DNA of 64,000 nt from contig NC_049979.1 of the NCBI RefSeq assembly GCF_000003815.2, positions 31,402,605 through 31,466,604 on the forward strand, written 5' to 3'. Of this stretch, positions 1 to 64,000 are shown in pieces. The translations under genes and the position numbers were made by a program. Each line of letters begins with the position of its first letter. The stretch's first letter is position 1. The notes below the pieces were generated by a model, which was not told the origin of the DNA, searched no databases, and saw nothing but the letters and a program-made list of their open reading frames with translations. The DNA is from Branchiostoma floridae. Taxonomy: Eukaryota > Chordata > Leptocardii > Amphioxiformes > Branchiostomatidae.

Positions 1-265
1 TAGGGTGCCAAAACTTACGTCACTTCTTCTAAAGAATGAGCTATCTAACATAAAACCTAACAGTTGTAACAATATATTGCTTGGAACATAAGAGACGAAA
101 ACCGGAAGTTCTGCTGCAGTACCAAAAGAAGCTGCTAGGGGTCCAAAAATGTTTGTGATACCCCACCAACACACAAAGCATAAACCAATCCATTCACCTG
201 TTGTTGACAGACAGACAAGCACGCATGCATGCACACGCACGGATACACACACACGCGCGGGACAC
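1..265 (+). repeat. Dispersed repeat fragment in NPC2-like gene intron
   Basis: This stretch closely parallels 37391-37690: blocks such as 'accggaagtt' followed by 'ctgcagtacca', 'gctagggg..ccaaaa' and 'accaatc..cc..c' occur in the same order in both, and both end in a CA-rich simple repeat (here about 215-265). It is a truncated copy lying in the intron upstream of the first visible NPC2-like exon. A related copy on the opposite strand is at about 53575-53830. No coding potential is seen. Confidence 0.7.
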
Positions 266-415
266 ACATGCTACTGACATTATAGTCACCATGAATATTT
301 AATGGGGGTAGATAACAAGTTAAAGAAACATTCCAGCTTAAGTGGTAAGCTTTATGAAGATTTATTTTCATGTGTTAACCCATTACATGTCTCCTACATT
401 AATCTCCTACATTAG

Positions 416-804
416 AGGAAGTAGTGAACAATGCCACGGCTGTCGTCCATGGAATCCTGGCAGGTGTTCCTGTTCCCTTTCCTCTCAACAACCCTGATGG
501 CTGTAAGGACTCAGGGCTGGTGTGTCCCCTCAAGGCATCCACAACATACTCATACACTGCCGTTCTTCCTGTGAAATCAGTCTACCCTCAGGTATTTAAA
601 ATGTTACCATTTAGTTGTTCATAACCTTTGCCTTGCAGTATCAGGATTTGTAGCATCAGAAATTCTATAAAATAAAATAAGAAAGTATCTCATACCCTTC
701 TTCTTCTTTTCCAGCTGAAACTGGTGGTCAAGTGGGAGCTAAAGGATGAGAAGAAGGATTCCATATTTTGCTTTGAGGTCCCTGTCCAGATTGTCAAAAA
801 GTAG
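416..804 (+). CDS. NPC2: NPC2-like sterol-binding protein, copy 1 (3' part)
   Basis: Two coding exons, 416-591 and 715-804 (TAG), encode the C-terminal half of an ML-domain protein. The family carries cholesterol or other lipids in the lysosome lumen or as a secreted protein. Visible hallmarks are '[15 protein letters not shown]', the '[14 protein letters not shown]' cysteine pair and the closing beta strands 'LKLVVKWEL..' and '[11 protein letters not shown]'. The 176-base exon has the same length and phase (starts phase 1, ends phase 0) as exon 3 of the complete copy at 3636-5058, so the two genes are tandem duplicates. The signal-peptide exon and exon 2 would lie before the window start. 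The final exon is one codon longer than in copy 2. The vertebrate-type assignment to NPC2 itself, rather than to another ML-domain member, is by overall resemblance. Confidence 0.85.
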
Positions 805-3635
805 AGGGATTTCTTGATCTCTACATAGCATGGAGCTTAAGTTCTGGTTTGATTCAGTGATATGCACCAGTTTGTGCTGCTTGGTATATTATATTTTAAG
901 CACTTAAAAGTTACATATTACTTACAAAAGCATTTCTACTGCACTACTGGTTGGTGTATCTCATTAATACATTGAAACAGTTTGAAATATGTCTGAGACT
1001 TGTTCAGTTTCTGTTTTCAACTTTTGTGTCAAGATTTATTGGAACATTTTTTTTCCTTTCAGTGGAGCTGTCAGCAAATGTATTATTTGACATGAGATGT
1101 CTATTTGGAGCTTACAGTTCTTTATTTTTGATGTGTTCATCATTGTCATTGATCATTGTATTTAAATTTCTTGTCTTCTCTGTTTTATTTTTGTTAGGAG
1201 CTGGCTATTGGTATTTTTACAACACATTCAACAACTTACTGGTATTTTGGAAGCCCATCTGTGTTGGTAGTAATCATAGTACATGTACAATGATCCTCCC
1301 TGGCTTTTGATACACCTGTATGAAGTGCCTGTTACAAAGAATGACACACTAGTACACACAGTATGTGTGTAACTAGGTGAAATTTAGATTCTACATTATG
1401 GGGCCAATGTTCGTATGGCAATGATAGCTTTTTCATCTTTTGATTCATGTTTTCTTCTGACAATGAAGCCATTAATCAGGCAGGATTGCATGTTGTCACT
1501 ACCATGTTCTTACTCCATAGAGCTACAATTTTCTGTTTATAGGGTTCTAGAGAACAGGCATTGTGGTGGTGTAACAAACCTAGAGCACCAAACAAATGTA
1601 TCTCTCTTGATAAGAGGAAAGGTCAAAAGAACATGGACAAAAAAAGCTCATCTGTGCATTCTGTCAAAACCTGAGCCATCCAGGACAATATTCTTCAAAA
1701 CGTGTTCAGTACACGTCAGTTTTGAATTTGAATTACAGGACCTCAGATTTAAACTGCAATATGCAAGGCATGGCAATATTGCTCTGTGGTCTCTGTACCA
1801 CGTACCAGTAATCCAAATATTAGCTGTGTGTCACTGTCACATGACTACTAGCTACTAAGCTCCTGTCCAAGTGTTGTGCTTTTCGACATCTCTCCCCTTA
1901 ACTACAGTGAACATGGCCCAAAGGCTACTCAAGGTTTACCAACAAAAACATTTCTACTTGAGTCTTTCTCTCTCAATAGCTCTTCATCAAGAAATCCATC
2001 AAGAGCATTAACAGCAAATCTTGGGCCACAAATTAACCTCCAGGTTGAGAAATGTAAATCAATAATATGTGGTCTGTATTATTGTTCTAGAAGTTTATCT
2101 GTGCTGTTGTACCTGCCAATGCTTCAAATCTCCATCATCAAGATTATCAACCAAGCAATCATGTCATGTAGATACATCCTCAGTTGTTTATTTAGCCTAT
2201 TGTTTGATACTTCATTGGATGTGCATCAATCTACATCTGAACATAACTGATAGGCTTCTTATACATGGGGGTCTTTGCATATACATGTACATGAGTGTCG
2301 CTTGAAATGTTTAGAACTTGATGTATGTTTCTGCTGATACAATGAATTTGGAGAATGATTAAGTTGATGATATGAGCTGATAGAAGCTTTCAATGGATTT
2401 TACTGACATTATACATTTATAGGTATTCATGCACAACCCATAACATTGTGTGAACTATGAACTATACATGATTATCAAAGTTGATCATATGACTAAGGAT
2501 AATCTCAGAGGCTACAAATGTATTTAGGATAAAAAAAATTCATTCTATTGAAAATATGGGCTAGATATTAGTTTTAAAACATTTCATAATTCAATTCTAG
2601 AATGCTTTCCTTCCTCAGAGTTTTGGACTGTTAATGATTGCAGTGAATGTTGCATCTGTTTGTTCTACATGTACGTTGAATGTAGATCACAAATATTTGC
2701 AATCTTTTGGAATAAATCACTCAACCAACTGTTGTATGAAGTTTCCTATGAATGTCATGAGTAGAACACACCAATATTCAGTAGCAATCAGATACAATGT
2801 ATTTGGGGGGGGGGGATTATAATGTTGACAAAAAGAGTAACATTAGGTAAGTGAAACATTGGTACTTGTACAAGAGATGCCACCCTTGGCCTGTCATTGT
2901 CACACGTGTCAGTCTTTGTCTCTTGATAGCACTCAGTTTTATTATCACACAACGACTAGTTATGTTTTCCCTGCATCTGGTAGAGAAAACATTAGTTTTG
3001 GTAGTGTGCTGTTTTTATTTCTTCATTCTCTGTCAGTAGCTAATCATAGCTTAGAATTGTATTAGGCTGTTAGCAGTATATTGTAGATATGAGCAATTAT
3101 ATAGGGCTACGGGTAAAACATTCTGCATTTTTGCGAAAATGTTGCCTTTCATGTTAACATGTTTTTGTTGCAGTCTTTATAGGAAACATTGGCAACCTTT
3201 TGTGTACACATGTTCTGATAGGACCTCCCATGATAGGTTTGGGAATGGGCACAAAGTCCACACATACCTCACCACATGAGGTGATCAGGTGGCGTGTCTC
3301 CTCCAGGTCGGCATGTGCAGAGCATAATGGTATTTGTTCAACATCATAGGCTTTTTAATTACAGAAATATGAAAAAGTATACACTTTGAAGAGCAGATAT
3401 CGACTTTTCCTTATGTGATAAGGATGATACATTGTATTTCTTTTCCACAGTTTCTCCGTTTGATTATGCAACCTATTTAACTAGTAAAAATCTTTCCTTA
3501 TGCGCACCAAAATGGTTATGAAGCGGGACGTTAACCATAAAATTGAATCAAAATGCTGTGTGTCTAATACAAAGGTCGCGACAGGACAGAGTGGTCATAG
3601 TTCGGACATAGCACTCTGACAGTGCGAGGGACATC
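805..3635. other. Intergenic region between the NPC2-like genes
   Basis: About 2.8 kb. It should hold the 3' UTR of copy 1 and the promoter of copy 2. Several open frames of 60-150 codons occur (for example 1415-1858), but they lack domain features, sensible composition or splice context, and I regard them as chance. A G run occurs near 2807-2816. No RNA gene or mobile element is recognised. Confidence 0.5.
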
Positions 3636-5058
3636 ATGGCTCTCAAATTCATTTTGTTTCTGGCATTTTGTGTGGGAATCTCCGTCATTTTTGGCAGCCC
3701 CGTACCAGTCTACAAGGACTGTGGTAGGTCCAATATTGTTTTAAGGCGCGAGCACAGTGAAGCGTGAGTAAGAAAATTCGAATTCGGCAAATTTGTTTTC
3801 TTCTGAAGGACTTATTATTGCAAAGGTCGTGTATTGTTCCTCGCCTTCTCTTCAAGATAGATACTCTCAGAGTCTAGCGCTACTAAGAAAAAGTAATGAT
3901 GCATATCAAATGTTGCAAGTTGTCTCCTGGGTAGAGTTAAGCACCGATGGACTAAAAGATACTAGGTAAAAGATACTAAGTTAAAGTATACCGATGACGT
4001 GATATTTTAGGCTATTAACGGTTTATAAATGAATGTGACTGAAAAGACTGTAGTTTTACGTCATCGCTCAGAAAGGTATTCATGAATGCCACTTCTTACG
4101 GAACGCTGTACGCGTTATATTTGTACAGGATCCAAAGCTGGGGCAAAAATCAACTCTATTGACATCACACCATGTGCAACTGAGCCATGCCCGCTTGTGA
4201 AAGGACGCAACGTCTCTGTGATTCTCGGCTTCACCACGAGTCAGTATATCATGTTTTGTCCAAAGATCGCATTGCCACCACTAGTAGTCAATTTCAGATC
4301 AGTGAGTTAACCGTATTAGACTACAGAACACTTTGTCTGACTCGCGGGATAAGAGAACCCGAATAAAAGTCTCTATACATTTCGTATACGATCTTCAACT
4401 AGTAACCGTGACTTTTTTTAACTGACTCTAACAACGACCAAGGACTTAATTCATCGGCGCTGTATACAGCAGACGGACAAGCGTGCAGTTTACGCGTTTC
4501 CATAGTTATGTGACTTTACGGAACAAAAGTTGCTAATATCGTATCAAATAACATTAGTAAGCAATTCTCAGTATGATTAGAATACCCTGAATATAGAAGT
4601 CTTGTTATGTTTTTCAGACAAGCAGATAACGAAAGCCAGTGCTATTGTGCACGCCATCTTAGGCGGTGTCAGGGTCCCGTACCCTCTCCAGAACCCGGAC
4701 GGATGTAAGGATTCAGGGCTGAAATGTCCATTAGCTGCCGGCGGAACTTACAACTACACATCCTCCCTCCTAGTGTCAAAGACTTACCCGTCGGTGAGGC
4801 ATTATACAAGTGATAGATGATTCTAATGGCGCATATCTAGACCCTGGTTGTCATTATCTGGACACAATTACAATAAAGACAAATAAAAAGTGTTCCTGCC
4901 TACAATTTGATGAGAGCATACGATTTGACTTGACCTCTAACGTTACTGACGTCCCTCCCGATATTTTTCAGATCAAATTGGTGGTTGAGTGGGAAATAAA
5001 AGATCAGGACGGAGATGTCATCTGGTGCTTCCAGGTCCCCGCTCAAGTTGGAGGCTAA
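3636..5058 (+). CDS. NPC2: NPC2-like sterol-binding protein, copy 2 (complete)
   Basis: Four coding exons: 3636-3723, 4129-4239, 4618-4793 and 4972-5058 (TAA). Phases join cleanly to a 153-residue protein, close to the usual size of about 150. Residues 1-20 form a signal peptide (MALKFILFLAFCVGISVIFG). The ML domain follows, with six cysteines (about 29, 45, 50, 96, 103, 144), as expected for the three disulfides of NPC2. An N-glycosylation sequon (NVS) lies near residue 57 and another (NYT) near 112. By family, the protein binds sterol in a beta-sandwich pocket in the lysosome or extracellular fluid. The start is the first ATG of the signal-peptide exon; upstream sequence has in-frame stops. 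Intron positions match copy 1 where both are visible. Confidence 0.92.
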
Positions 5059-5333
5059 GTTAATAAGTTGGCACGTCACACTATGGAAAGTCATCCTTCT
5101 TTACCTATCCCTCAGAATGTACGATATGGGAATATATATATGGGAGTAAATTGGAACCTTTCAGATGATTCAAATAGCTCGTTTCGCTATCATCTATCTA
5201 AAGCGCATCGTTCATGACGGACTTATCGGGGAAATGTGTACTATACCACTAAGTTGCTTTCGATCACCTATTAGTAACTCTTGCGTTCTTTTGTACTGAA
5301 CGGTGAACATGGCTTGGCCATGGTGCTTCCCTC

Positions 5334-5339
5334 AATAAA
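5334..5339 (+). terminator. AATAAA poly(A) signal after NPC2-like copy 2
   Basis: A canonical AATAAA lies 275 bases after the stop codon, in the expected place for 3' end formation of the second NPC2-like transcript. Cleavage site and GU-rich element were not verified. Confidence 0.55.
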
Positions 5340-6126
5340 GTCTACGGTGTTAAAACTACGCATATGACCAATATTGTCAGTGATTGAACTTTGCATATTG
5401 ACTGTCCAGTGCCTGTCACCGTGTGCATACATTTTGTATTGTTTTTACCTATGATAACTAATCAACTAATAGGTCAACCGATTACTAATCGTAAGGGGAC
5501 ATTTATAGATGATGCTGCCAGCTGGAAGAGTAGCTCACTGGTGACAATATTGTGGTAGCAGAAACGTATTAAAAATCAGAAAGCTGGTGAATTATCAATC
5601 AATTTTAGATATTCCAATTGGAAACAGAGGCAAGGCAAAGTGAAGACGAAGTGAATGAGTTAATTTCCCCTGTTGTACAGGAGCCAAGGGAGTCTTTTTA
5701 AAACGCTTTGTCGCGGGGGTGGGAGCGCAACGCTGCTCTCCAACAAGATCTCTTCAGTGCTACTTGCAAAAGATATTGGATCATATTGGAGACTATCTGA
5801 AACGTCTGGCCATTTTCAAAATCATATCCAGTTGTTCAAGTAAATGCTTTTGGGCGTAAATGGACAGCGTAATTGCGACATGAGACCTTTTAAGTTCCAT
5901 CACCCCCCAAAGCACTGGACTACCCCCTTGCGAAGTGGCATCATCCAATACTCAGGAAGGTCAGGGGTCAGTTCTTAAGGCGGACAGGTACTGCAGGTTG
6001 GGTCGTCAGAACCAACTGTTACGGTTGTGTGTACGCCAAGTATAATGTGAGGTGTTTTCCGGAACAGCGGCCAAGGCGTTGTCTAGTCCTCCCAGTCCTG
6101 TAGTCTGTCGACATTCAGCAGTCAAC
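5340..6126. other. Intergenic / FAXC-like upstream region
   Basis: About 0.8 kb between the poly(A) signal of the NPC2-like gene and the start codon of the FAXC-like gene. The 5' UTR and promoter of the latter should lie here. I see no repeat, RNA gene or distinct motif that I can support. Confidence 0.4.
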
Positions 6127-8339
6127 ATGGGCTGGCCAGACTTGAACTTGAGTAGTTCCACGCAGGTCTGTGTGCGTAATTGTCTCCTATATTCAACGTC
6201 TATTGTTTGTCTCCAATCCGAGCAATTAAGGGCTGCTGTAACGTTTATATATTGAGCTTTCCGTTAACAAAAAGTTGAATTAGTTTCAGTCCACCATGTG
6301 ACAACTTGAACTGATTCAGTACTTTTCTGTAGGTGACTTTATGCGTAGCAACAGGTTGTGGGGTGGTTATGGCAGGCCTTCTTACCTTAAGACAGCTGAA
6401 GAAGTGGAGGATGAAGGGAAAGAAGACGGAACGCAGGAAGGATGTCGTGTACCTGCATGGCTTTCAACGTATGAAGTTCACACCCAGCTTAAGTGGGCCC
6501 TGTCTGAAGGTGGAAACGTGGCTGAGAATGGCTGGGGTCAAATATGAGGTCAGAGGCCTCTACTAAAGAAGCTACTACGAATATACCTGTAGTTCCAAAA
6601 TTGCTTAGATATTTGTTTAACATTTTTTTTCAGTGGTCTGAATCAAGACTTTCTAGATGGACCTTGCACACCTGTTTCTAAGTTAAAGCATGCATGGCAT
6701 TTCCCAAGGGATACTTTGATTTTGTATTAAAATATAAAAAAGTTCATCAATATATTTGTAATTGGCATTTGTGTTAATATCTACTCCCCTAGTTTGTTGA
6801 TGCCTCAAAAAGTGGTCAGAGGTCCAAATATGGACAGCTGCCCTTTGTGGAGCTGAATGGCACAGAGATTGCAGACTCCAACATCATCATCCAGCGGCTG
6901 GCCAGGCAGTTCAACGCAGATTTGGACGCTGACCTTTCACCAGAGCAGCAGGCTGTGGCACTGACCATCTCCCGTATGGTGGAGGAGCACACCAAGTGGT
7001 CAGAACCTTTCATTGCATGTTGAATGGTCATTTTTGTATTACTTATTAAGTACTTTTAATATCCATTGCTTTTAAAAACGATGCTAAATAGGGATATCAT
7101 GTCAACGGACGGTGCTGATAGCTATCATTAAATATTTTCAACACATTGCAGTCAACTTGACTTCCCTATATACAATGTACCCTGTTTAAAAAAATGGATA
7201 TTGGTTACCCTGCAGCTGGAGGGGAACTAGCATTACATTTTCGTCAGTGGCAGTCACTTTTGAATTGAATTTTTCTCTCAGTTTAAAGATGATTTTGTAG
7301 CTAGATTTACAGCAGCATAATTCTTGTATATCCACCCAAACCCCAAAGTGCTAACCCAGGTGAACCTGTGTCTACAGGACCATGTATCAGTACTATTTTG
7401 TGGACCGTCTGGACCTGTTCACTCAGCTAGTGGGGTTACCTGGGCCCAGGATCATCCACTGGCTTATACGCAACAGGGTCTCAAAGATGGTGAGGATTTT
7501 TTTTCCTTTTAAACTTACTAGCAGTAGCATGTCTACCTTGTGGTAGCTTTTCACTACTGTTGTAGCCTTGATTTGAACGTATTTGCCAGTTTGGTAAGTG
7601 ATGCCAGGCTACACTAGTAGTCCTAGTAGTGTCACTAGAAACACAACAGAAATAAAAGACTATAAATTTTCCTATTTTGTGTTGTGCTTCTTAAAGGTTG
7701 TCTGCTGTTTTATGTGCAGATGCAGACCAAGTTGTACCACCAGGGTGTTGGCAGGCACAGTAAGACAGAAGTGTACCAGCTGGGAAATGCTGACATCAGG
7801 GCACTCTCTGCACTGCTGGGAGACAAACCATTCCTCATGGGGACCAAGCCTACCACAGTAAGGGGCTCAGTATCTATTGCCCACTGCTAGCAAGACAAAA
7901 TATTGTACTTATTTTAAAGCAAATATGTCTGTTTAGGACGTGTTGCATTTATCTTGAGTGGGTAGCTAGTTGTTCCTCAAAAATACCAAAACTCCATCCT
8001 GTTTATCATGTTGCTACAAGATGCCAACATTACTCATAATTGTTTATCTAAAGATCTAGATTAACCAATCATGATTGAAGACACATTAATGAGCTGGAAT
8101 AAGTCTTGAAAATGCCATCTCAAAAGAGACTATCTGCTGGATACTTACCATTTGCTACCCTTGAAACCCAGGTTGATGCTTCAGTGTTTGGACAGCTGGC
8201 GCAGGTGGTTTATACGCAGCTGCCGTCACCACACAGGCAGGTCATTATCAACTCCTGCGACAACCTGCTGGACTACTGCGACAGGATCAAGGACCAGTTC
8301 TACCCAGACTGGGAACTGCTGTGTGCTGAAGGGCACTGA
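6127..8339 (+). CDS. FAXC: FAXC-like (failed axon connections) GST-fold protein
   Basis: Six coding exons: 6127-6165, 6333-6548, 6793-6998, 7378-7489, 7720-7857 and 8172-8339 (TGA), giving 292 residues. A hydrophobic membrane segment near residues 14-33 (VTLCVATGCGVVMAGLL..) is followed by a basic stretch. The thioredoxin-like N-terminal half includes 'SPSLSGPCLKVETWLRMAG'-type residues around the FAXC/metaxin 'LSP-CLK-ET-LRM' motif. The GST C-terminal half contains 'MVEEHTKWTMYQYYFVDR', 'ALSALLGDKPFLMG' and 'DASVFGQLAQVVY', all diagnostic of the FAXC/metaxin-like group. In Drosophila, fax acts with the Abl pathway in axon growth; the biochemical role of vertebrate FAXC is unclear. The protein ends soon after the GST domain, so it lacks the long acidic tail of vertebrate FAXC. 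The 13-codon first exon is the least certain part. Confidence 0.82.
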
Positions 8340-10671
8340 AGATTAGTGTCATGGAAATGCCAACTACTGTTTGTGTGTTTACGGTGAAAAGCTTGAGACA
8401 ACAAATCCATTAAAGGGAATATTGTTACAATGCACATGTAATTACTCATTGTTGATGTTCATCTAGACTAAAGGGAACTTCCAATATTAAAGCATCACAA
8501 CATGCTGACCTCACCCCATTATATAAAACTGAATGAAATCTATATGATGTTAAGGACAGCAAGGATACTGATATTACTGTGCTAGAACTGCCAATGTGCT
8601 GGTATGGGACTGAAGGAAAGTAGTGCTCTGTAACTCTTAAGAGGAACAGAAAATTCATTGATGCTGCTTTGTACCTGTGCAGATGATGTCAGAGTGAAGG
8701 TTTGGTAGGTAATTTCAGTTGGCTTTTCAGTTGACTTGATGTTTGCAAAGTGGTATTTTTTAAACATAACATTGTGCAGGCAGTGGCATACTGGTACAGG
8801 ATGATTGTACTTTTCATTGAGCTTGCAAATAAGACCTCTGCTGTATCATGTCTAAAATTTGTGGTGTAATATAATCAAAGTGTGCTGTTTAAGAGAAACT
8901 AAGAATGTGGTCACAAAAATGTAGATATTCTAGATCTTGCTGTACTTTTTGAACATTCCTATGCAAATGAAAACATCTAAATGGAGTTTCCCCATGTGTG
9001 GTGCTTGATTAACGAAGACATGAGACAGAAACGAGTTGGGTGGTAAATATCATGTACTCTATGATATTGATCAGAGCTTTCACTTTCAGAGAGGTACAAC
9101 TGGGTGCAAATCCCAGGGCATGCACTGATGATACCTGGTGATATTTGGCACTATACACACCCTGCATCAAAATATACAAATACTACATGTATGTACATAA
9201 AATGCAGTGCAGAATAGAAAGAGCAGAACACTGACAAATCATGGCATTCACACGAAATATTCAATTCAGCAACATGCCTAAAGAATGTGATATACACAAA
9301 TGTACATAGCCTACAGCAATGGCATTAATTTCTAAGAGAGCTGATTATTCAGCATAGCAAATAATGGGCTAAACAAAAAGTAGAGTGGCTCTTATCCAGT
9401 CCATGGTAATTGCTATTGATTATACATTATTGTAAACATGCAATTTATCTTACCTAGCTAACAACAACAACAAAATTCATTAATTCATATGCTATGACAT
9501 GCTCAAAGCTAAGTAATGCGACAGCCTGAATGCTTGTTACCAACAAGGTTTAAGTGGGAAAAGAGTCCATTAACAGCTATTTAGCATCTGGTGGGGTATC
9601 TTGATAAATGCACAAAAATAACAATTTCAAAAGTCAAGACTGTAGACAAAAGTGCAAGGGCGAGTATAACTTTATACATTCATACCTATGACTGATCATA
9701 TGGTGTATATGTGGCAACATCATCTGATTAGGTTTGACTTCCCATACTACTACCCAGTATCTACCATATGTTTAATTATATGGTTGCCCATACACACGTG
9801 TGTACAAAGGTAATTACAAATCCATTTTAAACTCATTCTGTACAGATATTGCAGCTTAACTTACCGACATATTTGCACTTTTCTTAAAAAAGACACCATC
9901 ATTACCTACAAGAGAAGACGTACAAACTTGCCCTAATACCTACCAGTAGATGTAAACTTTCCCAATGACTTCTTCAGCTTCCAAAGAAAAAAAGTTTTGC
10001 TTGAAAAAGGAAAACTTGTCAATTGACATCTACATGCCATAACCTGTAGCACACTGCAGTAGCTGATTGGCTACCCATTCTCTATGTCTTATGGGACTAG
10101 GCAGAAGAGAGGAGATTAAAGGTATTTCACCTGAGAAGATGCAACTTATTTATTAGAAAGAAATTACCATATTTACTTAAATATCTCTTCTCTTTCCATT
10201 TTTACTGGATGAAATAAGCAAATAAATAGTCCAGCTTGACAAGTGAGACCACTCTACCTTATTTTAGTTTATATGTACATGGCTCTTTTCCTATCATTTA
10301 AACAATCACAAACTAAATCATGAGAAACAACACCATGAACACAAGCTTTCAAATTGATGATTACTAGAATATGAAAATATTGCCTTACCTAAACTGTAAG
10401 TACCATGGGGTGATTTTGTTTACTTGCCATTCCCTATACCTTAAAATATTTGTATGTACAAACCTACCCTAAGTTGTTTTTATCAATACATTGGGTCTGT
10501 GAACCTACCAAAAGATGCAAAAGAAAAGTGTTTTCTCTACGTCTGAGATGTGACAGCTGATGATGAGTCAGTGTGAGGACCAGCATCATGGTGATGTTTG
10601 TTTTGTAGTCTTTTCCAGGGCACAGCATGTCTCTATCTACAGTACCTATCTAGCTGTAACCATCCCCTATG
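8340..10671. other. Convergent intergenic region FAXC-like / SYVN1
   Basis: About 2.3 kb between two genes transcribed toward each other, so it should hold both 3' UTRs. The DNA is AT-rich with no supported ORF, RNA gene or inverted repeat. Open frames such as 8446-8658 and 8582-8767 on the minus strand have no family resemblance. Confidence 0.5.
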
Positions 10672-13600
10672 CTAAGGTTCTGTCTCCTCTTCTTCCCCTG
10701 GCTGTGATGATAACCTTTCAATTCTCCGTCTCCGAATTTCATTCGCATCTGTTTCAGGCGGCACCTCTGTGTCCTCCGGGATAAGCGTTTCTGTTTGTGG
10801 AGTAAATCCCACTGCACCTTCCAGCTCACTCAGATCTAGGAAAAGTCAATATGATATTCATGGTTTAATGTTGCCTGGTCTAATGTTTCAAATGAAATAC
10901 ATGTACTCATCACATATCAACTGCAACTGCAAGCAAAATATGTACATTTTGTTCAAGCACATATAATTGGCAATAAATTTTCTTTTGCATAGACAAAAAA
11001 AATGTCTTGATCGCTCAATTCCATTTCCACAAGGCTGGTCAAAGCTGGTAAAATCTTGAACAATACAAGGTATCACGAGTCATCAAGACATACACATACC
11101 TCCTGACTCTTCCTGACTCTGCCCACTTTCCTCTACTGCGGGTTTCTGTCCTGGGCTGCTAGGGGTCTCTTCTCGTGGTGACATCTTACTGGAAAGGACA
11201 CTGGTTACCTCTGTAGTGTCTGCAGGCTGGGTGGTGGTAGCTGTGGGCACAGGGGAGGAACCTTGGCCTGCAGTGGTTGCAGCTACAGGTGTTCTATAGA
11301 GAACAAGAAAACAGTGTTAAGGGAGAATATTTCATGTATCGGGGACTTCAAAGACAGTATTCTGTAACCCATTTAGTTTGAATTTGAAAATATCTCTTCT
11401 GTATATGCTAGATCATACCCAGGAAGTTTAAACTCAAGCTTTAACCTTGCTTGACGATGACTACTGAAATAAGTGCAATACTGACCCCAGTGTTGCCATG
11501 AGGGAGGTGTACTGCTGCATCTGCACCATGGCAGCATCCAGCAGTGTCTGTATGCTGCGCAGACACTCCACCCGAGCCACCAGGTGCTGCCTCTCCTGGC
11601 CCTCCATCGCTCGCAGCTCCTCCTCAGTCATACCTGAGTAGTTAGGGGAAGGCATGGGCGGTGGGACTGCAACAGAGACAGGATTACTACGTAAGCTTTG
11701 TGAAATTATTTCTGCTAACTCAATCCTATGGTAATGCTTACAGAAGACAACATGACACAAAACGGGAAGACTGTGCTGAAGTCCTCACAACACTTTTGTT
11801 TTCTTGCATTACAGGTTGAAGTATTTGCTTACCAAACGGTGGTGGTACAAAGAAGCCTGGCGGCATCATGAAAGGTGGAGGCAGGCCAGGCATTGGTGCA
11901 CCATGTGGAGGGGCAGGGGGAAATGGTGGGAGTCCTGCTACTGTGGGCAGAGGGCTGCCAGGTGGAACAGATGTCATAGCAGGTGCTGTGGAGCCAGGTG
12001 CTGCAGCTGGATTAGAGATAAATATTGGATAAGGACGTATGCTAACTAGCAAACAAATACCCTAACAGAATGAATTTGCATCGGCTGGTACAAATTGGAC
12101 CTGTATAACCTACTAAGAGCCTTGCAAAGTTTTGTTTTCAGTTACTGGCAAAAAAAAGACAGACTCAGTAGCAATCACATTTGTCCTGTTGCTGACTTTT
12201 GCCTGGTGAAAGCTCCAATTCCAGGAGTGCAGGACATAAATGTCATGTAGCTGTTGTGACATTAGGACCAGACTAGCCCAGCATACCTGCAGGCTGTGTA
12301 GCAGCAGTGGTTGAGGCAGCAGCCTGGGATGTTCCAGCAGAAGGTGGGGTCTGGGGAGGGACCTGGGGCACCTGTCCCGGGTGCACGTGGGGAGGTGGCC
12401 ACATTGGGAACCCAGGAAATACCGGGGGAACTGCAAGGTGTAAAGAATGAGAAAACATGCTTGAAATCATTGCAAAATCATGAAGATTCACAGTGTGAGG
12501 GCCATTCATCTGTGAAGTTTAGGGACTACCAGGAACAAAGGCAAGGCAAAGAAATGTAGAGTTAGTTCTACTAAAATTTGTACCAAATTGCTTTCTTCAA
12601 AGGTAAAAATAATCTTAGAGTTTTGTTTGCATGTGCAATATGTTTAAGCTACAAACCCTAGCACATTGAAAATAGAATAGCTCATAATTGATATAGGTAC
12701 TGACTTTGCTGCGGTGGCTGTGGGGCTGGTGGTGGCTGTGGCGTGGCGTTCTGCTGCGGTGGGGGAGCCCGAAGCACGTCCATCCGACAGGTGGGACACG
12801 TCTGCTGACGCTGGAACCACGAGCGCAGACATGATGTGTGGAAGATGTGGTTACAGGGCAGCTTCTTACTGGCCGTCACCATCTCCTCACGACAGATGAT
12901 ACACACATTGTCAGCCTGGGCAAGCTCTTCTGGGGTGGCATCAGGGTATCTGGGGGAGGCAGGGAAAGCAAAAAAGGAATTTTGAAACACATGTACACTA
13001 ACTGACATGGAGAAACTATCCACAAATTAAAAATAAAGTTCAACATGAATTGTCAATATCTATGTCTTAAACATTATCTAAAACATTGTTTATCTTACGA
13101 CTTGAATACTTTTTGGCAGACTACTTACAGTGTGTTCATGTTCCTGATGGCTCGTCTGGACATGATGACATCATTCACTGCCTTCTTGAAAGCTCTGTAA
13201 AAACAACAGTTTACATTTAGTGTCATCTCTAATACTAGTATGTGATTTTGGCATGTTCATTCCATTATACGCTCTGTTAGTGGTTGCACCTAGGCAGAGC
13301 AAAGGTGTTAAGTTTGAAAAGCTAAGTAGGAGTGCTGACACTAGAATCTATTACATACTCAGCACAGTTTTTTAAAACATAAAATGATGTGCAATGGCAC
13401 TAATCAAGTATCTTTTATTGGTCAAACATTGTAAAACAGAGATATTCACTGTACATTATCTATGAAGACAATAAGAAGCGACTTACCTGACAGTAAGGTA
13501 CATGGGTCTGATGGCGAACAGTGGGAAGGTGTGCACCTTGATCATGATGATCATGAAGGCCATATACAGCAGGACCTTCACAAACCCTGTCAGTATAAGG

Positions 13601-16600
13601 CATCATTGTGTCAAAACAACATTTATGCGTAAATAATTATATGTATATATAGTGTCTTAAATTTAAGTTGAATGACTAGGCCAGTGCAGACTAAGGCTGG
13701 TTTCAGAATATGGTTTCTGCTTAAGTAACTGCATTTAACTTTTCATTCCATTATAATTATAGTCCTAAATGGACCTGTTTGGACCACCAATTTTTTACTT
13801 GCCCTCAAAACTGTCACAGTGGGCACAAGCCATGTATGTGGTTACAGGTACTCTATAGCCATATCTAAGCTCATGATCATACACACCCATGGTCAGTTCG
13901 GTATATAGGAGGTAGACAGCCTTGTTGTCCCATGGGTTCTCACTCTGTAGGTCGATGGTGTGTAGAATGTACTTCACAAAGGTGGTGATTACCATAGTGA
14001 GCAGGATGGCATACTGTGGGAACACACAGGAGATTATATATTTCAGTACTTACTAGTATGTCCTGGCAACGTCTAATGTAAGGAATGATCCAACACATTT
14101 GTGCCAGTAATATATTGACATGAAATAAAACAAGTTGCCTCAAACGTTAGCAATTTGTAGCAAAACAATTCAGCTCCATAAAGCAAACTTCAACAGCTGC
14201 ACCTCTAGAAGAGGACTAACCCATTCTTACAACAAAACAGTCAGAAACTACCTCCTGCTTGTAGTCTCCAGGAAAGATTAAAGTCACAATTCATACAGCT
14301 CAAAAAGATGATGATTTCATTATCATGGCAGCTGAGGCATTCAAATACTGCACTTATTGGATACAAATTCCGACTAAGACGTTGCCAAAAGGTAAATACA
14401 ATACCACTATGCCACTTAAGTCCCAATCACTGACAACCCTTCAACCACAACGCACCTCAAACCCAAAGACAAGCTGCACAGTAGCTCCTCTGATAAGCGT
14501 GCTGTGGTAGGCATGGCTGATGAACATGGCATCCAGACATCCCAGTACAAGTAGTAATGCTAAACAATGGGAAACAAAGCTATTACATCAGAGGTAACAA
14601 CAAGTCCATGTGTACATTAGGTGGCCAAATGCTTCAACATCTCCCCAATAGATTCGTGTGTAAATAGGTATCTAAAATTCACTCTATACATGGGCTCACA
14701 GCAGGAATAAAATGAAACATTTACAGAACATAAAATGTATGTACAGTGTTCATGATTCTGCATCAGATCACAACTGTCCACATATCTATGATATTGAACT
14801 TTTATAGAACATTCCATGAATCTATTGTTTGCAGAACACTTATATGTAAAAATATTGATTTAACGACTTAAGCATACTGAAATTAGCAGGCTAGTGCAAG
14901 AGGACGAGTGAGTGAGTGAGTGAGTGAGTGAGTGAGTGAGTGAGTGAGTGAGTGAGAGTGAATTATGACACTTTCAAACAAGGCTGGATTTGAGCTGGTG
15001 GAAGAAGAAGTACTGTGAGTGATAAGAGGGTGACACCACAGGCAGCGAAGCCCAATTCACCTAGGAATCATCAGGTATGATAAGACGATACTCACATATG
15101 ACTCTGATATGGAATAGCCAAGAAATTACAGGACTTCTCTCCATCTGCAGGAAACAAGTCAGATTCACAATGGTTTTTACAGTGCACAACATCATCAATA
15201 TGGATGCTGACTGAAGTTATAATATGAACAAACAACGAAGATTATCCAGAATTATCTAAAACCAAGGAAAATTTCATTAGACTGGCTCTTGCAGACTGAT
15301 TACTTATACTCACATAGTCCACTCTATCCTCAGCTAGCCAGTGGAAGCACTTAAGGAACAGCAAGAAGGTGAAGAGTGCCACGAATCTGGGGCTGAAGTC
15401 ATCCCTGAAGACCGTGAAGGCTAGACAAGTCTCTGTCACAGCGTACCATGACCGCTCTATCAGATGCTGTACAGTGAAGATCATACAATAAATGTCACAT
15501 CTTTATCACCAAATTTCCACCAGTTACCAGGGGCTGAGCTCTAGGTGAAAATAGTTATCTACATAGTACTTTTGTTTAATTCCTATCTTGTGTTAACCAT
15601 AGACAGGCTGCTAAAATACTGTAAATGTATTTCAGTTTGCGGGGATTTAATTTCGCGGTAGCGGGAAAAAGGACTTTTCGCAGTGGATTTAAGTTCGCGG
15701 TAACACCATAGACTGCAATCTAATATCATAATAGAAAAATGTTCGCGGTGGTTTTAAATAAAACCGCGAACATTAATCCACCGCGAACATTTCTGCATTT
15801 ACAGTAGTACTCTTTCACATAGGATGTTATGATATACAAGGTTCTTGTACGATGATCAGTTGGTTAGTTGTTGGCCAACAGGACAACTAATTTTATCAGC
15901 TTTTTAAATTTTCTGTGTGCGCACATTCATGAGTGACTTTAAGTGAGTTCTTGCTCCCATACTGCAACCCCTAGCAGCGTCCTTTGAAACTACAGATTAC
16001 ATAAGCTACCCAATACAGTGGAAGCCAGTTAATTGCACAACGGACAATTGCACACTTCTGTTAATTGCACAAAATCCCCAAATTCCCTGGTGGTGCAGCC
16101 CAGCTTAATAACTTCGCTTTGTTGCACAATTCAGATAATTGCACGAAATGCATTGGCAAAGTGGGTATGCATAATTTTAAGCGGCTTCTACTGTAGATAC
16201 AAATTATGATACATGTAACAGGTGGGAATAATTTATGCTTCCCGTTGAGCTTTAATCATGCTCTACAATTACAAATACTATCTACGTAAGGTTCTTGTCA
16301 ATGGTTCGTAATAACATCATCCCACGGTTAAAACAGCTGACGCCTTAGTTGACAATAGACCAGGATGCGAGTGTACCGGTACTGGTGACCCACCTCCATC
16401 TCAGCCGCTCTCAGCTGCCCGAAAAACAACTTGCGAACCAGCTTCCCCATGAGGATGACGATCACGAAAGCTTGGATGTACAGCACCTATAGGGAAATCG
16501 GGATGTTTCGTATAACTATTAACCTTTTCTGAAAATTTGTACCAAATATATAAACTGACGAAAACCGACAGGTGACACGTTGCATAGGATAGACTGCACT

Positions 16601-16779
16601 GTTCAACAACTGATCTGACATGCAGACGAAAAATGAAACACGGTACTCACAGCCATACTTGGATTAGACTTGGTCAGGTAAACTACAGAAGGGTAAAATT
16701 GTTGTTTCTGGTAGTATGCATTTCCTATGACTGCCGCAGTTAGGCATAGACTGCCTAACGTTAGCACTACAGCCCGCAT
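10672..16779 (-). CDS. SYVN1: Synoviolin / HRD1 ER-associated RING E3 ubiquitin ligase
   Basis: Fourteen coding exons, read 5'->3' on the minus strand: 16779-16651, 16486-16394, 15466-15314, 15144-15096, 14559-14456, 14013-13887, 13586-13487, 13194-13129, 12949-12705, 12430-12287, 12006-11833, 11666-11486, 11293-11100 and 10835-10672. All phases join, giving 640 residues (human is about 617). The N-terminal 250 residues are the multi-pass ER membrane domain ('QFYPSVVYLTKS', 'FFGQLRAAEME', 'SWYAVTETCLAFTVFRDD', 'DLQSENPWDNKAVY'). The RING-H2 ligands are C290, C293, C306, H308, H311, C314, C325 and C328 ('PCNHIFHTSCLRSWFQRQQ'). A long proline-rich cytosolic tail follows. HRD1 with SEL1L drives ER-associated degradation of misfolded proteins. 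I chose ATG 16779 because it matches the family N-terminus; an in-frame ATG at 16812 would add 11 residues. Confidence 0.96.
14906..14955. repeat. (GAGT)n microsatellite in SYVN1 intron
   Basis: About twelve near-perfect copies of the tetranucleotide lie in the intron between SYVN1 coding exons 4 and 5. A polymorphic simple repeat with no coding role. Confidence 0.95.
15619..15804. mobile_element. MITE with CTGTAAATG termini (TA target site)
   Basis: The 186-bp block begins CTGTAAATG and ends CATTTACAG, is flanked by TA on both sides, and carries internal inverted copies of 'GTTCGCGGTGG'-like sequence (around 15741-15790). The terminal inverted repeats, TA duplication and small size fit a non-autonomous Tc1/mariner-type element. 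It lies in the intron between SYVN1 coding exons 2 and 3. The superfamily is inferred from the TA dinucleotide and not from a transposase. Confidence 0.75.
16016..16193. mobile_element. Pogo/Tigger-like MITE
   Basis: A 178-bp block starts CAGTGGAAGCC and ends GGCTTCTACTG, flanked by TA on each side (16014-16015 and 16194-16195). Internally 'TTAATTGCAC' recurs in both orientations. Termini of the form CAGTRGAA..CC with TA target duplication are typical of pogo/Tigger family derivatives. It lies 191 bp from the 15619-15804 element in the same SYVN1 intron. It has no ORF. Confidence 0.75.
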
Positions 16780-17322
16780 TTTGCCTGATTGTGTTGAACG
16801 CTCTCGAGACAAGAAGTCAACACAACATGGCCGCCACCGCCCGGGACGTATTCGGTGATCTCCGTTCTTCCGAATATTTCCTTATATGGAATAATGATTT
16901 GGCTGGCTGTCATTGGATGGATTTATCGGACTATACTATTAAAGTATTTCTGGGCAGAACTACATTTACGTCATTTTTATATTCTTAAATTTACAGCATA
17001 TGGATAGAAAAATGAAAGTTGTAATATTATATTATATCAAATAGTGCAATTTATCGCCTTTAACCGTATTCATGAACATAAGATTATTCTCTTTTTCTAT
17101 CGTATCCCCATCCCGACAAGTATGTACATGTCCTTTAACCAAATATGGCTCTTATGTATGGTGCGCAAGCGTGAAATAGCAGACGGCTTTTTCCCGCGAA
17201 ATTCGGAATTTCTGTCAGCTTCGAATCGTTCTGAGATTCTGTCAGGGAAGCGCCAACCTTGGACTGAGAGGTTTGGTCAGGCCTTGTGTTGGTTCTCTGG
17301 TGGTCTCCATTCAGCCTAGGCG
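16780..17322. promoter_or_regulatory. Shared bidirectional promoter region, SYVN1 / Speedy
   Basis: The start codons of SYVN1 (minus) and of the Speedy gene (plus) are only 543 bases apart, head-to-head, so both promoters and 5' UTRs must fit here. CpG-bearing GC-rich patches occur near 16823-16860 and 17165-17290. No TATA box is placed convincingly. The division between the two promoters cannot be drawn from sequence alone. Confidence 0.6.
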
Positions 17323-20257
17323 ATGTTTTCCGGCTACAGACGCGCAGTGCAGACACATGGGTTATTTCCCGAACAACTTTCCACCCCGTCCAGACAGACT
17401 GAACAACGGCGGGCTGTTGTCAGTCGCGAAGGTTCCTCAGAATGTCGTCTGCAGGCGCAGGAAAACGCCGCCCATTCTGAAGTAAAAGGACTTCCCAGAA
17501 GATCCATCATGACCAGTTTCGATTCCGATGCAATGATGTGTGACCAAGGTAATTAATGCCTTTTTATCGCTATAGTATTATTGGTAAGTATGTTCTTGTT
17601 GGAATTTTTTATTTGTCTCTTAATTTTTATGAAGTTATGTGTTTTAATGAGCCCCAAACCGCCGGGTTGTAACATAATGCGTCATGATCATGATCATAAT
17701 CTTCTCATCCTTATGTGCAATGTCTAATGTTACATGTCGAAGTTGGGGAGATATATGGACCATGCAGTTGTCATTCTTGACGCAGATGATTTCTACCGCG
17801 AGCCGTATCCGTCCGAAGACTTTGACTCTTCGTTTTTTGCCAACTCTGAGATGAGCATCTGGGACATGGAGGGACAGTCTGAAGAGTGGGACAAGACGGC
17901 GGGCCCGTCTCCTCTGGTGGCAAGCAAGCAAGAGACCCCGATCCTGACACGTCCCCTGGTCCCACATGTGGGGAAATCACTGCTCAGCAAGCGGAGCCGG
18001 ACTCCAGAGAGGCCCCCACACCCAGCTCCTTGTCCTCTGGCAAAGAGGATGAAGAAACCAAGTCTTATTGTCAAAACGACCGAGATGGATGCTTTCTTCA
18101 GGCTGATAGGTAACCATTGACAATATAGTAAAATATGATTCAAAGCTAAAAAAAGTATAGGTCTTTTTCTTTTGTATACAGTAAGTTAAATGTCCAATAT
18201 ATTCATTTCTCTTTCTTTAAACTGCTGTAGACCAGCCACAGTGATTCCATACATTGATCCAAGCATAGATAGAAACATTTTGCCAGTTCTCTTGACCATA
18301 AGCCCAATTAAGAAATGCAAAAAATATTTACACAGATGATGACCTGATTCAAGACTTCCTTTGGATGGACAGATGTTGCAGGATAGCAGACAAGGTACAG
18401 ACAATTTGATGGCATATAACATTAGTCCTGGTATAATTACTATAGTACCTTTGCCAAGAAGGCTATTGTATTCTACTTTGGGATTCTGCTAGCCTTCGGT
18501 TGTTATTTTTTCACAGCCTTCCACACTGGTATTTGCAAAAAGAAGACTAACTTATGCCATAATATTATATTGTTGTCCCATTTCTTTTAGTACTTGTTGG
18601 CCATGGTGTTTGCCTACTTCAAGAGAGTTGGATACTCTGTGCAGCAGTACAACAGGATGAACTTTTTTGTGTCTCTGTGAGTACCTTCTGTTGGCAACAT
18701 TTTCATCAACAGAATAAATCATAACCACCAAATAAGCATCTGATGCTATGGGAAATGAGTCTGTAGCAGATTTAGATTGATGAAGATTACAATAATCTGA
18801 CATACTAGTAAGTTGTGCATCAGGTTTATTCAATAACATCTCAATTTTCTTTAAAGAACACATGTTATTGTAATCACACACATATAGAAAGAGCAATTTA
18901 GTATGGTCTGTTGACATTGAAAATCCAAATTGATTTTGTGCATCATGGAAGGTTTCACAACCCTCCATCTTAAATGGTAAAAGTCCAACTATAGTGCTAC
19001 AATTGCTTTCCAAAATATGTTCAAGTTTCTGAAATTGATACTGTCCTCTTTATGCATCAGCTACCTGGCCAATGACATGGAAGAGGATGAAGATGACATG
19101 AAGTATGAGATCTTCCCCTGGGCCCTTGGTGTGGACTGGAGGAGCCGGTACCCACGTTTCCTGAGGAGGAGAGACCATCTGTGGGAGGCCATGCACTACA
19201 GGGCAGCTGTCAGCAGGAAGTGCTGCGAGGAGGTGACACATAGTTTTATATGTACCAGCCATGGCCTACCATTGCATATCTACAGATAAATGTGCCAAAA
19301 CATTTGTCTACAGATAAATGTGCCGAAAAACTTATCAACTTCCTTCCTTTCCAACTGCCTAAGTAACTCAGTGCATTACTTGATTATCTTATACTTCCTG
19401 AATCCTGATTAATATCTAGTTGATTGTTGTTGCTTATTGTTATGGCTGTCTTTTGCCTCAGTTTCAGTCTAGCCAAATAAGACTTTTTACAGAATTTATC
19501 TAAAAAGCAGCTTGTAGTCAAATTTGAATATTCCTCCCAGAATTATGATAGACACCACCTGTTTTTTTGCAGATCATGCTGATTGCTCCATGGCACAACA
19601 TCTGGCAGCGTCTGCGCTCTGACAACCATGCAGGGGCAACACGACACTACCCAAAAGATGAACATGATTATGAACCAAGGGGACCAGGCTATGAGCCAAT
19701 ATACTGTGCCCCTTGTCAGGTAGAGATGATTTCCTGATTCCTAGACAAGTTTCCACATACTTACCCAAAACACTGGTAGCAGTTACAGATTGGAAGTTGG
19801 AGTTCAAACACTATCAATTCCCATCATTTGTTATATTTCAATTCTACCATGACAGAAACGAGAGAGAAAACTTTTTTGTGATTCTGTGTAGGGTGCAGTG
19901 GGAGACATTGACAGCAGCAGTGACGGCTATGAGTCTGACAGCCAAGCCAGTACCTACCTGTACCTGTCAGAGACCTCAGAGTCATCACAGGAGGATCCCT
20001 CCCTCTCCATCGCTCCAGAAGACTGGTCCAGCTTCAACATGCAAGGTAACATTTTCTGCATAGTCTCGATTGACTATTCATGTTTAAGTCAAGTTTCAAA
20101 CAATAATATGAATGGAGTTTACTTGTTATGAGGAATCTCAATGGAAGGGTGGCAACTCATAATTATGTGACTTGCAGGTCTGAAGAAGACACTACAGACA
20201 GACCCTGTGCCTGTTGGAGATGATGCTGACTCCATCTGGGCCAGTAAGGAAGAGTGA
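17323..20257 (+). CDS. SPDYA: Speedy/RINGO cell-cycle regulator
   Basis: Eight coding exons: 17323-17548, 17768-18109, 18336-18394, 18591-18676, 19061-19232, 19573-19719, 19892-20045 and 20178-20257 (TGA), giving 421 residues. The Speedy/RINGO core spans about residues 181-335: 'MDAFFRLIDDDLIQDFLWMD', 'CCRIADKYLLAMVFAYFKR', 'SLYLANDMEEDEDDMKYEIF', 'PWALGVDW' and 'SRKCCEEIMLIAPWHNIWQR'. By family, this cyclin-like fold binds and activates CDK1/CDK2 without T-loop phosphorylation, in meiosis and the G1/S transition. The tail is serine- and acid-rich ('SDGYESDSQASTYLYLSETS'). The acceptor of exon 2 (17766-17767) has a poor pyrimidine tract. ATG 17734 just upstream is in frame and could start a shorter form from an alternative promoter. 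In vertebrates the group has SPDYA, SPDYC and SPDYE; this single gene may predate that split. Confidence 0.9.
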
Positions 20258-20934
20258 TTGGATTGTGGCTCAAGTTAGTAACATGGCTTATGCCTCAGCT
20301 GTGAGAGGGATTCTTTTAGAAACATTCATGTTCAATTGTTTGTGTGAGCCAAAACTGTTCAAAAGTCAGAACTGCTGATGTGATAAAATGACAGACTTAT
20401 GCATTTTTTTCCTGCTATGGCACTGAACATAGTGAGCAAAATAGTCTCAGGGATAAAGGCTGATGACTGAAATTGTCAATACTGTTTTGTGCATTTGATT
20501 TTGAACTGGTCCATTTACTTTTGTTGATACCAGGGAATGATGATTTGTATTGTTTGGTGTTCATTAAGATTTACTGGTACCACTGGTTACAACAGTTATA
20601 ATGAATTTGTTCATATCAATTTTAACTGATTTATACTGATATCAGTACAGAAGACGGATGTATAGAAGTCCAAAAAAGAGGCTGGGATAATTATTTATGA
20701 ATAGTTGTTTAATGTATATTCTTCTGTAATACTATGTACAGAATGGTGATGTACATGTACTATTTGCACAGAAATGTCAGCAAATTAAGTGACCTGTACA
20801 TAGATTAACATATTGTCTATTAACTCTATTTGGCTGTAGTCAAGCATAATAATATTAATATTTTGGTCTGCAAAATAGGTTCCATAGGTAAAGGAAGGAT
20901 GGCATCTCTTTCTGAAGAGAACTTGTGTACAGTC

Positions 20935-20942
20935 AATAAAAG
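20935..20942 (+). terminator. AATAAAA poly(A) signal of the Speedy gene
   Basis: An AATAAAA sequence lies about 680 bases past the Speedy stop and only about 100 bases before the stop codon of the convergent TRMT61B gene (21041). It is a reasonable 3' end signal. The two transcripts probably come very close or overlap. Confidence 0.5.
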
Positions 20943-21040
20943 TTAAGTGTATGCCAATGAGGGTTAGTGTGAAGTGAGGTGTTGGTACTGGTTCCTCATA
21001 ACACAGTCAATTCATGACCTGGCTACTTCTTGTGATTTTG

Positions 21041-24011
21041 TTACATGGTGAATCTTGAATGTCTTGTGTCAGAGTAGACCCTCAGCTTCACCAAAAACCC
21101 TGAAATGAAGAAAGTGTAAAATGTTATGAAAAGAGACAGAGAATATAGTGCTGCCATTTAACACCTTGTGATTGTAATCATTGAACTGTAATAATGGTTT
21201 TGTTTTTTGGGAGCGGTAACATTGGTCCTACAGCAGGTTCTGCCTTTAATACTACAAATACTAGAAATGCAGAAACCTTACCAGTATGGTAATCCTGCTT
21301 GATAGAAGGTCTGGTCAAGAAAGCTGTGTCTTCTGTTATCTGCTCCCCATTCTCCTCTTGTGTTGAAGATCCTTAAAACAAGTAAAGGTAACAGAAATTA
21401 GTCTTCAACTAGAGAAGATGGTACCCTAACTGACTAAGAAGGTGTTCTAGCTTTCAGATTAGTATAACACACATTACTACAATACAGGTAGATGTTTTAT
21501 GTTTTAATTGACATAAAAAGAATACAAAGAAAAATATATTGAATTTTTTCATATTCAAATTTCCAATGAAAGATGGTACATCACAGGAATTCACCGGCAT
21601 CATTGACTGCACAGGGATACTTTATTACCTTGTTCCTCATCACTGCTGATCTCCCCATGTGATGTGCTGCCAGGCTTGTAGATGAGTCTGCCTGTGTAAT
21701 GTCGTGCAGGTGTGACGAGCCAGTTCCTGTGTTCCACCTCTAACACCTGCTCCACTACCACTGGCAGCTGATGCTTCAAAATGCTGGCCACCAGGTCGAC
21801 CACCTGTGTCATGCTAAGTATGTACATGGAAACACAATGTGTCATACTAAGTTCATGGAAAGACGAGGGTTTCCATATTTTCGGAAACAAAGAAAGAAGC
21901 TATCAAAATATGACTAAACAAACCATAAAATGTTTTCACTGCGTCAAAAAACTAAGGCTATTAGTGATATCTTACTTGACGATGTGGCATGCAATCACTT
22001 TGCCAGGCTTGATGATAGGTAAGACTGCACGCAATCCAATGTTAGGAGTCAACATATCTAGGAATGCCTGTGAAATAGAAACACTGATGTTAGCTATCAT
22101 ATTCATATCAATTCCAAAACTCATCCATCTGTCAAGGGGTAAACTGGGACAATATGTTTTTATTCCTTTTTCTTTACTTCGGGTGAATTCGGGTGACAAG
22201 CATTTCATGATAAATTTCTACGTTTGGAAGAAAAGATTTGAAAGGACGGTAACTGCATTTCCACATCTTCTAGACTAATAGAGGTCTGAGTTTGAACATT
22301 AGAATAAAAAGAGATAGCCCTGTGTGACTTACCCCATCCAGCAGGTGTTTGACCTTGTCTGTGGCATTTATCACATCTGCTTGATGGAAGGTCACATTGT
22401 CGGGCCAGTCTGTCTCGTGACTCAGCTTCCAGGAGTCCATCCACAGCCTGAACGAACACACTTGATGTTTACAGCAAGCAGAACTCAGTTTGTTTGTTCA
22501 AAACTTTAAATCAAATGCAGCTGCAGCAGAACACCAATCAATGATAGGTAACTAGATAAAAAGCATCGCTTTACTGCTCACCTGTAGTTACGTTTAGCTC
22601 TGTTCAGGTGATCCTCCTTACTATCAAAGGAGATGACCCTGCCTGTGACTCCCACTGCTCTGGACAGAAAGAGAGTCATGGCACCAGACCCAGTCCCACA
22701 CTCCAGTACCCAGTCTCCTGGTGACACATCCAACAGGCACAGGGCTGTGTTGTTGTTCTGCAGGAAGAAAAAAGACACAAACGACTAACCTAAGTCATAC
22801 AAGTACTTTCTTAGCCAGATTTTTTCTGGTTTGCTATGATGAGCTTAAGATGGAAATTCTGTGGGCCTTTGGAGAAATGACCTATTTTCAGAAGCACCAA
22901 TGGCAAAGGGTTATGATCTCTTACTCTAAGCAGGTGACAGGATATGTGCTTTCTTATATTTTTTTTACTTACAATGTGTTACAGCTGAAGAAATTAAACT
23001 AAAAAATTTTCTTAAGTATAATATTCTAATTTCTTGCAGGTTCAACTCAGGCACTGCTATCCAAAATCCTCCCACCTTTGGGTGTGGGATAGCAGCAATC
23101 TTCTTCATTTGGAGTGTGAACTCTTCTAGACTCGGGCGGCGAATGATCATCTCTGTGCCAGTTGAGGTGATGTAGGTGTCTCCTGGATTCTTCCCTATGA
23201 TGTCTTCAAACAGAATCATCCCATGCTTACTGTTGACCTTCCTTTTGTCACCCAGGATCCACATCTTGCAAAAGTGCTGGACTTCTTTCTGTTCCTTCAG
23301 CTCCGCTATGATTGCTTCTCCTACCCTGAGGGGCAACTGCTTCACAGGCGATTTGAACACTTTAAAATTTGGTAGATTAAAATTCAAGTCAAATGGAAAC
23401 AAGTTTGATCTTCCTGTTGAGCTCAAGTCTTTCTCATCTTTCATCCCTGAGAGTTGATCATCATAGTCTTTGTCCATACGGTCATCTTGAAAAACTTTAT
23501 TGTTTTCAGTTCTAGTCTCGTTACTAGTTTTATGACTTATTTTTCCTTCTTTCAATGACTCACTTTCATTGCTAGACTTTTGAGCAGATTCCATCTCGAA
23601 TGCACCCAAGTCGGCCGCTTTGCTCTTCCAGAAGTCCGGAGGCATAAATCCTGTAACGCGTTGAAAAGGTGACAGGGGGCGCCCACGCAATCGGCGGCCC
23701 ATGGGTTGCATACCGAGTTCCTGATCCTGATCTGACCCTGCAGTTGGTTCTTGTGGTGAATCCGATGGATAGGAAGGCTGGGGAGAGGATTCTAACATTT
23801 CGCTTCCCTTATTCTTTTCGTCCTCCAGCCTACCTTCCTGTTGTTTCTCATCTTTGGCATGGTCTCTTTCCGTCGAAAACAGACGAGCAAACAGAACACC
23901 CGGGGACCTCTGATCATAACTTTGCCCATTTTGAACCATCCGTTTCCGAACCCGGCACACAACTGCCTGGCATTTCAGATGACATCCCACATGTCGGTAC
24001 AGCTGCATCAT
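21041..24011 (-). CDS. TRMT61B: Mitochondrial tRNA (adenine-N1) methyltransferase
   Basis: Seven coding exons on the minus strand: 24011-23076, 22757-22582, 22447-22333, 22067-21976, 21813-21629, 21371-21282 and 21099-21041 (TAA), giving 550 residues. The N-terminus is basic and hydroxylated without acidic residues for the first 30 or so positions, fitting a mitochondrial targeting peptide. A long low-complexity region follows, then 'LRGRPLSPFQRVT'. The methyltransferase domain starts near residue 255, with SAM-binding motif I 'VLECGTGSGAMTLFLSRAVG' at about 329-348, 'GRVISFDSKEDHLNRAKRNY', 'AFLDMLTP' and 'NMTQVVD'. It ends with 'HTGFLVKLR', the usual C-terminal motif. By family it methylates A58 of mitochondrial tRNAs (and mitochondrial 16S rRNA). 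Start: ATG 24011 is the first ATG; the open frame extends upstream without an ATG. It is convergent with the Speedy gene 784 bases away. Confidence 0.94.
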
Positions 24012-24886
24012 AATTCGATCTGTCTTTTGAACCACGAACAAATAACATCACAATTCTTCAAAGTTGGCCTCAACCATGCATTTTTCTTCCACCAACAGTG
24101 CGACCATGCGTCCAGCTGAGGGTTGCAACTTTTAACCTTTGACAGAATATCTCATTATGTGGTAGGGGCTAAACGTTTCTCAAAGCAGGCTAACAGTGGA
24201 TCATCTCGCAACGAAGCAATGTTGTAAATTGTAAGATAGTTAACGTTATATGTTTTCAATTGATGGTATCAATTCACATCTGCTAAGTATTTACAGGTCA
24301 ATATTTTTTTCAAGAAATTGCCACCCCTATTATGACTTGTACCATTCCGGTGAATCTTCTTTCAGGGTGTTTTGGGATTCACATTGATTGATTTAAAAAG
24401 CTGAACAGAAACAGATGGGGAGGCTTTAGGACAAATATACAACGATCACACGAAACAATATGTTGTTGGGTCCTAAAGAAGGGACGAAGATGAGTGTCGT
24501 GTCGTGTAGGTGGGAGGAAAAAGTCAGGTTATGAGGTGAGTGTTTAGATGCTTGTTCCATCAAAGAGGTTCCACCTTGGGTACCTTGGGGAGTTGGGTAC
24601 ATGATGCATATGTGTAGTGATATGGGATCATATTGTAGGAGGGTGGCAAGGTTCTACTTCTAGTTGGTGTGCAGTTGAGGTGTGGGTTCTGCTAGGCTAG
24701 TCCTGCAAAGAAATTTATGTATACTGCATGTTATTGTATATGATCAAAGGGCATGTTTGCTGTAGTCAAATATATCTGGGTTACATCTCCATCATGCATC
24801 AGGGTGTTCTACAGATGATTTGTTTTACCAAGTTCCTTGGTTTTCCTCACAGTAAGGGATTGAACTACTAGTATATAATCCCTTTC

Positions 24887-25107
24887 ACAGAGATCAGAAC
24901 GCATGTGCGGCGACAGGAATTCTAGGTAATATGTCAATGGTAAAGTCCTTGAAAGACAAAACACTCGTTGTCTCAACCATTGTTTCGATTTGCATAACAT
25001 TAACAATGTCCCGACGGTTTTGTTTCTTTTTTTGTGTGTGGCCTTTACCTTTGACATATTACCTAGAATTCCTGTTGCCGCACATGCACTCTGATCTCTG
25101 TGAAAGA
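24887..25107. repeat. Inverted repeat (MITE-like), arms about 64 bp
   Basis: The left arm (about 24887-24951) and right arm (about 25041-25107) are reverse complements at roughly nine of ten positions, sharing 'TTTCACAGAGATCAGA', 'GCATGTGCGGC' and 'ACAGGAATTCTAGGTAATAT'. They enclose a spacer of about 90 bases. This looks like a small foldback or MITE element, but I could not assign flanking target duplications with confidence. Confidence 0.65.
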
Positions 25108-25377
25108 GATTTAGCGAGAGGGGGTGGAGAGGACTGGCGCGTAGGGGGAGAGCTAAGGAAAAAATGATCCAAGGGGAGGGCCAAGGAAATTTTTTCTCAG
25201 AAATGGCAATACCTGTTCAACACTAGGAAACTACACCGTATGTGTCTTTTGGAGAGTTCCCTTGTAGGAAATGGCAGATTTTAGACAGGCACGATGTCAG
25301 AATATTTGCGGATCTCCCTTGCAATGCTTGCGCCTTTGGCAGACTATATGGTGAAGTCGAGTTAGTGTACATATATG

Positions 25378-25418
25378 CAAGGAGGTTAAAAAAAAGTTTT
25401 TTTTAAAACCTCCTTGAT
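25378..25418. repeat. Near-perfect palindrome just upstream of the carboxypeptidase gene
   Basis: AAGGAGGTT, an A run, a central G, a T run and then AACCTCCTT form an almost uninterrupted palindrome 75-115 bases before the carboxypeptidase start codon. As RNA it would make a stable hairpin in the 5' UTR; as DNA it could be a cruciform. Function unknown. Confidence 0.7.
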
Positions 25419-25490
25419 ATATGATATATTTTCTTAATAATTTTTCAGGATTATCAAATTGATGTGCAATATCCTTGAAGAGGAATCATC

Positions 25491-27843
25491 ATGACTGTGT
25501 ACAGTTGTAGTCATGTACCCCAGCGGCTGGGGAGGACCTTGTGCAATCCCCTCCTCCTACTGTACATATCACTGCTACTCCTCCTGACCTGGTTACCACA
25601 GACACAAAGTCGAGACGTCAAACCTGTCAAGGAAAAATACCTGCCTGACTACACTGTGTACCACAACCTGACTCAAGTTGGAGCTCACATACAAGAACTT
25701 GCGCAGAAATTTCCTGCCTATCTTAGGTTAGACACAAGTTACCGTTCCAGAAAGGGACGACCGCAGTACGTATTGAGAGTCTCCAACTTTTCAGGGAGCT
25801 ACAGTATCCAGCATAGCACGGAGGTCGGAGTCACGCCGGTGAAGGCTCGCATCCTGCTGGCTTACGGGGAACATGCACGCGAATTTTTCCCAGTGGAGAG
25901 CATGTTTCACTTGCTACTGAATCTGACAGGGGGTCTGACAGCAACAGAGGGGAGTCACAGCAGGGCATACACTAGCGAGATTCTGTCCAAGATAGACCTG
26001 TTCATAGTCGGCATAGTGAACCCAGACGGTAGACATCACGTGGAACAAACTAAGAACTACTGTTGGCGTGGGACGAGTACAGGAGTGGATCTGAACAGGA
26101 ACTTTGACTGGCAGTTTGGCGGTCCTGGTAGTTCGGGGGACCCTGAGGATGAGGAGTACAGGGGATCAGCTGCATTCTCTGGTAAGGACAGCCTGATACA
26201 TGAATGAGGGTCTGATGGATTGTGCTTGTGCTTGTTGTGCTTGTGATGTTATGTGATTTTGATTTGCAATTGCAGGGCTCTATATACACATTTTAAAAAT
26301 CTCTTTTAGATTGAAATTTCTAAGAAGTTTATATGATACATGATCAGTGGCCTTGGCCTTGATGTGAATTGACCTCTTCACCATGTTGCCCTTTTCCCTT
26401 GTAGAGCCAGAGTGCTTGGTGCTGACAGATCTGGTAACAAAGTTCCAGTTTGATGCTTTCCTGTCTCTACACTCAGGCACAAGGGACATCTACCTCCCAT
26501 TCTCTGGTCAGTTGTGACAGGCTAACTCCACTCTGTCCTACAACAATAGAAATTAGAAAAATGTAAACTGTCCATGCTTCAAATTTACAGTATTGCCAAT
26601 TCAAGGTTGTTCCCAGCCTAGTCAAAAGAAGATTATAATGCAATTTTCAGTATAAAATTTTGGTCTTGTTTGGTGGCCAAATTGAACAGGATCAATTACT
26701 AGTATTACTGTAGGTAAACTAAAAGACTATGTGGGGGTATTTCATATCTTTGTATTAAGTTGCTAACTTCTCAATTTAGATACAATGTGTCTCAAAGATT
26801 ATGAATCCATTTACTAAAGGCAGTACATGTAAAAGTATATAGTCCAATCCATGAAGTGAACCAGGCAACTAATTATCCCCATTGTTGTAGACTCTCAGTC
26901 CAAGCATGAGCAGAGGAAACCTAAGAACCTGGCTGACCAGATGCGCTTGGCCAAACTGTTATCTGACGCTATGGTACCAGAGTTCCAGCACGGGATTGGC
27001 TACGAGCTGAACCAGTACACAGCAGACGGGACGTCGTTCGACTACATGGCAGGGGTAAAGGAGGTGAGTCAGACATTATTTACAGCACTTCTTTCTCCTT
27101 CATTACAGGTGATGATCTTACTAATATTTAGGATTGCTTCGGTACTTCATTATGAGCATGGTGCATGTCATCATCAGACACACATGACTGTCTATTCTCC
27201 TTCCAGCTGCCTTTCTCCCTGGCAGTGGAGATGTGGGGAGACCGTGACAGTCCCAGTAAAAGGTGCTTCGACCTCTTCAACCCTCCCAACAAGGATCTGC
27301 AGGTGGGTCAGTATAGGTCAATAACACATTATTTGGATGGCTACCGGTAAAAGCTTTTCCTCTATTCTTGTGGCTCTCTATTTTTGATGTTTGTCTCAAT
27401 ATTGTACATGTACAGTATTGAACCTGAAAAGTTTCTTAAGCATTAACATTAACATTATGTCCTTCCCCAGACTGCCCTGGATGAGGTCCAGCCGCTGTAT
27501 GAGACTCTCTTCTCCTACCTGAGCTACTGGAAGGAGCGCCAGGCTCGCAGCCCATTTGGAGTTATCGAGGTAACAGAGGTTTGAAAGCAACAATGTTTAT
27601 GTCATCCTTGGTTATTCTAGCTGCAAAACTACTAGTATCAGTAAGACTGTACTTCACCAAACTGAAAAGATGTTTGTGTTTCTGCAGGAGCCGTCCATGT
27701 CTTTTATGTATTTCTGCCTGTCCATGACGGTGTTGTTTGTCGTGTTTGTGTGCATGCACCGCCACCTGCCATCATCGCTACGGGCATTCCCCAAGCGCCG
27801 GGTCATCAGCATCAACCGACTGTGGATGATGTGGAGGGACTGA
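25491..27843 (+). CDS. Membrane-anchored M14 zinc carboxypeptidase
   Basis: Six coding exons: 25491-26181, 26405-26506, 26891-27063, 27207-27302, 27471-27569 and 27688-27843 (TGA), giving 438 residues. A signal peptide or anchor lies at about 20-40 (NPLLLLYISLLLLLTWLPQT). The peptidase_M14 domain carries zinc ligands H128 and E131 in 'YGEHAREFF' and H253 in 'LSLHSGT'. The substrate-binding pair N202-R203 is in 'LNRNFDW', and the catalytic glutamate E330 is in 'LAVEMWGD'. There is no long activation propeptide like that of pancreatic carboxypeptidases. A transmembrane segment at about 392-412 (SFMYFCLSMTVLFVVFVC) and a short basic tail suggest a type I membrane protein with an extracellular or lumenal active site. 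All key residues are present, so an active enzyme is likely. The exact subfamily and substrate are not clear; it resembles the 'GEHAREF' group more than CPA/CPB. Confidence 0.9.
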
Positions 27844-30418
27844 CCTGACCTACTGATCCGCAGGTAGACAGTAGAAGATCCATTTCCAAACATGATGATT
27901 TCAGAGAGAACTATTTATTGACAAATCATAAGTCAAATGTTAAGCCGATAGGGCAAAGTCCCGAGCAACTGATGGCCAATGGCAAGAACTATTATTATGG
28001 AGGAGAAAAGAATGGGAGTTTTCATTCTCTTGGCTTGCCACTCGTTAATCGGTAATAAAGGTTTATTGGAGGACATCTAACTGCTCAAGTGTCATTGAGT
28101 AATCCTTGTATGTCAAAAATCAATGTCAGTACACCATAAGGAAAGTCTGCAAAATTATGTTGCATCACTAATATGAATCTGCAAGCCTGGGCTTGTGGCT
28201 TGCTGACTGAGATAATAAACTTGTGCTATAACCTTACAGAATGCTTGTGTATTTGTTGTAATTGTGTACAGGAAGGTCACAAATACGGGAAGGTCACAAA
28301 TACATAGGCCAGGTTGACATGTTGAAGTAAGTTTAAGAAAACTTTGACCAAGATGAAATATGCTGCCAGCCATACTGCCAGTACCAAGTGAACCTGTTTG
28401 CTATTGTCCAAATTGAATTAAGATATAAGCTTTTGTTTCATATGTTATACAACAAATCTTTCAAAGAACAACACTACCTTTCAATTACAACTGTTTTTAT
28501 TGTAATAAATGTGACCTGACGTATCTATCTTTATCATACATACATACATACATGAACAGCTGTACATCTTGCACCTGTTGGTCAGTTCTACAACTAAATT
28601 ATTACTGGTAGCAGTAATTAAACCACAAAAATAACACCAAATTGACAAAAAGTTACATTCAACACCTACAGACCAAGAGGCTGAAAAACAANNNNNNNNN
28701 NNNNNNNNNNNNNNNNNNNNNNNNNNNNNNNNNNNNNNNNNNNNNNNNNNNNNNNNNNNNNNNNNNNNNNNNNNNNNNNNNNNNNNNNNNNNNNNNNNNN
28801 NNNNNNNNNNNNNNNNNNNNNNNNNNNNNNNNNNNNNNNNNNNNNNNNNNNNNNNNNNNNNNNNNNNNNNNNNNNNNNNNNNNNNNNNNNNNNNNNNNNN
28901 NNNNNNNNNNNNNNNNNNNNNNNNNNNNNNNNNNNNNNNNNNNNNNNNNNNNNNNNNNNNNNNNNNNNNNNNNNNNNNNNNNNNNNNNNNNNNNNNNNNN
29001 NNNNNNNNNNNNGTATGACCCATCATTTCAAAGCAAAAAGTCACATATAACGTACATCACAGAACAGAAAACCCACTATATTACATTATCATCAATTATA
29101 TAATAAAACAATTTCATTCCCCTTTGTACATCTGATATATCACACTATACATTCATAGTACTATTTTTCTGTTTCAGCCAGTACTGCAGCCTTCTCAATT
29201 AATAACACGTTTCTTTCATTTATTTTCATCCAAATTATGTTAATGTATCATACCAGATATTTGCCACACATTAAAATCTGTCTGATTCTTTTTTCATCAT
29301 CATCACATAACCAGGTCAACAATCAACAAAGAAATGCCCACTAAGGCCACTCCAATGAAATGCTTGGTTCCTAAATTTGAAACAGGGAAAGAAATAATGG
29401 ACCATAACTATAAGGTCCTTGTACTGTATTCACTAAAAGTGAATAATGTAGAAGACATTGTATAGCTCACAATCCCAAAGCCCTGCCTTAATTTTGTTGT
29501 ATTATGTAAGACTTGAAAGTTGAAAAAAAAACTCTGATAATCAAAGTATTTCACTGATGTGGCCTGCAGCAGTGTATCCTTTCAGAAACCATTCTAAATA
29601 AAATGTTCAATTCATCTTAGCCAGTTTTTAAAAATATGCTGCCCAACGTGCCCAACTCTAAATTTAGATTTATGTACATAAGTTGAGACATTACTAATTT
29701 TCAAACATTGAACTTCCTGCTACCCACAGTATCCTCTGACATGGATCAACATGTAGAAGATACTATTTTCCTGACCACCTCTTGTCACATTTGTCACTTC
29801 ACCTGATATCCACTGACTCAAACTGTGTTCTTCAAAGGTCCTAAACTCAAGACACATTAGGTAAAAATGTGCCTTCCTGTATGATCTGTTACCTAGGCAT
29901 ACACTATTGGGTATGCAGGGATAAACCTGTAGGGAGCGACTGATACTTCTTGCAGCAACAAGGCAGATACCACTATGGGCTAGTAGTTTTATAAACAGCT
30001 GTATCTACAAATTTACCTATTTGGTGGATGCCACTTGTGTGCCCTGCATATACTACAATGTACATAGTGTATCATTTAGTAAGAGATCTCCCAATCTCCT
30101 GGGATCTGAGGGTGAGACAGGACAGGCAGACTGTGAGTGTGATGACATCCTGCCGACCAGCAGCACATGGTTCTGGTGCTGCTATTGCTTGGTTCTAGTT
30201 CCATTCACAAAAAATTTATCATTTTTGTCTCATTCCATACATATTGAAAAATATACAATGCCATGTGCATCTAATACTGTTCAAACAGCTTTGGTACATA
30301 AAAGAATGTTCAAATATAAATTAGATAAAAAGTAAATAAAAAGACTGTGTTGACACAACAAAACACTGGAAGTTACAGTTACTGTGATGACAGGTTATGA
30401 CAGATTGACAGGTGCCTG
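27844..30418. other. Convergent intergenic region with assembly gap
   Basis: This stretch holds the 3' UTRs of the carboxypeptidase gene (AATAAA at about 28051) and of KLHDC3, and a 321-base gap at 28692-29012. An ATAC/CATA-rich short run lies near 28535-28555. No ORF, RNA gene or element is supported. Confidence 0.5.
28692..29012. other. Assembly gap (321 N)
   Basis: A run of unknown bases between two genes transcribed toward each other. No visible gene is cut by it. Confidence 0.99.
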
Positions 30419-33400
30419 TCACCCCTGGAAGGAGGGGAGGGGTCTGGAGATGGTGTTGTTCTTTGTCATGGCTTCCAGCTCCCATCTGTGGAGGACCAAC
30501 AACAACAGAGGAAAATATGATTAAGTTTATTTGATTTCGAAGTAAGGATAGTTTACATCCCTACTGATCTGTTATGACAGAGATCTGAAAAATTCCATGT
30601 CCTTGCCAGTAAATCTACTCTTTCAACAGAATGAATATGTCTATCAAATAAATAAATAATTTGAAAAACTGACATGTTATTTTAGTGTTGACTTTTTTAA
30701 AATCAAAGGTATTATATCTGCATATTGGCATAAACTAATCAAACAACAAGCTGCTGATTATGAAAGTAATGGAAGTTTGATGCTATGTAATCTTTAATCA
30801 ACTACTGACCTGATATCATATGGCAGCACAGACCAGTCCAACTTGTACTTTATCACTGCAACCTTGCACAGGGTTTTTAGTGATGGGGCTGGGGGAAAGA
30901 GACAAAGCCTATCATACAGTGACCTGAGGTGCACATACATATAGCTGCTATTGATATTTCCAGGCTCTCTTCAAATTAGTTATTTGTAATTGACACATTC
31001 AGCCTTGCAAAGAAGAAATTCCACAAACTGGACTTGCAAATGGGAAAATAATTTTTTTCAATTTACACTACTGCATCATCCATTGAAAACTGACAGCACC
31101 AATGTCAGCACCAATGTCAGCTGCACAGCACATGTTCTAGTATGACTCACCAAAGTCTAGGATGTAGACATCAGAATGGTCCATCAGGTTGGAGAGATCT
31201 CCCACCTGCCCAAACTCACAGGGGCTGCAGGGAACAGCAGATAGGTATAATCTTAATCTTGCTGGAAATATTCTATGTTTGGATTCTAATTCTCAAAGCT
31301 AACCAGAAGCACAGCTTAGGAAGTATGGTCTAAAGACCAGATATAAAAACCAGACAAGCAAAAGTTACAAGTATAGCACAGTTTCTGCTGAATACAAGCT
31401 TTTATGTTACCACTCTTGCACTCTATATGTGATGTCTTACCTTGTTCCACCAAACAGAACCACCTGGTCTCTAATCACACAGGCACACTGTCGGCGCCGG
31501 GCACACGGGCCTGGGTTCAGGGGGAACACCTGCTTCCACTCCCACTTCTCTGTAGCAGGGAACACATCAACAATGCTTTACCTACACCACACACACAACT
31601 GTCTTCACATTTGAGAACTCCTACACTACTTAACAAAATCCCCAAATGAGTACATTATTTATTGAGTTTTCATAATGTCCAACACTTCAATGTGTATGAA
31701 TGCAAATTAGACACATGATATCAATAGTTCTACAGTCTTAACTTAAACACTGCAAGAAATACCAAAGGTGAGGTAAAACAGACCTGTATCTAGTCGCCAC
31801 ATGTCCCCATAGTGCTTCTCCAGTAATGCATTGTAGCCACCAAAAATGTATACATGTCCTCCATGTGCAACTGTGAGAAAACAAACATTCAGTCATATGT
31901 TACAAGTATTTAAGAACATTATCTATTTACTCCAGTTCAACAATTGAATTAGAATTACAACTGCTACTTTCAAAGACCATCAAGCGTACATCCAAAGTTT
32001 TGCTGCATTTAGCATTCCTTGATTTTGTCTATACTTTTATTTGTAAGTGATGCTTCATAACACTCAGACAGGCTATAGCTAGCCTTGAAAACATTTCTGT
32101 TCCAGCTATAGAACTGTTAAGGTAGAAGGACTGGATGTCACATACATGCGGAGTGGCTGCGTCTGCCCTCAATCAGGGCACGATTCTTCACCTCCGGTTC
32201 ACTCCATCTCAAGGTCACCGTGTCAAACACTTTAACGTAGTTCGGGTAGATCTCGTGGTTGGAATGGTATGGTCCTAGCTGGTCGGCACGGCCGCCGAAG
32301 ATCAACATCTTACTACCGACTGCTGTGGCGGAATGGAAGTCTCGCCATCTGGCAGGGTGGCCCTGTAGGGTCAGAAGTCAGAGTTTAACTTTGCCATGGT
32401 GCCCAAAATTTGTCAACTCATATGCAAACATATGTATCAAGAGAGAATACCTTTAGCATCTGGGTACATTCTGTGCTGTTCAAATTGAAAGTAGATTTCA
32501 CCACATACATATTTCCTACAATCCCTAATTCTTTACTATACATAATCTATTGAAAAAAGGCTCAAAAAGTCCCGGGTTGACGTTTAACATTTTCCAGCAA
32601 GTCCTAAATCCCTAGGCAAGTAACATTATGAAGAAGTATGTTTGCAAGTACAACTGGACTAGAACTGGCAACATAGTTGTCGTATCTTTCAGAGCTGCTG
32701 ACTGACTGGAGGTCCTTCAATACAGTAGACACCCCTACTGATACCCACCCTGGCTGGCAGCAGTCTCCAGTGCATTGTTGTTGTGTCCAGTTTGTGAACT
32801 TCATTGGAGAAACAGTCAGCCTAGAAAATACAACATCACATGGTTTTAATGTGTTAAAAAAACATTAGAAGTATACATTCCCAAAGTCTGCAAGGAAAAT
32901 TTTGAACCTACAGACTAATGTGAGCTAATAATATTACTTACCAAAAAGTCTAAAAACTGCAACTTATTTCAAATGTTGATATCTTCAATGCAGGCATTTA
33001 AAAATGTACAAGTATTATAGATTACCAATCATACTACATGTACTCCTTACTATGATGTAGTATCTACATGTATTAGAGGCTAGGATGGGAGTTGTCATCC
33101 ATTTATAAGTTGTGGTAAAAACAGTAAAAATTTGATAATAAAACTTTTCTTTACCTCCAGCATAATGCAGGCCTTTTATAGGATATTTCATACTTTTCCA
33201 GGATCATAAACACTGTTTCAGACAACAGCAGTACTTACTATCTGTTCATATCCTCCAAATACATACAGGTTGTCATCCACCACACACAGGGAGTGTCCGT
33301 CACGGGCCGGCGGTGTGGCACCGGTCACCTGCGGACAGGACCATCTTAATGTAGCTGGAGGGGACAGGCAAAGAATGGTCATTATTGTAAAGCTGCAGCC

Positions 33401-34377
33401 ACGTAAATATAATGTAGAAGAAAAACAAGGTGCAGTCTGTTACACTCCAATAGGCTTGTGGTTAGCCACAGACAGATGTCAACAGTAAGACAGATAAGAC
33501 CAATTAATTACAAGGCCTACAAGGACACGTCCCTAGAAATTTGGCTTTGTCAAATACTGCAGATAACAAACAGGTAATCATTAATGTCATGAAGTCTTAT
33601 CATGCAAAACATAATATTTTGACTCATACTTATGTTCTACTCACTTGTGTCAAAGCAGTATAGAATGTTGTCCGCTCCTTCGGAGTCGTTCCTACCCCCA
33701 AATAAATACACCTTCTCCCCAACAGCCACTGCTGTATGACCATATCTCATGTACGGCACACACTGGTAATCTGGGTCGCTTTGTGTGGAGACTGGCAGCT
33801 TTTTCCATCGACATGTCACTGAGAGTAAGGAATGCCAAAGTACTTAATGTAATAATACAACAATACAGTAGAGCAACTTCAACACATTTTACTAATTCTA
33901 ACAGATCTAAAGTACACTGAATGTACTTGTCACTCTACTTCCCCTCTGCATCTATAGTATTTATACATGTACATTTGTATTGTATAGCATGGTACAACTG
34001 ACCATCAGTGTTGTACACCATGTCCAGCTTCTACCCTGTATGTTTGTTATATATGCTTGGCTGCTGTCTTATCTGCATATCTGCATGCCGGCATCTATAT
34101 TTAGGATGCTTCCTTCCTGAACACTGTTGCTGCCTTACTTATGCCAACACTTTGCACAATACTACTTACATTTCTATTCCTATATACTACTACTAAAACA
34201 TTGGCATAAAAAGAAAAGATACGTACCAATGTGAAAGACATGAATATCGATAGGTCTTGTTGTCTCAAAGTCCTCCCCAGTGCAGTACCCGCCGAAGCTG
34301 TACACTTTATCCCCTACAGACACGGCTGCATGGTTGACTCTCCTTGGCCCACCCTCCAAATGAATGATCCAATGCAT
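30419..34377 (-). CDS. KLHDC3: Kelch domain-containing protein 3
   Basis: Ten coding exons on the minus strand: 34377-34227, 33818-33645, 33354-33239, 32820-32749, 32362-32146, 31870-31784, 31549-31441, 31224-31151, 30888-30810 and 30485-30419 (TGA). The product is 381 residues (human about 382). It is almost entirely a six-bladed kelch propeller, with blades ending in 'VYSFGGYC', 'VYLFGGRND', 'LYVFGGYEQ', 'MLIFGGRAD', 'VYIFGGYNA' and 'VVLFGGT'. The start 'MHWIIHLEGGPRRVNHAAV' matches the family start. The C-terminus 'DIRWELEAMTKNNTISRP' is also conserved. In mammals KLHDC3 is a substrate receptor of CUL2-RING ligase that reads C-terminal glycine degrons; testis expression (Peas) is also known. 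The first coding exon starts at 34389, 12 bases before the ATG after a good 3' splice site, so at least one non-coding 5' exon lies upstream and was not located. Confidence 0.95.
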
Positions 34378-34759
34378 GCTGTAATCTATCTGCAAATAGA
34401 AATGACAAAGCCATTACTGCACACTTGAAAAAATAGTGTCAGAACTTCAGCAAATCTTCTGTATTCTGGATAAGACAATCGGTACGATAATGACATTAAC
34501 TTCACCATACTACCACATTTGTATCATTATTTCATACTTTGAGCATTTAAAAAGAATGCACAAACATGCCGCAAATGCACCGCTTTATTTATTGTACCCC
34601 ACAATAAATCAGCACGGGATCAAGCCACTAACGGTTTCCCGTTGGACATTTCCCGAATGCGTGAGGTCACCTAACATATTCAATATGATTTGCGTATTTA
34701 CAAATCAAAACCTGATTCGATCAAGTAACAATATCTTCAGAAGCGTTCAGGGCTCATCG

Positions 34760-34886
34760 TAATCTCCAAGCAGATCCACGGTGGCGTAATATAGTATCGG
34801 TGCCCATTCGACTCCCTTTGGCTGGCTATACTCCTTGGCCAGCTTTGATACTATCTTATGGCACTGTAGGATCTGCTTGGAGATTA
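34760..34886. mobile_element. 127-bp MITE with 18-bp perfect TIRs and 9-bp target duplication
   Basis: The element starts TAATCTCCAAGCAGATCC and ends with the exact reverse complement. It is flanked by the same nine bases, GGCTCATCG, at 34751-34759 and 34887-34895. Inner arms stay partly complementary (AGTATC / GATACT). The 9-bp duplication suggests Mutator (MULE)-like mobilisation, though other superfamilies with 8-9 bp duplications are possible. It lies in the 5' flank of KLHDC3. It has no ORF. Confidence 0.9.
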
Positions 34887-34895
34887 GGCTCATCG

Positions 34896-36460
34896 GTCAT
34901 GTTTGTGTGTGTTCCGCATATTTGAAACAATGTTTGCCCTAGCAGTGTAGGCAGTGCTGGTCAGATGTTCAAGGAGTTGTTGACATCACTACCCAACGAT
35001 TGCATCTTTGCTCAAGGAAGGTCGATACGCAAAAGGGTGGTGTTATCATAATGTATATATTTTACTGTGTGTCTTATATTAACTAAAAATGACTTGTAAT
35101 TTGAATTCGAACAAAATTAGTTTCAAGGCCCTAATTACACATTGGGCGCCTTTAACATAACATTAACAGATTATTGTTACAATGTTAGGACTGGCTAAGA
35201 AGACTTCGAACCAATGTGTTAGTTTCTTTTGAATATACTGAAAATTCCTGAAATGGCAATGCTAGATTTCTTCACATCTGACAGTCACACTTCACAGGTG
35301 TTGCTGCCATGACACTGGGTCAGTCTGTCTGTCATGCAAATCGAGGTCTGATGTCAATCATCCGTATTTTCACACCGGGAGACACCTGTAACATGGATCT
35401 TTCATCTGTTCACATTCACCTGATTCTGTAGGTTGCACACCTCATCTACATATTGACGTGTGTGCTACATCTGTAGGATGTTGGAACCAAAATAAACGCC
35501 AGGTATAAAGGCACGTAAACGTTATAAGTAAAAAAAGTTGTTGTTTTTTAAATCTGCTGCGCAAAAGGTTGTCCTTTGACCTCCCTGACATCCAAAGGTT
35601 TCCACTACCTGATGACGTATCTTTGCAGAGCGTTTCAGATTGTACAAATGTGTCAGAAGAACCTTTATGAGGGCTAGGACCAAGGCTCCTTGCTAGGACA
35701 GAAGAGATGAGGTGCCCACCTTGTAATCAAACCAAACTTCCTGGTCTGGTGGGTGGTCAGGTCAGTGCTGGTTGTCGCCTTCTTCACGAAACTGGCGAAA
35801 ATCTCCCGTCTTTCCACTCCTTCAGTAACCACGAAACAAATACAATCTATCTAGACGCCGCTGATAATCTAGGGGGTCTAGTCATTGTCGAAATTTAGGA
35901 GTTGAAAGAAGAAGAATTCTCGCTACCAACTTTCGTCGAAGAAGTTTGGGAGAAAACAGTTCATATTGCGTTGCAAAAAAGGTCTACACTGCACATGCGC
36001 ATTTTGAACACTAAAAGCGCCCTCTCGCGAACAGAATTTCATCACCAAAAGCGACATCTAGCTTGTCTTGAACGAACTACATGTTACACTTAAAAGAGCA
36101 GATTTTGTAGGATGTGGAAATATTCAATGTGAATCAAGGATTCCAACCTCCTTGATTATGTCTTGGCCAAAATAGAAGTTTAACTCCACTCTTTTCAAGG
36201 GTGACATAATCCATGTAACTTTACTGTCATACCCCTCTTCCTATTTCCTATTAACATTATTAATTAACGTTACCCTTTCTCAAGTTCTGTTTCCAAGTAG
36301 TAAAGGTTAACATAACATCAAGCAACAAAACAACTGTAAATATCATTCTGTATTTATTGCTGAAAGCAAAATCAACCAAACCATCAAACAAGAAATTATC
36401 AATCAAACAATTTGCTCTAAAAAGTTCTCAAACTTTGTTCACCAATGCCGCTAACTATAG
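34896..36460. other. KLHDC3 upstream flank
   Basis: About 1.6 kb that probably includes the KLHDC3 promoter and its non-coding first exon. Short open frames at 35707-35898 and 35902-36093 (plus) have no recognisable domain. No RNA gene or element was identified. Confidence 0.4.
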
Positions 36461-36474
36461 TACTGGTAACTAGA

Positions 36475-37705
36475 GTTCGGCGACCTCATACCTCCATGAA
36501 AATTTAGAGCTTTCGTAAATTTCATGCAATTGACTAACACATTAACATAATTTATGCATGGTGTTGTTCATCATTGAATAACGTACACATCATTCACCCG
36601 GACGGGTGTGTCACCCCGTAAGGGGCGGTATAACCCGTCGTGTGCGAACATGTGCGAACATGTACAGGGTTAGCCCTTGATAATAGCCTACGGCTAGTTG
36701 GGCAGCCCTGGCTGTTTGTAAACAGCTGAACAAATGAATAAAATAGTACACATCTCACAATTCTAAAATTCCCATTATTAATCATAAAGCGATTTTGTGA
36801 TTTTTACATAAATTATGCAAATAAGTTCCTCATTACCATATTTGGTATCTGCTTACATTCCACCTATCATAATTAACATGTGTTACATTTATTGAAGTCC
36901 AGTTATTGAAAACAATGGAATTATACAATTTCCTCATTAATTATGCAAATTAAGTCCTCACTTGCATAACATGTATATCATTATGAACATCTTTGCCTAA
37001 GGTACCCGCATGCGTAATATGATGCTAATCCGTCAATCCCTTCTGCAGTTATCCTCTTTGGAATGTCTTGACAAAAACGCCCCTGCAGTTCCAAAATTAC
37101 ATGTTAGGGGGCTGAAACTTGCCCCACTTTGTCATGACGCTAAAAGCTGTCTACCACCCAAATGTCAAGACCATATATTGTCCGGGCCAAGAGATACATA
37201 GAAAAAGCTGCTAAGATAGAATATTCTCATTAATTATGCAAATGTACTCTCATTTTGCAAATTAAGTATTTCATTTTGTACAACATTGTCTAAGGTACCT
37301 ACACACCAAAAATCATGAAAATCCGTTGTTCCCTTCTTGAGTTATCGTCTTCAGAAGTTTTTGACAAAAATGCCCCTGCTATCCCAAAACTAGACGCTAG
37401 GGGGCCCAAACTTATGTCATTTCTTTCTGAGCACAAGAGCTATCTAATACTAAAAAATCGTGGCCATAGCTTGTTCAGAACACTGAGATAGCAAAACCGG
37501 AAGTTGCGCTGCAGTACCAAGGGAAGCCGCTAGGGGGCCCAAAATCTAATCATTTCCAGATTTTATCACACACTACCAACACACCAAGTATGAAACCAAT
37601 CTGCCCAACCGTTCTTGAGTTATCTTGTTTACACACACACAGACACACACACACACACACAAACCTGGGGTAAAATATAACCTCCATGACATTTCATGGA
37701 GGTAA
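36475..37705. repeat. Long copy of the octamer-bearing dispersed repeat
   Basis: AT-rich repeat with terminal sequences that pair as inverted repeats: 'CATACCTCCATGAAAATTT' near 36489 and 'ATTTCATGGAGGTAATT' near 37692. Inside, 'ATTATGCAAAT' or ATGCAAAT recurs (about 36824, 36953, 37229). The 'accggaagtt..gctgcagtacc' segment is shared with position 1-210. It ends in a (CA)n run at 37632-37660. A GC-rich insert at about 36597-36730, containing a doubled 'tgtgcgaaca', is not explained. No transposase is seen, so this is non-autonomous or decayed. Confidence 0.65.
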
Positions 37706-39314
37706 TTACTCTATCCTAAAACAATTTAAATACAGTACATCGGTCTTGACACAAGTATTGCTCTTATGGCTATTTCAAGATTCTTTTCTTACCTTATGTC
37801 AATAATAGGCATAAAATGCTTCAAACAAAAAAGAATACTAGTGTTACTCCATACAGCATTACTTTACTTGCAGAGATCTTCAATTTGAAGATTATTGGAA
37901 AACAGACACAACAGTGTTCATATTTCATTAAATGGACTCAAATTCAAATATTGAATGTATTCAATATGTGGAACACCGCATCCACCGTGTTAACACCTTT
38001 GCAAATTGCACTCAATTCAACATTTAATTCTTTATCATTAACAAATAAGCAGCAATGATGCTTATCATTAAAGGTAATTATGGCACAGCACAGCACAGCA
38101 ATGAAATATAACCTTTATACAATATCTATCAATTCAGCCATCTGCTCAAAAAATATGTGCACATATTCATAGTACTAGTGGGCAAAAAGGTATTGTAGTT
38201 TTCTTGAAATAAGTTAAAACCATTTTGAATTTTAAAACACTAAAACAAAAGTTATCAAAAAAGCTACATGTTAGCTACGACACAGGTAATAACATAATTA
38301 AATTTCTCTGTTTTAATTCTTGATATGATTAAAATACCTAGCTTTTTCACCATGTGAAATGGTAAAATGGCAATCCTCCGCTAATAAAAGGGAACCTTTT
38401 TTGATTGTCTTATAATTCTTATCAGCCATGTCAGTTAGTTAGTCAAGCCATCTGATTGATTCACAGTGCACCACCATCAGCTTAATTTTCCATGAGTTAA
38501 CATTATACTCAATTACTTATCTCTATAAGTAAAATTGGAAAATATACATTCTTTTGTGAATTGACAGATATGCAACATATGAAACCATTAAAAATATCAT
38601 GGATTTCGATCCTAATTTTATCTATATTTGTAGAGATTTTAGGTTTGCTAAATTGTAGTGTGATTCTGGCCTTTTGGGGAATCAAATAGTGTTGAATGAA
38701 ATACACTTCTGGTCAACAGTCAAGTACTTTTTTTCTTCCTAGCAGTTTATCAATTCTTGTACTGTAAGATGAACCTCGTATACAACTTTTGTAAGAAAGA
38801 AGAGGTGCTCACTTTTATGTCTTGGAAGATTGTTACTGAAGGAAGGTCTTAGACTATAACACTACCTTGTACATATTTGTTATATTTAGTTTACAGCTAT
38901 TTCAGACATAAGTGTTTTGTCTAAGTAAAAGGTTAAAAGCAGTACATTGCACACTGAGTGTAACAGTTCATGAATGCAAGAAAATCAATCAACTCTGTAG
39001 GCATATATAACATATTGCCATTATTGATACTGACCAGTAAGTGACTGAGTATGTGCGACAACCACCTTGATGCTCCATCTTGACCTAAAAGCCAGCCATG
39101 TATACCATGCTTCTCTGTTTTACCTCAACTGTGAAGGCAGATCAGGGGTGAAATGTATAGGTACAATGTTCACAGTTTTTCCTGGAAGCCCTGACCCTTA
39201 AAGGGGAATATTTTTGGAAAACTCTTCAACAGCCTTCTAAACTACAACATTGTTGGCTTGTAACCTTGCTATCTAGTATAGGAAGGATGGAGACGTCCTG
39301 AGAAGCTTTTTGAT
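37706..39314. other. AT-rich intergenic region, 3' flank of the aminotransferase gene
   Basis: About 1.6 kb with no supported gene. The right part should contain the 3' UTR of the minus-strand aminotransferase gene. I see no RNA gene or clear element. Confidence 0.4.
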
Positions 39315-41842
39315 CTAACTGCTGGTCTTCAGAGGCAGAGAGATGCCCATGTCGGCACACACCTCCTGTATACAGTGCAGCAGGCGCTGCATGTCTTCAG
39401 GGAACAGGTGTCCGATGTTACCTACACGGAAGCAGTCTGCCTTTGTCACCTTTCCTGGGTAAATCACCTGGCCTGGGGAGTACAGGGGACAGAAAGTGTC
39501 AGAACTGAACAGGACATAATTCATCTAACACCATGCAAACATTGAGGAAGAAACTGGAAAACTTTGAGACAAACTGCGGAGTGTGCAAACGTTTCTTTAA
39601 GGTTTATTTCTGTCTCACCTTTTTCATTGAGGCGTGAGTAAAAGTCCTTGAAGCTGAAGGCTGGATGGTCAGGGAAACGGTATGAAGTGATGATGTAACC
39701 TTCATGGGTCTCACCAAGTAGTTCCTGAAAGCCTAGTGATGCCATCCCCTCCCGCAGCACCTTGCGGTTTGCTTGATACCTAAAAAAATTACACCTTCAG
39801 TAAGACACTCATAGAGACAAAGAAGTAACTGGAGGGCCCTGCCAGCACTGTCATCCTTCTCAAACTCAAAGTACTCTATCATTATGGTTCTTCACAGTGG
39901 AGGAATGGACTGAAATATGTCCAAAAATAAAAGAAATATCCACAAATCAAACCAACCCACAATAAAATAGAGTAGAAAAGAGCCAGAAACTGATTCTATT
40001 CCATTGGAAATTAGATGAAAATTTATTCTATTGGGAATTTGATAAATATCTAGGTTTTCATGGTTGCTCCAACAACTCCATACCGTTTTGCCCTGCCCTT
40101 CACGCCTCCTTCCTGCTCCAACTCACACAGGGCCTGGCAGAATGCCAGCATGGCGTGGGTCGGAGGTGTGAAGCGGAACTGTCCATTCTTTTCCAGGCCT
40201 AGATACTGCTCCACCAGGTCCAAACTCAGGCTACGTGCCACACCTGTAGGATAGTAACAAACAGGTGATCAGAAAATGCACCTGTTGACAGAAGCTGGTG
40301 GAAAACAGTACCTACAGGAGTAATTACAAATGTATCTTGTCATCAATATTCTAGAGGTAGGGAGACAGACTGCATAAAAAAGAGGTATATTTCATTTTAA
40401 GACTTTGAAAGAAATCCTCTACAAACAATTGACAGTGACGTTTCTGATTTCAATTATCAGAAAAAAGGACCGATAAAACTATGTCTGCACTTGACCGACA
40501 GTGTTCTGACCTTTACAGCTGAGCAGTCGGTCAGTCCTGCAGATGGCATAAGCAAATCCTGGCACTCCCTCGATGCACTTGTTGGCAGAACTGACCATGA
40601 AGTCCACGCATCCACCAATCAGGTCCAGGGGCACTGCTCCAAAACTACTCATAGCATCCACAAAGTAACAAGCCTCTGCAGTGAGGAGGAAATTTAGGAA
40701 TCTGCTTAATCTTTTGTTTTCTTTAACAAAAGAAGTAGCAAGTTTTACAATGTAACAAAGTGATCCAGAAAAAAATGACTTGATATGGTTGAACTTTTTG
40801 ACATACTGCATCAACTTTTACAGTGGTACGAGAAGAATTGAAGACTAAAGTAGAAGGGACACAAGTTGATGGTCAGAAAGAATCTGCAGAGTTTTCTCTA
40901 CCTGGACAAAGTTTCTTCACTGCCCTGCCCACCTCCTCCACAGGATTGATGACTCCCGAGCTGGTCTCACAGTGCACAATGGCCACGTTTGTAAAGGACG
41001 GATCCTCAGCAAGAACCTTTTCAACCTCTTCAACTCCAACCTTCTGAGTCTCCTCAAAGTTCAAGACCCTGTGTTCCAGGCCTTGTGTTTGGCAGATGGT
41101 GGCCATACGCTGGCCATAAGCACCATTCACCAGGACCAACATCTGCAGGGGGAAGACATCAGTGAAGCCCTACACAAGTCTGCTCTCTGCATCACAGGAG
41201 TACCTTGGACCTGCACTGTGGATCCTGATTGTCATTTGGACATTAGATAAACTTGAGTGATAGCTGGGGAAGAATCTGCTCGAACAAATATTGTATTCAA
41301 GATTGTAAATAAGTTGATCAGTTTGTAGATACGTTATCAAAACACAAGCACATCTGTATAATAATAAATCTGCCAATCACAAAATCTCATACCAACAATG
41401 GTATCTGAACATATCACAGTGTGTATTAGTAAGATTAGCCTTGTGACACCAGTAGATGCCACACTTTGTACCTTGTAAAACTGTTGTGCAATATCACATT
41501 GATTTTATAAGATATTCAGCCAGACACTAAGTTTGATCAAGGAGCTGGATGAAAGCGTCTTGGTTTGATGCATCAGATGACAGCACTGGACCCAAAAAGC
41601 CCTCCAGCCTTGCAGCTGGATTTTGTGACCCTTGCTTCATGAGACTCATACCGTTTCCCATTGTCACTAATATTCTATGACTTCAACCTACTAGTAATTG
41701 TGTGAATTCTGCGTGTGCATGAGTAATACATTTGCCTTGACCTTGCCACTTTCCCTTGGTACTGTTGTAGTTATCACAGCCTCCACAGCAAACGTGCCAC
41801 TGCCCTGCACAGGTACACAGGTGTGAGTGGATGCAGGAACAC
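39315..41842 (-). CDS. 2-aminoethylphosphonate--pyruvate transaminase (5' exons missing)
   Basis: Six exons on the minus strand: 41842-41742, 41142-40902, 40675-40511, 40243-40084, 39779-39619 and 39472-39315 (TAG). They encode about 328 residues of a fold-type I PLP enzyme of the PhnW family. It converts 2-aminoethylphosphonate plus pyruvate to phosphonoacetaldehyde plus alanine. Landmarks are '[15 protein letters not shown]' (cofactor phosphate region), 'VNGAYGQRM', '[16 protein letters not shown]' (Asp contacting the pyridine nitrogen), '[15 protein letters not shown]' (Schiff-base lysine), '[16 protein letters not shown]' (conserved arginine region) and '[18 protein letters not shown]'. 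The first 60 or so residues, including the 'TPGPLTTS'-type start, are absent. The sequence between 41843 and the gap at 42344 has no exon I can find, so they are either in the gap or lost. All residues needed for catalysis in the visible part are intact. Confidence 0.9.
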
Positions 41843-41971
41843 CTGGTGAAACAATTGGCAACAAGTGTTCAATGGAGTAAAGGTGAGTACAATACAGCAT
41901 CAATAACAAATAAGAGATTGTGCCCACAGAGAATACAGATGATGCATACATAGAAATAGAGTTACACAACC

Positions 41972-42343
41972 CCATACCTTCGCCAAATAATTTTACCTTA
42001 CAACTGGTGTATGAAGTGTTATGTCATTAATTATGCAAATACGTTCCTTTTTGCAAAGATCATATTTAGTTAATCATCTCCTCCACCCAGATAACAGACG
42101 TACTCAATCTGCTCAGAAAAGAAGGCCCTAATTGCATTTTCTGATAATCTATGCAAATGAGGTCTTCAATGAGGTCTTCATTTGCATAATCAATGTTCAA
42201 TGATGTTCACCTGTACATAACTTCCAAATGTCACAAGAGAGAAATTCCATTCATTTATCACAGTGGTATTATAGTATTTTCTCATTTATTATGCAAATCA
42301 TGTCTTTCTTTGCATAATATTTATCTCTTTCTGTTATAAATAT
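41972..42343. repeat. Octamer-bearing repeat, copy upstream of hydrolase gene A
   Basis: Begins 'ATACCTTCGCCAAATAATT' and continues colinearly with 47742-48110 (shared 'TTAATTATGCAAATA', 'ATCATCTCCTCCA', 'GAAAAGAAGGC'-like, 'TTTTCTGATAAT..ATGCAAAT', 'ATGTTCACCTGT'). It is cut by the gap at 42344. ATGCAAAT octamers occur near 42034, 42154 and 42294. Confidence 0.75.
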
Positions 42344-42443
42344 NNNNNNNNNNNNNNNNNNNNNNNNNNNNNNNNNNNNNNNNNNNNNNNNNNNNNNNNN
42401 NNNNNNNNNNNNNNNNNNNNNNNNNNNNNNNNNNNNNNNNNNN
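42344..42443. other. Assembly gap (100 N) removing the starts of two head-to-head genes
   Basis: Exactly 100 N, a size often used for gaps of unknown length. It removes the start and first coding part of the plus-strand hydrolase gene A, and perhaps the 5' exons of the minus-strand aminotransferase. Comparison with the paralogous stretch 48110-48580 suggests that about 470 bases belong here. Confidence 0.99.
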
Positions 42444-45400
42444 GAAGGGTCCCGGTTACACCATGTACCTCCTCAACATGACCTCACAACAATGGCTCAC
42501 AGGTGAGACAACACAGGCAAACCACTTCGTCACATGTTATACAACATAGCTCGATATGAAAAACCTAAGTTTGGAGTGAAAATGAAAAGTTACCCCGTTT
42601 GTACAGCTTTTTCCGCCAAAGATTTGAGTCAGGAGGCAAAGTGATAGCTTTACGTACGAAATACAGTCATGTACATCACGGGATGCATACAATTTACCGA
42701 ACAGCTTATCAATTGTTATACACTTTCTCTGCTTGTACTTACAGAGGAGGAAGTTAGCCGTCCGATCTGGTGGCACTTCCTGACCGTCACTATCCCAGAC
42801 AACATCACCCACCCTGAGGCCGCGTTTATGTTCATTGAGGGAGGAGGAAATGATAACCCGGAAAGGTATCGTCGCGCAACGTCCTCTTTTTCATTCGTCT
42901 TTATATAAGGGCATAAAGTTATTGCTGTTTATGTGTATAACGGTTATAGACTTATAAGACTCATTAGGACTTGTGATGTAAACTATGTCTCTGTTATATA
43001 TACTACTTTGTCTGACCCTTGCCTCTTTCCTTATGACCTCAATGAAAAGCAATCTGCAGGCCAAATTGAGCTTTCATGAGTAAACAAAGTTCAAACACGG
43101 TATGGTCGTGTGACGTAACGGCGGAAAGAGGGGGCAGGGCTCCTTCCAACACCGTGCCCTATCAACAGTAGATAACAACACTGCCCTTATGGCCTCAAGA
43201 GGCTACCTTTACCTTCTGTCTATTCTTTGTATGTGGCAATGTTAAAATACGTTAAACTTAGTAACTTGCATTGGGTATTCCTCGTGTTTCAACAGTTTGC
43301 AATCGGTGTACAGATTTACTCTTACATTTTTCATTACAGTCTTCCTGATCATAACGACAACTTCATCGGACTGACCCATATGTTTGCGCTGTCAACAGGA
43401 AGGTATGAAATGAAATTGACGCATTTGTGTCTTCTCCTCTGCTTCCATAAAAGTCAAAAGTCACACCTGTTTAGAAATAGCTAACAGCAGGATTCGAATA
43501 GCAGCTCTTTTTAGAATAATGAATGAAAGACCTTTATTGTACATTCATGCCTCGATGGGCTAGGTACAATAATGTAAATCACTGTTCATTGTCACATGTA
43601 TCTTTCTTATGTTTCTACCATGCACTTGCAATTAGCCTCCGGGCATGAACTTGCAAATAAAACTTTCTATTATTAATGTATGACTGAATATTATAACAGA
43701 ATGTTACAAAAAATGACAATCTTTTCTGTCTTTCCCAAGTGTTGGCGCGGACTTGAAACAGATACCCAACCAGCACCTCGTGTTTAAGGTAAATGTCTGA
43801 CGAAGTTGAATACCAGCGCTAGCAATGATTGATAGTACAATGTAGACCACGACTTAGAATATTGTCGTCCCTCGTCTAGCATTGATGGATATAGGCCGAT
43901 GTAGACCGCGACTTATAAGGTTGTTTTTACCTGTTAATCATTCATGAATTAAAAATACTGTACGCTTGTCTACATTGATCTCTGCATGTATACTTTCTGG
44001 GCCATTTTTTCTCGACAATTTCCAATATTTTCTTGTTTCAGAACGATTCACTACAAAAGAGCCGATCAGAAGACGCCATCATCGCGTACACGTGGAGACA
44101 CTTCCTGGACAACCCGGACCAGCCCGACTGGCTGCTCAGGAACCCGATGACAAAGGTAACATTTTAGTTCATGTCAGAGAGAATTATAGATTATATGATG
44201 TGCGATAGAGTTTCCTATATGCAGTATTTAATCAATATGATCCTTGTTTTTACACAAACATTGCTTTATTAACACGAACGTTTCGGTGACCGCCTGTATG
44301 TTACCTCTTACCTTCTTCCTGGCAACTCTGACTGGTTCACATAATACTGCAGCACAGGTGTCACTGCTCACAGTTCAGATGCGGTCACAAACGTAATAAT
44401 TCTTACAGACTGCAACTGTTTGAATAAAGCAATGGTTGTGTAAAAATGAGTCTCTTTCTTTAGTGACGTATATGTACTTACCAACCTGATGAAACTTTTC
44501 ACGGATGATCCTTATTTCTGATAGTTTGGCTTAATTGTTTTTAATCATGTTAAACATCTTCTCTTGAAGGCAGCTGTACGGGCAATGGACACAGTGCAAG
44601 ACTTTGTGAAGAAAATGACGGGGAATCAGCCGGAGAAGTTTCTGGTGGCAGGGGCGTCAAAGGTATATGATGGTATCATTGCTTGACATGAATATATCCT
44701 TAAATATGTTTGTGACATCGCTTTGTTTTGCATGAGGACTGTTTTGCTATCTAATAGACATACTGACTGTGTTATTGATGTTTCCTGACAGCGCGGTTGG
44801 ACCACGTGGACCACTGCTGCGGTAGACAAGAGGGTGTTCGCTATAGCACCGATGGTCATGGATCTCCTGAACCTTTCGATGGTACGTACATGTGGGTGAC
44901 GATACAGAACAGATGATTGAAATTTGAATATTCGTAGCTGTCTCCTCTAGGCCCGTACTAATAGATATCAAAGTGTTTTATATAAGTGTTTTCTATGTCA
45001 ATATAGTAAATATTGTAACAAAACGACCGCCTAAGATTAAATTATGTAAACAATGTATCTGAATCAATCAATTTTTCTAATCATCAATAGAACCTGCACC
45101 ACTTTTACCGAGCACTGGGAGGCTGGACGTTTGCTTTTGACGACTACTACGACATCAACATCACAGGTCGGCTTGACGACCCGAATATAGAAAAAATGCG
45201 CGGCATCATTGACCCACTCGGTAAAGCGTCTATTGTGACAACTATTTACGTAAGATACTAAATTATACTCACTGGAAACGTCTGGTTAATCAATTGAGAG
45301 ATTTTAACCCACACATGTGCTGATAAAATCTAAAAGTGACCTTTCTTACAAATATTTCACAGCATACAAGGATCGTCTGACGATGCCTAAGTACATCATC

Positions 45401-47403
45401 GGCACGGGAGGTGACGAGTTCTTCATGCCTGATGATTCCTACTTTTACTGGGACCAGTTGGAAGGAGAGAAATATAGAAGGTAAATCTATGTCTTTCTAT
45501 GAACATAATTTTTTTTTAATATTTCTACTCTTATCATGTTACAGATATACCTTAGGTTGAATTGTAACCGAAAACTAAGCCGCACTTAAGTTGTATGCAC
45601 CATGCTTGTGAAATTGAGTTTGCCGATTGAAACTGTGAATATAGTTTACATGTAGCCTGAAATAAATTATGCATAGCTCTGAAAATGTCAAGACAACAAT
45701 AGTTCATGAGTTCAAAGTTGACCAAGTGTCCTTGTCAATTTTATACAGATGGATACCAAATGCTGAGCACTCAATGGCTGGTCATGAAATCAGCCTGTTC
45801 TTTGGATTGCGGGCGTTTTACTTCAGTATCTTAGAGGTATTTTTTCAACCTTGTTTCCACTTACTGTGCTAAATTCCAAAAACGTGGTATCAGTTCGTAA
45901 CCAGCATGCATTCTGCAATGTGCCATATTCCTGCTACATGGAAGATACATTTATCCAGTTATGACCTTGTTCACCCACAGGACTCTCCAAGACCAAAGAT
46001 GACGTGGACGAGAGAAACGGTCAGTCTTACACTCTGATCAACCTAACCATTGTCTAGCAGACATTGTCTAAAAAAACGTCTAGATTGTATTACGCGGAAA
46101 TGACTCATGGTTTTGCCAAAACACATTAAGGCTAACGTCAAATTTCCATACCGGGGCCCGTCCGGACTGTTTGTGAAAACGAAGAATAGAAATGTATATG
46201 TAAAAATATGCGCAAATAATGCACACGATTATTTTCTTTGCGCCTTGTGTAGATTGGTGTCTTTCCCTGAAGCTGCCCGACCAGGCCCGGTTTGGAAATG
46301 TGACGTAGGCTAAAACCAGATCTATTCTATATGGGAGAGTCAAACGAAAGTAACGCATTGAAAAAAAATTGTAATTATTTTATGTTATGTATATTCTTCT
46401 TTAGGGTGCGAACAGCGGGAAGATAACGCTGCAGACTAACATAAAACCTATGATCATCCGGTCCTTCCACGCTCGTACACTTGATGGTAAAAGGTAAGTA
46501 GCTGTTACATTTTATCTATCTTTATTGCAGTGCATGTAGAATGCCTTTTTTTGCGGATAGACACTGACCAGATACCCGTGTTGAATTAATTTCTTAGTGA
46601 ACTAAATAAAATTTGCAAATTTTCCTTTCCCAGACGTGACTTCCGTCTGGTAAATCAGCCGCCCGGAGAGACGAAACCACAGCCGCACCCTGTCATCTGG
46701 CTGCCTGAGGACGTGCAGGATATGGTACGTTTCTTTTGCCACATTCTTTGATACAAAAAATGTCACACTGTCAGTAAACGCAACCTATGCAGTATTTTGC
46801 AAAGACGTCAAGTTAGCCTCAGGATAAAGTCAAAAAGGTGTTATAGATGTACAGTTGTTGTTGCTGTAAAATACGATAAAAATTCTTAGGTTGAAATTTT
46901 AAAGGTGTTTCCCTTTACTTTGACCACACAAATCAATGTTTACAATGTAATCAATCGTTCGCTGGTACCATTCGGTGATGCATGTAACAGGTTTAGAATG
47001 TTTCCTTTATGTATGTATGAATTTGTTTTGTTTTTTTCAGGGAAATGGAACATACGTGGCAGAGTTTGATATCCCTGCTGTCGGGTGGCTGGCGTTCTTT
47101 ATACAGGTGGGTGAGATATGGATTTTAGTTCGCACAATTTTAAAAGATAAACATACAGTATCATCATGTCGTGACAAAATTACGTTACCCATTACTTGTA
47201 TCAGTTGCGTAAGGCATCCTAATTATTTCAAAACATTTTATTTTCCTTCCTTCTTTACTCTGACCTGTTCTGTTGTTCCCCAGGCCACGTTCCCGGCTCC
47301 CCATGGAACTGCTCTTGAGTTCACCACCGAGGTGCACATCATTCCGGAGACATTCCCCTTCCCAGAGTGCCACGGGGCAGACTGTAGGGGAACTCTTCTC
47401 TAG
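42444..47403 (+). CDS. PhoPQ-activated pathogenicity-related / AprA-type alpha/beta hydrolase, gene A (5' end missing)
   Basis: Fifteen exons: 42444-42502 (partial), 42745-42865, 43340-43402, 43740-43788, 44042-44155, 44570-44662, 44792-44881, 45091-45220, 45363-45480, 45749-45836, 45981-46019, 46405-46493, 46634-46724, 47041-47106 and 47284-47403 (TAG). All junctions keep frame. The family (PhoPQ-activated pathogenicity-related, PF10142) has an alpha/beta-hydrolase fold. A likely nucleophile serine sits in '[14 protein letters not shown]' (GxSxxG), the acid in '[15 protein letters not shown]', and the histidine in '[13 protein letters not shown]'. Start features are visible only in the paralogue (signal peptide), so secretion is inferred. 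Dictyostelium AprA, a secreted proliferation repressor, belongs here; the substrate of the family is unknown. The triad looks intact. The poly(A) signal AATAAA is at 47529-47534. Confidence 0.88.
43505..43690 (-). repeat. Possible retroposon tail in a gene A intron
   Basis: The stretch 'GACCTTTATTGTACATTCATG' followed by 'GGGCTAGGTACAATAA' contains a short inverted pair (TTGTAC..GTACAA) and looks like the reverse strand of a retroposon 3' end with a TTTATT/AATAAA signal. This is a pattern-based guess and I could not confirm a second copy in the window. Confidence 0.3.
46130..46310. mobile_element. 181-bp Harbinger-type MITE in hydrolase gene A
   Basis: Starts GGCTAACGTCAAATTTCCA and ends TGGAAATGTGACGTAGGC, with TAA on both sides (46127-46129, 46311-46313). 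Termini and target site match the large element at 54933-58793 (GGCTAACGTCACATTTCCA, TAA), so this is an internally deleted relative. It lies in the intron between exons 11 and 12 of gene A. It has no ORF. Confidence 0.88.
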
Positions 47404-47528
47404 ACTCATCGCCATTATCATATTTTATTTCCTGTTGCTGTTTCAAGCATTTTTTACTGGTTGTCTTGGTAGATAGTTCATGTGTATGCTACATGTAATA
47501 TGTGAGCAGAAGTTGGACTGAAAGTCAC

Positions 47529-47534
47529 AATAAA
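47529..47534 (+). terminator. AATAAA poly(A) signal of hydrolase gene A
   Basis: Canonical hexamer 126 bases after the stop codon, followed by T/G-rich sequence. A plausible 3' end. Confidence 0.65.
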
Positions 47535-47741
47535 TACCTCTTCCATCTCTTTGTCATGACTGATTTCTTTTAAGATGTGTTTTAAGATGTTAAAGCAGAC
47601 ATGCATGTATACATATGCGTGCATTATATGTCAATCGAAGATTGCGTTTCCTGTCTTTATGGGGCACGAAGCTGTGTGCTCCAGTAGTACAGCGTTTGTG
47701 GGTGTTCTTTTCACATCTCTAACTAGAGTTCTACGACCCCA

Positions 47742-48153
47742 TACCTTCGCCAAATAATTCTATCTTTTACAACTTCTGTATTAATTGTGTTTGTCATTAA
47801 TTATGCAAATAATGTTCTCATTTGCATAAATTATGTAACTTGATCATCTCCTCCAACAAACAACAGACGTACGCAATCTATGTTGAGAAAGAAGGCTTTT
47901 ATCGCATTTTCTGATAATTCATGCAAATTAGGACCTCATTTGCATGATTAATGTTCAACGATGTTCACCTGTTCATAACTTCCAAATGTTTAATATAGGT
48001 AAGAAGTTCCCATCATTTACCACAATGACTTTATAGAATTTTCTCATTAATTATGCAAATTAGGTCTTTATTTTGCATAATATATATCTATCAATATTCT
48101 TCTCTTTCTCAGTTAGAAATGCTACCCAAAATATAATCTTCTTGGCGAAGGTA
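47742..48153. repeat. Octamer-bearing repeat, copy upstream of hydrolase gene B
   Basis: A 412-bp unit bounded by TACCTTCGCCAA on the left and, on the right, CTTGGCGAAGGTA (its inverted form). It contains several ATGCAAAT octamers in both orientations (about 47804, 47922, 48056) and is colinear with 41972-42343. The terminal inverted repeat suggests a non-autonomous DNA element. A (CAC)n run at 48238-48259 follows. Confidence 0.75.
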
Positions 48154-48426
48154 ATAATGATAGGACCGGCGGCTTGGTAGTGTATAGATCCGACATCTTG
48201 ATGAACATGCCCCCTAACAGTACGGAGGCGTAGCAAACCACCACCACCACCACCACCACTCTGTTAGTCGTCATGTATGTTACCTGTGTTCGTTCTTGTT
48301 TCAAAAGCAGGTCACAGGTACGTTTAAACAGACCTTTTGACCCCAACCTTTCACCTTTTGATATCAAACAAAGTCATTTGGAGGCCATTGTACAAACGAA
48401 CTTCCATATCCCGTGCACCCACAGTT

Positions 48427-48994
48427 ATGTCTGCGGAGAGCGTTTGTTCGGTTCTGTCTCTACTGCTGTTTGTGGTGGTCAGTGTTCCGCCCGGTGTACT
48501 GACCACCCCGCTGGACGACTACGTCAACAAGCCGGACCCTCACTACTCCTACCACGAGGTGTTGGAATGGCGTCTGAAGGGTCCCGGTTACACCATGTAC
48601 CTCCTCAACATGACCTCACAGCAATGGCTCACAGGTGAGGTTATACATGTTCAAAGCGCAATGAGAAATGAAGTTCAAAATGGTACCCCCATTGGTGAGT
48701 TTTTTATCTTTAGATTTAAGTGCCGTCACTGTTTCAGAAGATAAGTATAGGTGCCGTTACTGTAACAGCTTGGATAAACACATACGAAAAATGTATAAGG
48801 GTACGTATGCTTTTTGCTCACTACACACGGCTTAGTTAGTGTTATACGCTCTCTCTGCTTGTACTTACAGAAGAGGAAGTAAGCCGTCCGATCTGGTGGC
48901 ACTTCCTGACCGTCACTATCCCAGACAACATCACCCATCCTGACGCCGCATTTATGTTCATAGAGGGAGGAAGAAATGACCGTAAGCACGGAAG
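48427..48994 (+). CDS. PhoPQ-related / AprA-type hydrolase, gene B (3' part in gap)
   Basis: Two exons, 48427-48634 and 48871-48994, are nearly identical in protein to the start of gene A. They share '[19 protein letters not shown]' and '[20 protein letters not shown]', with the same phases. The start ATG 48427 opens a signal peptide (MSAESVCSVLSLLLFVVVSV..), showing that the family is secreted here. The second exon ends 'GGRNDRKHGR', three residues different from gene A. Later exons should fall in or after the 790-base gap at 49138-49927; none is recognisable to its right, so the gene may be truncated or the assembly may be wrong there. A tandem duplicate of gene A. Confidence 0.85.
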
Positions 48995-49137
48995 GTATAA
49001 TCAACAGCGTAACGTACCCTCGTTTTATTACCTTCACGAAGAGGGTATGTTTTTGGTGTCATCTGTATGTTTTGTGTGGACCGCATAACCCGGAAAAGCC
49101 GTGGATGAGTGAGTGAGGTTGGGGTCGAGAAATAAAG

Positions 49138-49927
49138 NNNNNNNNNNNNNNNNNNNNNNNNNNNNNNNNNNNNNNNNNNNNNNNNNNNNNNNNNNNNNNN
49201 NNNNNNNNNNNNNNNNNNNNNNNNNNNNNNNNNNNNNNNNNNNNNNNNNNNNNNNNNNNNNNNNNNNNNNNNNNNNNNNNNNNNNNNNNNNNNNNNNNNN
49301 NNNNNNNNNNNNNNNNNNNNNNNNNNNNNNNNNNNNNNNNNNNNNNNNNNNNNNNNNNNNNNNNNNNNNNNNNNNNNNNNNNNNNNNNNNNNNNNNNNNN
49401 NNNNNNNNNNNNNNNNNNNNNNNNNNNNNNNNNNNNNNNNNNNNNNNNNNNNNNNNNNNNNNNNNNNNNNNNNNNNNNNNNNNNNNNNNNNNNNNNNNNN
49501 NNNNNNNNNNNNNNNNNNNNNNNNNNNNNNNNNNNNNNNNNNNNNNNNNNNNNNNNNNNNNNNNNNNNNNNNNNNNNNNNNNNNNNNNNNNNNNNNNNNN
49601 NNNNNNNNNNNNNNNNNNNNNNNNNNNNNNNNNNNNNNNNNNNNNNNNNNNNNNNNNNNNNNNNNNNNNNNNNNNNNNNNNNNNNNNNNNNNNNNNNNNN
49701 NNNNNNNNNNNNNNNNNNNNNNNNNNNNNNNNNNNNNNNNNNNNNNNNNNNNNNNNNNNNNNNNNNNNNNNNNNNNNNNNNNNNNNNNNNNNNNNNNNNN
49801 NNNNNNNNNNNNNNNNNNNNNNNNNNNNNNNNNNNNNNNNNNNNNNNNNNNNNNNNNNNNNNNNNNNNNNNNNNNNNNNNNNNNNNNNNNNNNNNNNNNN
49901 NNNNNNNNNNNNNNNNNNNNNNNNNNN
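49138..49927. other. Assembly gap (790 N)
   Basis: Interrupts hydrolase gene B after its second exon. It may also hide the 3' exons of the minus-strand GH81-like gene. Confidence 0.99.
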
Positions 49928-50213
49928 TACCTCCAGTGATTTGGAATACATACTTCTTTTGCTCTTCTAAAATTTTGCCGGATTACAAACATCACCTCTC
50001 TTCATATTCCGCTGATATCTATCCCTTATGTTGAATTTGCGCCCTTTTACTAGTACCGCTCTCAGTACTTTTTAAATGACATCTATCCATCCACCATACA
50101 TATATTATCCACTTTCAATAACACAAGGAATGGATAGCACAACTTCAGTTCAGTTTCTTTGCACAAAGTAACATATATTTCCTTTGAATTTTATAGTACG
50201 TCTGGTACCGCTC

Positions 50214-50675
50214 TCAGCACTGGAAGATTCCTGTGCTGAAAAGACGTCAGCACTCGTTTTCCAGTGCTGAAGATTTCACAGCACTGGTTTTCCAGTGCTG
50301 AAGTGTCCCTGAGCACTGGTTTTCCAGTGCTGAAGTGTCCCTGAGCACTGGTAAATCCAGTGCTGAAGGCGAGGTTTTTGTATATCAGCACTCGGTTCCA
50401 GTGCTGACGGCAGTTTCATCACTGGTTACCCAGTGACATTTGACCTGGCCCGGCCCCGATTTCAGCGCTGGTAACCGAGTGCTGATAGCAGTTCAGCACT
50501 GGAAAATGAGTGCTGAAAGAAATTCAGCACTGGAAAACGAGTGCTGAGGGTGTTTCAGCACTGGAACAAGGCCGATCAGCACTGGAAAACGAGTGCTGAA
50601 AGAAAATCAGCACTGAAAAACCAGTGCTGAGGCCGTTTAGACAATTAAATCAGCACTGGAACACCAGTGCGGAAG
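50214..50675. repeat. Array of about thirteen short hairpins, CAGCACTGG..CCAGTGCTG
   Basis: In 460 bases the motif CAGCACTGG (or CAGCACTCG) is followed 3-6 bases later by its reverse complement, about thirteen times, at spacings of roughly 30-45 bases. Examples are CAGCACTGGTTTTCCAGTGCTG near 50280, 50305 and 50340, and CAGCACTGGAAAACGAGTGCTG near 50528 and 50577. Loops are A- or T-rich and mostly change from T runs on the left to A runs on the right. The array abuts the last recognised exon of the GH81-like gene. There is no cas gene and the context is nuclear, so it is not a CRISPR array. Confidence 0.9.
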
Positions 50676-53271
50676 GTGAGGTTTTCGTAGACTTGCCTGA
50701 CCCATCGCAGGTGAAGTAGTGCGGATTATCAATCCAGAAGCCAGCTGGGGAGACGAAGAAGCCTATCCTGTTGATGGCATAGGCGAGCTGTCCCTCCGGC
50801 ACGGTGGCGGTGTAGGTCACGGTCAGGCCGTCAGGGGTCATGGTGCAGCGCGTGGGGTTACACGTCAGCATCACGTGCGTGTCGGACCACCTGTCCGCGG
50901 AGTCTACAGCTACCTGGGGAAGTTACTAGTAGGTAGCAGCCAGATTCTCAATGACATGAACGATATTCTACAAGCTTGAAAACGAGCGAAGTCATGCTGT
51001 TGAAAGACAAATGGCACCGAAAACATAACCTTCTTGGCAAAGGTAACAATGAACTCAATGAACAGCTATAGATCCACTTACAAGTCATGAGAGAGAAGAT
51101 AGATGTTATTTACATCATTCATGATCACAGCTATGACACAGCCGGGATAAGAGTGCCTTGGGCAAATCAAAACCAGCTTGTGACAACTTAAATATTGAAC
51201 AGCGTTGGAATTTACCTGAATCTCCTCCATGTATGGGACTGCAGTGCGGAAGTCCATGGTCAGCTGGAACTGCTGTTGCCCGCCACCTAGCGGCTGGCAG
51301 GAGGGGTACAGGCAGATTTGTTCGGCACAGGGTGCCCGGGGCGACGGCTGCAGGGTGCTCTCCGCTGCGGCAACGCACAAAACATAACTACTTAATCAGT
51401 AGTTATCACAATCTTCAAAAACCGCGACCAGAGACGGGTGGTGATACAGGCTTACTGGAACCTTTGACCCTTACTGACGTCATGTGTCGACAATTTGGTT
51501 AACACAATGCTTCGGTTTACTAATAGTTTCCTGTGGATGTCATCTACAATTCTGTCTGTCTCAGAATTTTACTATGGTATAGGATCTAAACCTATTTGGC
51601 CCACAAGAAAAGTCATATGTACGTTAGAGTACATGGTCATGGAGGAAGACACGAGCCATTCTTCCTGATGAAGGATTAAGTTACAGCCATTGAAGTCCCT
51701 CTGTCTTATCTGTCTGAGATGGCACCTACCTTCCCTCTTCCTTGAGCAGGTGACGGTTAACGGATTGGCGTTCCAATCCCCCCAAGGAACCACGAACTTC
51801 CCCACGACGTTGAAGGCGTACGCCATGGTCCCGCCTACGTTCGATAAGTCCGGTTTGACGCGAATGGTGCGCCCGCCATCCTCCATGCGGCAGGTGGCGG
51901 TATCGCAGCTGTGCATGTGTCCCGAGAAGGCGCCGGCGGGTCCGGCCGCCCACTGCACCTCGCTCATGTCGTCCACGGCTTTAGTCACGTGCAGGGTCAG
52001 CTGCAGCTGCCCGCCGCTGCACGTGGCCTCCCCGAAACCCGAGCCGCCGTCAGCCGCTGACAGGGAAACAATTATGGTTTTCATGATATTGTTTTGGGGT
52101 AGCCGTTGGCCTACGCGTATACGATGTCATGATAAAACCTTGTTCCACTACTACCTTTCTACTCTCGGAAATCAGAAATACATATATACATGTATATATA
52201 TACGAGACGAAAGCAAGCAACACAGTTAGACGAATAGAAACACAGGGGAAGACTTGCAAGTAATATGAAAAGAACGGAGAAGAAAAGTGAAGAATACCCT
52301 TTCTTACAAGAGATTTCTGTAGGACAGCGGAAGTTCGTCTCCACTCCATCCACGGCGCTCAGGCAGTAAGGCGCCAGCACGGGGTCCGCTGCAGTGAACA
52401 GGTGCGTCAGGAAGGGGGCGCCTCTGACCAGAGGCACCTCCATGGAGCCCTCTCCGTTCGAGAAGAGGAAGTTGGCGTGAAGCTGTCCGACACTCGTCAT
52501 CACGGGTTCTCCGCTTCCCTCTATCCCCACACGGACTCCGGAGTTACCTGCGCGAACAGACAGACATAATTCCGAAGCCAAGTGGAATTATACTTTCCAG
52601 AACAGAAATTGGACCAACCCAACTTTTCAGCTGACCAACTACGGTCATTGACTGTGCAATCCACCGCTTCTGTGACGTCAGGCTGTAACAAAGGGCCCGT
52701 AATTCGCTTTCCGGTGGATCATAAGCTGCAGAAAGTTTATGGCGTCCCCCGTCCACGCCCGCGAAAGATAAGTTGAGCATCACTATCAGATCGCGCTTAT
52801 CAGATAGAAAATATGGGCAAATAAATAAAACCAGATTTGGGGCTCACCATCGGCTTCTATCGCCACACGGACTGCAGATTTAGCAAAGATCAAATAGACC
52901 CAAATTACTGTTTTTCCGGATAATGAACCAATGACTGCATATGGTTAAATGACAAGCAAACGATTTCGTTGATGGAATTGTCTCGACGGCTTAGACGTTT
53001 AAACTAGTAGCTTAGCTTTTAGAAATTTGTCAGTATGAGGTATACAATGTGATTTAAGAAAGTTTCCCCAGCCCACCTGTAAATCCTGCCTTGGGCGCGC
53101 CGTCAGGCCCGGACACCATCTGCTTCATGTTAGTGCCCACACTCACCACCTTGTCCCACGGCGCCCCCTGGCGACTAGGTGTCTGCTGCATCATCTCGTC
53201 CGACCGCTCGGTGGCGTTCCAGCGGTCCAGTGTGTACGCGTCGTACGTGATGCCCTCCCGCGACAGGACGG
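50650..53271 (-). CDS. GH81-like (beta-1,3-glucanase-type) protein with repeated Cys domain, partial
   Basis: Exons on the minus strand: 53271-53077, 52547-52308, 52056-51730, 51364-51216 and 50913-50697 (or to an in-frame TGA at 50650). The first two encode about 145 residues with 'LSREGITYDAYTLDRW' and 'GSMEVPLVRGAPFLTHLFT'. These parallel the 'SRE-x-YD' and 'GSM-aPlVRGmP' segments of the N-terminal beta-sandwich of GH81 endo-beta-1,3-glucanases. Two copies of a domain of about 100 residues follow (one in exon 3, one in exons 4-5). Both have the pattern 'GGQ-xx-QLT', 'AV-xxM-E-QVA', 'C-xx-xx-C-M-DG', 'AYA-N-xx-FxVxxxxW-NP-xx-xTC'. I do not recognise this domain. The catalytic GH81 domain is not visible, so activity cannot be claimed. 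All exons begin in phase 1 except exon 5. The N-terminus is not found; a candidate upstream exon is at 54169-54213. Confidence 0.6.
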
Positions 53272-53412
53272 CTGGTGGGACGACAACACAAGTAGGTCAA
53301 GGTCAGGGACATGAAACCTACTGGTAGGATCGATGACGTTGGCAGGAATGTAGCCAGGCGACTTTGACCAATCAGAAGTCTCCATTTCATACTAGTATCA
53401 TAGTAGTTATTA

Positions 53413-54112
53413 TCTTCGCCAAGAAGGTTATATTTTGGGTAGCGTTTGTTTGTATGTATGTATGTATGTATGTATGTATGTATGTATGTATGTATGTATG
53501 TATGTATGTATGTATGTATGTAGAAGACCAGCATAACTCAAGAACGCCAGAATGGATTGTATTGATATTTGGTATGTGTGTAGGTCTTGATGAGACCTGA
53601 AAACGATTAGATTTTGGGCCCCCTAGCAACCTGTTACGGCACTGCAGTGGAACTTCCTGGTTTGATATCTCGAGTTCTGAACATGCTGCGGCTATAATTT
53701 TTGAGTGGTAGACAGCTCTTGATGCCGAGAGTAAGTGGTATAGGTTTGGGCCCCCTAGCGGCTTGTTTTGGAACTGCAGGGCAGGTTTAATGTCAGACTT
53801 TAAAGGGGAATAACTCAAGAAGGGGTTAACGGATTGTTATGATTTTTGGTATGTAAATAGCTTAAGTGATGCTTCATATAATGACATATTAATTATGCAA
53901 ATCGGTATCTAATTTGCATAATTAATTATGAAATTTTGTAAACATGCTCAGTTCCATTATAGGACCATTGTAACATTTGTAACTGACAAGGAGAAGAATA
54001 TTGATTGATGTGTATTATGCAAAATAAATACCTAATTTGCATAATTAATGAGAAAATGCTATAATTTCTTAACATAGATTGTGTACGTCTGTTTTAATAC
54101 TAATATCATGCC
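53413..54112 (-). repeat. Octamer-bearing dispersed repeat, minus-strand copy
   Basis: Begins 'ATCTTCGCCAAGAAGGTTAT', the inverted terminus seen at 48135-48153, and contains the reverse-strand equivalents of the 37391-37600 sequence ('GGGCCCCCTAGCGGCTTG', 'AACTGCAG'). It also has ATTATGCAAAT octamers near 53891 and their inverse. It lies in an intron or the 5' flank of the GH81-like gene. Confidence 0.7.
53445..53522. repeat. (GTAT)n microsatellite
   Basis: About 18 copies of the tetranucleotide inside a dispersed-repeat copy. Apparent long frames rich in H-T-Y-I or C-M-Y-V across it are artefacts of the simple repeat. Confidence 0.97.
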
Positions 54113-54168
54113 GTAACATAAATGTGCCACAAGTAGTGAATCACAAATCTCAAATGATCATCACTGAC

Positions 54169-54213
54169 CCGTTCGACAGTTCCATTCTTTCTGTAACTTT
54201 GTAGGAAGTTTCT
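54169..54213 (-). CDS. Candidate 45-base exon upstream of the GH81-like exons
   Basis: On the minus strand a strong 3' splice site (T run, then AACAG) precedes 45 open bases that end at GTCAGT. The phases (1 in, 1 out) allow it to join the exon at 53271, giving 'KLPTKLQKEWNCRT'. GH81 proteins often have an 'LPTN-x-WW' segment near the N-terminus, so 'LPTK' is suggestive, but the tryptophan pair is missing. Treat as a hypothesis. Confidence 0.3.
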
Positions 54214-54495
54214 CTGTTAAAAAAAATGCATACGGTAATACAGTCTTAACATGAAACAAGTCTTCTGCAAACAAGACGGAGTGAAATTAATAATTTCAAG
54301 AGAAGTCAAGTTTGCTATAACCACGGAATAAAAGCATCTCATTCGCTTCGCTCACTCGGTGGTTTTATTCGGTGTTGATATCAAATGACCATCCGTTATA
54401 ATATGTATATATACAGGTCGGTCGGGTCATTACCCGAAAGCGGAATACATGATGGGCTCCAGACATAAACCGATGGGCGGGAAAGCAGCAACCCG

Positions 54496-54594
54496 ACCGT
54501 TCGGTCAAACACAGCACTTTCAGCCACAACCGTTCGGTCAAACTCAGCACTTTCAGCCACAACCGTTCGGTCAAACTCAGCACTTTCAGCCACT
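54496..54594. repeat. Three-copy 33-bp tandem repeat
   Basis: Three head-to-tail units starting ACCGTTCGGTCAAACTCAGC, nearly identical (one base differs in unit 1). The unit length is a multiple of three, so both strands show repeated peptide-like frames, but no start, splice or domain context supports coding. Confidence 0.9.
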
Positions 54595-55445
54595 TGTAGC
54601 CAAATTCGTGCACTCGTATGAATTCCCTCGACATATGAATAATTCCTAAAAGTTTCATAGAATAATTGTCTTGGATCCCGAATAACCGTTTTCCTCGTTA
54701 TCTGCCCACCAACGTGATGGCTGTTATTTATATATCATAAGTTATGACGTCAGAAGCAAATGCCTTATCATCTTGTTTAAACCTAACACGGCGTCTTTCT
54801 TTAACCTCCTTGCTGATACAGACACGTGTCGTCAGGTGCGAAGTTTCATCATGTTGATTAATTAGATATTTTCCTGTGACTCAACTGTTAGTGGCCCTCA
54901 CAGTTGAGCTCCTGGTTCTAATTACTTGGTAAGGCTAACGTCACATTTCCACAAAGGGGCCCGGCCAGGTATGTTAAGGCGGCTGCCGGGCTATTTTGGG
55001 TCTCGGGCGGGGCCCCGGTTGATTTCAAGTCTGACTTAAAATCACCAGAAGCCCGGGTAGGAAAATACGCCGGATGCAAGCCGTCAACTAATCGTGAACA
55101 CATAGACATGGCTCTCGACGGTACCCGCCCGGACAGAGGCCAAACCTTCTTACATTACAAACCATTGCGCTCATTGAGTCATCCCGGGACACCGCCAGGG
55201 CAACTGACGGGTTCCTCGGTCAATAAACAAGACAATTTGGGCCATGGTCACATTTCCACATAGGGACCCGGGCGGGTAATCTACGGACTGTTTTTTGGAA
55301 CTTCCGGTCGAGGTCCTGTGGGTCTACCAGCGGTTGACGGGTTATTTTTGGTCTCGGGCGGGGCCCCTGTTGATTTTAAGTCGGACTTAAAATGAACCAG
55401 GGCCCCGGCGGGGAAAATATTAGGGAAATGTCAGCAGTAAACAAC

Positions 55446-55814
55446 TCACTTTCTAGTCTTCTCAATGGAAGGTCCCACCCGCATGAGCAGGTCATAGAAC
55501 ATCTGGGGCTCCATGCGTAGGACGGACTTGGGGTTGCAACGATGTTCTCGCATTAGCTTGCTCTTTAGCGTATCGTAGAACCCAAACATGGGTCGGCGCC
55601 TCAACCAGAGCCGTACCCACCAAATCTCCTTCTCTGGCGCTGATGTTCCGCTTGTCTCTCTTCTTCCGCTACCCATGTAGCAAGAACAAGGATGCAACGG
55701 TGACGAGTCGTCGCCACCCTCGGCCAGTAAGCTGAGCAAGCGGCACGTGCTCAGCCTGTCGGTTGATGTGCAATGGTATTTTCCGATTCTACTAGTGTTA
55801 ATTCCACGTGGCAC
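55446..55814 (-). pseudogene. Harbinger (HARBI1-like) transposase, 5' exon fragment
   Basis: The minus-strand frame encodes 'WWVRLWLRRRPMFGFYDTL', then 'LRMEPQMFYDLLMRVGPSIE', matching the N-terminal region of HARBI1/ALP1-type transposase-derived nucleases ('WVRP..R...G.Y..L..EL', 'R...FR.M....F..LL..V.P.I'). It ends at a good donor (AAA|GTGAGT). The catalytic DDE region is not visible and may be in the gap. A second copy in the right arm (about 57650-57770, plus strand) keeps the ends, including 'VGPSIE', but lacks about 230 internal bases. Confidence 0.8.
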
Positions 55815-56117
55815 ACTTCGACAGTGACCATACAGTTACCTACACGGGGTTTATCGGCCGACCCCCTGTCAGACTCCTACGGGGTACCCGGGGACAACCC
55901 CAGGGCAACTCACGGGTGCCTGAAGGACATCGAGCGATAAAGGATTAAAACATACGACTATTCGACAGAAACCGCCGGAATGCCCGCCGGAGCCCCCCCG
56001 GGACCTCTAACGGGACGCGTGAAGAAAAAATGATTTGTGACTATGGCCGGGGTCTAGATCGGTTAGACACCGCGCGGACCTCTACTCTCCAAGCAGAGGT
56101 TAGGCTCCGGCTGTTTT

Positions 56118-56957
56118 NNNNNNNNNNNNNNNNNNNNNNNNNNNNNNNNNNNNNNNNNNNNNNNNNNNNNNNNNNNNNNNNNNNNNNNNNNNNNNNNNNN
56201 NNNNNNNNNNNNNNNNNNNNNNNNNNNNNNNNNNNNNNNNNNNNNNNNNNNNNNNNNNNNNNNNNNNNNNNNNNNNNNNNNNNNNNNNNNNNNNNNNNNN
56301 NNNNNNNNNNNNNNNNNNNNNNNNNNNNNNNNNNNNNNNNNNNNNNNNNNNNNNNNNNNNNNNNNNNNNNNNNNNNNNNNNNNNNNNNNNNNNNNNNNNN
56401 NNNNNNNNNNNNNNNNNNNNNNNNNNNNNNNNNNNNNNNNNNNNNNNNNNNNNNNNNNNNNNNNNNNNNNNNNNNNNNNNNNNNNNNNNNNNNNNNNNNN
56501 NNNNNNNNNNNNNNNNNNNNNNNNNNNNNNNNNNNNNNNNNNNNNNNNNNNNNNNNNNNNNNNNNNNNNNNNNNNNNNNNNNNNNNNNNNNNNNNNNNNN
56601 NNNNNNNNNNNNNNNNNNNNNNNNNNNNNNNNNNNNNNNNNNNNNNNNNNNNNNNNNNNNNNNNNNNNNNNNNNNNNNNNNNNNNNNNNNNNNNNNNNNN
56701 NNNNNNNNNNNNNNNNNNNNNNNNNNNNNNNNNNNNNNNNNNNNNNNNNNNNNNNNNNNNNNNNNNNNNNNNNNNNNNNNNNNNNNNNNNNNNNNNNNNN
56801 NNNNNNNNNNNNNNNNNNNNNNNNNNNNNNNNNNNNNNNNNNNNNNNNNNNNNNNNNNNNNNNNNNNNNNNNNNNNNNNNNNNNNNNNNNNNNNNNNNNN
56901 NNNNNNNNNNNNNNNNNNNNNNNNNNNNNNNNNNNNNNNNNNNNNNNNNNNNNNNNN
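56118..56957. other. Assembly gap (840 N) at the centre of the palindrome
   Basis: It lies between the two arms of the Harbinger hairpin. The rest of the transposase or its partner Myb-like gene could be here. Confidence 0.99.
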
Positions 56958-57935
56958 GTGTAGAATAGGAAAAAGGCGTTTTGAATATTATGGAAAAGCG
57001 TCTTTTGTCATTAGCTGTAGTGTCTTACAGGTAGGCTTGTTTTGGATTGCTAGATCTGGAGCTTGGAGACGAAGACGTTTTGTCTAAATAACATTTCGGG
57101 TACGTGCAATGCGCAGCAGGGGACTATCAGTTTAAAGATCCGAGGCGGCAGTGGAAACACTGTGCTGCGTGGAGTTTGTATGCACTGTAATGTTAGTTCA
57201 CCTTTATCCGCAGGGTATCCTATATCCGTTGTGCTGCTAAGACCAACGTCACATTACTCAGGGTGTCCGCGCGGTGTCTAACCGATGTAGGCCCCGGCCG
57301 GGCTCTGAAGCCGGGTAGACATCGTCTCACGTAGTCACAAATCATTTTTCTTCATGCGTCCCGTTAGAGGTCCCGGGTGGCTCCGGTGGGCATTCCGGAG
57401 GCTTTTGTGCAATAGTCGTATGCTTTAACTCTTTATCGCTCGATGTTCGACAGGCAACCGTGAGCTGCCCTGGGTCTGGCAGTGGGTCGGCCAATTCACC
57501 CCTTGTAGATAACGGTATGGTCCCTGTCGTACGCTCCGCGAACCACGAACATCGTGTTTTTTTGTTTTTTTTTTTTTGGGGGGGGGGGGGGTATATAAGC
57601 ATCGGTTGGCTCGTCTTCGTTGACTTTTGCAAATGTGCCACGTAGTACTAATACTAGTAGAAGCGGGTCTACGATACGCTGATGAGCAAGCTATAAATGC
57701 GAGAACATTCTTGCGACTTTTAGTCCTTCAGTCCTTATGGGTGTGGGACCTTCCATTGAGGAGAGCAGAAAGTGAGTTTTTTACTGATGATATTTCCCTA
57801 ATAATTTCCCCACCGGGAGCCCGATTTAAGTCCGACTTAAAACCAACCGGGACCCCGCCCGAGACCAAAAATAACCCGGCAGCCGCTGGGAGACCAGCAG
57901 AACCCCGACCGGATGTGCTTACAAACAGTCCGTAA

Positions 57936-58377
57936 GGCCACACCAATTTAATTTCTTGGTTCACGGATTCGCTCGCTCCGATTTTTTGGAAAACAAAATA
58001 AAAATAAAAATTACCATTCAGCAAATTTTCACCATTAATGAAACCATTCACCAACTTTCTGGTGTAGCAAATTGGCCTTTATATCATAAGCTCCTTAAAA
58101 TGTGGGTATTATTTTTGCAGTTATATTTTTCATTCATGAAGAATGGGACAAACAAAAAAACTGACACTTCTTTTGTAATTTTCAACAAACAGGTGCTGTT
58201 ACTGTACAGTGATAATGGTTTTGTACTTTTTTCAAGCTGAAAACTTTTTATTCTTTATATTTTGGATTAGCCCTTACCTTTACCCCAACCATTTTACAAT
58301 TTTATTTTAATTTCGCCCTTTCGCTCCATATTTTTTATGAAAAAATCCGTGAACCAAGAAATTAAATTGGTCTGGCC
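57936..58377. mobile_element. 442-bp TAA-flanked MITE inserted in the Harbinger right arm
   Basis: Ends are GGCCACACCAATTTAATTTC and, inverted, GGCCAGACCAATTTAATTTC, continuing complementary through 'TTGGTTCACGGATT'. Flanking TAA lies at 57933-57935 and 58378-58380. Removing the element and one TAA restores 'CAGTCCGTAAATTACCCGCC', which matches the opposite arm (CAGTCCGTAGATTACCCGCC). The interior is AT-rich with no transposase. Confidence 0.93.
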
Positions 58378-59310
58378 TAAATTACCCGCCAGGGTCCCTA
58401 TGTGTCAATGTCACCATGGCCCAAATTGTCCTGTTTGATGACCTAGGGCCCCGTCAGCGGCCCTGGCGGTGTTCCGGGATGACACATCGGATGCAATAAT
58501 TTGTAATGCAAGAAGGTTAGGCCTGTACCGTCGGGGTACCGGGCGGATACCGGGCAGGTACTGTAGGGGACCCTGCCGATGTGCTCACGATTGGTTGACG
58601 GCTTTGATTCGGCGTATTTTCCTACCCGGGGCCCGGTTGTTTTTAAGTCCGACTTAGAATCAACCGGGGCCCCGCCCGAGCCCCAAAATAGCCCGGCAGC
58701 CGCCGGGGGTCTCACGGGGTCCCGCCCGAAAGTGCAACAATTCAGCCAAAAACCTACCCGGCCGGGCCCCTTTGTGCAAATGTGACGTTAGCATAAATGG
58801 GGACAATATGCCCTTTTCACTTGTAGAACAAGCCGTCATGTTTAAAAATAAATATGAAGATTATGCGTGTAATGATTTTGCGTTGTGTCTGGAACGCTGA
58901 CAATTTTCGTTCGATGTTAGATTAGTTATTTGTCTTTCATCTCATCAGGAGTGTTGTCCCGACACAAGGCCAGGTCACTGCACTCACAACAATGGTAGCT
59001 ACGGTTGGAGCACAGACTTTTCATTGTTGGGATGACCGGAGATAAGGGAAGGGTCAAATAGCTTGCTTATCAAGAATCTGTTAATTTGTATTCAAATGGT
59101 AAACAATGGCTTCTTGTTCTAGTTTGTTATATAGTTAGGGCCAAATTTAGTTAATATTATGGATGACATCCTCTGAAGTCCATAAAACTATTTGTGAGGG
59201 CGACAAAGGAAAATCCAGAAAAATGCCGCTAAGCCATAGGATTAAACGTCCAGTATATTTTTTCCATGTTTGTTTTCCCTATGTTCTCCTCATTTAAGAC
59301 TGTTAAACAC

Positions 59311-59388
59311 AATTCTCTTCTTCGCAAGCTCCGAAGAGAACTACGTTTTCCGACTATTTCACAGACAAGTACACACACCGTTAGGGTA
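59311..59388 (+). repeat. 78-bp direct repeat, copy 1
   Basis: Identical over 78 bases to 60268-60345. It contains a hairpin core, CTCTTC..GAAGAG. Nothing around it is shared. Confidence 0.9.
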
Positions 59389-60267
59389 TTTATTGACTCA
59401 TCGGTCTCAACAACAGGACAACTTCTGTTTTACACATCGGTTCATCAGTGTTAACAACAGTGTTAACAACTTCTGTTTACACATTGTTGTTCTCATATCT
59501 ACGACTCCAAGCATGTCTTGCTACAAGCTGGCGACCGTTTATCCTGGTTGCCACATTGTTATAGTCAATATCTAACTGGACGGTTAAAACCGATGCTCTG
59601 TCCAGCGGATGTTCAACGTATCCTGACTTGCATCTACCTCTGAAGTTACAGTAAGTCATCGGAAAGCTTATCGTTAACATAATGCAACACATTGCCATAA
59701 AAATGTTGCAAAATCAACGACATTGGCTATAAATAAGTACGCAGATACTTAAACATCAGCCAAGAGGGAGATATCCCACAATGACGCTTACACAACAGCA
59801 TGAACAACACTGGGAGGAACAACACTCATGTCAGTAGGTCTAAGTTGCATACTTGCATATTAAACTTCAATTCATAACAGAACGTACAAGAGACCAGTAT
59901 GCGCCACACAGGGGCTCAACTTCCACACACACATCTTCTGAATCCCACAAGCGGTTACTCTGTGAGCACAAACAATAGCGTAAGGGTTTGATCTCTCTCA
60001 AGATTTCTTAGAGACTAGGTTAAGTTACAACTGAGCTCAAAAGCTATAGCAGAAACAGACCATACAGTATAATTAACAACATGAGCGTCTTGAAGTCAGA
60101 TATGTGAGGGTAGGGTTGGGTGGGAAATATGACCGTACTCAGGAAGGAGAAGCTACGAATGACCTACATTGGAGATGGGGGAAAGGTCAGAGGGTAAATG
60201 GGGTCAGAGGGATAAGCATCAGGGTAGGGGGACACGTGACTTGTCTGCTCAGCCGTCGGAAAACTTG

Positions 60268-60345
60268 AATTCTCTTCTTCGCAAGCTCCGAAGAGAACTA
60301 CGTTTTCCGACTATTTCACAGACAAGTACACACACCGTTAGGGTA
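60268..60345 (+). repeat. 78-bp direct repeat, copy 2
   Basis: Identical to 59311-59388. Here the hairpin is longer, since the preceding GTCGGAAAAC pairs with GTTTTCCGAC inside the repeat. This suggests copy 2 is nearer the original form. Confidence 0.9.
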
Positions 60346-60813
60346 GTGAGCTCACCGTCACGACGAAAAAGGATAGAAGAAGTGAGAGGAATAAGGAAGG
60401 GCGGGGGGTGGGTAGCGGGAGAGACTGGATGGTGGAGGGAGACGTGACAGACTGACGCTCAACTTAACTCATGGTGCAAGTTGTAACGGCCCGCAGGCTA
60501 GTTAATATATAAGTTACAATCTGGAAGCTGGTGAGAACAGAAGGTGTAAAGTCTTTATAATGGCGTAAAAAGAGCTAAACAGCCGCCGTAAGTTCATGAT
60601 ATAAGGTAATCCAAAGTTACACGGTGTTGGAACTGTTGACACCTCCTGGCGAGCTTTGGAGTACGAGACATAACTTAAGTCCGTTCCGTTCGCGCATACA
60701 GCTCAAGGCGTTCGATTTACTAGTCGCGGGTAATCCATCAACGTCATAGCGATACAGTCCTGACTGGTGCGATGATCATGACAGGATTCAAGTAGAACCG
60801 TCCGGCAATTGTC

Positions 60814-61098
60814 TCATGTCAACCACGCATGACTGCCACCACAGGCTTCTCTTGTGTAGGTTAATGTCTCAATGATAATCCACGTACGGAGGCCTCCATC
60901 CGAGTCCCGCCACACTTGTTGGGCCGTCATATTCATCAGGTACAAGTCCAACGTTCTCGGTTGAATGTAAGGCCAACCCGGGGGTTGTATCTCGTACCGG
61001 AAGTACATCGACCGCACAGGGGATGACACTTCCGGCAAAACTTGAAGTACATCCACACGGGGGCTGCCACTTCGGTAAAGCCTCAAGTTCAAATCCAC
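60814..61098 (-). pseudogene. Possible divergent exon of the PhoPQ-related/AprA hydrolase family
   Basis: The minus-strand frame contains 'LDLYLMNMTAQQVWRDSDGG', which resembles '[20 protein letters not shown]' of genes A and B at the same place after a tyrosine/tryptophan-rich segment ('MYFRYEIQPPGW' against 'YHEVLEWRLKGPGY'). The intron that follows 'QQWLT' in genes A and B is absent here, and the frame ends at a TGA about 30 residues later. It could be a retained fragment, a pseudogene, or an exon of a divergent member on the other strand. Confidence 0.4.
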
Positions 61099-61144
61099 AC
61101 GGGGGTAAGCACTAACAGTAAAGTTTCAACTGAGTCCTCACAGG

Positions 61145-61415
61145 GGACTGCACTCACGAGAGTGAAGTGTCTCCACACGGGGGAGCACACCTCAATTCAC
61201 CTTCACGTACATTCACATGTCAGGGAAGGGGGAGGGGTTGTACTCACGACAGTGAAGTGTCTCCGCACGGGGGGGGCACACCTCAAGTCACCTTCGCGTA
61301 CATTCACATGTCAGGGAAGGGGGAGGGGTTGCATTCACGGCAGTGAAGTGTCTCCACACGGGGAAGCACACCTCAAGTCACTTTCACGTACATTCTCATG
61401 TCATGGAAGCGGGAG
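61145..61415. repeat. Three-copy 90-bp tandem repeat
   Basis: Units start near 61149, 61239 and 61329 and share 'AGTGAAGTGTCTCC', 'CACGGGG', 'GCACACCTCAA', 'CGTACATTC' and 'ATGTCAGGGAAGGGGGAGGG'. The half-motif 'CCACACGGGGG' also occurs upstream at about 61051 and 61096, so the array may be older and partly decayed. The plus-strand frame across it (61042-61437) has no domain features. Confidence 0.85.
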
Positions 61416-61437
61416 GAGTAAAAAGGCATGGGGGTGA

Positions 61438-63939
61438 GGGATGCCGGGTGGGGAGGATAGAACAAGGCGGGTGGTGGGAGGGAGAGGGGTCAGGAGGACA
61501 AAGTTTTCCGGATAATAGCAGGTAAGAGCAGACCTAACCTTCGGGTGAGAAAACATTCCGTCAAAACAGTAAACAGACAACGGCCTTGTAGGATGGTATA
61601 GAATAGCTGTCAATGTGTCTGTAAGAGTGATATCGATAACATTATAAACCGGAAGGAAGAACCTGTCAAATAAGGTATAGTCAGATACACCAAGGAGTTT
61701 CATTAAAATATATATCGCATCACTCCGTATACCTTGACAGCCGGCAATGGGCCTGCAAGACAAGGCTGCTGTACAAGAACTCCTTGGAAGCTCAGTCGGT
61801 AGATTAGTCCTACCAAGTGTCATGCATGTGTCATGCATATGTATCACACGAAAACACGCAAAACGTCAAGGAAGGGTGTTACACAGGTTTGTCGGGGGTT
61901 CTGCGAGAGCTAGAAGAGAAGAGGAATAAAAGGATATGTTCATAATAATTACCAGGTTCCCACAGGTGGGTGGTCTTGGATGAAAAGTTGTGGAGGGGAG
62001 AGTAAACAATCGTAATTGTAAGGAGGAAGTAGATCTAGACTGACGGTCATCATCACGGTTGGGGGTAGTGGGAAAGTGTCAGGCCGGGAAGTCTCCTCGT
62101 TACTTAGCCTGTGTTTACACAAGCTCTCGCCGGCTGGGCTTAATGACCCCCTCCTCCTAGGGAGGCGGCAATCTTAGGGCCGGCCGCTAGGGGCGCGATT
62201 TTAGTCAGGCTACTCGTTACTGGGCAATCACCCTCGTAAAGGGAAGAATGTGTGAAATAGCTGTGTTCAAATTATACAGAGGCCAATAATTGGATTAGCA
62301 AGCACAGTACCGTAGATGTAGTAGAGTGTTACATAAACAACAATCACACAGAGTGCAGGCGAATTGTAGTATACAACGGGAGAACCTCGCGTCAAAGTCC
62401 TATGCATGCGTCAGGAGATGGGGCTGGGTAAGACGGGATTAAAGGGGACTCAGGGAAGTGGGTAGGATGGATAGTAAATGCGAGTTGTGGCAGAGGCCGG
62501 GTAAGGTTATACCTGCAGTGAGAAACCAATCGTCACAAAACAAATGTCAAGCCTGGTAGAATGGCCACAGGACAGAATGAATGTCTGCGTAATGCCTCAG
62601 TCCAAACAGCGGCTGACAAGGTAGACTAGCGGTATACAAATCAAGGCAAGTCAAATCAAGGACATAATACTCTTCAGGTCAATGCACACGCAGATGCCTT
62701 GTTCTACATCCACTCCATTTTCCTTCGTAGAATCTGCAGAAATTAGAACGGTCTGAAAGGCGTAAGTTAGAAAGGATCAGAAAGGAGAACGAGCTGCAAG
62801 AAGGTACATGTATGCATATCAAGAATTGGCACAGGGATATAAGTAGGATCCGCCCAGCTCTATCTTGTTGGCGATGTGGGGCTAAAAACGGGGAGGGGAG
62901 GAAAGGGGTAAATTGAGATCAAGTTATTATGTTTACCTTCACAGAAGGTACACATATTGTTTTTGCTCAGACGTTCTTTTTTTCCGCACACCTCAAAAAC
63001 CTTAATATCTCCAAAAGTAGAGCTTGGTTTAACTTGAAAGCTTCAGTCATCTGGTAGGCCTGTACATAAGGCACTGCACCGTGGTCATTCGGGCCCACAT
63101 GGACCCAAAATAATGATTTTATGGAGCAAATAAGGGTGAAAAAATAGCAATTTTAACACAAAATCGAACTTTAGAACACCTCTGGAATATTGGAACGTTG
63201 TTCGAAACGAGGTCAACGACCGCCGCAGCTGTCGAACAAGCCGCCGCGCCAGCAGAAGGAAATATAATACCCCAAAAGTATCGAAATGTGTGGAGAGGTA
63301 GGTCACTAATTGTATGAATATATATCAAGTCAAGATTAAGTGTCTGTTGGGCATATTATTTTTGATTTTGTTTAAGTTCAGTAACCTGAACGAGCCAGTT
63401 GTACCTTATCTCTAAGCTATCCAAACATTAGTATGATTCTATGTTGTATTCGATCGAGTTACGTCAAATCGACAACACACACGGTGTCATACATTGTATG
63501 CCAGCACTAGTCTTTTGATTCAAAAGGTTTTTACAAGGCTGCATACTCACGCACTAATTTGTAAACAAACGCATACCGTCGACAGAGAGAATACGGACTG
63601 GTGTATAGTTAACCAAATTTTGAGTAAACAAGAAAAATTGTGCACAAAAACATGCTCTGCGTTACACGCAAGGTCACTGCGTATTGGCGGCTTTTACGCA
63701 CGAAGATCGTCATCCAAACTGAAAGATTTACATTTGATGATTTTATTTCGCAAATAAACTGACCTGAACACGCAAGATAAACCGCAACGTGGAACGCCCT
63801 CCATCCCCATCGTACGTCGTCATAATTTCCGTTCACCATGTTCATCATGCAGTAACGTTACCACAGCGCTGGGTTGATCCCGATTCACCAGTGAAGCACG
63901 AAACGGAGTCACGGTAAAGTACATTTCACCTAGGACCCC

Positions 63940-63974
<35 letters not shown>

Positions 63975-64000
63975 CCTCATACGCGTCGGGAGAGTTTCAA
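61438..64000. other. Right end of window without a supported gene
   Basis: About 2.6 kb. A GC-rich patch at 62100-62210 contains palindromic bits (GGCCGGCC) and may be repeat-derived. 'CCTTCACAGAAGGT' at 62937 resembles the terminus of the octamer-bearing repeat. A T run of 32 lies at 63943-63974. No coding exon could be supported. Confidence 0.4.

Follow-up and report, generated by a model that had tools for sequence, protein, structure and literature searches.

A single-copy SYVN1–Speedy–TRMT61B triplet in amphioxus unites two mammalian Speedy neighborhoods

In the unduplicated genome of Branchiostoma floridae, the genes for SYVN1, Speedy, and TRMT61B are contiguous and each present in a single copy, as judged by spliced gene models and a whole-genome Pfam search. 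Within 13.3 kb, SYVN1 (minus strand) lies head-to-head with Speedy (plus strand), which in turn lies tail-to-tail with TRMT61B (minus strand). In mammals these neighbors form two pairs, SYVN1-SPDYC and SPDYA-TRMT61B, on different chromosomes, and the triplet combines both adjacencies. The best reading, and one that we consider likely, is that it represents a pre-duplication block that was split by the two rounds of vertebrate whole-genome duplication (2R), with reciprocal loss of neighbors. That level of confidence comes from the presence of both mammalian adjacencies in one amphioxus locus, together with calpain and EHD paralog pairs found around both mammalian Speedy genes.

Results

The triplet is made up of three well-identified genes

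The window analyzed here is a 64,000-nt stretch (C1:31402605-31466604) of contig C1, which measures 35,335,272 bases in an assembly of 513,431,437 bases and 431 contigs. Within the window, the triplet runs from 10672, the end of the SYVN1 stop codon, to 24011, the start of TRMT61B, edges that are exact to the base. We modeled all three genes by joining exons at GT-AG sites. The first-pass annotation, made from the letters alone, had proposed these three identities, their order, and their orientations; spliced models, Pfam domains, and structure matches confirmed them all.

SYVN1 (HRD1/synoviolin) has a coding span of 10672..16779 on the minus strand, with its start codon at 16779 and its stop codon at 10672-10674. 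The model comprises 13 exons. It skipped a further exon of 22 residues (about 13128-13193) and made exon 2 too long, errors that we fixed by hand before searching solved structures. The N-terminal 340 residues of the corrected protein matched the E3 ubiquitin-protein ligase synoviolin (8kes) with an E-value of 4e-190. Pfam found TPR_SYVN1_N and RING each on single exons, such that the gene carries the N-terminal membrane domain and RING-H2 domain of the SYVN1 family, with synoviolin as its top match. Across the 513 Mb genome, Pfam returned five SYVN1 exon matches, all from the triplet gene.

Speedy/RINGO (17755..20257, plus strand) encodes 350 amino acids in seven modeled coding exons (17755-18109, 18336-18394, 18591-18676, 19061-19232, 19573-19719, 19892-20045, and 20178-20257). 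Its match among solved structures is Speedy protein A (5uq1), which we take to be the human protein, with an E-value of 1.1e-66 and identity at 94 of 152 aligned residues. One exon carries the Spy1 domain, or Speedy box (PF11357, 5e-23), placing the gene in the Speedy/RINGO family. Genome-wide, Spy1 matched three exons, two above the cut-off and a third at an E-value of 0.33, all of them belonging to this gene; at the sensitivity of Pfam, no second Speedy gene was found in the 513 Mb. The first-pass annotation had named a different amphioxus Speedy ortholog as a finding that would speak against its interpretation, and at this sensitivity Spy1 matches only the triplet gene. The start codon given for Speedy is the one that the model chose, and an open stretch ending at a GT near 17551 could be an upstream exon, in which case the gap between SYVN1 and Speedy may contain part of the Speedy gene.

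TRMT61B (21178..24011, minus strand) has six modeled coding exons and encodes about 565 amino acids. Its start at 24011 is the first of two adjacent methionines, the splice model beginning at the second, and its stop lies at 21178. The protein matched structure 2b25 with an E-value of 3.9e-67, versus 6e-7 for TRMT61A (5ccb). The database labels 2b25 only as a 'hypothetical protein'; we take it to be human TRMT61B. We call the gene TRMT61B rather than TRMT61A because its Pfam TR61B_FKBP-like domain (1.4e-13) settles the name. This domain occurs here together with a methyltransferase domain, as in the TRMT61B family, and has only one match in the 513 Mb genome.

Two mammalian regions each hold half of the triplet

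The first-pass annotation had paired SYVN1 with SPDYC and SPDYA with TRMT61B in human, in orientations that we take to be divergent and convergent, respectively, across vertebrates. Published gene lists bear out both mammalian pairings. On sheep chr21, an 80 kb interval (42,654,067-42,734,621) lists SYVN1, SPDYC, and CAPN1 as candidate genes in a table that is perhaps incomplete (PMC11276604), and a longer sheep interval contains FAU, MRPL49, SYVN1, SPDYC, RASGRP2, EHD1, CDC42EP2, POLA2, and CAPN1, in a list order that is not map order (PMC10298528). A mouse chr17 list, whose order we assume to be map order, reads Spdya, Trmt61b, Wdr43, two snoRNAs, Fam179a, BC027072, Clip4, Alk, Ypel5, and Lbh, followed by Lclat1, Capn13, Galnt14, Ehd3, Xdh and, further on, Birc6 (PMC3443222). 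On human chr2, intronic SNPs of SPDYA and TRMT61B lie 27-34 kb apart (PMC7101319). The sheep, mouse, and human data document duplicates that keep different neighbors, and their orientation would be the ancestral one. A further list from a COVID/obesity paper (PPP1CB, SPDYA, TRMT61B, WDR43, FAM179A) was set aside, as a chr19 coordinate stands beside it.

The same sheep and mouse lists contain the paralog pairs CAPN1/Capn13 and EHD1/Ehd3 around the two Speedy genes. The presence of calpain and EHD relatives in both lists points to duplication of a block, and the triplet suggests that SPDYA and SPDYC are 2R duplicates. Alternatively, Speedy could have duplicated in tandem within the ancestral block, with a translocation between the copies then separating SYVN1-SPDYC from SPDYA-TRMT61B without whole-genome duplication or neighbor loss. 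This scenario accounts for both adjacencies with fewer losses, but a break in one block leaves the calpain and EHD pairs around the two Speedy genes unexplained. Moreover, because EHD_N has a single match in the amphioxus genome, the EHD pair too looks like a product of vertebrate duplication. We consider tandem duplication with translocation unlikely. Another possibility is that the block is ancestral but that SPDYC is no 2R duplicate: SPDYA may have been copied later, with the copy inserting next to SYVN1, or SPDYA itself may have moved. Such a history shares the ancestral block with our preferred reading, but Speedy adjoins SYVN1 in amphioxus too, and a later copy landing exactly at that ancestral neighbor would be a coincidence, which makes this history very improbable.

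Chromosomal gene content is kept around the triplet

We examined linkage with eight gene families fixed beforehand, whose human genes lie near SPDYC or SPDYA (POLA2, MRPL49, EHD, BABAM2, FAU, BIRC6, MEN1, and STRN). The first four of these were scored. All four scored families lie on C1, 11-31 Mb from the triplet: POLA2 at 0.83 Mb, MRPL49 at 14.38 Mb, EHD at 15.26 Mb, and BABAM2 at 20.13 Mb. C1 makes up 6.9% of the genome, giving a probability of 2e-5 for four of four, with chromosome length as its only reference. This outcome is expected once the triplet is there, because chordate linkage groups are conserved, and the tests are not independent of that known conservation. MRPL49 lies 17 Mb from SYVN1 on C1, whereas in cattle the two lie within one 62 kb interval (PMC6332854). 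C1 therefore keeps gene content, not order, around a triplet whose own order persists.

The triplet could also be a chance or lineage-specific arrangement whose resemblance to mammals is coincidental. If 26,000 genes are taken to be spread by length, the chance of an adjacency match is about 0.1% for each pair, even when only a single chromosome is considered. The scrambling of gene order that would favor coincidence, described as extensive within chordate linkage groups by Simakov 2020 (PMC7269912), is also what makes two separate matching adjacencies very unlikely by chance. We regard coincidence as extremely improbable.

Genes identified around the triplet encode ZW10, MYND/SET, GOLD_2, GST-like, carboxypeptidase, and aminotransferase proteins. 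To our knowledge, none of these belongs to either mammalian region, which counts against the ancestral-block reading. Pfam scans of 10 + 18 segments, part of the 10 coming from the window, established no additional genes of the mammalian regions; these segments were drawn from 203 coding-like ones in the window plus 100 kb of flank on each side.

The gap between SYVN1 and Speedy is CpG-rich

The SYVN1 and Speedy start codons are divergent and separated by 975 bases (16780..17754), a distance measured between codons with the Speedy start as modeled. CpG observed/expected in this gap is 1.05. In a profile of 500-base steps covering 8000-26000, the ratio is 0.69-1.02 across the five steps of 15500-17999 and 0-0.47 in the remaining gene-body steps of the triplet up to 23499, and it climbs again (0.79, 0.68) where TRMT61B starts. 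Speedy and TRMT61B, arranged tail-to-tail, have stop codons separated by 920 bases (20258..21177), and in this gap the ratio is 0.04. Over the whole window the value is 0.55, so high-CpG stretches also occur elsewhere. Eight open reading frames picked from the two gaps had no Pfam match.

Because CpG is high in the SYVN1-Speedy gap versus low in the gene bodies, this gap is probably a divergent promoter common to both genes and unmethylated. An ERSE element is expected for SYVN1, and its absence counts against the promoter part of our reading: neither an exact ERSE nor an exact ERSE-II occurs anywhere in the 64,000-nt window, and exact UPREs are found only at 3995 and 46000.

According to Marletaz 2018 (PMC6292497), 25% of neighboring genes in Branchiostoma lanceolatum are in bidirectional promoters, and most of 372 ancestral bidirectional promoters are gone in vertebrates. 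Like these disentangled promoters, the SYVN1-Speedy pair belongs to an unduplicated genome and is head-to-head, its start codons separated by <1 kb; it differs in that SYVN1 and SPDYC are still listed together in sheep, such that their linkage survived. A more far-reaching idea is that the promoter was an ancestral regulatory bond of ER-associated degradation with a meiotic CDK activator, which held the pair together amid chromosome shuffling, and that release of this bond after 2R on the SPDYA copy enabled SPDYA to specialize in the germline. We think this improbable.

Discussion

We propose that the chordate ancestor, before the vertebrate whole-genome duplications, would have carried SYVN1 and Speedy divergently and Speedy and TRMT61B convergently, as amphioxus does. 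Whole-genome duplication would then have copied the entire block. One copy, now the mammalian SPDYC region, would have lost TRMT61B while retaining SYVN1 and its Speedy gene; from another, now the SPDYA region, SYVN1 would have disappeared, leaving Speedy beside TRMT61B. In an unduplicated genome, one divergent promoter probably common to SYVN1 and Speedy would tie the pair, a tie that could loosen in vertebrates once several copies of each partner existed. We infer three elements of this scheme, namely whole-genome duplication as the type of duplication, the direction of loss, and the common promoter. The first-pass annotation had already suggested a pre-duplication block with reciprocal loss; the triplet, the single Speedy gene, the mammalian pairings, and the four of four scored families on C1 all favor it.

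Small gene groups are said, in work by Irimia from 2012, to have stayed together since before the chordates, and the triplet resembles such ancient metazoan microsynteny in being a small group kept together. It also resembles the chordate linkage groups and 2R paralogons of Simakov 2020 (PMC7269912), which describes 19 Branchiostoma floridae chromosomes and in which an amphioxus chromosome corresponds to several vertebrate regions that have lost different members. Unlike those groups, in which content is kept and order largely scrambled, here three genes remain in order and, with the vertebrate orientations taken as above, in orientation. Among the literature matches listed, none was a published account of SYVN1-SPDYA-SPDYC-TRMT61B microsynteny and no SPDYC title concerned gene order, although a prior statement is possible in the literature on Speedy evolution or microsynteny; SYVN1 is absent from the excerpt of a paper on avian dot chromosomes (PMC12954441).

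The process described here is already well known, and the triplet is a small instance of it, not a new kind of thing. Its value lies in being clean and checkable: the gene order of a single unduplicated genome predicts two neighborhoods in vertebrates, and the putative SYVN1-Speedy promoter is a named candidate for break-up after duplication.

Genes beside the triplet and across the rest of the window

The two outer genes of the triplet both have neighbors with recognizable Pfam domains. Past the 3' end of SYVN1 lies a GST-like gene (window 6832-8336, forward strand; GST_N_4 and GST_C_6), which we take to be of the FAXC type, and TRMT61B is adjoined by a zinc carboxypeptidase gene (25479-26204, forward strand; Peptidase_M14).

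A forward-strand stretch at 48328-48741 weakly matched PhoPQ_related in Pfam, slightly under the cut-off (E 7e-4); by eye, a reverse-strand stretch at 60817-61125 resembles it, and a Pfam search with this second stretch returned no match. Among exon-like reverse-strand ORFs at 50653-53537, one weakly matched the N-terminal domain of glycosyl hydrolase family 81 in Pfam, with an E value of 0.0034 that falls under the cut-off, and a solved-structure search with these ORFs gave nothing meaningful. The window contains 2051 N, and two intervals in which ORFs are open in six frames (48958-50034 and 55949-57087) look like assembly gaps.

Genes to the left of the window

On the same contig, C1, Pfam identified a MYND/SET protein (L002), ZW10 (L004), and a GOLD_2 protein (L005). 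One RALGAPB_N match came from a scan of 18 ORFs and was assigned by eye to the gene in stretch L010. A short reverse-strand ORF in L008 (4171-4362) resembles by eye NXF1, an RNA export factor encoded at 11q12 in human; a Pfam search with this ORF gave no match. L013 carries a long low-complexity tract (~2900-9720), with a DRQGARQTGSQTDRE-like unit repeated across many translation frames.

An aminotransferase gene

A class-V aminotransferase gene lies at window 39318-41169, on the reverse strand. The top solved relatives of its product are 2-aminoethylphosphonate-pyruvate transaminases, phosphonate enzymes that, to our knowledge, are absent from vertebrates.
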